Assembly: GCA_949751835.1 (NCBI GenBank)
Contig: CATKHK010000011.1
Location: forward strand, 558,327-622,326
Direction of reading: 5' to 3'
DNA length: 64,000 nucleotides
Origin: Blepharisma japonicum
Lineage: Eukaryota > Ciliophora > Heterotrichea > Heterotrichida > Blepharismidae
Shown: piece by piece, positions 1 to 64,000 of the stretch
How positions within the stretch are numbered: position 1 is the stretch's first letter
Layout: the number at the start of each line of letters is the position of its first letter
Notes under the pieces: model-generated
Seen by the model: only the letters and a program-made list of their open reading frames with translations
Database searches by the model: none
What the model was told of the DNA's origin: nothing
Position numbers and translations under genes: made by a program

Positions 1-42
1 AAAATACTTCAAGGTACCTTATTACTAACCCGTTTTATGTAT

Positions 43-1083
43 CTAATAACCATTATCTTCTAAGAATTTATAAGCGTCTGTCCTATCAATCAGTGCTTTT
101 TCTTCAAAATTCATAATTTCATCAATATCATACCCATTGTTTTTAATACTTGAAAAATGTTCAGAAATTTTATAATAATTGTCAAGCCCAATCTCATTTA
201 TAGCTTGCTTGAGATATTTTAACGTTAAAAGCGTATGAAAATAATTCAAACATTCCTCGTCATTGTTAGGCCATCTTGGGTCGAGTTCCGAGATCTGCGT
301 AAAATACATAGGACATCTTAGTTCGTTATTGATTCAGTCTAAATTGTGACTAAACATTTCATCTCTTGGATAATTTTTATTACAGTCTGATTCTTTTTTC
401 CCGCAAAGATAGCACCATACAGTTTGGCAAACTGAGCAAGTCATGTGGGTACAATTTTGATCTTTCCTTCCGGCAAGCCCACACTGTGGACATCTTCTTT
501 TTTCTCCTTCTTCAATAGCTAAATCAATTTTTTTCTTCAAATGGTACAATTCAACACAAAGTTGATGGTAGAAAAACCCTTCCATTAGAATGGTTTCATA
601 TTCCTTTTCTAGTTCTATCTCTTCTTCATAGCTATTAATTTCTTTATTTGCAAATTCTTCATAATCTGGTACTTTAAAACTTTTATTACAATAAATACAA
701 GTGGTAATTCGGCAAGAAGGCATTTTGCAGTAAAATAAGTTAGATGTAGACGATGAGTCCCATATTTCAAAATAATTACATTTGGGGCATCATTTAAGTT
801 CTTCGTTTTTGTTCTTGTTTATCCATGCTATATATTGAGTGAGTAATTCAGGGGAAAGCTGACGCTCGAAAACCAGAGGAGGAATTTCTACATTGCATTT
901 AAGGCATTTTGGGGGAAGGTTGGGTTGCAAGCCTTCAAAGATGCCTTCTACATAGTTTTTTGAGCATTCAGAACAGAGGCCGTCATCTTGAGGACATCTT
1001 ATGCCAATATGGTCTATTTCAAGCTCTGCGAAGCAAATGGAACAGATAGGTTTCGGCTTGTCTTTGATATTAGGCACTTCCAT
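43..1083 (-). CDS. RBR-type E3 ubiquitin ligase-like protein, array copy 1
   Basis: A 346-residue protein whose frame is continuous only when TGA is read as Trp (at about 787 and 331); the stop is TAG. Order of domains: N-terminal RING1 (about residues 10-65), IBR zinc domain beginning WCPKCNYFEIW (about 100-140), then an Rcat/RING2 with CPQCGLAGRKDQNCTHMTC followed by WCYLCG. In RBR ligases the cysteine after the RKDxN stretch (NC-THM here) accepts ubiquitin as a thioester, and it is present. The RING1 zinc-binding His found in most sister copies (CPQDHNLC) is Asp here (CPQDDGLC), so E2 binding may be weakened. The C-terminal 90 residues are conserved in the family but match nothing I recognise. 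The start is the ATG at 1083; an upstream in-frame TTG is ignored. Function as a ligase is inferred from domain order. Confidence 0.85.
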
Positions 1084-2222
1084 GTGCAATTTATTATGTT
1101 TTTATAATTAGAATTTTAGTAATACAAAAAAATATATTAAAGATCCCTATATTGAAAAACAAGTAATACTTAAATTGTTTTGTATATTGATTTATATTAT
1201 CATTCATAAATTTTCTAGTAAGAAGATGCACATTGTGAAATATTAATCTTTAAATTCTTAACAAAAATTATACTCTCTTTATTATTTCAAGTGAAAGTGC
1301 TTTTCGTGCTAGCTGATAATAAGGAAAAGAATTGAATTTCGAAGTGCTGCCCTGGATAATTTTATTTAAAGTTAGGAATTTTTGATAGTTGCGCAATCCA
1401 GCTGATTGCTCTTCACTCATGAATTTTGGATGAATGAACAAATATCTTAATAAGAGAAATTTTGGCTATAAAAGGTGGAAATTATATTATTATATATCTT
1501 TTAGAAATATTCCTAATAGATAGATTTTTATCTCATAATTTCTATATGGGATATAAAATATCGACTCATAATTATAAAGTTCATAATTAATCATAATCTC
1601 AGCATCCTTAAAATTAAAAAAAAGCATCGTAAAATCATACAATAACAGCCAATAATGATATAAACTTCATCATATTTATTTTCGATAAATATATGCAGGA
1701 AAAATGAAGAAAATTATAAGTAAAAATTGTAGAAGATCTGAGAAAAAATGAATGAATTTTTGCTTTAAAAAAGAAGCTCGCCGATGTATATAATGTGAAT
1801 GGAAAAGCATTGAGGGGCGGATTAGGGGCAGGGGGTGGGTTTCATGGTTGGCAGATGTCAACGCGGTGACTGAAGAACTCTTAATTTGGGAAGTAAGTAC
1901 AATCCCTTATTTAGAAGATCAAAAAAGTTAAGGGTGTGCAATACTAGTAAGCAAGTAGTGAAGTTATGCAGCAAGGAATCGGGTCTAACTAATGTTAACC
2001 GCATTCATGCTTTTCCAAATATTTGTGTAGCCTTTTCAAAGAGAACCTAAGTCAGATGATTTTTTATATACGGTGAGAAATAGACCGACTTCTAGAGCTG
2101 ATTTGCAGGCAGCTAATCCATTCGGCCCAGTACCAGCAATAGCGACTAACTGGTGAATTAAATCCCCTTTCCATTTATATTATATTTAATTAGTAAAATA
2201 ATATTCCAAGATATCTTATCTT
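1084..2222. other. Spacer between RBR copies 1 and 2
   Basis: AT-rich spacer with no intact gene. Positions 1372-1565 belong to a spacer repeat also seen near 8965-9095 and, inverted, near 3640-3815. Homology with the other RBR spacers continues to about 1806. The segment 1808-2185 is markedly GC-richer and is described separately. Confidence 0.6.
1808..2185. other. GC-richer island of unknown origin in RBR spacer
   Basis: This 380-bp stretch interrupts homology between spacer 1 and the other RBR spacers and is visibly richer in G and C than everything around it. Short protein-like frames can be read on the plus strand, for example around 2031-2150 (containing ADLQAANPFGPVPAIATNW), but they shift frame and no start or full gene is visible. 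I do not recognise the protein. It could be a relic of a transposed gene piece or of an inserted element. Confidence 0.4.
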
Positions 2223-3245
2223 TTAGGATTTATTAACCTTTACTTTCTCAATCAGTGCTTTTTCATCAAAATTCATAATTTCATCAATATCATACCCATT
2301 GTTTTTAATACTTGAAAAATGATCAGAAATTTTATAATAATTGTCAAGTCCAATCTCATTTATAGCATTCTTAAGGGACTTTAACGTTAAATGCCTATGA
2401 AAATAATTCAAACAGGCCTCGTCATTGTTAGGCCATCTTGGGTCGAGTTCCGAGATCTGCGTAAAATACATAGGACATCTTAGTTCGTTATTGATTCAGT
2501 CTAAATTGTGACTAAACATTTCATCTCTTGGATAATTTTTATTACAGTCTAATTCTTTTTTCCCGCAAAGATAGCACCATACAGTTTGACAAACTGAACA
2601 AGTCATATGGGTACAATTTTCATCTTTTCTTCCAGCAAGCCCACACCCTGGACATCTTCTTATTTCTCCTTCTTCAATAGCTAAATCAATTTTTTCTTTC
2701 AAATGGTATAATTCAACACAAAGTTGATGGGAGAAAAACCCTTCCATTAGAATGGTTTCATATTCTTTTTCTAGTTCTATCTCTTCTTCATAGTTATTAA
2801 TTTCTTTATTTGCAAATTCTTCATAATCTGGTACTTTAAAACTTTTATTACAATAAATACAAGTGATAGCTTGACAGGAAGGCATTTTGCAGTAAAATAA
2901 GTTAGCTGTAGACGATGAGTCCCATATTTCAAAATAATTACATTTGGGGCATCATTTAAGTTCTTCGTTTTTGTTTTTATTCATCCATGCTATATATTGA
3001 GTTAGTAATTCAGGGGAAAGCTGACGTTCGAAAACCAGAGGAGGAATTTCTACCTTGCATTTAAGACATTTTGGAGGAAAATCGGCTGAAATATTTGCAA
3101 AGATGCCTTCTATGTAGTGTTTTGAGCAATCAGAACAGAGGTTGTGGTCTTGAGGACATCTTATGCCAATATGATCTATTTCAAGCTCTGTTAAGCAAAT
3201 TAAACAGATAGGTTTCGGCTTGTCTTTGATATTAGGCACTTCCAT
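2223..3245 (-). CDS. RBR-type E3 ubiquitin ligase-like protein, array copy 2
   Basis: A 340-residue protein, the closest relative of copy 1. RING1 keeps the full ligand set including His (CPQDHNLC). The IBR starts after a TGA-encoded Trp. The Rcat CPGCGLAGRKDENCTHMTC retains the presumed catalytic Cys. The C-terminus differs from copies 1 and 3, ending ...KVKVNKS instead of ...FLEDNGY, because the last codons have diverged before a TAA stop. It starts at ATG 3245 and lies about 1.1 kb upstream of copy 1 on the same strand. The role in ubiquitin transfer is inferred from family knowledge of RBR ligases (Parkin/HHARI class). Confidence 0.86.
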
Positions 3246-3539
3246 CTATAATTTATTATGTTTTTATAATTAAAATTTTAGTAATAAAATTTCTGGTAAA
3301 AGCTTTGATATTGGTCCTAAATCCTATATAATCATGATATTATCATTTATTTATTATTAAAATTTAATTTATATTTATCTACTAAGAAAATATTTATTGT
3401 GAAATATTTATCATTAAATTCCAAATACAAATATTACTCTCTTTATTATTTCAAGCGAAAGTGTTTTTGCATGCTAACTGGGTAATATGGCATAGAATTG
3501 AACTTGGAAGTGCTGCTGGATAATTTTATTTCAAGTTTC

Positions 3540-3620
3540 TTAAGCAAAGCAGGAGAAAGCTGGCGCTCAAAATTGAAACCTTGGATTTCTACATTACACA
3601 TCGGACATTTTGGGGGAGTT
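3540..3620 (-). pseudogene. RBR gene fragment (RING1 end)
   Basis: About 80 bp closely match the part of copies 5-7 that encodes CPMCNVEI through NFERQLSPALL. The match is to the copies 5-7 subgroup although the flanking intact genes belong to the other subgroup. It has no start or continuation and is a relic. Confidence 0.7.
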
Positions 3621-3639
3621 AGTAGATATTTTATGTCCT

Positions 3640-3815
3640 ATATAGAAATTAATGAGACAAAATCTATCTGCTAGGGATCTTTCTAAAAGATATATATCAT
3701 TATAAAATTTACTCCTTTTATAGTCAAAATTTTCTTATTAAGATATTCGCTGATTTTTTTCAAATTCATGATTCAAGTGCAATACACTGGACTGCGCAAC
3801 TATCAAAAATTCCTG
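3640..3815 (-). repeat. Inverted copy of the RBR spacer repeat
   Basis: The reverse complement of this segment aligns along its length with 1372-1565 and with 8965-9095, sharing blocks such as TTGATAGTTGCGCA and GAATATCTTAATAAG. Its neighbours keep the other orientation, so a local inversion or insertion is indicated. Confidence 0.65.
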
Positions 3816-3827
3816 AACTCCCACAAA

Positions 3828-3872
3828 TTCTATATTACTGCTACAAAAATTGCGGATGGTTAAGCATTAAAA
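3828..3872 (+). pseudogene. RBR gene fragment, inverted
   Basis: A 45-bp plus-strand scrap resembles the sense sequence of copies 5 and 6 that encodes the region just after LSPALL (about FHIASTKIADNE). It lies on the strand opposite to the array genes, just past the inverted repeat. Confidence 0.45.
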
Positions 3873-4307
3873 ATCCACAAAGTCCCCCTTATTCAAAAAT
3901 AATTAACTAGTCTTGATAAATAACAATTATTTAAAGATGTTTAAATGTAGCATTTCAATTTACATTCCACGTGTGGAGTCTGTATACTTTTACTTATGGA
4001 ATGATCTACTCGTCATGTTCGAATCCATGAAGAGATTTTTATAAAATAGCTAAAAGTCGATAAATACTTTCTTTCCTATTCCTATACCTATAAAATTTTC
4101 ATTCTAATAGGCAAGATAGTTAATTATATTTTGCTTTATTACCTTGTTTTAAATATAAATTTTATCGGATATAGCTTTAAATTTATAGAGATTAATAAAC
4201 AATTAGAGCATATATGTATCATAAGCGAATAATCTATCATTGATATACTAAATTAGCGCAGCAAAATAACACTTGAAGGTATTTATTATTAACCATTTTT
4301 TATGTAT

Positions 4308-5324
4308 CTAATAACTATTATCTTCTGAGAATTTATAAGCATCTGTCCTATCAATCACTGGTATTTCTTCAAAATTCATAATTTCATCAATATCATATCC
4401 GTTGTTTTTAATACTTGAAAAATGATCAGAAATTTTATAATAATTGTTAAGTCCAATCTCATTTATAGTTTGCTTGAGTGATTTTAACGTTAAAAGCCTA
4501 TGAAAATAATTCAAACAGTCCTCGCCATTCTTAGGCCATCTTTCGTCAATTTCATTGATATCCGTAAATAACATAGGACATCTTAGCTCGTTAGTCTTTC
4601 AGTCTAAATTGTGACTCAACATTTTATCTCTTTGATAATCTTTATCATAGTCTGATTCTTTCTTTCCACAAAAATAGCACCATACAGTTTGGCAAACTGA
4701 ACAAGTCATATGGGTACAATTTTCATCTATTCTTCCAGCAAGTCCACACTCTGGGCATCTTCTTTTTTCTCCTTCTTCAATAGCTAAATCAATTTTTTTC
4801 TTAAAAGGGTATAACTCATCACAAAGCTGATGGTAGAAATATCCTTCCATTAGCATAGTTTGATATTCCTTTTCTAATTCCTCCTCTTCTTCATAATTAT
4901 ATCTATTTGAAAATTCTTCATCATCCGGCATTTTAAAACTTTTATTACATAAAATACAAGTGGTAGCTCGGCAAGAAGGTATTTTGCAGGTAAATAAGTT
5001 AGCTGTAAACGATGGGTTCCATGTTCCAAAACGATTGCATTTGGGGCATCGTTTAAGTTCTTCATTTTTTGTTTTATTTATCCATTCTATATATTGAAAT
5101 AGAAACTCAGGAGAAAGCTGATTCTTGAAAATCAGAGGAGGAATTTCTATCATGCACTCAAGACATTTTGGAGGAAGATCAATTGGAAATTTTTCAAAGA
5201 TGCCTTCTATGTAGTGTTTTGAGCAATCATGACAGAGGTTGTGGTATTGAGGGCATTTTATCCCAATATCGTCTATTTCAAGCTCTGCTGAGCAAGTTAA
5301 ACAGATAGGCTTTGACTCGCCCAT
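4308..5324 (-). CDS. RBR-type E3 ubiquitin ligase-like protein, array copy 3
   Basis: A 338-residue protein with RING1 (CPQYHNLC), IBR and Rcat (CPECGLAGRIDENCTHMTC). In this copy the residue before the IBR CPKC is Arg, encoded by a normal codon, where the others have TGA-encoded Trp, so the frame is open almost throughout. The ancestral start codon aligns with the ATG at 5340, but a 2-nt loss right after it puts that ATG out of frame. The second conserved ATG (5324, MGESKPIC) is therefore chosen, which costs about six residues. An insertion-derived integrase/OTU fossil begins about 70 bp upstream on the other strand, so the native promoter region may have been cut short. Confidence 0.83.
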
Positions 5325-5396
5325 AATATTAAACAATCATCTACAATTTAATTCTTTTTGTAGCTAGAACTAGTAATATAAGATATATATTAATTA

Positions 5397-7440
5397 CTTA
5401 GAATGGCGCCAAAGAAAGTAATTAAAAAACGGAAATTAAAAGACACCGACTTGCTAGATAAACGAGTTAAACCCAATCCCACAATACCAATTGCTCAAGA
5501 ATCTGGTGCATCTGAGGATTTTTTAATAAGAAATGTATCATCACCAGCATCATCTGGGCCATATATGAATAATGAAATGTGCGCCAATTTGCAAGTGAAT
5601 AAAGAAATCACCAACATTCCTTTGAAAAGATTGCCTTATTCAACAAATGAAAGCAGCATGTATTCTGAGGATAAAAGCAGTCAAAACCTAAATAAAATCC
5701 AAAACAATGAAGATGACTTTGATCTGGCTTTCAATGCTGCTTCAAACTTACAATAATCTGATTCGTCTGAAGATTTTTCAGTTTATGAAGGAGAAAATCC
5801 ATTTGAAGATATGATACAAATACATCATCCTCAGCTGCAATTGGAGAGAATCATGACAAAAAGTATTTAAATCTTATACCTATAAGAGGTGATGGAAATT
5901 GCCTTTATCGATGCATTTCTTTTCATCTAATCGGCTCTCAAGATAATCATGCGATTATATGCAATTTAATAGCTGACCACATTGAAGCTAATCCAGAGAA
6001 GTATAAACAAATACTTGAAGAATGTATATTGATGGAAGTTGGCTGCACATTTGATGAATATGTTAATAAACTTCGAACTCCTGGATTCTGAAGAGGGGAT
6101 ATAAAATTATATGCAGCTTCAGAAGCGCTTGATATATCTATTTATCTCCACTCAGAATTTAGAAATGAGCCACGGACAATTCAAACTAATCCACCTTCTA
6201 ATTCTATCATGAATATAAAATATTTAGGCAATAATCATTATGATATGCTACTTGAACTATCTTTTTCTCCTCAGGTTAAAAGCACATTATATTCACCAGT
6301 CAGCCAAATTGGTACATTAGAATTAAAAAATTCTGTTTCTGAAAAAAATTATTGTAAGCTCATCAAGAAAAAATTAAAGATAGTGATTTTTTTTCATCAA
6401 TGCATGGTAAAAATGCATGCAACTGATGATGTCTACAACTTTTTAATTCCGGAGGTTTATTAGGCCCAAGAATCTACCCTGAAAGAATTAAAAAATAGAA
6501 GACAAAGTAAAACAAAAAAATGCTAAAGTTCATACAGTACGAAAATACTTAGGATTTCATGCGCTTACAGAGTCTAGATTATTTTGAAAAACCAAAAAGC
6601 TTGTAATCCCGTTCACATGAGAAATTCAAAAAATCTTGGAATTGACTCATGCTAATGATCTTATAAATCATAGAGCATTAAGGGAAATGGAAATTTGGAT
6701 ATCAGAGAAAGGCCTATACTGAATCGGAATTCGTAGGCTCTGTGAAGATTACATTGGAAATTACTTGACATGTTCAATCAAATTTCATAAGCATATAAAG
6801 CATAATGTTAAAATCCAAATTAAGTCTAGCAAACCTTTGGAAAGAGTTCAAATAGATTTATTCAAACTTACTGAAGAGTTAAGCGATGCGTCTAGATTTA
6901 ATTATGTTTTATCTATCATTGATCATTTCTCGAAATATGTTGCAGCACATATTTTGAAAGCAAAATCAGTGAAGAAGTAATAAGCAGTATAGAAACCATA
7001 ATAAATTCATGACCTAAACTACCTTCAACCATTCAAAGTGATAATGGAGGTGAATTTTGCAATAGTTTAGTTGGAGATTTTTATAATAGATATGCTATCA
7101 GACACATCACCAGCTCACCTTAAAATCCATGAGCTCAAGGTGATGTAGAGAATTATAGCAAATATCTTCATCGTCACTTATATTACAGTTGAGACGATAG
7201 CTTAAATAAAGACAACTGAAGCATACATGTTTCAATCTTTTCTATTATCCAGCATTATAATCGCAGCAGGAAGAATACTATAACTGGCTTTGTACCAACT
7301 GATGTTTTCTTTTCATTAGATGAAAATATTTATTTGTCTGTTATGGAGAATGTTGAAAAGAAAAGAAAGAATACTGCTTTTCACATAGGTGATAAAGTAA
7401 TTATTCATGAGAAACTAGTGAAAAAAGATTGTAACTTAAG
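5397..7440 (+). mobile_element. Decayed OTU-protease / Gypsy-type integrase element (Ginger- or LTR-like fossil)
   Basis: This segment breaks the otherwise continuous homology between the 5' flank of RBR copy 3 and the 3' flank of copy 4. Parts in order: a lysine-rich then acidic leader (about 5403-5800), an OTU cysteine protease domain (about 5880-6280, with the DGNCLYR box and a later NNHYD histidine), and a Gypsy-type integrase (about 6640-7200) with HHCC-like finger, the DHFSKY and SDNGGEF boxes and a downstream glutamate region, then a C-terminal stretch to about 7440. Integrase plus OTU is known in Ginger DNA transposons, where OTU usually follows the integrase; an LTR-related origin cannot be excluded. 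No reverse transcriptase, capsid, LTR or clear terminal repeats are visible. The copy is broken by several disruptions and looks old. Confidence 0.75.
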
Positions 7441-7507
7441 TTAGCAAAATAATATTTGAAGGTATTTATTATTAACTCATTTTTTGCATCTAATAACCCC
7501 AATCTTC

Positions 7508-8523
7508 TTATTTTCTATAAGCACCTGTCCTATCAATCAGTGGTTTTTCTTCAAAATTCATAATTTCATCAATATCATATCCGTTGTTTTTAAAACTTGA
7601 AAAATGATCAGAAGTTTTATAATAATTGGCAAGTCCAATCTCATTTATAATTTGCTTGAGTGATTTTAACGTTAAAAGCCTATGAAAATAATTCAAACAA
7701 TCCTCGCCATTCTTAGGCCATCTTTCGTCAATTTCATTGATATCCGTAAAAAACATAGGACATCTTAGCTCGTTAGTCTTTCAGTCAAAATTGTGACTCA
7801 ACATTTTATCTCTTTGATAATCTTTATCATAGTCTGATTCTTTCTTTCCACAAAAATAGCACCATATAGTCTGGCAAACTGAACAAGTCATATGGGTACA
7901 ATTTTCATCTTTCCTACCTGCAAGCCCACACTCTGGACATCTTCTTATTTCTCCTTCTTCAATAGCTAAATCAATTTTTTTCTTCAAAGGTATAACTTAT
8001 CACAAAGCTGATGGTAGAAATATCCTTCCATTAGAATAGTTTGACATTCCTTTTCTAATTCCTCCTTTTCTTCATAATTATATCTATTTGAAAATTCTTC
8101 ATAATCTGGCTCTTTAAAACTTTTATTACAATAAATACAAGTGATAGCTCGGCAAGAAGGCTTATTGCAGTAAAATAAATTAGCTGTAGATGATGGGTCC
8201 CATATTTCGAAGTAATTACATTTGGGGCATCATTTAAGTTCTACGTTTTGGTTTTCGCCCATCCATGCTATATATTGAGCGAGTAATTTAGGGGAAAGCA
8301 GATGTCCGAAAACCAGAGGAGGAATTTCTAACTTGCATAGAAGACATTTTGGGGGAAGTTTGGATTGCAAGCCTTCGAAGATTTCCTCCACGTAGAATAT
8401 CGAGCATATAGAACAGAGGCTGTGGTCTTGAGGACATTTTATGCCAATATCGTCTATTTCAAGCTTTGTGGAGCAAATTAAACAGATAGGCTTTGGCTCG
8501 TCCATAATATTAGACACTTCCAT
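7508..8523 (-). pseudogene. RBR-type gene, array copy 4, frameshifted
   Basis: The first part (from ATG 8523) encodes an intact RING1 (CPQDHSLC) and an IBR. A single base missing around 7988-7990, where copy 3 has CCCTTTT and this copy has CCTTTG, shifts the frame just before the Rcat domain. The rest (7508-7987) continues in another frame with a well-conserved Rcat (CPECGLAGRKDENCTHMTC) and C-terminal region. The total length of 1,016 bp is one base short of a multiple of three. The catalytic domain would be lost from the product. Conservation downstream of the shift argues for recent decay or a sequencing error rather than an old pseudogene. Confidence 0.8.
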
Positions 8524-9521
8524 CTACAATTTTATTGTTTTATAGCTAGAATTTAGTAACATAAGAAAAGATATTAATTATACTTTATTTAAAGCATAAA
8601 GAATGTATAAATTGTTTTATGAATTTATATAGATCATTCTTAAAATTTATGGTAAGAAAATACTCATTTTAATATATCTTTAAATTTCAAATTCAAATTA
8701 TACTCTCTTTATTATTTCAAGTGAAAGTCTTTTTTGCATGCTAGCCGAAGAATATAGTAAAAAAATTATTTTGTCAGTGTTACTGAGTAATTTTATCGCA
8801 AGTTTCTTAACTTTAACTATCAATAATAGCAAATCAATGGGAAATCCTAAATTTTAGGTAAATTAATCCCACTTTTGTCCAAATTTATCGAATAAAATAA
8901 ATCAAAACTTACCGCAAATAGTTAATGAAGAATTTTGTCAAAGCATTTATGTTATTCGAAAGAGCAAGCGAATATCTTAATAAGAAAAATTTGACTATAA
9001 AAAGGGAAATTATATAATTTATATATCTTTTAGAAAAAAGATCCCTAGCAGATGGATTTTATCTCATTAATTTCTATATAGGATATAAAATACCTACTTA
9101 TAAATATAAATTTCAAATTTAATTATAATCAGCAACACAAAAAATTAAAAAATCTTAATTTAGCCAGACATGATTCATAGAGTCATACATAATGATAAAA
9201 CTTTATCATTTTTATTTTTGATAGATATAGGTAGGAAATATGAAGCAAGCTATAAGTAAAAAATGTAGAAGATTTATTCCACAGCGAGATAAAATAAATT
9301 ATGTTTTAGGAACTCATCAATTGTATATAATCTAACTGGATAAGCAAAAATTCAATATTTATAATAATTTTTATGGTCTTATAATTTTGTAAAATCAATC
9401 TTTTTGGAAAATTTACCAATTCCTCATTATATCTTCTATAAATTTAATGTAAAAAATTGAATAACAAATCAATTATAAAAAGTTTCTAAATTAATAAAAT
9501 TAAGAGCCTATAGTCTTCTTC
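8524..9521. other. Spacer between RBR copies 4 and 5
   Basis: AT-rich with no gene. Positions about 8965-9340 align with spacer 1 (1372-1806), including the block with ATATCTTAATAAG, showing that the RBR unit was duplicated with its spacer. Confidence 0.6.
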
Positions 9522-10616
9522 CTATAGTCCGTTGATACGTACCAAGAGCTCTTCAATTTCTTGATCACCTAAGATTTCTCTTCTTCCTTCTGATCATTCA
9601 TCAGCATTTGTCCTATCGATTAGCTCTTCCTCACGAAAAGCTAGAATTTCATCGATATCGTAACCATTGTTTTTTATGCTCGGAAAGTGTTCTGCGATTT
9701 TGTAATAGTTCTTCAATCCGATTTCATCTATTGCTCTCTTAAGAGATTTCAATGTTAAGAGCCTATGAAAGCGGTTTAAACAATCTTCATCATCTTCTGG
9801 CCATCTCGCATCAAGTTCATTGATTTGGTTAAAATACATTGGGCATCTTTTATCATTTCTAATTCATTCAATGTTGTGAGCGTATATATCATTTCCTGTA
9901 TAGTCTTTATCACAGTCTGCTTCTTTTTTCCCACAAAAATAGCACCATTTAGTCTGGCACACTGTACAAGTCATATGAGTGCAGTACTCATCTTTCCTCC
10001 CAGCAAGCCCACATTGCGGACAGCGTCTTTTCTCTCCCTCTTCAATAGCATTGTCAATTTCTTTCTTTAAAGGAAACAGCTCAGCACAAACTTGGTGATA
10101 AAAGAAGCCATCTGCAAGCATCTTTTCATATTCTTCTTCAATTTCTTGTTCGTTTTCATAACTAATGAATTGTCTATTAGAGAATTCTTCATAGTCTGGC
10201 AGCTTTACATTTTTATCACAGAAAATGCATGTAACATCTTCACATGAAGGATTTCTGCAGTAAAATAAGGTAGCTGTGGATGACTTAAGTCATATTTCGA
10301 AATAATTGCATTTTGGACATCATTTCATATTTTCGTTATCTGCAATTTTGGTGGAAGCAATATGGAATTGGTAGGTCGTAAGCAAAGCAGGAGAAAGCTG
10401 AGACTCAAAATTCAAAGCTGGAATTTCTACATTGCACATCGGGCATTTAGGGGGAAGGTTCGCTTGGTAGTCTTCAAAAATGCTTTCTACAAATGATTTT
10501 GAACAATCTGAGCAGAGGTTATGATCTTGAAGACATTTAATGCCTATATGATCTTCTTTAAGTTCTATACCACAAGCATAGCAGGAAATCTTTTTGTTAT
10601 CTTTACTATCTGACAT
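9522..10616 (-). CDS. RBR-type E3 ubiquitin ligase-like protein, array copy 5
   Basis: A 364-residue protein, first of the second subgroup. RING1 CLQDHNLC, IBR with two TGA-encoded Trp residues (WCPKC and FEIW), and Rcat CPQCGLAGRKDEYCTHMTC with the presumed catalytic Cys. The frame runs through another TGA-Trp near 9594 to a TAG at 9522, giving a C-terminal extension rich in Glu and ending INGL. Copies 6 and 7 end alike (INSL, IENL), which supports reading through that TGA and fixes the true end. Copies 1-4 lack this extension. The substrate is unknown. Confidence 0.87.
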
Positions 10617-11575
10617 TTATAAAACTAATTCCGTATCCGCTCATTTTTCTTTGAAACAAAATTGTAGATGAAATTACCTATTTTATAATTAATTGTAGAA
10701 AGATACTTTTAAATTAAATCGATTATAAGCACAAATGCGAAAGCAACATTCGAAGACTTGATAAGCTAGCCAGTATATCTTTTATTTTCGCATCATAATA
10801 ATAACAATAATAATTCAAATTCGATTTCAATCTCTCTGTAAAGTGATTTGCATAATGTCCTTTATTCCTCTTGGTGAAGCCGGGATTTTTTCTTTCAAGC
10901 ATTTCTGCATACACTTTTATTTCATAAATTCTTTATTAAAAAGATTTCAAAATAAAGGAAAGGAGCAATATTTTTAGTTGAAATAGATTGTATAAGGATT
11001 AATCAAAGGAATATTGCCTTTTATTAGCTCTGAGCCAATTTTCTGGATAAATTTCATCTTTTGAAGTACTTTCTTTGTCTTCTTCACTAGATTAAGTTGC
11101 TCTAAAAAAGCCAGATGGCTTCAGCTTCAAATTCATCACTTTACGCTTATTATAGTAATTATTCCTTAAAATTTTTAAAGGATTATTTTGTCTAGGTATT
11201 TTTGTGAGGTATTTTGCCAAGGTATTTATTAGGTATTGCCATTAGTGATGTTAATACCTATATGAGATGTAAAATGCATACTTATAATTATAGTGCTCTT
11301 AATAAATTATAATTTAGTCTCAACAAAAAATTAAAAATCGTAAATTAATAATACCCATAAGTTATAGAGGAATACACAATGGCCATTAATATTGCAAAAA
11401 TATAATTATGCTTATTTTTGATAATCTAGGTAAAAAAATTGTAAATTATAAGTTTATTTCCAAATATTCTAACCTCCTAATTTTTGTTAAAATTGAAATT
11501 TTTAAAAAAATAAAACCCAGCTTTGGTCAAACCATTTATTCTAAATTAATAAATTAAGAGTTCAAATACCTCTTC
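10617..11575. other. Spacer between RBR copies 5 and 6
   Basis: No intact gene. A 63-codon minus-strand frame (10723-10914) looks somewhat protein-like, but it has no ATG-led context, family match or duplicate, so it is not called as a gene. The part from about 11230 to 11480 resembles the spacer repeat family. Confidence 0.5.
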
Positions 11576-12685
11576 TTATAAGCTATTAATATGCAATAAG
11601 ACATCATTGAGTTCTTCATCACTTGAGTCTTCACTTTCTTCTTCTTCTTCTTCTTCTTCTTCTGACGACTCATTAGAATTTGCCCTATCGATAAGCTCTT
11701 CGTCAAAAGCTAAAATTTCATCAATATCGTACCCATTGTTTTTTATGCTTGGAAAATGGTCAGCAATTTTGTAATAGTTATCCAATCCAATGCTATTTAC
11801 TGCTTTCTTAAGAGATTCTAATGTCAAGTGCCTATGAAAGCGATTTAAACAATCTTCATCATTTTCTGGCCACCTCGTATCAAGATCATGAATTTCATAA
11901 AAATGCATGGGACATCTTTTATCGTTTGTGGCTCAATCAGGATTGTGACCGTATATACCATACCTTGTAGGATCTTTATCACAATCTGCTTCCCCCTTCC
12001 CACAAAAATAGCATCATCTAGTCTGACACACTGAGCAAATCATATGGGTACAGTTGTTATCTTTTCTTCCTGCAAGTCCGCACTGTGGACAACGTCTCAT
12101 TTCTCCTTCATCAATAGCATTGTCAATTTTTTTCTTTAAAGAATACAAATCAGCACAAGTTTGATGATAAAAGAATCCATCTTCAAGCATCTTTTCATAT
12201 TCCTGTATAATTTCTTGCCCTTCTTCATAATTAGAAGAAACTCTTTTACAAAATTCTTCATAGTCTGGTAGCTTTACATTTTTGTCACAAAAAATGCATG
12301 TTACAAATTCGCATGAGGGATTTCTACAGTAAAGTAATGTAGCTGTGGATGACTTGAGTCATATTTCGAAATAATTGCATTCGGGGCATCATTTCATTAT
12401 TTCGTCTTCCGCTATTTTTGTAGAAGCAATATAAAATTGGTAGGTTGCAAGCAAGGCAGGAGAAAGCTGGCGCTCAAAAATTAAAGCTGGAATTTCTAAT
12501 TTGCATAAAGGGCATTTGGGAGGAAGGTTTGCTTGGTAATCTTCAAATATATTGTCTACTAATGTTTTTGAGCAATCAGAGCAGAGGCTATCGTCTTGAG
12601 GACATTTTATGCCTATATGGTCTACTTCAAGTTCTGCCCGACAGCTATAACAGAAATTCTTTTTGTTATCTTTATTGTCTACCAT
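11576..12685 (-). CDS. RBR-type E3 ubiquitin ligase-like protein, array copy 6
   Basis: A 369-residue protein. RING1 reads CPQDDSLC: the zinc-ligand His is Asp, as in copy 1. IBR and Rcat (CPQCGLAGRKDNNCTHMIC, then TGA-Trp, CYFCG) are complete. The tail contains an uninterrupted run of about ten Glu (a GAA/GAG microsatellite near 11635-11665), then SEDSSDEEL and the subgroup ending INSL before TAA. The acidic run is the longest in the family and could vary in length between alleles. Starts at ATG 12685. Confidence 0.86.
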
Positions 12686-13288
12686 TTATAAAACTAATTA
12701 TTTATTGGCTTATTTTTCTTTTTAAATTGTAGATCATATATATTTTTTAGACGAATTACATTTTATAAGTAAATCAAAATCCTAAAGATATCAGAAGACT
12801 TTATAAGCAATTATATAAATCTATTTCTATCATAAAATTATTTGGTCGCTTTATTAATCCCTTCTCCAAGAACCAGCAACAAAAAAAATAAAAGAATTTT
12901 TGATAAAATTAATATGATTTTATTTCATGCAAATATAGATCAATATTGAAGCTTTTTGAAGATTATTTTAATTAATTATATATATATTGATTTATTCTTT
13001 GTAAAAATTTTATATTGATTTCTCAAAATCAGGATTTTTATATTATTTTGCTAACTACTTATGGGAAGGATCAAGTAGGATTAAAAAATACAAAGAACTA
13101 ATAAGTATTTGCATTTATAAAAACTAAGGGCAAATTTAACTAATTCCAAGAATTAATTTTATATTTTATTACAGCCTACCACATGATATCTCAATAAAAC
13201 CAAATTATAATAGTTGAACAAATTAGCAAATTAATTTTCTCTTAAAAAATATTAAAAATAAAATTAAAGATTGAAGATGCAAGCTTTC
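12686..13288. other. Spacer between RBR copies 6 and 7
   Basis: Very AT-rich. I see no gene, RNA or repeat here beyond simple A/T runs. Confidence 0.5.
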
Positions 13289-14395
13289 TTATAAATTTTC
13301 AATGCCAGCTGCTAAAACTTCAATTTCCTCGTCGCTTCCTTCAAAAGAATCTTCATCGCTTAAGCTTCTCCCTTCAGAAAATTCATCTGCGTTTGTCATG
13401 TCAATCAGTGGCTCATCCTTCAAAGACAAAATTTCTTCAATATTATACCCATTGTTTTTTATGCTTGAAAAGTGCTCAGCAACTTTATAATAGTTGTTTT
13501 CTCCCATTTCTTCAATAGCCTTCTTCAAGGATTTTAATGTCAAGAGCCTGTGAAAACGATTTAAACAGTCTTCATCATTTTTTGGCCATCTTTCATCAAG
13601 CTCATGAATTTGGTTAAAATGCATTGGACATCTTTTATCATTTCTGATTCAACCTATGTTATGAGCATATATATTGTTTCCTGGATAATCTTTATCACAA
13701 TCTACTTCTTTTTTCCCACAAAAATAGCACCAAACAGTCTGACAAACTGAGCAAGTCATATGTGTGCAGTATTCGTCTTTTCTCCCAGAAAGTCCGCATT
13801 GTGGGCAGCGTCTAAATTCTCCTTCTTCAATAGCATTCTCAATCTTTGTCTTTAAAGGGTACAATTCAACACACATTTGATGATAAAAAAAACCGTCATC
13901 AAGCATCTTTTCGTATTCTTCTTCCACATCTCCTTCCTCTTCATCATTAATGAAATCTCTATTAGAAAATTCTTCATAGTCGGGAAGTTTTACACTTGCA
14001 TTACAAAAAATACACGTCACATCATTACATGAGGGGTTTTTACAATAAAATAAAGTAGCTGTTGATGATTTCTCCCATATCTCGAAATAATTGCACTTTG
14101 GGCATCATTTCATAGCCTCGTCTTCCTCCAATTTTGTAGAAGCTAAGTAAAATTGGTAGGTTGTAAGAACAGCAGGAGATAGCTGACGCTCAAAATTCAA
14201 AGCTGGAATTTCTATGTAACACATTGGGCATTTTGGAGGAAGGTTTGTTTGGTAATCTTCAAATACATTATCCACGAATTTTTTGGTGCAATCAGAGCAA
14301 AGGCTGTGGTCTTGAGGACATTTTATGCCTAAATGATCTTCTTCAAGCTCAACATGGCAAGAATAGCAAGTAAGTTTTGTGTTGCTACCTGACAT
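13289..14395 (-). CDS. RBR-type E3 ubiquitin ligase-like protein, array copy 7
   Basis: A 368-residue protein at the upstream end of the array. RING1 CPQDHSLC is intact. The IBR begins after a TGA-Trp at about 14105. The Rcat is CPQCGLSGRKDEYCTHMTC followed by WCYFCG. The C-terminal tail is acidic (LSDEDSFEGSDEEIE) and ends IENL. Start ATG at 14395; stop TAA. It is divergently arranged with the succinyl-CoA synthetase gene, the two sharing a 612-bp AT-rich upstream region. It shows no visible loss of zinc ligands and may be the least altered member of its subgroup. Confidence 0.87.
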
Positions 14396-15007
14396 TTATG
14401 AATTATTTAGATTACACTTTATCTACAAAATTTAGCTTGATTAAAGTTGTAGACAATTTTGATCAAATTAAATTATAAAATTAAGGTCTCAGCCATAGTT
14501 TCTTATAATTTTGAAGCTTAAATTTAAGAAATTGTCTTTATTATCGCTTATCCTCTGTATAATAGAGAGACAAAATAGGCTTTCATATGTAATAACATCG
14601 ATTGTAAGTCAGGAAACACTGCTTTAAGGGATATTTAATATAAAATCCTATAGCCAAAATTGATTAAAAAATCATATTTATTCTATAAGCTAGAGTAGAA
14701 AAATATTAAATTCAATATATTTATTATATGGCGGCACTAATAATGTGTGACTGATAATAATGAAGATTAATATGAATATTCTGGCTAATTTAATAATTCC
14801 AAAATTTTATATATAATCTAATATTGAGCAATATCCAGATTATAAAACATTTAAGAATGAAATCTGAATTTTGATAGCAGAGAGTGCACCTGCTGCCTAA
14901 AGCTAAAATCATAATAATCTTTGCTTTGGAGATTTTATAAATTAATATTAAATAAATTTTCCAATTTACCATCTTAATTCTTATTACATCACGCTGCACA
15001 TTAAAAA
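14396..15007. other. Divergent intergenic region
   Basis: 612 bp between RBR copy 7 (minus) and the succinyl-CoA synthetase gene (plus). AT-rich; presumably holds both promoters, but no specific element could be identified. Confidence 0.5.
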
Positions 15008-16309
15008 ATGTTTTCAAGGATTCTGAAATTCCACTCATTCCTAAAGGCTCCTGTGCGAAATTACAATCTTCATGAATACCAAAGTGTTGAAATTCTCAAC
15101 AAATTCAAAATTCCAACTCCTCTCTCCTTTGTGGCCCATTCTCCTGAAGAGGCTGTCACCAAGGCACTTAAAATTAATCAACCTGAAGTAGTTGTAAAAG
15201 CGCAAGTTCTGGCTGGTGGCCGTGGTAAAGGACATTTTATCCCAAACGAATTTAAAGGAGGTGTCCACATCTGCCCTGTAGCATCTGTACAAGAAATTGC
15301 ATCAAAAATGATAGGTCAGTCTTTAGTGACAAAGCAAACAGGAAGCAAAGGAAAGCCCTGTAATAAAGTCATGGTCGCAGAAAAAGTCTCTTTAAAGAGA
15401 GAGCTTTATTTAGCAATTTTATTAGATAGAAAATACGGTGGACCAGTTATTGTAATTTCATCAAAAGGTGGAATGGACATTGAAGAAGTCGCCAGAAAAG
15501 AACCCCAAGAAATACATAGTGTTCCTATAAATATCCACAAAGGAATCACCCAAGAAGTTGTCAACGAAGTATCTCAGCTTTTAAATATTCCGAAAAATTC
15601 TATTGAAGAAGTCATAAAAAATCTTTACACTTCATTTGTGAAATTAGATATGATACAGCTGGAAATAAACCCGTTAGGGGTTACTCAAGATGATAAAATT
15701 TTAATTTGTGACTCAAAATTGAATTTTGATGAAAATGCATCATTTCGACAAAATGAAATTTACTCGCAAAGAGATCTGACACAAGAAAACCAAGATGAGA
15801 TTGACGCTCATAAATATGGGCTAAGCTATATAGCTATGGATGGAAATATCGGGTGTCTAGTCAATGGTGCAGGGTTAGCTATGGCTACTATGGATATAAT
15901 TAAACTCGTCGGAGGAAGTCCAGCAAACTTCTTAGACGTAGGAGGTGGAGCTCAAGAAGACCAGATTGTAAACGCATTAAGAATTTTGGAGACTAATGAC
16001 CAAGTTGATGGGATCTTTATTAATATTTTTGGAGGAATCATGAGATGTGACATTATTGCCCAAGGGTTAGTATCAGCTGCCAGAAAAATCCACTTGACGA
16101 AGCCAATTGTGGCTCGGCTCTGTGGAACTAACTGGAGAGAAGCCGGCGAAATCTTAAGAAGAAGCGATATGAGCGTTATCACTGAACAAGATGAAGAAGA
16201 AGCTGTCAAAAAAATCGTGAAAATCTCTGAGATCGCCCGAATTGCAAAAGATATCAAAGTCCATGTTACCTATTCCCCAGTAAAAGACGATTGTGACTGG
16301 ACATACTAA
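15008..16309 (+). CDS. Succinyl-CoA synthetase (ligase) beta subunit, mitochondrial
   Basis: 433 residues. The enzyme joins succinate and CoA with NDP/NTP turnover in the TCA cycle, as a partner of the alpha subunit. The first ~19 residues (MFSRILKFHSFLKAPVRNY) are basic and lack acids, as in a mitochondrial presequence, and the mature part starts at the family motif NLHEYQS. The ATP-grasp domain (about 20-240) has KAQVLAGGRGKG and EINPLG. The C-terminal CoA-ligase domain (about 270-415) has DGNIGCLVNGAGLAMATMD, FLDVGGGA and NIFGGIMRCDIIAQG. Length agrees with the family. It has no intron and its Trp codons are TGG. Whether it prefers ADP or GDP cannot be told here. It looks like a single-copy housekeeping gene between the expanding arrays. 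Confidence 0.95.
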   Translation: MFSRILKFHSFLKAPVRNYNLHEYQSVEILNKFKIPTPLSFVAHSPEEAVTKALKINQPEVVVKAQVLAGGRGKGHFIPNEFKGGVHICPVASVQEIASKMIGQSLVTKQTGSKGKPCNKVMVAEKVSLKRELYLAILLDRKYGGPVIVISSKGGMDIEEVARKEPQEIHSVPINIHKGITQEVVNEVSQLLNIPKNSIEEVIKNLYTSFVKLDMIQLEINPLGVTQDDKILICDSKLNFDENASFRQNEIYSQRDLTQENQDEIDAHKYGLSYIAMDGNIGCLVNGAGLAMATMDIIKLVGGSPANFLDVGGGAQEDQIVNALRILETNDQVDGIFINIFGGIMRCDIIAQGLVSAARKIHLTKPIVARLCGTNWREAGEILRRSDMSVITEQDEEEAVKKIVKISEIARIAKDIKVHVTYSPVKDDCDWTY

Positions 16310-16344
16310 CCTAGAATAAAGATAATTAGGCTCTTATAAAATAT

Positions 16345-17772
16345 ATGTCAGCAATAAATAGAAGCGAATCCCCTCTTACACTGTAAATTTTAAGTAGATG
16401 GAGATGCCCAAATAAATACAAAAAATTAGATGAGCAGCATAAAGAAACACGCAGAGAAAAACGGAGCATTATTTCTGTAGGAAATTCCATCCCTCCTTTA
16501 ATAAAATCATTTAAGAGATTAGGAGTTCCTAGAGATATTAGGAAAATTTTGAAAAAAATGCATATAAGGAAGCCAACTTCTTTGCAAATGCAAGCTTTGC
16601 CTACTATTCTTGCAGGAAGAGACACATTGATGATGTCGCTTACGAGATCAGGAAAAACATTAGCATTTTGTTTGCCACTGATAATGGGCTCGTTCGAAGA
16701 GGAACATAGGATGCCTTTTATTGAAGGAGAAGGACCGGTTGGGTTAATTGTGGTCCCATCTCGTGAACTCGCTTATCAGATTTATAAATTCATATTAAAA
16801 ATTATCGATGAGACAAGAAATTATCCAAAAATCAGAGTGATTTTGTGCATTGGTGGAGTTGATATGAAAAATCAAATGGAAATTTTAAGACAAGGAGTCC
16901 ACATCATAATTTCTACTCCTGGAAGACTTTCGGATATGCTTGCAAAGCATAAAATATTTTTAGCCCACTGCAAAGCAATTGTTCTTGATGAAGCTGACAG
17001 ACTGCTTGATTTAGGATTCGAAGATGATATAAGGATTATTTTAAGTCACGCGAGGCCGACTTGCCAAATAATATTATCCTCAGCGACTATTCCAAAGAAA
17101 ATTCAAGAATTTTCCCGGCAAGCTATGAAAGACCCAATTTTTATTAATTTATCAAGGCAATCATTATCAAAATTAAAATTAACGCAAGAAGTTGAATATG
17201 TAGGCCATGGACAGAAATTGTTGAAATTGTTAGAAACTATGCAAAAAACCAATCCACCTATATTGATTTTTTGTGAAAATAAAATAGACGCTGATAAAAT
17301 AGAAAGATTTTTATATGAAAAAAGGATAGATGTGGCTTGCTTGCATGGAGGAAAAGAACAAAATGAAAGAACACAAGCTGTTAAAGATTTTAATAGAGGA
17401 AAACTTGATGTGCTGGCAGCGACTGATGTCGCTGCAAAAGGGCTAGATTTTTATAATGTAAGGCATATAATTAATTTTGACCTTCCAAAAGAAATTGACA
17501 GCTATATTCAAAGGGTATGTAGAGCAGGAAAAAGGGCAGTTGTCACCACATATTTAAGCTATAATTTAGATAAGCTGCTTTTATGTGACCTTAAACATTT
17601 TTTAGAAGATTCCAGGCAGAATATCCCTATAGAATTAGAAGGAATTTTAGATGGAGAAGATGAACAAATGACAAAGGAAGGAAATTGCGCTTACTGCAAG
17701 CTTCCAGATCACAGGAGATCTTCATGTCCTATATTACAGCAAGAAAGGCTGAAATCGTTATTACCTATTTAA
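16345..17772 (+). CDS. DDX41-like DEAD-box RNA helicase with C-terminal CCHC zinc knuckle
   Basis: Two exons (16345-16382 and 16398-17772) join to 470 residues after a 15-nt intron is removed. Joining adds the upstream sequence IPPLIKSFKRLGVP, the conserved lead-in of DDX41/Abstrakt proteins. Motifs: Q motif PTSLQMQ, Ia PSRELA, Ib TPGR, II DEAD (about 209), III SAT, V ATDVAAKGLDF, then a zinc knuckle CAYC..H....C (about 446-460) typical of DDX41. Odd points: motif I is SLTRSGKT instead of AxTGSGKT, and motif VI is QRVCRAGKR instead of HRIGRTGR, so ATP hydrolysis may be impaired. It is shorter than animal DDX41 (about 620 residues), chiefly at the N-terminus. DDX41 acts in pre-mRNA splicing in other eukaryotes; that role is inferred. 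Confidence 0.9.
16383..16397 (+). other. 15-nt spliceosomal intron
   Basis: GTAAATTTTAAGTAG: GTA start, TAG end, exactly 15 nt. It falls within codon 13 of the helicase gene. Read through, it would give an in-frame stop; removed, it joins two stretches homologous to DDX41. Introns of this length are a heterotrich hallmark. Confidence 0.9.
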
Positions 17773-18357
17773 TTTGATTTTTAATTAAAAAATTTTAATT
17801 AATTTAATAAAAAGGATATCAAAGAAAACACCAAAGGATATTTTTTAACTGAATTGATTGTTAATATAGTATCTATTTGCCTCCCATTCCATCGGGAATA
17901 TTGCAACTCATTCAAATTTGACAAATTGAAACCATTTAAAAAGGATTGGTAAGCTAATAGGCTATTTCTTTTATTTTTGTCTCCTTTGTCTTCTTCAAAA
18001 GTCGGTGTATGCTAGATCAGTTTGAGAGTAAGTGCCTTCATATGAGCTAAGTTATAACATGCCGCTTTAGCTTATTCAGACTGCTCTAATATTTTAGAAT
18101 TTTATTTAGCTTTAAAATTGAAATATACACAATGGGTGAATTTATAATTGCTCTTTGTAGTGCTAATTTATTAGAATAAAAATTAACTAAAACTGAAAGA
18201 GGTTATAATAATTACTTGCAAAACTATTTGCAACAGATTAAAATTCTTCATAAGGCATTTTTTGGAGAGATAATTTCATAAGCATCCTTTTTCGTAAAAT
18301 TATTTATTTAAGCATATAAAATTATACTGCTTTTTAATGCTAAATATTATTCTTAGC
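17773..18357. other. Spacer between helicase gene and Cys-rich gene A
   Basis: 585 bp, AT-rich, between convergent genes. Short protein-like minus-strand stretches exist but are interrupted by TAA and TAG, and nothing is recognised. Confidence 0.5.
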
Positions 18358-19500
18358 TTAATAGACTGCGACAGCAATCAAGATAGATATCTCAAGAGCG
18401 AATGCTCCTGAATCTGAATTTCCATCGCTGTCATCATCATTATTTCCATGCCCATCGTAAGCATTTTTTATTTCTACCCAATTTTCTGCCCTAGTCTCAA
18501 GCACACAGTCTTCAGCTCCAATAATGGCATTAAGCATACTTAGCTGAGTCATATAGTAATTATAGGCATTATAATCTTTAGTACTCCAATAAGTTTTCAC
18601 GCAATTGATGTCTGTTCTTGCATTGGTATTGCATTTAAATATATCTTTGCCTTCAACCCATTTAGTCCACTGTTTATTAAACTGAAGAGAAGCTGGATCT
18701 CCAGGCAATGCTGAGCAATGAGCAGTTCCTTGACTATTAAGTGAGCATTGACATTTTCCTCCTGTAATATATGGAGGATTAAAGAAATTATCTGGATTTG
18801 AGTCACAGCTCCCATCATCCTCATTAGGATTACATTCTGCACCTTGACCTTTAATCGTGCTAAATAAATCTGTGCAATAAAAGACTCTATTACGGAAGTT
18901 TTCCCAACAGATTGAATAAGGACACAGCATACTCTTGCCATTATAGCATTGGGCAACAGGATCATGGACTTTGAATGACTTATACAAATAGCAAGTATTC
19001 TGTGTAGGATCATTTCAAGAAGTTTGATTGCAAGCTGCATTGTTAACACAGTCAGAATCACTTCTGCAGCCACTTTCTCCAATTTTGATTTGCGGTACAC
19101 AGATATTATCAAGGCAATAAGTTCCAGGCTCACATGTGTCACTATTTTTGCATTCCCCACCTTTAGCAGTTCCTATACAAATTCCATCTTTGCAAGGTAA
19201 AGCATAAGTACAATCATCTGATGTTTTACAAAATTCTCCAGGCAAATTAGAGTAGGTTTGTGGAGATGGTAAGGAGCAGGAGTAGTTAAATTGATATGAA
19301 GATGTTTGATCTGGGAAACACTCGTACTTTGAGTTAGAGCATTTTCGTGAGTAGTAGGTATCAGTTAAATTATCATTATATATGCAAGTTTCTGGGAGGA
19401 AAACTTGCTCTGGAGTTTTGCAGGTATATTTGAAGCACCCCCAAGCAAAATGCATAAATGTGAGCACAAGGAGGTAAAAGAAGCTTAAAGACCTGACCAT
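18358..19500 (-). CDS. Cysteine-rich secreted surface protein with GPI-type tail (gene A)
   Basis: 380 residues. Signal peptide of about 21 residues (MVRSLSFFYLLVLTFMHFAWG), then about 250 residues with some 30 cysteines in short modules such as CKTSDDC, CKDGIC, CEPGTYC and SDSDCVNNAACN. These resemble compact disulfide modules (Dickkopf-like or EGF-like spacing). A Trp/Tyr-rich globular part follows. The C-terminus has an Asp/Asn/Ser/Gly-rich spacer and ends in a hydrophobic stretch (FALEISILIAVAVY), the layout of a GPI-attachment signal. One TGA-Trp occurs at 19015, where gene B has Tyr. The start is the ATG at 19500; an upstream in-frame GTG is ignored. Cell-surface location is inferred; function is unknown. 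Confidence 0.85.
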
Positions 19501-19503
19501 TTT

Positions 19504-19513
19504 ATTATTCACC
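19504..19513 (-). promoter_or_regulatory. Conserved GGTGAATAAT element before gene A
   Basis: Sense-strand GGTGAATAAT begins 13 nt upstream of the ATG. Seven genes of the family carry a variant of this element at nearly the same distance. Confidence 0.5.
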
Positions 19514-19713
19514 AAACTAGATTTGTGTAGTTATAAATTTATCAAAATATTTTTCTATTTATATTATTATGGCTGGACAAATAAACTTAAATTAAAAATT
19601 TTGCAAATTGCTCTCTGTTTGGATGATTGTTGAACAATTTTCAGCTATTTTATTTAAAATTATATATTATGCATCTTCGAATAACAAAAATAATATAGAA
19701 ATTCCCGATTCCT

Positions 19714-20427
19714 TAGCATAAATAATCTTTAATTATTCATATAGAAATTTATATTAAATATACAGATTAATGCAATTGACAATGGACTTGCCGGCTCCCT
19801 GAAGATCTGAGACAATAAGAGATGAGGCATTTTAAGCTCGAACAGTCATGATTAGTAGACGACTCACTATTCATAATGGAATTACTATGATTTCAGGTGC
19901 CAAGAAGCAGGAAAAGAGAGTTTTCTTATCATTAATTATAAATATTTATGGAAATCTTTAATATTTTAGCATATATAATTTTTATTTACAATTTTTTATT
20001 CATATATTATTATCAGTTCTAAGAATGTTGATATTAGAATAGCTAGCTAAAATGGCTTTAGAAAGTTAATCCTAAGTGACTTGAAATTTTTAATTGCTTA
20101 TAAATATATAACCTTCGGAAAAAAGTCAACTATTTTATATAAATAATCATTTCAAATCATTTAATTAAAGTCATTTTAATTTTTATATTAAATAAATTCA
20201 AAACGCAATATTTACTTACTATTAAAAATGATAAAATTTTAATCTTCGACCAAATTGCGGATGTGGGAAATTTTCAAATAAATATGCTAGGTAAATGCCT
20301 ATCTGTTAAAAGACGTATTACGAATATTTTTCTTATTTAATAGATTACCATAAGATTAGAATATTAATTTTAGCTTAATAGACTGCAATAGCAGTTAAGA
20401 TTGATATGCCTAGATCAAAAGCTCCTG
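19714..20427. repeat. 0.7-kb tandem repeat, unit 1
   Basis: About 714 bp aligning with the following unit (20428-21107) over nearly its full length, with shared blocks such as CCCTGAAGATCTGAGACAA. It ends with a truncated 3' end of a Cys-rich gene (20372-20427, encoding ...ILTAIAVY and a TAA stop). Confidence 0.8.
20372..20427 (-). pseudogene. Truncated 3' end of a Cys-rich gene
   Basis: Matches the last codons of genes A and B (hydrophobic tail and stop) but is cut at the tandem-repeat boundary, with no upstream coding sequence attached. Confidence 0.75.
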
Positions 20428-21107
20428 AGCATAAATAAGCTTTAATTATTCATATAGAAATTTATATTAGCCAAACAGATCAATGCAGTTGACAATGGAC
20501 TAGCAGGTTCCCTGAAGATCTGAGACAACAAGAGACAAGGCATTTTAAGCTCGAACATCATGATTAGTAGGCGACTCGCTATTCATAATGGAATTACTAT
20601 CATTTAAGGTGCTATGAAGCACGGGAAGAGAGTTATCTTATCATTAATTATAAATCTTTATGGAAATCTTTAATATTTTAGCATACATAATTTCTATTTA
20701 CAATTTTTTATTCATATATTATTATCAGTTCTAATAATGTTAATATTAAATTCGCTAGCTGAAGTGGCTTTAGAAAGTTAACCCTAACTGACCTGAAATT
20801 TTTAATTGCTAATAAATATAATCGATTATGTTAATAAAATGCAAAAAGAGTAATTTTTATATTTCAATAAATTCAAAACGCAATATTTACTTACTATTAA
20901 AAATGATAAAACTTAATTTTGGACCAAAGTGCGGTTGTGGGAAAAATTTCAAATAAATATGCGAGGTAAATGCCTATCTGCCAAAAGACGTATTACGAAT
21001 TATTTTTATTATTTAATAGATATATCCATAAGACTAGAATCTTAATTTTAGCTTAATAAACTGCAATAACAGCTAAGATTGATATGCCTATAGCAAAAGC
21101 TCCTGAG
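20428..21107. repeat. 0.7-kb tandem repeat, unit 2
   Basis: The second unit, about 680 bp. Its end overlaps the real 3' end of gene B (stop at 21053), showing that the duplicated block is the downstream flank plus the last codons of a Cys-rich gene. Confidence 0.8.
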
Positions 21108-22768
21108 TCATTGCTGCCATCAGTGTCATCATCGTTATTGCCATGCCCATCATAAGCGTTTTTTGCTTCTAAATTTCCCTTGCATAAAATAGCAATATAT
21201 AGATAAATACTGCTTTAAGGCAAAAGGTTTAATATATATCTACGATAAATAATTTAGAATCTTTGCAAAATTTATTATTTTCATTATTTTCTAAAGTATA
21301 AAGAATTTAATTGCTTAGCCCCTATGGTGAGAGAAAAGTTTTATGCTTCTGAATTGGGATATAAATTTATGCTTTTTCTAATAATTTACTAATACCTAAT
21401 ATAATTCTTTTCTCAAAAAAGGTAAACTATTCCATACACGGAACCAAAATTTCTCATACTCTAGTAACTCTGCATTTGGAGTTTGATTCAACAGGTGGAA
21501 TAATTTCACTTATGGACCCGAATCATTTCATAAAAAAGCTATTAAAAGATATTTTCTTATAATAAAACTTACTAATTTTAAAAAATTAAATAAATTAAAT
21601 TTTGACAAGCAAAAGACGTTTTTGCCAACATAATTTTCACAATGTATATTTTTAAAAATAGATTAGATTAATAGGAAATACAATAAATTAAAATTTCAAT
21701 AATCAGAAAATTGGAGAAAAAATTTTTTTCTTTACTGAAGGATAAGTAATTTTGTGCTAAAGTCTGTAGAACACAGTCTTCCGCCCCTATAATAGCGTTA
21801 AACATGCTTAGCTGGGTTTGGTAGTAGTTAAAAGCATTATATTCTTTTGTGCTTCAATAAGTTTTCACACAATTGATGTCAGTTCTTGAAAATGTATTGC
21901 ATTTAAAAATATCTTTGCCTTCAACCCATTTAGTCCACTGTTTATTAAACTGAAGAGATACTGGATCTCCAGGCAATGCTGAGCAATGAGCAGTTCCTTG
22001 ACTATTAAGTGAGCATTGACATTTTCCTCCTGTAAGATATGGAGGGTTAAAGAAATTATCTGGATTTGAGTCACAGCTTCCATCATCTTCATTAGGATTA
22101 CACTCTGCACCTTGGCCTTTAGTTGTGTTAAATTGATCTGTGCAATAAAAGACTCTATTATCGAAGTTTTCCCAACATACTGAATAAGGACATAGCATAC
22201 TCTTGCCATTATAGCATTGGGCAACAGGATCATGGACTTTGAAAGATTTATACTCATAGCAAAAATTCTGTGTTAGGTCATTGTAAGAAGTTTGATTACA
22301 AGCTGCATTGTTAACGCAGTCATAGTCCATTTTACAGCCACTTTTTCCAATTTCGATTTGTGGGACACAGATATTATTATTGCAATAAGTTCCAGGCTCG
22401 CATGAAGCACTATTGGTACATTCTCCACCTTTGGCAGTTCCTACGCAAATCCCATCTTTGCAAGGGAAAGAGTAAGCACAATCATCTGATGTTGTACAAA
22501 ATTCCCCAGGTGAATTGCTGTATTTTTTAGGTGTTGGCAGCGAGCAAGTGTAATTAAATTGGTATGAAGACGATTGATCTGAAAAACATTGATACTTTGA
22601 ATTAGAGCATTTTCGAGCGTAATAGGTATCAGTTAAGTTGTCATTGTAAACGCAAGTTTCAGGAAGGAACACTTGTTCTGAAGTTTTACAGGTATATTTA
22701 AAGCAACCTCTAGCCAAATGCATAATTGTGGACAAAAAGAGTACAAAAAAGCTTAATGACCTGACCAT
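21053..22768 (-). CDS. Cysteine-rich secreted surface protein with GPI-type tail (gene B), interrupted by a TA-bounded insertion
   Basis: Close paralogue of gene A with the same signal peptide start (MVRSLSFF), the same Cys modules and the same tail (hydrophilic spacer, then ISILAVIAVY). The first part reads from ATG 22768 through a TGA-Trp at 21854 to about 21743. A 573-bp segment (21170-21742) then intervenes, and the C-terminal part resumes down to a TAA at 21053. Removing the segment between two TA dinucleotides rejoins ...AQNY-L-EAKNAY in frame, against AENW-V-EIKNAY in gene A, and gives exactly 380 residues, the length of gene A. Without removal the protein would lose its anchor signal. 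The gene thus looks functional only after DNA elimination. Confidence 0.83.
21170..21742. mobile_element. TA-bounded insertion in gene B, IES-like
   Basis: 573 bp starting at a TA and followed by another TA (21743-21744), with TAA directly repeated at both edges. It is very AT-rich, non-coding, and absent from the same codon position in gene A. Precise loss of one TA copy plus the interior restores the reading frame. No terminal inverted repeat is obvious. This matches the definition of a ciliate internal eliminated sequence, though elimination itself cannot be observed here. Confidence 0.8.
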
Positions 22769-22771
22769 TTT

Positions 22772-22782
22772 ATATATTCACC
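22772..22782 (-). promoter_or_regulatory. Conserved GGTGAATATAT element before gene B
   Basis: A variant of the family element GGTGAATAAAT, starting 14 nt upstream of the ATG. Confidence 0.5.
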
Positions 22783-23243
22783 AAATTCGATTAATTGTAA
22801 AATATTTTTAGCAAACATTTTTGCATTAATGCTGTATTATAATATTTTTTAAACATCATAAAGCAAAAATTTGAATAAGCATTATATAATGAAGTAGCTT
22901 TTAGGATGCTATTGAAAATAAATTATTTTAGTAAAGATTGTAGTAGGTATAATAAGTTTGAAATAGCAGATCATAAATAATGCATAAAATACAACTGAAT
23001 ATATTATCAGATTAATACTTATTTATACTTCAAACTTGAGCAATATGCCAATAAAATTTCAATTTTTTGAGACTCTAAATAATTTTCTGCTAGAGTCTCT
23101 AGTACAAAATCAGCTTCAATAATTGCATTAAGCATATTAACTGAATGATTTTGGTAGTAAATAAAAGTATTATAATCTTTAGTACTCCAATAAGTTTCAA
23201 TCAGTTGCCGTCAAATCTTGAAAAAGTATTGCATTTAAAAATA

Positions 23244-23935
23244 TAATATTGTGTGAAAAATATTTTTAATATACTTCGATTTTAAGTTATATTTTTCTAC
23301 TGATGGCAAGAAGTTATCCTCCCTATGAATAGTTTTTTTATATATCAGATATTAGTTTTTGGTGTATAGATATATCCAAGTGCCATTCAGTCTCTAAGCG
23401 AGAAGCTTGAATCTCATATCACATTTAATGAGTTAACAAGCCAATGCTCATTTGTATCATTTTGTCAGCAACGTTCGAGTCTAGCAGGGTACTCTCACAA
23501 TAGACAAGCGCGGGTTAACTACTAAAGATTTTTTGTAGTTCTCCAAACTATAAAGCTGTTAGCTCCTTAATATAACACCAGAAAAAATATGACAAGTTCG
23601 ACGATAAATTTCAAAGGTTAAAGTCACTAGAGTTTATAAAATAAGTAATGTGAGACAATTCACTGGCTCTCCAAATCTTGCCAATAGTAGACTATACTGG
23701 AAATGGAGATGCCCGAAAAGACATATTTTGGCCAAATAGAGCTTTACCTCTAAAAAACCCAAAATTTTGGCTCAGCATCAGCTATCTTATGTGTCGCTAC
23801 CCTGAGGTGCTCTGGTAAATTAATGAGGCAGCAGGAATAGGGGCTGAAAATATCTTTACTGCTTAATCTAAGTCATATTTCTGTAAAAATAATGCCATCA
23901 TAATAACTGCAAAAGAATCTTATTTAATCTAGCAA
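23244..23935. mobile_element. TA-bounded insertion 1 in pseudogene C
   Basis: About 690 bp between TA dinucleotides, breaking the homology to genes A/B between the codons for KCNT and the KW region. Candidate ends TATTGTG and (inverted) TATTGCT resemble each other. The exact left TA is ambiguous (23242, 23244 or 23247). A short protein-like plus-strand stretch near 23690-23820 is not recognised. Confidence 0.65.
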
Positions 23936-24185
23936 TAATTTCTTGGTCTCCTACCATTTAGTCCACTGCTTATTATATTGAAGAGAAGCTTGATCTCTAG
24001 GCAATGCTTAGCAATGAGCAGTTCCTTGACTATTAAGTGAGCATTAGCATTTTCCTTCTGTAACATATATAGGATTAAAGAAATTATCTGGATTTGAGTC
24101 ACAGCTCCCATCATCCTCGTCAGAAATACAAAATGCATCTTGACCATTTATTATACTAAATAGATCTGTGCAATAAAAAACCATT

Positions 24186-24424
24186 TAAGCAAGAGTACAT
24201 TAGATATTACCTATGACCTTAAAAATCCTCTATGGGGTAGGCCTGCCCAGATCTACCTTCTCCACTTCAGTGAATTGGGTCTACAAGCCTTTAGTTCGCT
24301 TGATTCGTTGCACCAAGGCACGCCTCTGCATTATGCCACCTGATTTGATGGCTCAACCCATTTTATGCAGAAATGCTTATCAGGCATATATATAGTCTTT
24401 GAGTCTATTCAATAAAAAAATAAA
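24186..24424. mobile_element. TA-bounded insertion 2 in pseudogene C
   Basis: 239 bp between TA at 24186 and TA at 24425. Deleting it restores alignment with gene A (ATTA then a 13-nt stretch ending TTTTCCC). The interior, about 24220-24385, is strikingly GC-richer than the region, unlike the AT-rich pseudogene around it, and has an open plus-strand frame of 60 codons with no recognised product. Confidence 0.7.
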
Positions 24425-24736
24425 TATAAAAATTTTCCCTGCAGATTAAATAAAGACACAACATACTCCTCCCACTATAGCATTGGGCAATAGGATTATG
24501 GACTTGAATGATCTGTATAAATAACAAGTGTTTTGTGCAGGATCATTGCAAGAAGTTCGATTACAAGCTGCATTTTTAACGCAGTTATAATTATTTCTGC
24601 AGCTACTTTCTCAGTTTTGATTTGTGGTACACAAATGCTGTCTTTACAATAAGTTCCTGGCTCATATGTAGAGCTGTTAGCACATTTTTCACCTTCAGCA
24701 GCTTCTACACAAACTCCTTCTTTGCGGGATAAAGAG

Positions 24737-24944
24737 TAAATTATTTTTTTATGTAATGTTCAAATTTGGGAAAGAAAAAAGCCCCCAGAAATTGCCTATT
24801 CCTTGAAGAGCAAAGAACAAAGATGCTCTATTGCTTACTGATGGAGAGAGCGCTAGTATAGCCCGAACCTCGTTTTTACTTGGGCTATGCAGATTAAGTC
24901 AAGATAGTGCTATTCCTTCCATTTTATATTATCAATATACAAAG
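24737..24944. mobile_element. TA-bounded insertion 3 in pseudogene C
   Basis: 208 bp. Left edge AGAGTAA, right edge AAAGTAA. Removing TA-to-TA gives GAGTAAGCACAA, identical to gene B at this place. The interior contains a small hairpin (ATAGCCC ... GGGCTAT, about 24857-24888). Confidence 0.8.
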
Positions 24945-25238
24945 TAAGCACAACCAGCTGATGTTTTATAGAATTCCTCCAGTCAAGTTATCATATCTTA
25001 ATGGTTCTGGCAGAGAGCAAGTGTAGTTAAATTGATATGAATACGTTTGATCTGGGAGACACTGATACTTGGGATTAGAGCGTTTTTTGAATTAAAGGTA
25101 TCAGTTAAAATATCGTGAATAAACAATTTTTTGAAAGTAAATTTACTCTGGAGTTTTACAGGATTATTTATATCAGCTCTGATGCAAAAACGCAAAAATA
25201 AACAAAAAGAGCAAGCAAAGGCTAAATAGTTTTTCCAT

Positions 25239-25705
25239 TTTATTATAATTAATATAAAGCTATTTAGTTTAATATATTTTATGATATAACGCAGATTATA
25301 AAGACAAAATTTGATCTATAAGATAAATATTTTTTAAAAAGTGCATTATCGAACTCATCACTGATTTATCAATAATAATGAAGGCATGAAATAAAATTTG
25401 ATATTAGAGAGGAGCAAATTTAAAAATTAATGTTAAGCACAAAAATTTTTGCTTTTCCACTGTTTTTGTATCTCAATTAAATGATTTAAAGTGAACAATA
25501 GCCTAGATATGCCAAAGTTTAGTGTTAGAAATTCTAAATCGACATATGGCAAAAAATCGCAGCTGCGAGGAACTCTCTTTTCAAAGATATAATGAAAAAG
25601 TCTGTAATTGACTCATGCCAAAATGGTCCATAATTTTCAAAAATTTCATATCTAGGTTTATTAGAAGAATTTAAAAGTCAACTATCGATTAACTTAAAGC
25701 CTTAC
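25239..25705. other. Spacer between pseudogene C and gene D
   Basis: 467 bp, AT-rich, no gene or repeat recognised. Confidence 0.5.
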
Positions 25706-26791
25706 TTAAAAAGCCACAGCCTCTGCATTTGAATTTATGAATGCATTTTGAGCCTGCACATAATTTTCAGCAAATGTATTTAGCACACAATCTTCTACTC
25801 CAACCAACCTATTATATAAGCTATTCTGTAAGCTATAATAGACAAATGCATTATATTGCTTGGCGCTCCAATAAGTCTGCACACAGTTGCTATCAAATCT
25901 TTTAACTGTATTGCAGTTCAACAACTCTGGACTGTTTATCCATTGATTAAAAATATTCATCCATGGCTGGTTAGGTGCATCTCCAGGCATAAGCTCGCAA
26001 TAAGAATTTCCCTCACTATTTAACCCACAATCGCATTCTCCCTCTATGGAGTATGGAGGAGTAAAGAAAGAATCTTCATTAGAATAGCATCCTCTTCCAT
26101 TTACATCACATTGTGACCCTGGACCTTCCAAAGTATAGAATAAATCTGTGCAATAGCTTTTTCCATCAGAATTCTGAGCGCAGTAGTAATATGGACATAA
26201 AGTGTGGTATCCATAATAGCACTCTCCAACCTCGTCATGGACTTTAAATGAATGAAAGCCATAGCAAGTGTTTTGGAAAGGATTGGAATAGGAAATAACA
26301 TTGCAGGCTGCGTTATTGACACAATCGAAGTCCCAAGTACAGCCAGATTCCCCAATTTGAAGCTGTGGGATACAAGTGTTGTTGGTGCATCTTAAGCCAG
26401 GGTTACATTGCTCGCTTCAGCTGCAATATTCCCCATTTGAAACTCCTACACAAATTCCATTTTGGCATGACAAGGAAAGCCCAGAAGAACAATCGTCGTC
26501 TGTTTTACACCATTCTCCTGGGTAACTATTGACTGGAGCAACATAAGCTTCTTGGCAGGTATAGTTGAATTGATATGAAGAAGAATGCTTCTGGTCTGGA
26601 TAGCATTCAAGAGAACTATCCTGGCATGGCTGAGCGTAGTAAGTATGTGTTATGTTGTTATTGAAGCCGCATTGATTGGGATACCAGATCTGGTCTGGAG
26701 TTTTACAAGTGTAGGCTGAACAATCAATGCCAAAAGCTAAGCTAAGACCAATAGACAGCTGGAGAATCAAAATCATGTTTGGCATCGCCAT
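25706..26791 (-). CDS. Cysteine-rich secreted protein without GPI-type tail (gene D)
   Basis: 361 residues. N-terminal hydrophobic signal (MILILQLSIGLSLAFG within the first ~22 residues). The Cys modules follow the family order: CKTDDDC, CQNGIC, CNPGLRC, DFDCVNNAACN, a CPYYYC stretch and a late NCNTV...NCVQTYW block. A TGA-Trp at 26417 joins the two open stretches. Unlike A, B, F, H, J and K it ends soon after the conserved CVLNTFAENY region (…NSNAEAVAF, TAA), lacking both the hydrophilic spacer and the hydrophobic tail. The product is therefore probably freely secreted rather than membrane-anchored. The first of two close ATGs (26791) is chosen. It is the most diverged member of the A-D group. 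Confidence 0.84.
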
Positions 26792-26796
26792 TTTAT

Positions 26797-26807
26797 ATTT
26801 ATTCACC
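26797..26807 (-). promoter_or_regulatory. Conserved GGTGAATAAAT element before gene D
   Basis: An exact copy of the family element, starting 16 nt upstream of the ATG. Confidence 0.5.
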
Positions 26808-27011
26808 AGCTTTGATTTAATTTTAATTTTAGCACTTTATGTGAGTATAATAATTTTCAAAAATTTTAAAATAGAAAAATATTAAGAAAAATAAAATTTT
26901 TGTTGACTTAAGCTTTAAAATTGCAAAAATTTTTTTAAGTCCACAATAGCTTTTTTTACAAATAAACATGATTTATTTGGTATACCATTTTTATTCTTCA
27001 CCTGCCTCATC

Positions 27012-28286
27012 TTAATCTGTATCATCTGGATTATCCCAGGTCCACCAAGCTGAATATTCACTAACAAGGTCGCTTATATTACTTTCTGCCTCTGTAAAAT
27101 CCATTAAATCCATCCCTTCTTCTGTATAAGATCTTATAAAACGTTTTTTCCTAAAAAGCTTACAAAAAATCTCACCTATTTCCTTGAAAATATTGGCAAT
27201 GTAATTTCCATTCAAAATTGATGATGCACTTGCCATTGAATTTACAGGCGGAACTTGGCATGATTCACACAAAAAATTATTAGGAATTCAATTAACAAAT
27301 CATGAAGATTCATTGCTTTTTATTTCAGCAATAGAATCTTCAAGCTCTTTTTCTGAGTAATTCCCTCGAAAAATAGCTGAAGCTGCATAAATATACTGAT
27401 GATTTTCATATTTCTTTGATAGCAAAAAATTATCAGGACTTAGCATTCAATTAAAAAATTCTAAAATTTCCCCATTTGGGCTTTGGTTATGCATTTCCAT
27501 ATGCGAAATTGTAAAAAAATGCAGCCTAGGAAAGGGCCGTAAATTCATAATTGTTTTCCTTCAATTAGAATTCAAGCTGCATGGAAATCTTATTGATGAT
27601 GTAACACCAACCATTGCTGAACTAATAATTTGATTTAAGTAAGAATAACTCGGACCTTCTAAGTCTTTGCTGATAGAGTCATTATCTAAAACCACGCAAG
27701 AGTCTGAATTTTCTGTCAATTTATCGATAGAAAATATTTCATTATAAACTTCAATTGGAATATTTGACGATCTGGATGGAAAAACTGTAAAGTTCTCGAT
27801 TACTTTAGTAGGATTTTGATCTCTTAATTCTGATAGAATTAAGCTTCCAAGCCCTGATCCGGTACCTCCACCTATGGAATGACAAATTTGAAACCCTTCA
27901 AGACACTCACATTCTTCTGCAGATTTTCTGATTACGTCAAAGATACTGTCTTTTAATTCTAGGCCTAAAGTTTTATAACCTTTTGCTCAGATACCTTGAG
28001 CTCCTGTGTGGCCAGAAATAAGTTTATCTGGCCTATAAAGTTTTGATAAAGAAGAACAGCGCAGCTCATCTATGGTTTGAGGTTCTAAATCGATCATAAT
28101 TGCTCTTGGATAGTATTTTGAGTCATTTTCATCCAAATAGCTGTCTATTTTAGTAAGCTCTTTATCAAAACTCCCATAATATTTGCCCTCCTTATCGATT
28201 TTGTGCTCATCTAAAAGTACTTCTCAAAACTTTGATCCTATCGAATTTCCACATTGGCCAATTTGCAAATTAATGATCTCTCTCAT
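27012..28286 (-). CDS. Divergent beta-tubulin
   Basis: 424 residues against about 445 for typical beta-tubulin. It begins with the beta-tubulin autoregulation tetrapeptide MREI, then IGQCGNSIGSKFWE. The nucleotide-binding glycine loop is GGGTGSGLGS and the C-terminal half has IRFPCSLN, PFPRLHFF, VNWIPNN and FTEAESNISDLVSEY. Conserved Trp residues (FWE, IWAKGY, NWIPNN) are encoded by TGA, the strongest evidence here for the altered code. Differences from housekeeping tubulin are spread throughout, and the acidic tail is reduced to DNPDDTD preceded by Trp residues, removing most sites for polyglutamylation/glycylation. It lies inside the Cys-rich array, 117 bp from gene F. Probably a specialised or relaxed isotype. 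Confidence 0.93.
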
Positions 28287-28403
28287 TATATAAATAACTA
28301 TTAATTGAAAATATTTTTACAGGATTGATATTTTTATCATTTGTAATGAATATTTAAAAATAGTCAGCCTCAAATATTATAAACCCTTAATATTAAGGAT
28401 TAT

Positions 28404-29522
28404 TTAATAAAGGATGAATCCAACCAGTAAATTTATTCCAAAAGGAACCGGAGAATTATCATCAGAATCGCTTATGCCATCCAATCCTTTAGCATAGGCA
28501 TAATCTGAAGCCACAGTGTTTATTACACATTTTTTGCTTCCAATGATGTAGCTATACAAGTTGAAATAGTTTTGCCAGTAAAACAATTCATCAAAATTTT
28601 TGCTGTCTCAATAATCCCGTATGCACTTAAATTCATTTCTCCTGGCTGTATTACAATTAAAAATAGCATAACTTGAATACCATTTTGCTCAGAAACTTAA
28701 TAAAGAAACTCCAGGGCCATCACCAAGGAAAATCTCACAATGAGACTTTCCTTCTGAGTTATAACCACAAGAGCACGCTTGATTGGCAACAAATGGAGGA
28801 TTAAAAAAATTATCTGGGTTAGAAGGGCATTTATCTAGGTTTATTCTGCAAAGTGATGCTGGCTCTAAGTTAGATGCAAGTAAATTGGTGCAATAATAAT
28901 TGCCATCAGCTCCATTTTTAGCACAAGTAAGGTATTTACATAATAAACTCCTTAAGTTAAAGCAGCCTCCAACTGGTGTATGTGGCTCAAATGTAAATAC
29001 TTGAAAACAAGTGTTAGATTGTGGGTTTTCTGCAGATGTGAGATTGCAGGCACCATTATTTACACAATCATAGTCACTTAAACAGCCATTATTGCCAATT
29101 TTGATTTGAGGGGCACATTTTTGATTGCGGCAATAAGTCCCTGGCATACAATTATAATTTGATATGCAAGGCTGATCAGCATGAACTCCTTGGCATTTTC
29201 CATTGACGCAGCCATTGCTCCAAACAGAATCACACTGAGCTTTTTTTTGACATTTTTCTCCAACCTCGCTTATTCCCAAACTAAAATGATTATCTGTGCA
29301 AGTTTTATTTTGGAAATTTAAATCATAAGTGCATAGTTTACCATCTGAACACTCTTTTGAATAATAAACATAGGCTTCTTCATCATAATAAACACAAGTG
29401 TTGTCTTCAAAAGTCATAAATGGAGGCTTACACAAATAGCTGGGACATAAAATTGAGCCTATAACAGTGTGATAAAGATATTCTAAATGGTATAGTAAAA
29501 AAATGCGAAGCTTTAAGTCCAT
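28404..29522 (-). CDS. Cysteine-rich secreted surface protein with GPI-type tail (gene F)
   Basis: 372 residues, first of a second subgroup (F-K) whose members start with CPSYxCKP or similar. Hydrophobic N-terminus, Cys modules (CKKAQCD, CVNGKC, CMPGTYC, SDYDCVNNGACN) and a PDNFFNPPF motif shared with A and B. A late WYSSYAIFNCNTARR region contains two TGA-Trp codons (about 28587-28690). The tail is GISDSDDNSPVP then FGINLLVGFILY, a GPI-type signal. The signal peptide is less regular than in the sisters (several Tyr/His). Starts at ATG 29522. Confidence 0.83.
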
Positions 29523-30230
29523 TTTTGAATTTATTCAACAATATGATTTTTAATAAAAATGAAACTTTTATAGAAGAAGATTAAATCCAAATAGTTTTAT
29601 ATTTTACATGAAAAATCTATTCTTTGAAAGTTATAATGGCTGATCTTTGAAATTAAGAGGATTGCATATTATTAGCAAGAATAAATGCAAGCATTTTTTT
29701 AGCTGATTTTGCAGGTGAATAAAATCTATAATGAAACTTTATTATTCTAAAAAATTTGATACTGAGGAATTTATTCATTCTAATGATTTCTAGAAAAAAT
29801 TATGCTATCAATTTTAATATTAGAATCCCTTTATATTTTCTTTAACTAAATTAAGCAGATCCTATCTATTTTACAGATATAAATATAATATTTTTAAAAA
29901 AGATCTATTTAATATTATAAGTTTCTAATCTTATTCATATCAGATAAAGAATAAGTTATTTTTAATGATCAACTAAATAAATTTATCTTTTCCTAAATTG
30001 TTTAAGAAATACTTTGGAGTAATTTTAATTTTTCAAGTTTTGATTTGAAAATAGAATTTTCAAATAATTAAATTCAATTTATAACAGATTTGTATAGATT
30101 AAAATTGAAAATAATTGTAAATATAGAAACTATAGGAAAATTATAAATTGATAATAGATATCGCTCTATCATAGATAATTCTATCTTAAAATAACAATTC
30201 TTAAGCTTATTTAAGACTATTTAAGGGAGG
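29523..30230. other. Spacer between gene F and pseudogene G
   Basis: 708 bp with no gene. The part from about 29885 aligns with 32350-32646, the 3' flank of gene H, so the G and H units were duplicated together with their downstream flank. Confidence 0.6.
29529..29539 (-). promoter_or_regulatory. Conserved GTTGAATAAAT element before gene F
   Basis: A variant of the family element, starting 17 nt upstream of the ATG. Confidence 0.5.
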
Positions 30231-31243
30231 ATAAACCCTACCACCATTGAGATCCCCAAGGTGACTGCAGAATCATCAAGATCAGTTATACCATTCAATT
30301 TGCTGCATATGCATACTGATAAGTCACAGTTTCTATTACACATTTTTCACTTCCAACTATAAGGTTATACGCATTGAAATAGGTACACCAATAATACAGT
30401 TCCTGAAAACTTTTTCACCCCAATAATTCTTCATGCAATGAAATGAGTCTCTATTTACTATATTGCATTTTAAAATTCTTGGACTTGAGTACCAGCTTGC
30501 CATATAACTCAAATATTTCAATCCAGGGGCGTCTCCATAGATAAGGCTGCAATAAGAGTTTCTATCTATATTATAGCCACATTCGCAAGCTGAATTGTCA
30601 CTAAATGAAGGTTCAAAAACTATTTGACTTTGAAGAGCATTGTGTACTAAACATCTCGCAAGGGAAGCGAAATAGCCAAGTGCGGTCATCAAGTTTGTAC
30701 AATAATCATCATTGGCGTAGCAGGCCCTATCCATTTATGCTGCTTCCAACAAGCGATTGTGGCTCAAACGATAATACTAAGTAGCAAGCCGAATAGTTGA
30801 GGATTTGATTTGACAGGCCGCGCTATTTATGGAGTCGTAATTATTTAAGCACCCTTTCTAGCCAATTTAAGTTTGAAGAGCGCATATCTGATTTAGGCAA
30901 GTGTTTCTAAGCATACAGACCATACTTGAGCTGCAAGACTGGCCTGCTGAAGTTCCTTGGCATAGTCCATTATTGCACCTAGAAGTTTTAATAGGAGGGC
31001 AATCAGATATTTTAGCACACTTTTCTCCAGGCCCACCTGATCCAAAATAGTTTTGAGTGTCTGCACAGGTTGTATTAAAAACGTTTGGAGTATTGCAAAT
31101 TTTATTATCTAAACATTCTTTTGACTAATAAATATCTGCTGTTTGGTCATAGTAAACGCAAGTTTCATTATTAAAATCCATTTGTGGAGGCGTAGATGGA
31201 GTATTCAAAAGAGGAGAAACAAAACATGAAGTCTAAGGTTCTT
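30231..31243 (-). pseudogene. Cys-rich surface-protein pseudogene G
   Basis: Closely related to gene H over its whole length, including both flanks, but the position of the start codon reads AAG instead of ATG and there are several frame-breaking deletions (signal peptide region near 31190, around 30690, near 30410) and stops. The C-terminal tail is cut to ...FILP. High similarity to H suggests a fairly recent duplicate that decayed. Confidence 0.82.
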
Positions 31244-31772
31244 TTTATTTTATTCACCTGTAAGATTGTATTAAATATGATCCAAAATCTACACATAGAA
31301 ACAACATTAATATTTTAAATAAAATATTATGTTGTTTAAAATTTTTTAGCTAAAAATGCTTCGTAATAAAAATCACTGTTAGTATTAAAACGTTTGCTTA
31401 ATTTTTTGAACTTTAAAAGAATTAAGATATTTTTCTATAGATTTAAAAAAAGATAAAAATATATGGAAAATATATATAAAATAAATAAAAATCATTGAAT
31501 TATTATGTGACATTCTAATCTTATTTAATTGTAAGAATAAGATGCTGGAACATTAAAAAATCATAATAGAAGCTTTGTTTTTTGAATCAATATTTCTACT
31601 TATGATTCAATAAATATAGTCTATCTGTAGCAATAGATCGGTAATGCCAAGTGCCAAATTTATAAAAATGGCTAATCTCGAAAAAAATATAAATTAGTCC
31701 TTGGTCTCTTTTATTATTTATATGCATCTCATACCAATTAATTCAATTTTAAAATCCTTAATATTAAAGATT
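31244..31772. other. Spacer between pseudogenes G and I
   Basis: 529 bp. The first ~200 bp resemble the 5' flank of gene H; the last ~110 bp resemble the 3' flank of gene J. No gene. Confidence 0.55.
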
Positions 31773-32342
31773 TTAAGAAAAGACGAATCCAATTACTATT
31801 GAAACTCCAAAAGTGACAGTGACTGCTGAATCGTTATCTTCAAATCACTCTTGCTATCCAATTTTGCTGCGTATGATACTGATAAGCCACAGTGTTTACA
31901 ATGCATTTTTCTCAGTCTTAAAGAAGGCTATACACATTGAAATAGGTGCACCAATAATAAAGCTCCTTGAAACTTTTTTCGTCCCAAAAGTCCTGTATAC
32001 AATTAAAAGATTCTCTATTATTAGTATTGCATTTCAAAATTGCTGGACTTGAATATCAGCTCGCCCAATGGCTTAATAATTTCAATCCAAGTCCAGCTTC
32101 ATAATTAAGTTTTAATGTGAAGTCCTATATTGGTTATAGCCACAAGTGCAAGCTGCTGTCACATAAAATGGAGTATCAAAAAAAGTAACTTCCTGGGATT
32201 GGCAATCTGCATAGCAATATATCACCGGAGCTTGTGAGACTATAGGGTTTAAGCAATAATATTTACTATCAGCGCTGTTTTGTGTGCAATTCAAGTATTT
32301 GCATAGTTTTTTTCCCCGTCTGTGCAGTTTCCAACTGGAGTG
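31773..32342 (-). pseudogene. Cys-rich surface-protein pseudogene I, 3' half
   Basis: Aligns with the C-terminal half of gene J (stop and tail at 31773, then the NCNT and CGYN regions) with several frame breaks. Homology stops abruptly near 32342, where sequence like the 3' flank of gene H begins. A 5' remnant of the same type lies on the far side of gene H (33975-34051). Confidence 0.78.
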
Positions 32343-32646
32343 TTTTTACAGAGATACTATGATAATTTTTAAATAAGAACTATTTAATATTCGTAAGTTT
32401 CGAAATTATTCATATAGCAGAAAAGCTCTTTTGCAGGGCTCACTAATTAAATTTATCTTTTCCTAAATTAAAATTTGTTAATACTTCAGAATAATTTATT
32501 TTTTACAGATCAAATTAAGAGTTTTGATATTTTAATATAGAATTTTCAAATCATTAAATCAATTGATAACAAAAACTTTCATTATCAAAGATAATGCTAT
32601 CTTAAAAATAAGCCGGAATCTTATAAATCTTAATATTTAAGACTAT
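32343..32646. other. 3' flank of gene H
   Basis: 304 bp AT-rich sequence paralogous to about 29885-30230. No gene. Confidence 0.55.
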
Positions 32647-33750
32647 TTAAGAAAAGATGAATCCTATCATCATTGAAATCCCCAAGACGATTGCAGAATC
32701 ATCAAGATCAGTTATACCATTCAATTTCGCAGCATATGCGTACTGATAAGTCACAGTTTCCATTACGCATTTTTCACTTCCAACTATAAGGTTATACGCA
32801 ATGAAATAGGTATACCAATAATACAGTTCCTGAAAACTTTTTTCATCCCAATAATTCATCATGCAGTGAAATGAGTCTCTATTCCAAGTATTGCATTTTA
32901 AAATTCCTGGACTTGAGTACCAGCTTGCCATATAACTCAAATATTTCAATCCAGGGCCATCTCCATAGAAAAGGCTGCAATAAGAGTTTCTATCTATATT
33001 GTAGCCACATTCGCAAACTGAATTTGCAATAAATGCAGGTTCAAAAAAATTATCTGGCTTAGAAGGGCACTCATTAGTAGACGTCATGCAAGGGGAAGCA
33101 AAATCATCAAGTGAAGTCATCAAGTTTGTGCAATAATAATCATTGCTAGTCCCATTTTGGGCACAGTTCAAGTATTTGCATAGCAGGCTCTCTCCATTTA
33201 TGCAATTTCCAACAGGAACATGTGGTCCAAATGAGAATGCTAAATAGCAAGTGTTTTCTTCTCTATTCGTCTGAGATATGATTTGGCAGGCCCCGTTATT
33301 TACGCAGTCATAATCACTTAAGCATCCTTTCTGGCCAATTTCAGTTTGAGGAGCGCATTTCAGATTTACGCAAGTGTTTCCAGGCATACAGGAAGTAAAT
33401 GAACTGCAAATCTGGCCTGCTGAAGTTCCTTGGCATATTCCATTGGCACATCCATTAGTTGTGCCGCAGTCAATGTCCTGCGTACATTTTTCTCCAGGTC
33501 CACCTAATCCAAAAAAGTATTGACTGCTTGAACAGGTAATATTATAACCATATGGAGTATTGCAAATATTATTACCTGAACATTCTTTTGAGTAATAAAC
33601 ATCTTCTACTTGGTCATAATAAATGCAAGTTTCATCATCAAAATTCATTTGTGAAGTCTTACAGGTGTAGCTGGAGCATTCTTTAACGCTTAAGACTGTA
33701 AGACAAAGGAAAGATAAGTTTAGAAGTAAAGAATGAATCTTAAAGTTCAT
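32647..33750 (-). CDS. Cysteine-rich secreted surface protein with GPI-type tail (gene H)
   Basis: 367 residues in one uninterrupted frame, so no TGA is needed. Signal peptide MNFKIHSLLLNLSFLCLTVLS, followed by the family N-terminus SYTCKTSQMNFDDETC. The modules CTQDIDC, CANGIC, CMPGNTC, CAPQ and SDYDCVNNGAC are in standard order. A CPSKPDNFFEPAF motif, YGDGPGLKYLSYMASWYSS and a CNTWNRDSFHC block precede the C-terminal part. The tail is TDLDDSAIV plus hydrophobic LGISMMIGFIFS, a GPI-type signal. The whole gene with flanks sits between two pieces of pseudogene I. Ligand or function unknown. Confidence 0.86.
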   Translation of the reverse strand: MNFKIHSLLLNLSFLCLTVLSVKECSSYTCKTSQMNFDDETCIYYDQVEDVYYSKECSGNNICNTPYGYNITCSSSQYFFGLGGPGEKCTQDIDCGTTNGCANGICQGTSAGQICSSFTSCMPGNTCVNLKCAPQTEIGQKGCLSDYDCVNNGACQIISQTNREENTCYLAFSFGPHVPVGNCINGESLLCKYLNCAQNGTSNDYYCTNLMTSLDDFASPCMTSTNECPSKPDNFFEPAFIANSVCECGYNIDRNSYCSLFYGDGPGLKYLSYMASWYSSPGILKCNTWNRDSFHCMMNYWDEKSFQELYYWYTYFIAYNLIVGSEKCVMETVTYQYAYAAKLNGITDLDDSAIVLGISMMIGFIFS

Positions 33751-33754
33751 TTTT

Positions 33755-33765
33755 ATTTATTCACC
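33755..33765 (-). promoter_or_regulatory. Conserved GGTGAATAAAT element before gene H
   Basis: An exact copy of the family element, starting 15 nt upstream of the ATG. Pseudogene G keeps a recognisable version. Confidence 0.5.
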
Positions 33766-33974
33766 TGTATGATATATTAAGTATTAGCAAAAATATATAT
33801 ATAGAAAGGAAATTGATTTTTTTATTAAAATTTTAGCTTCCTTAAATACTTTAGGCCAAAATTGCTCCTGAAATAAAAATAACAGATAGCATTAAAAAGT
33901 TTGCTATATCTTTTTCTTGAATTTTATAAAAATTGAGGTATTTTCACTTCTACTATTTAATATTTTAAAATCTC

Positions 33975-34051
33975 GGCTTGCACGTGTAGGTTGGACATTA
34001 ATTTACACCTAAATTTCTCTGCAAAAAAAAGCTAAAGAAGATTAAACCCAT
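33975..34051 (-). pseudogene. Cys-rich pseudogene I, 5' stub
   Basis: Matches the first ~25 codons of gene J and, beyond the ATG at 34051, about 280 bp of its upstream flank (to about 34330), including the GTCGAATAAAT element. An in-frame TAA interrupts it. It is the missing 5' piece of the pseudogene whose 3' half is at 31773-32342, with about 440 bp lost between. Confidence 0.75.
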
Positions 34052-34465
34052 ATCTAATTTATTCGACAATATAGTTGCTAAACATATTTTTCAATATGTC
34101 TATACATCAAGAAAATTATTGCAAGCGAAAATGATTCACTGCATAATTTGATAATCTAGTATGCAGAACCGAAGATATTTATCTAAGAAGTTTTATGATT
34201 CTGTTTAAAATATGGATAAAAAATGCAAAAGGATATACAGCATATAAATCAATTTGAAGGCTAGTTTAAGAGATTTGAGAAAGAAACTCTCGCTTAACTA
34301 TAAGGTTGAGATGAAAGAAAAATTAATAGCAAATGTTTGAGGAAAACCTCATTTCTTTCTTTACTAGTCTATAATGAAATATAAATTGGCTTTTGTTCTC
34401 TTTTATGATATATATTAATCTCATAGCAATTAATTTCAATTAAATAAACCTTAATTTTAAAGATT
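34052..34465. other. Upstream flank of pseudogene I and 3' flank of gene J
   Basis: 414 bp AT-rich. Positions to about 34330 parallel the upstream region of gene J (35576-35830). No gene. Confidence 0.55.
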
Positions 34466-35575
34466 TTAAGAAAAAACGAATCCAATCACTATTGAAACTG
34501 CAAAAGTGATTGCAGAATCGTTATCATCAAAATCATTTTTGCCATCCAATGTTAATGCGTATGCATACTGATAAGCCACAGTGTTTACAACGCATTGCTC
34601 GCTGTCATGAAGAAGGCTATACACATTGAAATAGTTATACCAATAATAAAGCTCGTGGTAACTTTTTTCATCCCAAAAGTCCTTAATACAGTTAAAAGAA
34701 TCTCTACGGTTAGTATTGCATTTCCAAATTGCTGCACTTGCATACCAACTCGCCAAATAGCTTAATAATTTCAATCCAGGGCCATCTCCATAATTAAGTT
34801 CGCAATATGCAGTCCTATTTTTATTATAGCCACAAGTGCAAGCTGTGGTTGCATAAAATGGAGGGTCAAAAAATATATCTTGTTGGGACTGGCAACTTCC
34901 TAAGCATTGTAGCATCATACCCTGTGAGACCATCGGTTCTGAGCAATAATAATTGTTGTTGGCCCCGTTTTGCGCACAATTTAAGTATTTGCATAATCTA
35001 TTTTTCTCGTCTATGCAGTTTCCAATTGGATCATGAGGCTCGAATGAAAAACTTTGATAGCAAGTGTTGGCTTGACGATCGGTGGCAGATGTTATATTAC
35101 AACCCCCATTATTTACACAGTCATAATCACTTAAGCAACCTTTTTGGCCAATTGCTATTTGAGGAGCGCAATAATCATTGTGGCAATAAAGTCCAGGATT
35201 GCAATCATAGTTGGAATTACAATGATTGCCGACTCCTTGCCCTTTGCAAATCCCATTAACACACCCGACGAGATAGGTAAAATTGCAATATAAATTTTCA
35301 GAACATTTTTCTCCAACTTGAGGATAACTAAATACGAAAAAAGTTTCTTCGCAGGTAGTATTTTGATTGTCTTTTTGATAGCAAAGAGTATTTTTCATTT
35401 TGCATTCTCTTGAATAATAAATGTTCAAGGTTTGATCATAATAGACACAAGTGAATTCGTCAAAATGCATTTTTTCAGGCTTGCACATGTAGCTTGGACA
35501 TGAATTTACACTTAAGTTTCCTCTGCAAAGGAAAGCTAAGTTAAGAAGAAGAAAAGAGAGAAGATTAAAGTCCAT
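34466..35575 (-). CDS. Cysteine-rich secreted surface protein with GPI-type tail (gene J)
   Basis: 369 residues from ATG 35575, with no TGA needed. Signal peptide MDFNLLSFLLLNLAFLCRGNLS, then CPSYMCKPEKMHFDEFTC. Modules: CSENLYC, CVNGIC, CNPGLYC, CAPQ, SDYDCVNNGGCN, then CKYLNCAQNGANNNYYC and CTCGYNKNRTAYC. The Trp/Tyr-rich late region ends with CIKDFWDEKSYHELYYW. The tail is NDFDDNDSA plus ITFAVSIVIGFVFS, a GPI-type signal. An in-frame upstream TTG extends the frame, but the ATG preceded by the family element is the better start. Closest relative: pseudogene I. Confidence 0.86.
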   Translation of the reverse strand: MDFNLLSFLLLNLAFLCRGNLSVNSCPSYMCKPEKMHFDEFTCVYYDQTLNIYYSRECKMKNTLCYQKDNQNTTCEETFFVFSYPQVGEKCSENLYCNFTYLVGCVNGICKGQGVGNHCNSNYDCNPGLYCHNDYCAPQIAIGQKGCLSDYDCVNNGGCNITSATDRQANTCYQSFSFEPHDPIGNCIDEKNRLCKYLNCAQNGANNNYYCSEPMVSQGMMLQCLGSCQSQQDIFFDPPFYATTACTCGYNKNRTAYCELNYGDGPGLKLLSYLASWYASAAIWKCNTNRRDSFNCIKDFWDEKSYHELYYWYNYFNVYSLLHDSEQCVVNTVAYQYAYALTLDGKNDFDDNDSAITFAVSIVIGFVFS

Positions 35576-37111
35576 TTCTAATTTATTCGACAATATACTT
35601 GCTATACATATTTTTCAATATCACTAAAAACAAAGAAAAATATTTCAAGCAGAAATATTTCGCTGTATAATTTAATATCTACTATGCAGAATCAAAGAAA
35701 TATTTGTGTAAGGAGCATGTAATTCTGATTAAAATATGATAAAAAATATAAAAGGAGTTGATATGTTTAAATTAATTTAATAGCTAGTTTAAGAGTTTTG
35801 AGAAAGATAACTCATATTATATTAACTTAACCTATTGATAGAGCCTTAGTCTTATAGCGTTCCCTAAGATGAATTTCTCATTTTATCATAATGCGATTAG
35901 ATTAAAGACATCACAATAGCTTTTCTACTGATATACCATTCTATTTAGTATCTATTAGTGCATAATTTAAGGAGATGTTTGACTTTACTTTAGAATAAGA
36001 GTTATTGAGTTAATTAATGTCAGGAATGGATAGGCTTCAAAGCAACATCTATATGGAGTTTTTTTTTGGGACATGCTGAAAGAATCATACAAATAACTGC
36101 TTTAAAAATTTGTAGATTTGAAATAAAGAATGCTGAAGACTTTTTTATTACAGGAAGGGTTTCCAAATCTATAAAGAGAAATAATAAATAATATCGATAA
36201 ATTGATTATATAATGTTATTAACCTTGAGAAAGAAAAAAAAATTACGAGGAGTTCATTAAGAAACATTTCAAAAAGATTTCCTAATTTCTTTTTACATCA
36301 ATTTTTGCAGCAATATGATGTCGATTTTAATAGTAAACTCCATGTATTTACTGTTCATATTTTCAGCATTCAGAATGAATAAAATATGGATAAATTAAAT
36401 AAATTGTATTTTTTAAAATTTTGTCTATTTCAGTTGCTTTAATTAAATAACATTAACTAATAAATTTTGGATTTTCATTTTAAGTTTCACGAAGAATTAA
36501 TTTTTTCAAACTAAAATTTTCATAATTTTTGAGATTTTTTACTTAGGGATCTGCATCCTCAAAAATCAGATTGCAATGCTTACAAAGAGTAATATAAGAA
36601 ATAAATTATTTTTTGAAGTTTTAAGTCGAAAAAATTACTGTGTGGGCAAATTTAACTAATTTCATGAAGATGCCATAATGTTATTTATTTTTAATCAGAC
36701 TCTCTTAATATCAGGAATCTGTATTGATTTTATGTTCTTAAAACATCCAAAAAGTATTGATTTATACAATTTACGAATTGTATGCGATTTTTTCCTTATT
36801 TGATAAATGTAATTATACAATATTAAATAAATTTTCTCCTTAATTACTGCTTCAAAACTAAAACAACTCTATGATTTATCTTTGATTTTCAAAAGTTTCA
36901 TTGGAGCTTTTAAATCTAAGTCTTCATAAGTGAGATAAAAATTATAATTATTTCCTATTAATTAATTATATTTCTTCAGAATTTTATTTATCTCTTAAAC
37001 ATTTAATAATTAATTCAGCAGAGTGAAATTTGATCTTTTGATAAAAGTATGAAATCGAAAATGAAGCGTATACATTAGCAATGCATTAACACTTGAATAT
37101 CGAGCTATTAT
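35576..37111. other. Long spacer between genes J and K
   Basis: 1.54 kb, the largest gene-free stretch of the array. AT-rich; I see no gene, repeat or RNA. Protein-like readings occur in more than one frame only if TAA/TAG are taken as sense, which is not accepted as evidence. Confidence 0.55.
35581..35591 (-). promoter_or_regulatory. Conserved GTCGAATAAAT element before gene J
   Basis: A variant of the family element, starting 16 nt upstream of the ATG. Confidence 0.5.
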
Positions 37112-38230
37112 TTAATGAAGGAAAAATCCAATAAGTAGCGAAATTCCCAAAATCATCCCTGAATTCTCACCAGAATCTCCACCATCTCCATCATACAACT
37201 TTTTAGCATATACATAGCGCGAATCAGCTGTATTTAGGACACATTTTTCACTCCCGATAATATAATTATACTCCTGAAAATACACTGTCCAATAATAATA
37301 AGCGTTGAAGTTTTTTTCGTCCCAATAATCCCTTATGCAATTTAATTCCTCTCTTCTCCCAGTATTGCATTTTGAAATGGCTTCACTTGAATACCATTTC
37401 TTTCTAATACTTAATAAAGACATTCCTGGGCCATCTCCTATGAATAGATTGCAATAGGCATTTCCTTCAGAGTTGTAGGCACAAGCGCAATCTTGATTGG
37501 CAACAAAAGGTGGGTTAAAAAAATTGTCTGGCTTTGCAGGACATTTATTTTGATCAACATCACAAAGTGAAGCCGGCTCTGGGTCAGAGACTGGTTGACT
37601 TGTACAATAATAATTGCCATCAGCTTCATTTTGGGCACAGGTCGTATATTTGCATAGCATACTTTGCTGATTATAGCAATACCCAACAGGAGAGTGAGGC
37701 TCAAATGAAAATACTTCATAACAAGTATTAGTTTGAGGTAAATCTGAGGTGATATTGCAGGCACCGTTGTTAACACAATCGTAATCGCTTGAACATCCTT
37801 TTTGGCCAATTTCTATTTGAGGAGTGCATGTTCCTTTAATGCAAGAATTCCCTGGCAAGCATTTATAGAATGATGAGCAAAGCTGACCCATTGGAATTCC
37901 TTGGCATATTCCATTAACGCAGCCAGAGGAAAAAGTGTTATAGCAGTCGGCACTTGTCTTACATTTTTCACCTACCCAGCTCTGACCAAAGCTAAGCTCT
38001 TCATCTGTACAGGTTTTATTGCCAGAGTTATCGTATTCGCAAAGCTTATTACCTGGGCACTCTCTCGAATAGGAAGTTAAGGCTTCTTTATTATAATAAA
38101 GGCAGGTATCAGCAGTAAAAATCATAGATGAAGGCTTACAAATGTAGCTTGGGCATGGATTTGAACTTAAGATTGGAAGGTAAAGAAGCGTGAAATGGAG
38201 AAGCAAAAAATTGTGAAACTTAAAGTCCAT
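37112..38230 (-). CDS. Cysteine-rich secreted surface protein with GPI-type tail (gene K)
   Basis: 372 residues in one uninterrupted frame. Signal peptide MDFKFHNFLLLHFTLLYLPILS, then CPSYICKPSSMIFTADTC. Modules: CKTSADC, CVNGIC, CLPGNSC, CTPQ, SSDYDCVNNGACN. The C-terminal part includes CPAKPDNFFNPPF, CACAYNSEGNAYC and CIRDYWDEKNFNAYYYW. The tail is a Gly/Asp-rich spacer DGDGGDSGENSG followed by MILGISLLIGFFLH, a clear GPI-type signal. Together with F it forms the branch with CAQNEADGNYYC/CAKNGADGNYYC. It is the upstream-most member of the array and faces the PP2C gene across a 1.07-kb divergent region. Confidence 0.87.
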   Translation of the reverse strand: MDFKFHNFLLLHFTLLYLPILSSNPCPSYICKPSSMIFTADTCLYYNKEALTSYSRECPGNKLCEYDNSGNKTCTDEELSFGQSWVGEKCKTSADCYNTFSSGCVNGICQGIPMGQLCSSFYKCLPGNSCIKGTCTPQIEIGQKGCSSDYDCVNNGACNITSDLPQTNTCYEVFSFEPHSPVGYCYNQQSMLCKYTTCAQNEADGNYYCTSQPVSDPEPASLCDVDQNKCPAKPDNFFNPPFVANQDCACAYNSEGNAYCNLFIGDGPGMSLLSIRKKWYSSEAISKCNTGRREELNCIRDYWDEKNFNAYYYWTVYFQEYNYIIGSEKCVLNTADSRYVYAKKLYDGDGGDSGENSGMILGISLLIGFFLH

Positions 38231-39301
38231 TTCTGAATTTATTCCACAATAAGATATTAGGTATTAAAAATATGAAGACTAATAAAAAGAGCAAAAAGAA
38301 TCACATTTTTACCCAATAATTAGTAATAATAGAAGTCTTTTAGAAAATAGTGAAATTATTAATATTTAATGATATATGCTATTTATTTCTGTTCTATAAA
38401 TATTTTTTGAATTTAAGAAAATAATCAAAATTTGCATCCGAAGTATGAGCCTACAGGCAGTGATCACCTTCAATGGTTTGGAATATAGAGTTTTGAAAGA
38501 GAATTTAAAAAAAGATTAAAGGCAGAGTCAACTACTTCAAGTTCGAAAATTAAGAGTAATCCTAATTCCTGATATTATATTGCTATTATTAAAGACTTTA
38601 TTAAAAAAGGATATCAAAAGAAGAAAGAAATAAATTGCAAAACTACTCTAAAACTATTCTCGTAAATCCAATTTTAATTTTTCCAGAAATGCAAATTATA
38701 GAAAAACTGCATAAGAAATAGTCGAAAAATAATACAGCTTTTTTATTTTAAATACACATCTTTAACAAAATGGCATCTTTTTAAAATTAAAATCCATTTT
38801 ATTCAATACTGACTTTACTTACATTAAGCCATCGCAGCCTAAATTATGAGTTTACACCAAGGTTCAAGGAAATTTATAAGTTTTAAGCAAAAATAGAAAT
38901 GAATTATCCAAAATAAAAACAGCAAGACTATAATTTTTATACTATGCATCCGTGAAACTTTATTGGTGAAAATGCTCAAATTTTAAACTATAAATAACTT
39001 GAAAACTGTTTATTCTTCAAAATGATTTTTAACTTGTTTTAAAGCTTTTAAGTAAAAATATAAGAAATTTATATACAAATAAAGATATCCGACCTCAAAA
39101 CTTATTGTCTCTATATATAGAAGATCATAAAAATATTGAAAATTGTTAATCTCAATATTTTAATAAGTTTTAAGGATCATCACTATTAAAATCCTCAAAA
39201 AATAATTCTAATTCATTTTCTTGTGTATTTATCTCAGCTAATATCCGTCATTAATTCTATTGGAGTAAATAACATTTTTTATAAAATTAAAGATTCCAGC
39301 T
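38231..39301. other. Divergent intergenic region between gene K and the PP2C gene
   Basis: 1.07 kb, AT-rich. Some plus-strand protein-like sequence around 38407-38662 is interrupted by TAA and TAG and is not recognised. No intact gene. Confidence 0.5.
38237..38247 (-). promoter_or_regulatory. Conserved GTGGAATAAAT element before gene K
   Basis: A variant of the family element, starting 17 nt upstream of the ATG. Confidence 0.5.
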
Positions 39302-40510
39302 ATGAGCACTATTGCACTACCAGAGCTAAGACACTCAAGAAGCTTAAAGAAATTACCAGACCGGGAGATCCAACTAAGAAGAACTCCTCGATTACTGACT
39401 TTGCCAAGCAACTGTCCTTCTCCAAGAAGCCCAACTATTCTGACCCCAACCCCAAGTCTCCATTTCATAGACAACCAGCTTTTACCATCAAGAGCCCACC
39501 CCCATAAAAATGCTCTCAAAGAAAGCTTGCCTAAGCCTTTTCACATCTCCCAAGAAAACCGAGCCAAGCTTTCTACCAACTCTTATGGTGTTTCCAAAGC
39601 ATATGCAGTAATCACACATCCTGGCCTGGTCCGAAACTACAATGAAGATAGGGCCTGTATCAGTATCAATATGTTAAAAAAGCAGTCAAATTCCGACAAG
39701 TCCCTTCCAAAGTGCTCATACTTCGGCATTTTTGATGGCCATGGAGGATCATCATGCGCTGACTTTTTAAGAAATAATTTACATCAGTACATTATCCAAG
39801 AAGAAAGTTTTCCTTCAAACCCCAAGCAAGCTATAGAAAAAGCTTGTGCGAAGGCTGAGCAAGAATTTATTAAGCGAGCCCAAGGTGAAGTTATAGACTC
39901 CTCAGGGAGCTGCTGTATCTTTGCCCTATTTGTAGGAGACATGTGCTATGTCGCAAACGTTGGGGACTCCCGAGCTATTTTAAGCTGTGAAAGAGGCAGC
40001 AAGGTTAAAGCACTGTCTCGCGACCACAAGCCTTCAGATGAGGTTGAAAAGTGTAGAATAATTGACGCTGGAGGGTCTTTATACCAGACTCCGTTTGGAT
40101 ACAATAAATTTGGCCCTGTTAGGGTCAATCCAGGAAGACTTTCAGTTTCCCGCACATTTGGAGACATTGAAGCGAAAATCCCAAGCATGGGTGGGATCCC
40201 AAATGTAGTTAGTTCAGTACCCGAAATAATGTCTTTTAAAATTACTGACGAATATGATTTTATTATTATAGGATCAGATGGAATTTTTGACCAATTGACC
40301 AATAAAGAAATAGTGACTCAAGCGTGAAGAGCAGATTGCTGGGAAAGTGAGAATATTCACCACCGATGTGGTGCTGCTGTCGAATCCATAATACAGCTGG
40401 CTTTTGAAAGAAGAGCTACTGATAATGTCACAGCTATGATGATCGCTCTCAAAGGGTTTAAAAAGGCAGCAAAAAGTAGATTAAGACACAGGATTACCCC
40501 TGTTGTTTAG
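39302..40510 (+). CDS. PP2C-family (PPM) protein serine/threonine phosphatase
   Basis: 402 residues; the frame passes a TGA-Trp at 40325 and stops at TAG 40508. A basic, Ser/Pro-rich N-terminal region (about 95 residues, no recognised domain) precedes the catalytic domain. PP2C motifs are complete and in order: RNYNEDR, FGIFDGHGG (metal-binding Asp), VANVGDSRAIL, LSRDHKP, LSVSRTFGD, IIGSDGIFD and DNVTAMMIAL. These enzymes dephosphorylate Ser/Thr with two Mg/Mn ions. The C-terminus is short and basic (KKAAKSRLRHR). No membrane segment or signal peptide, so it is probably cytosolic or nuclear. Reading TGA as a stop would cut off the last metal-binding motif, so the Trp reading is required. Confidence 0.93.
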
Positions 40511-40630
40511 TAATATTAAAAGTTAATTTAACTTTTTTCTTTAATTAAAATTGAGTTTTAAAGCTTTTGATTATTATTCCTGATTGAAATATTTTCTTTA
40601 ACTTCTTGTTGAAATTAATATACTTTAACC

Positions 40631-41179
40631 ATGGCAAAAGGAACTGAAAATCTGATAAAGCGAAGCATGGTTGACCAGAACCGGAAGCTTACAAAAATAG
40701 AATCATGCTGCTTTATAGTCTATTTCATTTTGGTCACCACATTTGTATCAATTGTGATATCTACTGTTGCAACAATTTTGATTACAGTAGCCTATGTCTT
40801 CCCAAACTTAATCACAGGAGTAATCGGACTATATGGAGCTCTGAAATCACATATAAAAGTCATGAAAGTTTATCTGGGATTTATTATTGGGCTGGTTTGT
40901 CTTAATATAGCATCAATAATTTTATCGATTATTTTCGTGTGTCTTTTGGCAGCTAATTATGGGGATGAGAAATGCAGCTCGACGATTGATGAGAATTGCA
41001 GCTTTACGGATGTCATTATAATTGTTCTCATGGTCATGCTGTGCTTAAATGTGGTTATTTCAGTATGCTTACTGTTTTTGTGCTATGTCTCGTATCATCA
41101 TGGAAAGGAGCTAAATAGCACTTTTATGTCAATGGAGAAAAAAGAAAATGACACAAAAGGAGATGAGCTTGGATATTAA
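40631..41179 (+). CDS. Small four-pass membrane protein
   Basis: 182 residues. Four hydrophobic segments: two in tandem from about 26 to 70 (CCFIVYFILVTTF... and ITVAYVFPNLITGVIGLYG), a third at about 78-105 (VYLGFIIGLVCLNIASIILS) and a fourth at about 126-152 (VIIIVLMVMLCLNVVISVCL). A Cys-containing loop (CSSTIDENCSF) lies between segments 3 and 4, and a charged C-terminal tail follows. The layout resembles tetraspanin-like or MARVEL-like small membrane proteins, but I see no diagnostic motif (no CCG in the loop), so no family is assigned. It follows the PP2C gene by 120 bp on the same strand. Confidence 0.75.
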   Translation: MAKGTENLIKRSMVDQNRKLTKIESCCFIVYFILVTTFVSIVISTVATILITVAYVFPNLITGVIGLYGALKSHIKVMKVYLGFIIGLVCLNIASIILSIIFVCLLAANYGDEKCSSTIDENCSFTDVIIIVLMVMLCLNVVISVCLLFLCYVSYHHGKELNSTFMSMEKKENDTKGDELGY

Positions 41180-41437
41180 AATCATTTAGCTAATTATAAC
41201 TTAGAACTTCTTTTGAGGATTGGGCTAAATAATTGTTTTAAATTTTAAAATTGTCTATAAACTAATTCTCAAGAGAAAAATTAATAAGAAAGTCTAATTA
41301 TTCTATAATTAAAATAATATCAATATTTATTAATTGCTTTATTCAAAATCTCAAAAAAAAGGAAAGCTTTATATAAAAAGATCCATACCTTTGAGTTGAT
41401 AAACAAAAATTAAAGAAAAATAACAAATAAAATTTAT

Positions 41438-44400
41438 TTAAAAATCTTTCGTTTTTATTTCAAGATCATTTTCATTTTCAATTTTTGAAACTTCATAAAA
41501 AGTTTCGTCTTGCTGCTTTTCATCACTATCTTGTGGACTACAATAGAGTTTGTCGACCCAATTTTCTGCATTTCTTCTTAGCACACCCATGAAGATTTGC
41601 CTCATATTTTGGCCAATAACTTCATTTACGTCAAAATCCACAGACTCAATTTGCGCAGATCGATCTTTGACAATAGAAAATATCTTTTCTCCTCCTTTTA
41701 CTATTACATGGCTATTTTTATTATGTTCAAATAAAGCATCGTCAAAGCCATCCATAACCTTTCTCGTAAACCTGCGTCTGAGAAATGGCACAACATTGCT
41801 TAGAAGCTGAAGTCCAGCTCCGAACATTTTTAGCACCCAATAATAAATAAAATAAGCGTTAACAATGATAATGACAATAAAAAAGACAACTTTCGTTGCT
41901 TCGTCTAAAGCGTCTGTAAGATAATAAAGTCCACAATAAATTGTGATAGTGGCAACTAAAATTGATCTAATTTCCATACGGTTTAAAGCTCTGCCATCAT
42001 ATGGCTTATTTTGTGCTTGCATTATTAGACAAAGGAGCAGCAAGACCATGACGGTCAAAGCTTGGATATCTGTAGAAATGTTTTGCAGAAATACAGAGCA
42101 ACAAACTATAAGGATTTTTCTATATAAAATCAAAAATTCCCAATAAAATGCATTGGTTTTGTAGCCATTGAAGAGAAATCCAAAACGCAGACGAATGCTC
42201 AGAGTATCGAGCTTTCTTCTATTTTTGAATAAAAAATAAAGGGTAATAGTAGGTATTCCAATGCCCCATACAATAATGGCTGGAATTGATACTGAAAAAA
42301 TATAAAACATGTGATTGCTATCCCAGCATCTTATATCAAGATTATCCACAAGCCAAAATTCTCCAGGCTCAATTTCTCGACAGCTAAAAGAAGAAAACAT
42401 TGATTTCACCAAATTTGGGTGGATTAAAAATAATAAAATAACTACTGTAGATATGAAATCATTGAAAAATGACTCAAAACTCTTTCGATATCATTTTATA
42501 AGTGTCCAGTATAAAAATGACCCACATCCTATCATAATAGGAATCAAACTCATTATCATCAGTTTTTTGAAATAAACTTTATTATTGTCTTTCCCAGTAT
42601 CCAAAAAACAATCAAAAGAAAATATTTCATCACTTACAGATCCTGCATTAGTTTGTATAGAAAACATGCTTAAGACGGTCTCAGGTCATGATAAATTAAA
42701 AGTAGTAATGAGGACTACAAGCTGCAAATAGTTCACAAAAATTTTTATGTAGACTGATTGAAGGGATTTTGGCTTGTAAGCAGAGTTTCGGGTCGTTCTT
42801 ACCATAATAGCGCCAAGCAAAATGGCAGCTGCTATAACACCTACTATACGAAAAGAATTAGATAATTCTCCTGGACACTTTCCACAAGCGTTTGCGCTTG
42901 TTCTCGAATATCCATTTTCACATGCTTGACACATATTTCCAGTATAGCCTTTTTCACAGAGGCCAGTTAATGATAAATTTGGTGGCGGAGGAGACCCTTT
43001 GCATGATGCTTCTCTTGGGCAAGCCCAAAAAGTACTTGACATATTGGAAGATCTTCAGAACCCTGGCAGAGGAACCATTGTCCAATTTCCATAGCATTTT
43101 GCTTGACTAGGACATTCTAAGCATTGAGTACTCGAGCCATTCAAGCTATAGCTTCCTTTCTCGCAGACTTGGCAGTTCAAGCCTATTGTAGCTTCTCCAA
43201 CTACACATCTTCTTAGTGTAATATTTACATTTACGGCAGAAACATATGAAATTTGGCTGTTTTTTTGGTTATTTTCGTCTATACCTGTTGCAGGGATATT
43301 TATAGTAACATCAGAGCCAGGCTCAGCAGAAACTATAAAATTATCAAAAATATAAATGCCTTTTGAAGCAGTCACTCTAGTCGTTCCAGAAAGAATTACT
43401 GTAGAAGAATTTATGGCTAAAAGTTCAGCTGAGCTAGCATTGTCAGTAGCAACAATGTTTCCATAATAATCAACTAGTGCTAATTTCACAGTTTGTGAAG
43501 ACTCTTGGCCAGAAGCTAGATTTGATAATGAAAAAACAGTAGGATTAGAAGCAAAGTTTTCATCATAACTGATTATTGATCCATTGTCGTTAAGTGCCAT
43601 CAGTTTTACTGCAAAAGAGGCTACATTATTAGCATAAGCAGCAGAATTATTGGTAAAAGTGTTACAAATTAAAACTGGAATAATGTCTTCCCAGTTAATG
43701 GCTCCTCCGTTATAAGTAGCAGAGTTTTCAATGAATTTATTGTATGAAATATTAAAACTGCAAGTGCTGAAATCTTGGCAAAGTATGTTTAATCCTCCGC
43801 CATTTCCAGAAATAGGAACAGAAGATGTTGGGGTTTCCGTAGTCGAAGCCATATTTCCCATAAAAGTTGATGATGTAACATTTAATTTTATGTTATTGCT
43901 ATAAATGGCTCCTCCAAGCTCTGCAGAGTTATTTTTAAATGTAGAACCAGATACAATATAAGATTGAGCTATTTCATTTCCACTTGTAGTTACAAGATAT
44001 AATGCTCCTCCTGCAATTTCTGCTGAGTTCTCAATAAAATTGCATTTATCAATCTCCAGTTTAATACACCCAGCGCACGTTAAAGCACCTCCAGTTTCTG
44101 AATTTCCATATAGAAAACTATTCCCATTCATATAAACGCTAGCCATTTTTTCCCCATAAATAGCTCCATTCTCATAGCTTTCAAACCAAGAATTTTCTAT
44201 ATTTAGTTCGCTCTCATAGCCTGTAATAACTCCTCCTACATCGCTACTGTATGATGAAAAAAATTCGCTATTCGAAATATTCAATAAACTTCCTGAAAAC
44301 GACCATATAACCCCTCCTCCACCAGAAAGTGCATAATTATGGCTAAAGTGACTGTCAATGATTATAATACTGCTTGACGTAGAAAAAATAGCACCCCCTG

Positions 44401-47400
44401 AGCTGCTGCTTTTTCCATATTCAAATGAAGAGCTTTTTATTGTCGCAGTACTTTGAGTTGTCGCGTAAATAAAACTTCCCTGCTCACCATTTTGCAAATA
44501 AAAATCAGAGTTCATTATGGTAGCTGAGGAAAGAGTTAGCAAAATGCCTCCCGTGATCATTTTTGCTGTATTTTCAGCCACTGAAGAGGAATTTATACTT
44601 ATTGATGAATCGAGCAATGCTATAGATCCTTCATTTTCAGCTTTATTTAAATTTATAGTAGCATTATATAATTCTGATACTGGATTTGAAGCCCCTAGTA
44701 AATAAATAGCTGATCCTCTATTTTTGCAAGAATTTTTTTTAAAAATCGAATTTGAAATATAAAAAACTGAATTTTGCTCATTGTAAATTGCACCCCCAGA
44801 GTCTAGTGCGAAGTTTTCCTGAAAAACGCAAAAATCACATGTTAAATTAGAGGAAGTGCTGATTGTTATAGATCCTCCATGAGTTAATGAATAATTTTCT
44901 TTAAAAATGGTATTTGTAAGACTTACTGAAGAAAACTCAGAAATTTTGATTCCGCTGGCAAATTTTGATGTATTATTATAAAAGATAGATTCATTGTCTT
45001 CTAAATAATCGTAGTCTAAAGCAATAGCTGATCCTTCATTACTTGAAAATAAGCATGAATTAGTAAAAACATAGGAATAAGTGTTTGAATTCCCTGAGTA
45101 AATAGTTGCCATGCCTTTATTATACATAAATTGAGAGTCTTCTATATACAGCGTTCCTGTCAATTGCGCGTAACCTCCAATTTCAATGTATATTGCTGCT
45201 CCAAGTTTTGCGGAATTATTTCTAAAGGAAGATTCTTTTATTTTAAAACTTCCACTTAGGAAAAATAATGCAAGAGCACCCGATGTCTTTGAATAGTTTT
45301 CCTTAAACAAACAGGACTCTATAAAAGAGCTTTTATCCATTACTGTATAAGAGCTAATATATAATCCCGCTCCATACATAGCCGAATTTGAAGTAAATTC
45401 TGTATTTTTTACCTCTAAATACACAATGCTTGAAATCGCCGTATTTTCAACATAAATTCCTGCACCATTAATTGCAGTGTTATTATAAAATAAGCATTTG
45501 TCTATGTAAATATAAGACATACTCGCACTCATTAGGTTAGCAAATACTCCTCCTCCATATGTAGGAGATAAGTTATACTCGAAAGTGTCATTATACAGCT
45601 TTAAAATTTTGCCAGCAAAGTAAATTCCACCTGAATACCCCAAATTTTTTGAAAAAATTGTGAAATTGACTTCTAGTGTTTGGTTGCTTCCAGATGCAGT
45701 GATTAAGCCATATCCCATTTGGGCATTATTTTCGTTATTCAGAAACTTGGAATTAGTAATTGTAGTTTGATTTCCATCATTGATGCATAAAATTGTGAGA
45801 GATTTTGTTGAACATCCATAGTTATAACTAAATGTGGCATTATCCAGGTTGACTCCTATGGAATTCTCAAAGATTGAGGATGGTTGTGCCTGTGAGCAGT
45901 AATTTTTTGTAATCTCAGAGCTTTTAAATGCGAAATTCGTCAGATAAGAAAATAAAGAAAGAGAACTGCAGTACAACGGTGTGGCATCTAGCTTATTTTT
46001 CATATAAATACTTGGATCATTTATTCAATAGTTGACTAAAATAGTGTTTGCGCTGACATCTGAATTAAAGTTTGCTGTATCACCGTTTGAATTAATTGTG
46101 AAGTTATTGAAAAATAGGTTTACCAGTCTATAGAATTCAAATATTCCATTGCCTCCATAATAATTGCTATATATATAGGTAGACTCTCAATTAAATCATC
46201 TAGGATTTTGATGGGCAGTTACCCTGGCCCCATTAGATACCGTAACTGCTCCAGTGGCGCCGTATAAATATTCTGTTTTCACTATGGTGTTGTTGATGAA
46301 AAACAAACTTCCATATTCAATCAAATTATTGCGGATTTCAAGCGCAGCTAAATTGTAATTTTGAAGTTCACATAGGTAATTAGCAGACAGAATTCCAAAA
46401 TTAATTCCGTAATTGTTGTAAAATTTTGTTTCTGTAATAGTAACATGATTAATGGTATAATCAATAATTTCATTGTATATATTAACTTCTTGACTTAATG
46501 CCAAATTACTAGCACTAATAAAAATCAGTCCATCCTCTACATAATTGTAAGAAAAGTCACAATTTTCAATAAAAAGAGTTCTGAAAATTTCTAAATAAAG
46601 TAAACTTCCAGCACCGTCAGCAGCTGGATCTGATATAAAATTGTTTTTGAAATTTATATTGGTAAGATTTACACTTTTGATTCGCTTGGCTGCCAAGAAT
46701 CCCATTAGTGTCAAGGAGCTGTCATACTCAAATCCATTATTCAACTTCTCTACATTTCCTATATTATAATAAAAATTACCACATTCATAAGTGCTTGATC
46801 CACAATCTGCAAAAATTATGACACTAGAATTTTCAAAAGGTGCAGTCCTAATATTGCTAAAATTCACGTTTTCGAGCTCAACATCTCCACCGTAACTGTA
46901 AATCAGCGAATTTTCTTCTAATCTTCAATTCGTAAAATTGACATTTTTCAGCAATAAACTACTATTTTGAGGGATTTCAAACAAATTTCAGTCATGATTT
47001 TGTTCACATATTTTTGCATCTAAAAATTCTGTTGTTACTTTTCCTTTATCATCTTCATAACTCCCATCGAAAATCTGCGTAACATGAGGACAATAAGAGC
47101 ACAAGTCGCTGGGTAAGCTGCATTTAGTGCTTTCTGATTTTCATTGAAAAGAATCAAAATTTAAATTGCTAATCGACATGTAAAGAGTATTTTTCAGGGT
47201 TATTGTTATTATATTTTGGTTCAGATAAGGCTTCAAAGTCGCAGTTGAGCCATCAATTGTTGTGATTGTAAGATTTTGACGAATAACTTGAATATTGTAT
47301 GGCTTTAAGCTGCCTTCAGTGCCTATTTGAATAGAAGAAATTTCATTTACCTCAGTTAAATAATGGATTCCTGGGGTAAGAAAAAGAATTGAGTATTTAG

Positions 47401-48829
47401 TCATTATTGATACCAATGCAAATGATAAGGATTTATATGGCCTTGTTATGGTTCCATCACCTGTTGAATTATCAGATGTATTCCAGTTCACATAATAAAC
47501 AGCAGGATTTTCTAAGCTCGAGGTGTCTGTCTTAAGAACACAAATCCAAGTCTCATTCAAAAAGTGCAAAGGTTTGAACCCTGATGGGCATTCATTTAGA
47601 CAATAGCCAAAGAGCTGGTAATTATTCAATATTGATGAATCACATTCATAGCAATCACCGATCTCAAAACCGTAACACTTCAAACACTTCGGATCAGCAC
47701 ACTTAGTTTCATTCTGAGGGGAACAATTGCATGAAGAATATCCACAGAATTCATTATTGCAATTTTGGTCGCAAAAACCTGAATTAAACAAATTTTTCGT
47801 CTGGCATTTCGTTTCGGATTTACACTGCTTTAGGCTAGGGGCTTGTGAAAAATTAAGGCTCATGAGCTGTAAACGCATATAAAATAAAGATAGATTTGTA
47901 TTCTTGCATCTTTGGTTTGGTGTTGAGCCTATTTGGTCTCATAAACAGTCAGCAACCATGCAGCCTTCAGAACAGTGCCCATAATTATTGATATTGCATG
48001 TTGATGCACACTGACAGTCGCCTCCATCTCAATTACAATTAGCATTATTGCATTGAGGTTGGCATGTTCCATCTCCAATATATCCACTTTTGCATCCATT
48101 TGAGCATTCACAAGCATTGTTATCATAATTGCATTCGAAAATATTACAAATCTCATCGCATTCATTATTATTAAGTAATATTGAGCTGCATCCAGGGCTG
48201 CAGTCACAATCACTCAAATCTCATTTGCATTCTTCATTATAGCATTCCTTATTGCATACAGTATTATTTAGCATATAAGTGTGGCATCCAGGAGCACATG
48301 TAAAATTTTCACAGTCTCCAAAATCATAGTTACAATTTGAAACATCACAAGCTGGGTCACATTTTCCATCTCCAAGAAGGCTTGATGTACAATTTTCGCT
48401 GCAATCTTGGCAAAGGCCAAGTCCACAATAGCAAGAAGCCGTATTACAAGCAGAATAGCAACTGGTTCCAAGCATTTTGTCATAACCTAAATAGAAGTTA
48501 CAATTAGAAGAGCATATTCCACAATCGCCCAAATCATAGGCACAGGTCCAGCTGTTACACTCTTGGTTGCAATATCCATTGCCGAGCTTATTACTTGGGC
48601 ATTGATTCCTATAAATGCAGTCAAAGTAACAATCAGAATCGGTAATTTTCCCTGTTTTTGAGTCGTAATTGCAGTAAGGACTCATGCAATTTTGGTCACA
48701 GTGGCCATCACCTATCTATGTAAAAATTACAAAGGAATCTGGGCATAAATTTTTGTTGCAAGTAATCGTCAAAGAGAGGGTAAAGGGAAAAATCGAGAAA
48801 ATGATAAGCAGCACGATGCCATATAACAT
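41438..48829 (-). CDS. Giant LNR / beta-helix / polytopic membrane receptor-like protein (gene L)
   Basis: 2,458 residues after one 15-nt intron (48716-48730), with many TGA-Trp codons; all open stretches share one frame. Domains: signal peptide (about 1-20), Lin12/Notch-type repeats (about 30-300; modules such as GDGHCDQNC, GNGYCNQEC and a CNWDGGDC box), a Cys-rich block with a CKYGFE-like CYECD stretch (to about 430), then a right-handed beta-helix ectodomain (about 435-1880). The helix opens with DGTITRPYKSLSFAL and repeats FxNNSAxxGGAI-type units like chlamydial Pmp proteins. Next come Cys/EGF-like modules (CEKGSYS, GNMCQACENGYSR). A membrane domain of roughly nine helices (about 1990-2330) has SVYIKIFVNYLQLV and YWEFLILYRKILIVCC, and a cytoplasmic tail follows. 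The membrane part loosely recalls TRP-like proteins; ligand and function are unknown. Confidence 0.87.
48716..48730 (-). other. 15-nt intron in gene L
   Basis: Sense GTAATTTTTACATAG. Its removal joins the signal-peptide exon (...CPDSF) to the first Lin12/Notch repeat (IGDGHCDQNC) in frame; it contains an in-frame stop if retained. Gene M has an intron at the identical codon boundary. Confidence 0.92.
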
Positions 48830-49040
48830 TTTGCCAGAAAGATATTTAATAAAATTATTTAATGACCTTGGGGAATTAATATAAGGTACTTGTGATTTAT
48901 TTTGTTATAGCTTATCAACATAGAAATAAATAGTTATGAAATTTCCAGAAATTTAAAAAAAAGTTCTTGATAATTTAAAATTTTATCCAAGAAAGATATA
49001 TTAATCTAAAAGCCTTTAGTTTTTTTTGTAAAATCAATTA

Positions 49041-52000
49041 TTAATTTGTATCAGATTTTAACATTTTTACACCCATTTCTGTTTTCTGATCAAGTCGGGA
49101 AATCTCATCATATGACGATGGATGCTCTATCTCGATATCTTCACTGTCAACAAATGAAGACAATAATTTATTCTCTTCTGAGCCTTTATTGATTATACTC
49201 ATAAATACTTGCTTCATATTTAGATTAAAAATTTCGGCGACATCCAAATTTTCAGATAACGAGTTTGGACTGTTTTTTACAATAGAGAAGATCTTTTCTC
49301 CTCCTTTTATCATTACATGCTTTTCAATGTTTTCTTCAAATAAAGCATCATCAAAACCATCCATCACCTTTCTATGGAATCTATTTCTAAAAAATGGGAT
49401 TTTTTCACTTAAATATTGAATCCCAGCTCCAAACATTTTCAAAACCCAGTAGTAAATAAAATAGGCATTCACCAGGACGATAGCTATAAAAAACACAACT
49501 TTTGTGGCTTCATTTAGAGCACCAGTCAGATAATAAAGTCCACAATAGATGGTAATTGTAGCAACTAAAATAGATCTAATTTCCATTTGGTTTAGAATGC
49601 TTCCATCATAGGGCTGGTTTTGAGATTGTAATATTAAACAAAAAAGGAGCAATACCATTACAGTCAATGCTTGAATATCTGTAGAAATATTTTCCAAAAA
49701 AACAGAGCAGCACACTATAAGAATTTTTCTATATAAAATCAAGAACTCCCAATAATATTTTCTAGACTTATATCCATTGAAAAGAAATCCAAATCTCAGC
49801 CTTATGCTTAGTGCGTCCAAATGTCTTCTATTTTTCCATAAAAAGAATAAAGAAACCGTAGGGATTCCAATTCCCCACACTATAATAGAAGGTATAGATA
49901 CTGCAAAAATATAAAACAAATGATTATCATCCCAGCACCTTATTTCCAAATTATCGACTAGTCAAAATTCTCCAACATCAATTTCTCTACAACTAAACGA
50001 AGAAAACATCACTTTAACCAAATTTGGGTGTATTAAAAACAGCAAAATAACAATAGTCGACACCAAATCATTTGAAAAGGTTTGAAAATTCCCTCTATAC
50101 AGCATAATGCAAACCCAGAACAAAAATGACCCGCAGCCTATAGCAACAGGAATAATGCTCATAATGATCAGTTTATTGAAATAGACTTGCTCCATTCCTT
50201 CGCCAGTATCTAAAAAACAGTCAAAAGAAAATACTTCATCGCTTACAGACCCTGCACTACTTTGAACTGAAAACAGCTCCAAAACTGTGTCTGGCCATTC
50301 CAAATTGAAGGTTGTAATGAGTATAACGAGCTGCAAATAGTTTACAAAAATCTTAATGTAAACTGATTCGATTGATTTTGGCTTATATGCAGAATTTCGA
50401 GAAGTCCTGACCATAATTGCTCCAACAATAATCGCTGCGATAACTATGCCGATTACTCGGAAAGCGTTAGAAACTGGATCAGGGCATTTCCCACAAGTAT
50501 TTGGATTAGTTCTTGAATATCCGGAATCGCAGGCTTGGCACATATTTCCATGGTAGCCTGTCTCACAATGGCCTGTCAAAGAAAAATGCTCTTTGCTTGA
50601 TCCTTCACATGCAACTTTATTTGGACAAGCCCAAAAAGTGCTTGACATATTAGAAGATCTTCAATATCCTTGCTGCGGAACCATTGTGTAATTTCCATAA
50701 CACTTTGCTCCACTAGGGCAATCTATGCATGCAGTATTCTCACCATCTAAACTGTATGTTCCTTTGTCACAGACTTGGCAATTATTAGAAACAGTGGCTT
50801 CTCCAATAGTGCATTTCCTTAGCGAAATATTTACCTTTACAGTTGAAATAAAAGTAATTTGGCTGCTTTCTGTCTTTGTTGAGTCTATTCCTGTAGAATA
50901 CACCTCTATGTCAACATCAGTGCCAGGTATTGCCCAGACGATAAAATTATCAAAAACATACACGCCTTTTACTGCTGTCACTTTTATGGTCCCAGAAAAG
51001 GTTGTTGTTGAAGAGTTTGTAGCCAAAAGTTCAGCTGAGCTTGAGCTGTCTGTAGTAACAATATTATTATAATAGTCCACTAGTGCAATCATTAAGGTCT
51101 TTGAAGAAGTCTGTCCTGGGGCTAAATTTGATAAGGAAGTCGCTAAAGGAGCACTTTCAAGTCTTCTTTGGTATCCTATTAGTTCTCCATTCTCATCAAG
51201 GGCAACAATTTTGACTGCATAAGAGCCAATATCATTAGCATAAGTTGCAGTGTTATTGGCAAATATATTGCCTGACAGCACCGGCATGATATCTTCAAAG
51301 TTGAGAGCTCCACCATCATAAGTAGCAAAGTTTTCAACAAAAGTATTATTTGAGAAATAAAAGACACAGGTCTTGAAATCTTCACAGACAGTATTTATTG
51401 CGCCTCCGTTTCCATCTACAGGTGTAGTAGCTGTAATAGGGTCATCGGTGGTTGCAGAGTTCCCTGAAAAAGTGGAAAAAGAAATATTCAGCTTGACGTT
51501 ATTGCTGTATATCGAGCCTCCAATTTCTCCTGAGTTGTTTTGAAATGTTGAGTTTGAGATTATATAAGAATCAGCAATTTCATTATCATTTGTAGTTCAT
51601 ATATACAAAGCACCTCCCAAGCGTTTTGCCTTATTCTGAATAAATTCAGAGTCATAAATTCCCAGATCTACACAGCCAGTGCATGATAGGGCGCCTCCGC
51701 TTGGCGAGTATCCATTTAAAAAGCGGCTTCCTTTGATTCAAATGTGTGTCATTTTTTCTCCGCTTATGGCGCCTAAAGAGTAGGTATCAAAGTAGGAGTT
51801 TTCAACATTCAAGTCACTTTCATAACCTACTATGACGCCTCCCAAATCATTGCTGTTCGAATTAATGAATTTGCTATCTGTGATGTTTAATATGCTTCCT
51901 GAATATGATAAAATAGAACCCCCTCCCCCAGAAGAGGCAAAATTGCCACTAAATGTGCAGCTGCTTATTATAACTTCACTCGCAGTAGAAAAAATTGCGC

Positions 52001-55000
52001 CTCCAGAGCTGCTGCTGTTACCATTAATAAAGGAGCAGCCTTTAATAATCGCTGTACTTTGCGTGGTCGCATATAAAAAACTCCCTTGCGTACTCTTTTG
52101 TGAATAAAAAGTGCTCTTGGTGATTGTAGCAGTTGAAAGAGTAAGCAAAATTCCTCCTGTCACCATTTTCGCCGAGTTTTCATGAATTATGGACAATGTG
52201 ATGTTTATTGCAGAGTCAAGCAAGGTTACAGAACCTTCATTATAGGCATAATTTGAAGCAATCGATACATTATATAACTGAGATATAGGACTTGGAGATC
52301 CCAATAAATAAATCGCTGACCCTTTATTGGCAGACATGTTTTCTTCGAAAACAGAATGGGATACATTGAAAAAGGAATCCTGCTCATTATAAATTGCTCC
52401 TCCAGAGTCTCCTGCAAAGTTCTTTTGGAAGTTGCAATAATTGCAAGTTAAGTTAGATATCCCAGCAATGCTTATTGACCCTCCATGGGATGTTGAATTA
52501 TTTTCTTCAAATATTGTGGCTGTAAGACTGGCTGATGCGTTATCATCCATTCTAAGCCCTCCGCCTACCATTCCTGAATTGTTTTTTATTATAGAGCCGT
52601 TATCAATCCATGAGTCGTAGTCCAAAAATACAGCAGATCCTACATTATTAAGAAAAGAGCACGAACGTGTTACCACAAAAGAAAAAATGTCAGCATTTGA
52701 TGCATATAAAACCGCGCCTCCACTGTTATAAACAAACTCTGTGTTTTCTATATAAAATATTCCTGGGTATTGTAAATCAGGGCCGATTTCTAAATAAATT
52801 GCTGACCCAAGCCTTGCGATATTATTATAAAAATAAGAGTTTAAGATCTTCAAAGTGCCTTTTGAAAACAGAGCTGCGATAGCTCCTGATATTTTAGCTG
52901 TGTTTTCTTTAAATGTGCAATTATAGAAGAAAGAGTCTGCTTCTATGGAAACAGAGTCCTCCAAGTATAATACAGATCCATATTCTCCATTGTTTGACTC
53001 AAAAGTTGTGTTCTTTATTGCCAAATATATGGTGTTTGACGAGATTCCTTCATTTTCCATATAAACTGCTCCACCATTCTCTGAAGTGCTTTTGTAAAAT
53101 GTGCAGGAGTCCACATACACAGACAGAATCCCAGAGCTTAATTGGCTAATATATAAGCCTGCCCCATGAGTAGGAGAGCCATTATACTCAAATGTATCAT
53201 TATATAGCTTAACAGTGCTTCCAACGAAATAAATCCCTCCTTCTGATGCGTAATTTTTAGAAAAAAGCGTAGAATTGACTTCTAGGAACTGAGTGCTGCC
53301 TTTGGCATAAATTAACCCATACCCAGTATCAGCATAATTTGTATTATTCAGAAAAAAAGAATTTATTATGGTAGTCTGATTCCCATTATTAGTGTACAGC
53401 ACTGTCGGGAGAGTACCTGACCAGCCATAGTTCGAATTAAATGTTGTGTTTGTAAAATTGACAACATTAGAGCTGCCAAAGCTTATGGTAGGGTTTGACT
53501 CTGAGCAGTAATTATTTGTGATTTGAGAGTCCTTCATAGTGATATTTGTGACTGTGGAAAAAACAGATAAATATTCGCAGGTCAATACATTGGTCGTTAT
53601 CTCATTTTTCATATACATGTCTGGACTATTAATCCAAGAGCTAAATACAATAGAATTGACATTTATACCTGTGTTTTCCTTTTCTGTGTCTCCATTTGAA
53701 TCTATTGTGACACCGTTTATAAAGATGTTGAAAATCTTGGCAAAATAAAAGATTCCATTGCTTCCTGAGTAATTATTTTTGATTGTGCCTGAATATCAGT
53801 TGAACCAGCGAGGATTTTGGTGAGCTGTAATCCTAAAGCCATTATCTGTAGTCACAGTTCCTGTTGTCCCATAGATATATTCGGTTTTTACTACTGTGTT
53901 GTTTAATACAAAAAAACTGCCTGACTCAACTACGTTATTTTGTATGTCAAGGGAATCTATATGGTAATTTTGCAATTCAGGTACATAATAGGCTGCAATG
54001 ATCCCTATATTTATCCCATAGTTATTGTAAAATTTTGATGACTTTATTGTTACATGATCTATAGTATAGTCGATAATTTCATTATTGTCTACAGTTTGCT
54101 CCAAGGCCAAATTAGTCGCGAGGATAAATATAATACCATTCTGCACGTAATTGTACAAAAACTCACAATTTTCAATAAGCAGTGTCCTGAAGATTTCAAA
54201 ATAAAGGACACTTCCTGCGTCATCAGCTTCAGGATCTGATATAAAATTGTTTTTGAAAATTACATTGGTGATGCTCACACTTTTGGCTTTAATAACTCTT
54301 AAAAATCCCATTAAAATCAGAGAACTGTCATACTCAAACCCATTATTTAGTTTCTCTACATTTCCTTTATTATAATTAAAATTTCCACATTCATAAGTTG
54401 CTGATCCACAATCAGCAAAAATAATTACACTAGAGTTTTCAAATGGAGCAGTTCTTATATTACTGAAATCAACATTTTCTAGGTCAAGATTTCCTCCATC
54501 ACTGGAAATTAATGAGCTTTCTTCTAACCTCCAATTTGTAAAATTTACGTTTTTCAGCAATAAGCTGCAGTTTCCAGGAATTTCAAATAAATCCCAGCCA
54601 TGATTTTCTGCACATTCGTCAGAGTCTAGATACTCGGTTATAGCTTCCCCTCGATCATTTTGATAAGTCCCATCAAAAATTTGTGTAACATGAGGGCAAT
54701 AAGAACAATAATCACTGGGAGTATTGCATTTATTTTTTTCACTCTCCCAGTAGTAAGCATCAAAGTTTATATTAGTGAATGACATATAAACAGTATTTTC
54801 AAGAGTTATCGTAATTGTGTCTTTGTTTGGGTAAGGCTTTATTGTTGGGATTGAGCTATCGGCTGAAGTTATTGTCAGATTTTGGCGAATAGCTTGATAA
54901 TTATAAGGTCTTGAGGAATCCGCGATGGTTACATAAACTTCTGAATCTTTATCCACTTCAGTCAAATAGTGGTACCCTGGAGTAAGGTAAACAATCGAAT

Positions 55001-56423
55001 ATGCTGTACTTATGGAAGCTAATGCTAATGACAGTGTTTTTCAGGGATTCGTTATGGTTCCATCCCCTCCCAAAGAATCAGTTGTATTTCAATTTACATA
55101 ATAAACAGCTGGGTTATCTGCAGTTGACTTATCCTGTTCAAGTACACATATTCAAGCCGCCTCCAAAAAATGCAAAGGCTCATACCCTGTTGGACATTCA
55201 TCAACACAATACCCAAAAAACTGATAGTTATTAGAGACTGATGAATCGCATTCATAGCACATACCAAGATCGTCTCCATAGCATTTTAAGCAGTTTGTGT
55301 CTGCGCAAACTGCTTCATTATAAGGAAAGCAGTTGTATTGGTAATATCAGCAGCGGTCATTATTGCAATTACTGCTGCATGTTTCAGGAATCGCTAATTC
55401 ATCTGTTGTACAATTAGTTTTTTTTAAGCAATCTTTTACGGTTGGAACTTCTGTAAAATTGTTGTTCATTAGCTGCAAACGCATGTAAAATAGTGATAAA
55501 TTTGTATTACTGCATCTTTTGTTTGTGTCTGTACTTATTTGGTCTCACAAGCAGTCTGCAACCATGCAGCCTTCAGAGCAATTCCCATAGCTATTAATGT
55601 TACATGAGGATGCGCATTGGCAATCCCCTCCATCTCAATTACAATTTTCATTATTGCAAGCAGACTCGCAAGTCCCATTACCTATAAAACTTTCGAAGCA
55701 GCCAGAAGCGCAGTCACCGCATGCGTGGCTATCAAAATCGCACTCAGCAACATTGCAGACTGCATCGCATCCTGAATTATTAAGCTCAGTTGAGGTACAG
55801 CCTGGGCTGCAGTCACAATCTGTCCCATCTCATCCACATTCTTGATTATAGCATTCTTTATCACAAACAGTATTATTCAACATATAAGTATAGCAGCCAG
55901 AAGCACATGTAGAGGTTTGACAGTCCCCAAAGTCATAATTGCAACTTGAAACGTCACAGGCTGCGTCGCAATTTCCATTTCCAAGAAGACTTGACTGGCA
56001 ATTCTGGCTGCAGTCTTGGCAAAGGCCGAGTCCATGATAGCAAGAAGTGGTATTACAAGCAGAATAGCAGCTGGTCCCCAGCATTTTGTCATAACCTAAA
56101 TAGCATTTACAATTAGAAGAACATTTACCACAATCACCTAAATCGTAGGCACAAGTTCAGCTATTGCATTCAGAGTTACAAGTTCCATCTCCTAGCTTCG
56201 ACAATGGGCACTGGGTTCTATAAATACAGTCAGAGTAACAATCAGAATCAGCGATTTTCCCTGTTTTGGAGTCATAATTGCAGTAAGGATTCATACAATT
56301 TTGGTCGCAGTGGCCATCACCGATCTATATAAGGTTTACAAATGAATCTGGGCATAGATTTTTATTGCAAGTAATAGTCAATGAGAAAGAAACTGAGATA
56401 TGTGAGAAAATGATAAGAAACAT
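49041..56423 (-). CDS. Giant LNR / beta-helix / polytopic membrane receptor-like protein (gene M)
   Basis: 2,455 residues after removal of a 15-nt intron (56325-56339), collinear with gene L throughout. Signal peptide MFLIIFSHISVSFSLT, mature start CNKNLCPDSF as in L. Lin12/Notch-type repeats (GDGTCNSEC, GNGNCDAAC), a beta-helix entry DSLGGDGTITNPWKTLSLAL, a long Pmp-like repeat region, the CQVCDKGTYSLDGENTAC and GNMCQACDSGYSR modules, the polytopic domain and a tail ending KSDTN. About twenty TGA-Trp codons are spread along the gene, and checks of the gaps between long open stretches found no TAA or TAG. It lies 211 bp downstream of L's start on the same strand, a clear tandem duplicate. The ectodomain has diverged more than the membrane part. 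Confidence 0.87.
56325..56339 (-). other. 15-nt intron in gene M
   Basis: Sense GTAAACCTTATATAG. Same position as in gene L, after ...CPDSF, but with a different interior, so position and length are conserved while sequence is not. Confidence 0.92.
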
Positions 56424-57862
56424 TATCTTTTTTGTATTAATTTATTAATTTAATGCCTCCCTAGGCTGACATTCAAATAATACTAATCAATTAATAAAAA
56501 TCTTAATACTCTTTGGTTTTTATTTTAGCTATGACAGAATTGCAATTATTTTAAACTCATGGAAAACACAATTTTAATTAAATAATTTTAAAGAGAAGCA
56601 ATTTATATTAATCACATTTTTTCTCATCAATTTAATTTATTTAACCTCTAAAATACTTAAATCTCAAAGATACGTAAATTTTTTATTAAATCTATTTATT
56701 TTCTCCAAAGAAGTTTATTGCAAAAATAAATAAAATCAGTAATTATATCGAAAAAAGCATCCTTAGTCAAAACAAAGGGATTTTTCCAATATTTTGTCAA
56801 CTCACTAAGGAGGGGGGAATCAAACTTTATTTTCAGCTCAATATCTTCTCTCTGCTGTAGAGTTGCCAAGGAAATAAGAGAAGATTATCATACTCAAAAA
56901 ATTTGGTCTTTTCTAATCATTAATTTTTACCTTAACGATTATAAATATTCTTCATTAAGAAAACAATACTTTCTTTTATTAATATAATGCATCTCTATAT
57001 TGTCAAAATAGCTTTCATTGCTGAATCTCATACATTATTTTATTAATCATATATCTTAGAATTTCATATCTAGCATTTTAATAGCTAGCATAATAAATCT
57101 AAAACTTCGCAACAAAATTATTGAGTCTCTGAATTATAGTCTAATGATAAGTACGGGAATAAATGCTGAATAGATTGTTTCGCATCGAAAAAAAGCAAAC
57201 TTTCATTCTGCTTTAATTCATTGTAATACTTGCTTTGATTTTTAATATGCAGTAAAATCATTAAATTTAAAGCTTAGATATTCCTCAACACTATTATCAA
57301 GATTTTTATATATTTAATAGTGAATTCTCAATAATAGCAATTTTAAATAAAATTTTAACTCCAAATTTAAATTTCAGCTTTTGCTGCTGTCTTTTATTTC
57401 TTTTAAAAATACAATGAAACAGTAAGAGTTTAGGACAAAAAACAATAATGCTTGGAATTGATACCGAAGCAAATAGAAAGCAGGCTTATTGCTATTTATT
57501 TATGTGCATTTTATCATCTACTATTACTTTCATTAAAAATTTAATTTAATTGTACTCAAGGAAAAGAGTTAATACTAAAATAAAAAATCATGGCAAACAT
57601 AAATCATATTAATTTATTAAAACACAGGTTGAGAGTGAAAAGATCTTAAAAACAATTTCCATCTATTAGAATTTAGTTAACTCCTAAGATTTTTGGTAAC
57701 CTTTTAACCCGCTCTATTTTCTGAGATCCGAAAAATTAACTCAAGTATGGAATGAAAATGCAATTGACATTAAATTATAAACTTATTTTTTAGGCTCTAA
57801 ATGGGAGGTTTTAAGGAATCTTCAGCCTGCTCAGAAGCGCATAATCTTAAAGACTTCAGATA
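56424..57862. other. Spacer between genes M and N with a receptor-gene relic
   Basis: 1.44 kb, AT-rich, no intact gene. About 57385-57510 resembles part of the membrane-domain coding sequence of genes L and N. The remainder shows nothing. Confidence 0.55.
57385..57510 (-). pseudogene. Relic of a receptor-like gene (membrane domain)
   Basis: About 125 bp align with the region of genes L and N encoding the IPSIIVWGIGIPTVSLFFL segment and its neighbours (for example 42250-42330), with many differences. It is probably the remains of a further tandem copy. Confidence 0.5.
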
Positions 57863-60800
57863 TTAATAGTAAATATTCTTATTATTTTGATTATTAAGGT
57901 CCTTTAGGCTAAATGTCCTTGATGGTGGAAAGTCTTCTTTTGAGTCTTCTTCTAGTAGTGTTGCAGATCTATTACTTCCACGAGTAAAAACATCTTCTAC
58001 AACCTCTACTTTTCTATTTTTTTCCTTTGTATGACGGTGGACAATGCCCAAAAACAAATCCCTCATATCGCTATTCAATGCTTTTTCAAGATCATCATCA
58101 ATAGGAATACTAGGCACTGGATCATCACCTGGGATAATTGAGAAGAATTTGTCGCCTTCTTTTACAATAACATGAGCAGGAGGTTTCTTCTCAAAAATAT
58201 CGTCACTTAGTCCGTCCAAGACGCGTCTGCTGAATCTCTTCCTCAGGCATGGGATAAGATCACTTGCTATTTGAAGATAGGCTCCAAACATTTTTTTTAT
58301 CCAAAAATTCAAGAAATAGATATTCACTCCACAAATTACAAAGAAAAATACATTTTCTGAAATCGAGTCCAAAGAGTCCGTCAAATAGTAAAGGCCGCAG
58401 TAGATGGTGACTGACGCAACCATGATTGATCGGAGCTCCATTTTATTTAAAATATCTCCATTATAAGGCTTTTTATCATTTTGCAAATATAGACAAAACA
58501 AAAGTAGAATCATTACAGTCAATGCCTGGATAGCAGTGGAAATGTTAGCCAAAAATACTGAACAGCACACAATCAGAATTTTCCTATATAAAATAATAAA
58601 TTCCCAATAGTAAGCTCTATATTTATAGCCATTAAAAAGAAATCCGAATTTCAATCTGACACTGATGGTATCCAAGGCTCTCTTATTTTTCCACAAAAAG
58701 AACAAGGAAACAGTTGGAATCCCAATCCCCCATACAATGATAGAAGGAACTGCCACTACCAAAGAGTAAAAGATATGTGTAGAGTCCCAACATCTGATAT
58801 CCAGATTGTCCACAAGCCAATATTCTCCGCTATCAATTTCTCTGCAAGAAAAGACTGCAAACATTGCTTTCACCAAGTTTGGGTGGAAAAGGAACAGCAA
58901 AATGACGATGGTTGAGATTAAATCATTTTTGAAAGTCTTCGCTGAGCGCTTATAAATAGCCATTGTTCCCCAGAATAATAATGATATCAATCCAATTACG
59001 ATTGGGATAAGGCTCATGAGGATCAGCTTGTTGAAATAAACTTGGTCCATGCCTTGTCCAGTGTCTAAGAAGCAGTCAAAAGAGTAGGCCTGCTCGCTAA
59101 CAGACCCTGCCTGGCTTTGAACAGAAAAAAGATCCACAACCAGACTAGGCCAAGACAAATCAAAAGTAGTCATAAGCATAACCATTTGTAAGTAGTTCGC
59201 AAAAATTTTGATATAGACTGAGTGAATTGCTTTTGGCTTATAAGCACTGTTTCGGGTCGTTCTGACCATGACTCCGCACACAATAATAACTATAAGGCAG
59301 ATCCCTATAACCTTAAATGAATTTGTAACTTCATCAGGGCATTTCCCACACGTATTTGAGCTCGTTCTTGAATAGCCTGAGGCGCAAGCTTGGCATAAAT
59401 TTCCTGAGTATCCTGTGCTGCACTCCCCTGTATAAGAGAGACTTGTTGTAGAGTTATAAGCCCCTCCTAAGCACGCTCCAGAGTTAGGACATGCGATAAA
59501 ATTATCTGAGTATTTGCTAGATCTCCAATAGCCACTCTGTGGAACCATTGTCCAATTCCCATAGCAAGTAGCTGAATGTGATGGGCAAGTTAGACATTGG
59601 GTGTTACTTGGATCTAAACTATAAAACCCTGAAGAGCAAACTTCGCAGTTAACTCCAACTGTTGCTTCACCTATGACGCACTCTCTTAGAGAAACCGCAA
59701 CATCCACAGTGCTGGCGAATGTCGCATCAGGAAGCTTGCTTTGCTTCGAAGTATCAATTCCTGTAGAAGTCACATAAATTGATACATCGGAGCCTGGCTC
59801 AGCAGATACTATAAAACTGGGAAAGTAGTAGACCCCTTTTTCTGCCGTAGCTTTTGTAGTGCCTGATAACGTTGTTGAGGTAGAATTTGTTGGGTATAAT
59901 TGAGCAGTGCTTGAACTGTCAGTCAGCACTATATTTCCATAATAATCTACCAGAGCTAATCTTAGTTCACTGGTCGTTGTCTGTCCTGATGCGATGCCTG
60001 ATATTGATGTCGCAGTAGGATTATCATCAAGCCTTCTGGTATAGTTCACCAACTTCCCATTTGCATCTACTGACATCAATTTTATTGCAAATGAAGAAAT
60101 TTCTGCAGCATAGGAAGCTGCATTGCCTTTAAAAGTATTCCCAGACTCAATAGGACTGATATCTTCCCAATTGATTCCTCCCCCATTGTATGTTGCAGTG
60201 TTGTTAACAAATTTGTTGGATGTCACGTTAAACACGCAGTCTGTATAATCTGTGCAAGCCAAGTTTATCCCTCCTCCATTTCCTATAGTTGGGATTGACC
60301 CTGAAACTGCTTCTGTTGTGGTGGCATTGTTTCCTGTGAATTCTGAGTTGGAAACGTTCAAATTAATATTATTTGTATAGATCCCTCCTCCTAAGGATGC
60401 TGAGTTGTTATTAAAGTAAGAACTTTTTATAATGTATGGATCTTTGATCCAGGTATCGCTAGAAGTTGACAAATAAAGGCCTCCACCTGTTTCAGCAGAG
60501 TTCATTTCGAAGGTACAGCCAGTTATGGAGACCGTCTCACAAGATATGCAAGCAAGTACACCTCCATTAGTGCCGACTCCATTGTAGAACTGAGAGCTTT
60601 CTAGCTTCACTGAGTTCATTTTGGAGCCATAAATGGCACCCCATTTGTAGTTCCTCATCACAGTTTTGTAAACTTCAAGGTCGCTCTCATATGAATTGAT
60701 GACTCCTCCTACATCTTTACTGTAGGAGTCTGTTAAATAACTATTTTTAATAGTCAAAACGCTGCTGGAGTATGCTAAGATTGCTCCACCTCCTCCTGTG

Positions 60801-63800
60801 GTCGCATTAGATCTGGTAAAAGTGCAATTGTCCATTGTTATTGTGCTGGAAATTGAAAAAATAGCCCCAGCTGAGCTTGAGCTGACTCCATCCGTGAAGG
60901 TAGAGTTGTACATGTCCACCTCGCTCTGGGTTGTGGCATAAATGAAGCTTCCCTGGTCCCCACTTTGGCTATAAAACCTTGAATTCGAAATTGTTGCATC
61001 AGAAAGCGTCAAAAGTATTCCAGGTGTTATTGAAGTAGCTGTATTTTTGTACACAGTAGATGTGTCAATGGTGATAGAAGAGTCAAGAAGGGCAATTGAA
61101 GCCTGATTAGAAGAGCTGTTTTCATGGATAGTTGAGTTCTTAAGAAGAGAACTTGTAGAAGAGGAGCCCAGCATATAAATGGCTGCTCCCTTATCAGTGC
61201 ATTTGTTTTGGTATATGAAAGAATTGGTAATGTTAAAGTAAGATCTTTGCTCATTAAAGATAGCCCCTCCTGAACCTCCTGCTGAATTTTCTTCAAATGT
61301 ACAGTTTAGACAGTAAAATTTAGATGCTGAGCCTGATGAAACGGCCCCACCATCCTGAGTTGCAGTGTTAGATGAAAAATATGTGTTGGTGCATTTAACA
61401 ATTGACGCGTCAAGCAATTTTATTCCTCCAGACGCTTTCCCCGCATTATTTTTGATCACTGAATCTAAGTCTGTTCAATAATCGTAGTCCATTCAAACTG
61501 GTATGCCAGTATTTGATGAGAATGTGCATGAATCAGTCTCAATGTGGGAGTAGACATCTGAATTTGTCATATAAAGCACAGCAGCTCCTGAGTTTGAAGT
61601 AAATTTAGTGGTCTTCATAAAGGTCTTGCAAGTTATAAGATCGCTTTCAGATGCAGTTTCCAAATATATTCCTGATGCTACTCTTCCGATATTTGAGGTA
61701 AACTCGCAATTTTCTATATTAAAAATCCCAGAAGCAAATAGAAATGAAAGGGTGCCTGAACTTGTAGCATTGTTTTTAGAAAAAGTAGTAGATTTAATTG
61801 TAGAAGTTTTGTAATCATAAATCTTTAGAGAACTGCCCAAATAAATTGCAGAGCCATAACTACCTGTATTCTCAGTGAAACTACAAGCTTCCACATTGAA
61901 TATAATTGAATTATATACAGCTCCTGAATTGTCAAAGTACATTCCGCCTCCATAATTAGAGCCCAAGTTATTAGAAAAAGTGCATGAGACAGCTGTGACT
62001 GTTATTCTTCCTGTCACAATCTGCTGGATGCAAACTCCTCCACCAATTTTGTAGGCAGTATTATTTTTAAAGGTATTATCGTACATATAAAGATATACCC
62101 CTGCAAAGAAGATTCCACCTCCACTTGTGCCTATATTAGAGTCAAAAGTAGTTTCGTTAATTGTCAGGTTTAGCGCACTTCCGTCTGCACAGACAGCCCC
62201 GTACCCTGTCTCTGCTAGGTTTTCATTAGTCTTTATGGTGCAGCTCATTATATGAGTTTCGTTGCCTCCACTTATATACAGCGCAGCTGGGTATTTTGTT
62301 GACTTTCCCACATTCCCACTGATGGTCACATCCTTGAAAACATTGATGTCTGAGTTTGATACAAGCACATATGGCGTTGAAGAGTATGCGAGACTACCTG
62401 CTATTTTCGATGAAACTATCGTAAAATTGGTCATAGTGCTCATTGAAGCCAATGAAGTGAAATCTAGAAATGCAGGGGAAGCTGAAAGAGTCTTTAAATA
62501 CATATTGCTGTTGTCTTTTCAAGGCTGGAAGACCAAGGTATTTACAGTGCTGTTTGTTGCCCCATTTGAGGTTATTTGTATGTCATCCATATATAGATTC
62601 ACAAGCTTGGTGAAATCCCAAAGTCCAGAGCCGCCAGAATTGTTGTTATCAAAAGTGAGGGTTTTCCAGTAAAATGTTCGCTGCCTTTGGAAAGCATTGA
62701 CTTTCCCATTTGAAGTGCTTACAGCAGCTGTTTGCCCATATATATATCTATCTTGCACAACACTATTCGAAATATAAATTAGTGGGCCTTTTTCTACACC
62801 ATTATACTTAATCTCAACGTTATTTCAGTTAATATTTTGCAGCTCAGTTTGGTATACAGCTGCAAAAAGCCCATAATTAACACCATAATTATACATAAAT
62901 GTTGAGCCTGTAATGGTTACATGGTCCATCAAATAATCAGTTATTTCTTTCTTAGAGTTGACATCAGAGTTCAGCTGCAAATTCGAAGTTTTTAAGTAAA
63001 TTAAAGAAGAGTACATATAATTGTAGGAGAAAGTGCAAGAGTCAATAGTAAGTGACTTAAATATTTCTAGGTAAATTAAAGAGTCATCTACAGAATTAGC
63101 TGCAGAATAGACTGCGTTGTTTTCGAAATTGATACTTTTAAAAGAAATGGTTTGGCTTCGTGGAGATCTAAGAAAGCCTTTCAAAGTTAAGGATGATGAG
63201 TACTCAAAACCGTTATTAATTCTTGTGACACTGCCAGTGTTATAAGTAAAATTGCCACAGCCATAGGAATAAGAGCTTGCACTTTGCACACAGTCTTTGA
63301 AGAGAATTACAGCAGATCCAGATGCAGGATTATTACGAATATTGTCAAAGTAAGTGCTAGTGAAATCTAAGTTTCCTCCGTTATTTTGAATGATTGAATT
63401 GAGTTCCATTCTTCAGTTGTTAAATTTGACAGTGTTCAGGATTAAAGTAGTTCCTGAAGTTACTTCAATCAAATTTATATTGTGATATTTTTGACACTGC
63501 GACGAGTCTGCAAAATCGGTTATTACGTTTCCCTGATCATCTTTATATGAACCGTCATACTGTTTAGTAACTGTAGGACAATACGAACAGGAGCCTCCTA
63601 AGCAGCTGTTTTTCCCATGAGCCCACTGGTCTCCGTCGAAAATTACATTGGCTATCGTAAGAGACTGAGTGTTTTGAGTTGTAATTGTCAAAAGATTTCA
63701 GTCCACTTTGGGCTTGAGATACACAATGGCATTGTTTTCAGTCATTATGATGAGACTCTTCCTGACAGTTTGCGAGTTATAAGGTTTTGCAGTGTCTGGG

Positions 63801-64000
63801 GCAACAACTGACATAGGGTTTGTTGTGTTCAGTTGAGTCAAATAATGAACTCCGTCCCCATCATTATTCAAATAGACAACTGCGTAAGCACTATTGATGG
63901 CAGTTAGCGCCAAGGCTAAAGACTCAAAAGGATTCGATTGAGTTCCGTCTCCTCCTAGTGCATCTGTTGAGCCCAGTGTTGTCACATAGTAATGCTTAGG
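57863..64000 (-). CDS. Giant beta-helix / polytopic membrane receptor-like protein (gene N), 5' end beyond window
   Basis: The last 2,045 residues are visible; the N-terminal signal and Lin12/Notch repeats would lie past position 64000. The visible part starts at KHYYVTTLGSTDALGGDGT, the beta-helix entry also seen in L and M, and runs through the Pmp-like repeats (units with GGAI, GGGI, GGVI), the CEVCSSGFYSL and GNLCQACASGYSR modules and a membrane domain with SVYIKIFANYLQMV and YYWEFIILYRKILIVCC. It ends in a longer cytoplasmic tail (...SRTFSLKDLNNQNNKNIYY, TAA) that is Ser/Asp/Glu-rich and unlike those of L and M. TGA-Trp codons interrupt the frame near 61493, 62519, 62825, 63413 and 63698. 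Confidence 0.87.

What the first reader, a model, noticed from the sequence alone, without database searches (positions are those of the whole stretch)
21053..22768. Gene B is whole only if a 573-bp TA-to-TA segment is removed: a probable IES caught in place
Cutting 21170-21742 between two TA dinucleotides turns a broken gene into one of exactly 380 residues, the same length as paralogue A, with residues aligning one-to-one across the junction. Precise TA-to-TA excision is the hallmark of internal eliminated sequences in ciliates. The insert is AT-rich, lacks obvious inverted ends and has no coding content.
Basis: partly seen in the sequence, partly recalled or inferred. Interest (0 to 1): 0.82.

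Follow-up and report, generated by a model that had tools for sequence, protein, structure and literature searches.

The report
TA-bounded insert kept in ciliate gene
In what looks like the working (macronuclear) genome of a Blepharisma-like ciliate, one gene copy carries a 573-base insert flanked by TA whose exact removal would give a perfect gene, so it may be germline junk DNA that was not cut out here, a modest curiosity that needs read data to settle.

Summary
Segment 21170-21742 lies between two TA dinucleotides (full terminal repeat TAA); without it B reads 380 codons, like paralogue A, and regains a Tyr that 9 of 10 compared relatives carry. A and decayed copy C lack the insert, so B gained it. 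The organism reads TGA as Trp and has CCCTAACA telomeres, as published for Blepharisma, a genus rich in TA-bound IESs. But the assembly looks macronuclear: telomere repeats at contig ends, 20.4 kb of uninterrupted giant ORFs where about 18-20 IESs would be expected, and no exact Bogo-transposon end. The insert is thus present where an IES should be absent, and no copy of B without it was found. B is not simply broken: it still reads 366 residues, losing 38 and gaining 24. Both lineages look constrained (omega about 0.2), so the insert is young, tolerated, or removed from part of the copies. Neighbour C carries three more inserts, one with a good TA-containing repeat. Best reading: an IES-like TA insertion that escapes, or partly escapes, excision; a plain never-excised insertion is the main rival.

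The parts
21170..21742 (.). the 573-bp insert (TA to TA, terminal repeat TAA)
   Evidence: unique in the assembly; GC 23.0%, no inverted ends
21743..22768 (-). gene B, first 342 codons
   Evidence: 83% protein identity to A
21053..21169 (-). gene B, last 38 codons and stop, beyond the insert
   Evidence: dN/dS 0.10 against A over this stretch
21668..22768 (-). gene B as it stands: 366-codon ORF running 24 codons into the insert
18358..19500 (-). paralogue A, 380 codons, without insert
23055..25184 (-). decayed paralogue C, with frameshifts and three inserts; no insert at B's site
24739..24946 (.). insert I3 in C, 208 bp, repeat AGTAA (contains TA), best cut against B and tied for best against A
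   Evidence: one search scored it 1 point below the best
24186..24424 (.). insert I2 in C, about 239 bp; a TA cut is possible but 4 points below the best against B and not among the nine best listed against A
23244..23940 (.). insert I1 in C, about 697 bp; no TA-containing repeat among the best cuts

Best explanation
The 573 bp is an IES-like insertion that entered gene B at a TA site after B split from A and C, and that the excision machinery of the developing macronucleus does not remove, or removes from only part of the copies, in the DNA that was assembled. Shown: a TA-to-TA cut that restores the whole gene, gain in B, presence in an assembly with macronuclear features, intact and constrained coding sequence on both sides. 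Inferred: that the insert is of germline origin, that a PiggyMac-type excisase would cut at the TAs, and that excision is weak because the insertion is young or because selection on this tandem copy is weak.
For: Repeat TAA containing TA, 380 codons and the conserved Tyr restored. A and C lack it. Code and telomere repeat as in Blepharisma; about three quarters of B. stoltei IESs are TA-bound, and 573 bp lies below the 90th percentile of 603 bp (PMC9942856). PiggyBac-family genes are in the genome. B's lineage is about as constrained as A's. Neighbour C has an insert (I3) with a TA-containing repeat. Large inserts were seen only in B and C among the family copies examined. Partly excised sequences in the B. 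stoltei macronucleus are described in PMC9942856.
Against: The insert is in an apparently macronuclear assembly, and no copy of B without it was found. GC of 23% is below the 33.3% given for B. stoltei IESs and equals local spacer DNA. No inverted ends, no repeat copies. On nucleotides alone a 568-bp cut scores slightly better against A, and shorter cuts against C. I1 and I2 in C give little or no support for TA ends. No germline data.
Confidence: 0.5

Rival explanations
1. An ordinary TA-targeted insertion (relic of a Tc1/mariner-like or other element, or filler DNA), fixed in germline and soma and never excised. B is then a gene with an altered end or a very young pseudogene.
For: The insert is in the assembled DNA and no uninterrupted B was found. 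B stays open for 366 codons and ends in a hydrophobic stretch, as most intact members do. TA duplication is usual for such elements (recalled). Pseudogenes occur in this array.
Against: No inverted ends and no other copy. The 38 codons beyond the insert still look constrained (only 24.7 synonymous sites).
Confidence: 0.28
2. The insert is an ordinary, well excised IES and the assembly took germline reads or a germline-like molecule at this place.
For: Four inserts in about 3.9 kb of B and C is close to the published germline density of about one per kb.
Against: PMC9942856 gives retention of at most 0.02 for residual IESs in macronucleus-enriched DNA, so a consensus should lack it; genes around are uninterrupted. 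C's coding parts have frameshifts of their own.
Confidence: 0.07
3. An intron removed from RNA: 21169-21735 reads GTAAAG...TTTAG on the coding strand, 567 bp, leaving a 382-residue frame.
For: GT and AG at the ends and an open frame.
Against: Introns of B. stoltei are predominantly 15-16 bp (PMC9942806). The AG comes from the host codon next to the TA and would be there after any insertion at this TA. It adds two residues that no compared relative has.
Confidence: 0.05
4. No insertion: B's own end is the 366-codon form, the 573 bp is its spacer, and 21053-21169 is an orphan end of another, deleted copy.
For: An orphan 55-bp end copy exists at 20375-20429. C and g25706 also lack the usual end. 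Insert GC equals spacer GC.
Against: Two unrelated breakpoints would have to meet at the same codon and at a TA. The insert shows no convincing similarity to flanks of the family in the window (26 comparisons, lowest p 0.05).
Confidence: 0.07

Closest known systems
TA-bound IESs of Blepharisma stoltei (PMC9942856)
   Same: TA-containing direct repeat at the ends, inside a coding sequence, length within the published range, removal would restore the frame
   Different: Present in an apparently macronuclear assembly; 23% GC against a published 33.3%; no repeat content found; excision not shown
Weak IESs of Paramecium, more than 10% retained (PMC8354472, section 10)
   Same: Would be a recently gained, poorly excised insertion in a coding sequence
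   Different: Other ciliate class; retention at this site not measured
Bogo and BogoMITE elements (PMC9942856)
   Same: The 573-bp cut has the repeat TAA, the published Bogo target duplication
   Different: No C-rich inverted ends, no second copy, other length than the 389-bp peak
Retrotransposon sequences partly excised from the B. stoltei macronucleus (PMC9942856, section 12)
   Same: Sequence kept in the somatic genome where elimination might be expected
   Different: Those carry reverse transcriptase genes; no recognised element content here

Membership tests
Ciliate IES (Blepharisma type) | TA-containing direct repeat at both ends | tested here: met
   568 bp without repeat scores 2 points better against A but is out of frame
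Ciliate IES (Blepharisma type) | precise removal restores the coding sequence | tested here: met
   on sequence only
Ciliate IES (Blepharisma type) | absent from macronuclear DNA | tested here: not met
   present in an assembly with macronuclear features; partial excision in reads could not be seen
Ciliate IES (Blepharisma type) | present in micronuclear DNA | not testable with these tools
   no germline sequence held
Ciliate IES (Blepharisma type) | composition of IESs (mean 33.3% GC in B. stoltei) | tested here: inconclusive
   23.0% GC; published value is a mean
Ciliate IES (Blepharisma type) | excised by a PiggyMac-type excisase with scnRNAs | not testable with these tools
   PF13843 matches exist in the genome, nothing links them to this site
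Bogo / BogoMITE | published C-rich terminal inverted repeat | tested here: not met
   18-base core 0 exact matches in the genome; ends of the insert not inverted
Spliceosomal intron of Blepharisma | GT...AG ends with open frame after removal | tested here: met
   21169-21735
Spliceosomal intron of Blepharisma | length of about 15-16 bp | tested here: not met
   567 bp; 'predominantly 15 and 16 bp', PMC9942806 section 5

The most novel reading that the evidence does not exclude
B and C form a small unprocessed germline island in a somatic chromosome: several IES-like inserts escape excision together, perhaps by maternal (scnRNA-type) protection, and in B retention or removal of the insert switches the protein between a 380-residue form and a 366-residue form with a different hydrophobic end.
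Probability: 0.1. Interest if true: 0.65.

Novelty: new member of a known kind. Interest (0 to 1): 0.36.

Why it matters
A TA insertion kept in a constrained tandem gene copy would show how new insertions become, or fail to become, excised sequences in an early-branching ciliate lineage. If it is partly excised it would be a natural switch of protein ends; if it is never excised it is simply a gene-changing insertion.

Tried and rejected
Relation of the insert to other inserts or to family spacers: in 16 comparisons among the four inserts (60 shuffles each) the lowest p values were 0.02 (I2 against I3, reverse strand) and 0.05 (B insert and I1, each against its own reverse strand); in 26 comparisons of the B insert with flanks in the window the lowest p was 0.05. 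Given the number of tests I treat these as nothing. A direct repeat of 18 bases (89%) joins the left edge (21158-21175) and the interior (21338-21355) of the insert; not pursued. RNA genes: no Rfam match at gathering scores and no ARAGORN tRNA in the window (ARAGORN ran with the bacterial setting). Named folds for A: no PDB sequence match at E 0.01; Pfam only below cut-off, DUF7107 and EB.

The code with TAA/TAG = Gln was listed and dropped, because the long ORFs appear with TGA = Trp. The idea that the window is germline sequence was dropped for the long uninterrupted ORFs and the telomere repeats. Cuts of 576, 577 and 568 bp were considered and set aside for the reasons in the observation check. 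The intron row was off by one base; one search has the right one, 21169-21735. A wider base rate of inserts among tandem paralogues could not be made. My notebook (entry 2) says that 36 residues are lost and 23 gained; 38 and 24 are right.

Full report
What is there. The window lies at C11:558327-622326 of a 45.2-Mb, 224-contig genome. The long genes appear when TGA is read as Trp. Three units of CCCTAACA in a row occur 77 times forward and 91 times reverse (which lists only part of the places); the listed places on C4 and C5 are at the contig ends by the lengths, and those on C36, C47, C69, C78, C80 and C89 lie in the first 100 bases. Code and telomere repeat are those published for Blepharisma stoltei (PMC9942806, section 5). 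The species was not identified here.

The segment. Gene B reads on the minus strand from 22768. It matches paralogue A (18358-19500) except for extra DNA near 21170-21742. Cut from TA to TA, B has 380 codons without stop or frameshift. Scored with fixed outer ends against A, the 573-bp cut (repeat TAA) gets 278; a 568-bp cut without repeat gets 280 but is out of frame by arithmetic; a 576-bp cut (AATTT) gets 276. Against C, cuts of 549-551 bp get 112-113 and 573 gets 110. One search, with fixed flank lengths, favoured 576-577 bp. So nucleotide scores alone do not fix the cut; the reading frame and the protein do. The 573-bp cut gives NYLEAKNAY. Nine of the ten other members compared (C, g25706, g28404, g32647, g34466, g37112, L032, L033, L034, but not A) have Tyr at this place, and the 576-bp cut loses it. 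C is uninterrupted here and reads NYLE, and A lacks the insert, so B gained it.

Beyond chance? Random breakpoint pairs at 18-26 kb have a terminal repeat containing TA in 4.1% of 200,000 draws; restoration of the frame and of the conserved residue comes on top. TA ends are expected of IESs and equally of Tc1/mariner-type insertions (the latter recalled), so they do not tell the two apart.

Somatic or germline? In B. stoltei 39,799 IESs were placed on a 41-Mb somatic genome, about 70% of them inside genes, which fill 77% of it (PMC9942856). Three ORFs of this window (41438-48685, 49041-56294, 57863-63814) run over 20.4 kb without interruption, where about 18-20 IESs would be expected. The 18-base core of the published Bogo end occurs 0 times as an exact match (a species without Bogo would give the same). 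The assembly therefore looks macronuclear, and the insert is where an IES should not be. A search with the whole of B gave no second copy lacking the insert; the next best matches are paralogues of at most 91% (which scores only the best candidates).

State of gene B. With the insert in place the ORF runs 366 codons: 342 of B and 24 from the insert; the last 38 residues are lost. The new end is hydrophobic (mean 1.79 over 14 residues); 3.6% of 390 chance tails from local non-coding DNA reach this. Five of the six intact members of the array have ends of 1.9-2.4, g25706 has 0.5. dN/dS between A and B is 0.15 overall, 0.16 before and 0.10 after the junction (24.7 synonymous sites only). Of 182 differences, 122 could be polarised with C (B: 31 nonsynonymous and 38 synonymous; A: 23 and 30); 42 could not, and at 18 all three copies differ. 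Rough branch values are 0.20 for B and 0.19 for A. C's end is not safely alignable, so polarised counts past the junction mean little. B was constrained for most of its history: the insertion is young, tolerated, or absent from part of the copies.

Neighbourhood. C (23055-25184) is a decayed copy with three more inserts. I3 (208 bp, repeat AGTAA) is the best cut against B and tied for best against A; for I2 (about 239 bp) a TA cut is 4 points below the best against B and not among the nine best listed against A; for I1 (about 697 bp) no listed cut has TA. Three other pseudogenes of the window (D 30227-31190, E 31776-32345, the IBR-family copy at 7443-8523) show no insertion above 10 bp, D and E also losses of tens of bases (the far part of E aligns poorly). 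In the genome the family gives 106 matches; 88 are single pieces of at least 270 residues whose length differs from the query's by at most 27 residues (B itself is among the 88, as its match stops at the insert). Of the 18 shorter rows 6 are pieces of B and C. Eight more rows, in seven fetched loci (L035-L041), showed no clear large insert, but L036, L038 and L040 are partial and do not exclude one; 4 rows were not looked at. The IBR-domain family gives 8 matches, two of them overlapping pieces of one frameshifted copy, none split by a large insert.

Reading. The best-supported account is an IES-like TA insertion, gained in B, that is not or not fully removed from somatic DNA. PMC9942856 reports partly excised sequences in the B. 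stoltei macronucleus and calls excision a continuum (sections 12 and 17). [quoted passage not shown] Since absence from the macronucleus is not met here, I do not file the segment as an IES; it is IES-like. A plain insertion that is never excised is the main rival, and only reads can decide.

Papers. PMC9942856: outline, Results part 1 of 3, Discussion part 1 of 2, sections 12, 17 and 23, and search passages. PMC9942806: outline, section 5 and search passages. PMC8354472: section 10 and search passages. All others only as search listings. I make no claim that such a case is unreported.

Noticed in passing
20375-20429 and about 19716-21107: An orphan 55-bp copy of B's gene end followed by a flank that, read by eye, repeats in tandem (about 19716-20430 and 20428-21107).
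   Followed up: partly
A codons 181-300 against B: dS drops to 0.18-0.29 in the middle of A and B, against 0.48-1.7 in the other blocks, as after gene conversion.
   Followed up: no
18358-38230: Tandem array of cysteine-rich proteins of about 370 residues with a signal-like start and mostly a hydrophobic end; 106 matches in the genome, no Pfam match over cut-off for the three members scanned.
   Followed up: partly
43-14395: Tandem family of zinc-finger proteins; one member scanned matches the IBR domain; one copy (7443-8523) has a frameshift.
   Followed up: partly
27012-28286: A divergent tubulin-family gene (424 residues) inside the cysteine-rich array.
   Followed up: no
genome C112, C214, C9: PiggyBac-family (PF13843) matches with TAA/TAG stops inside, beside three long ones on C6 and C86 with TGA only.
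   Followed up: no
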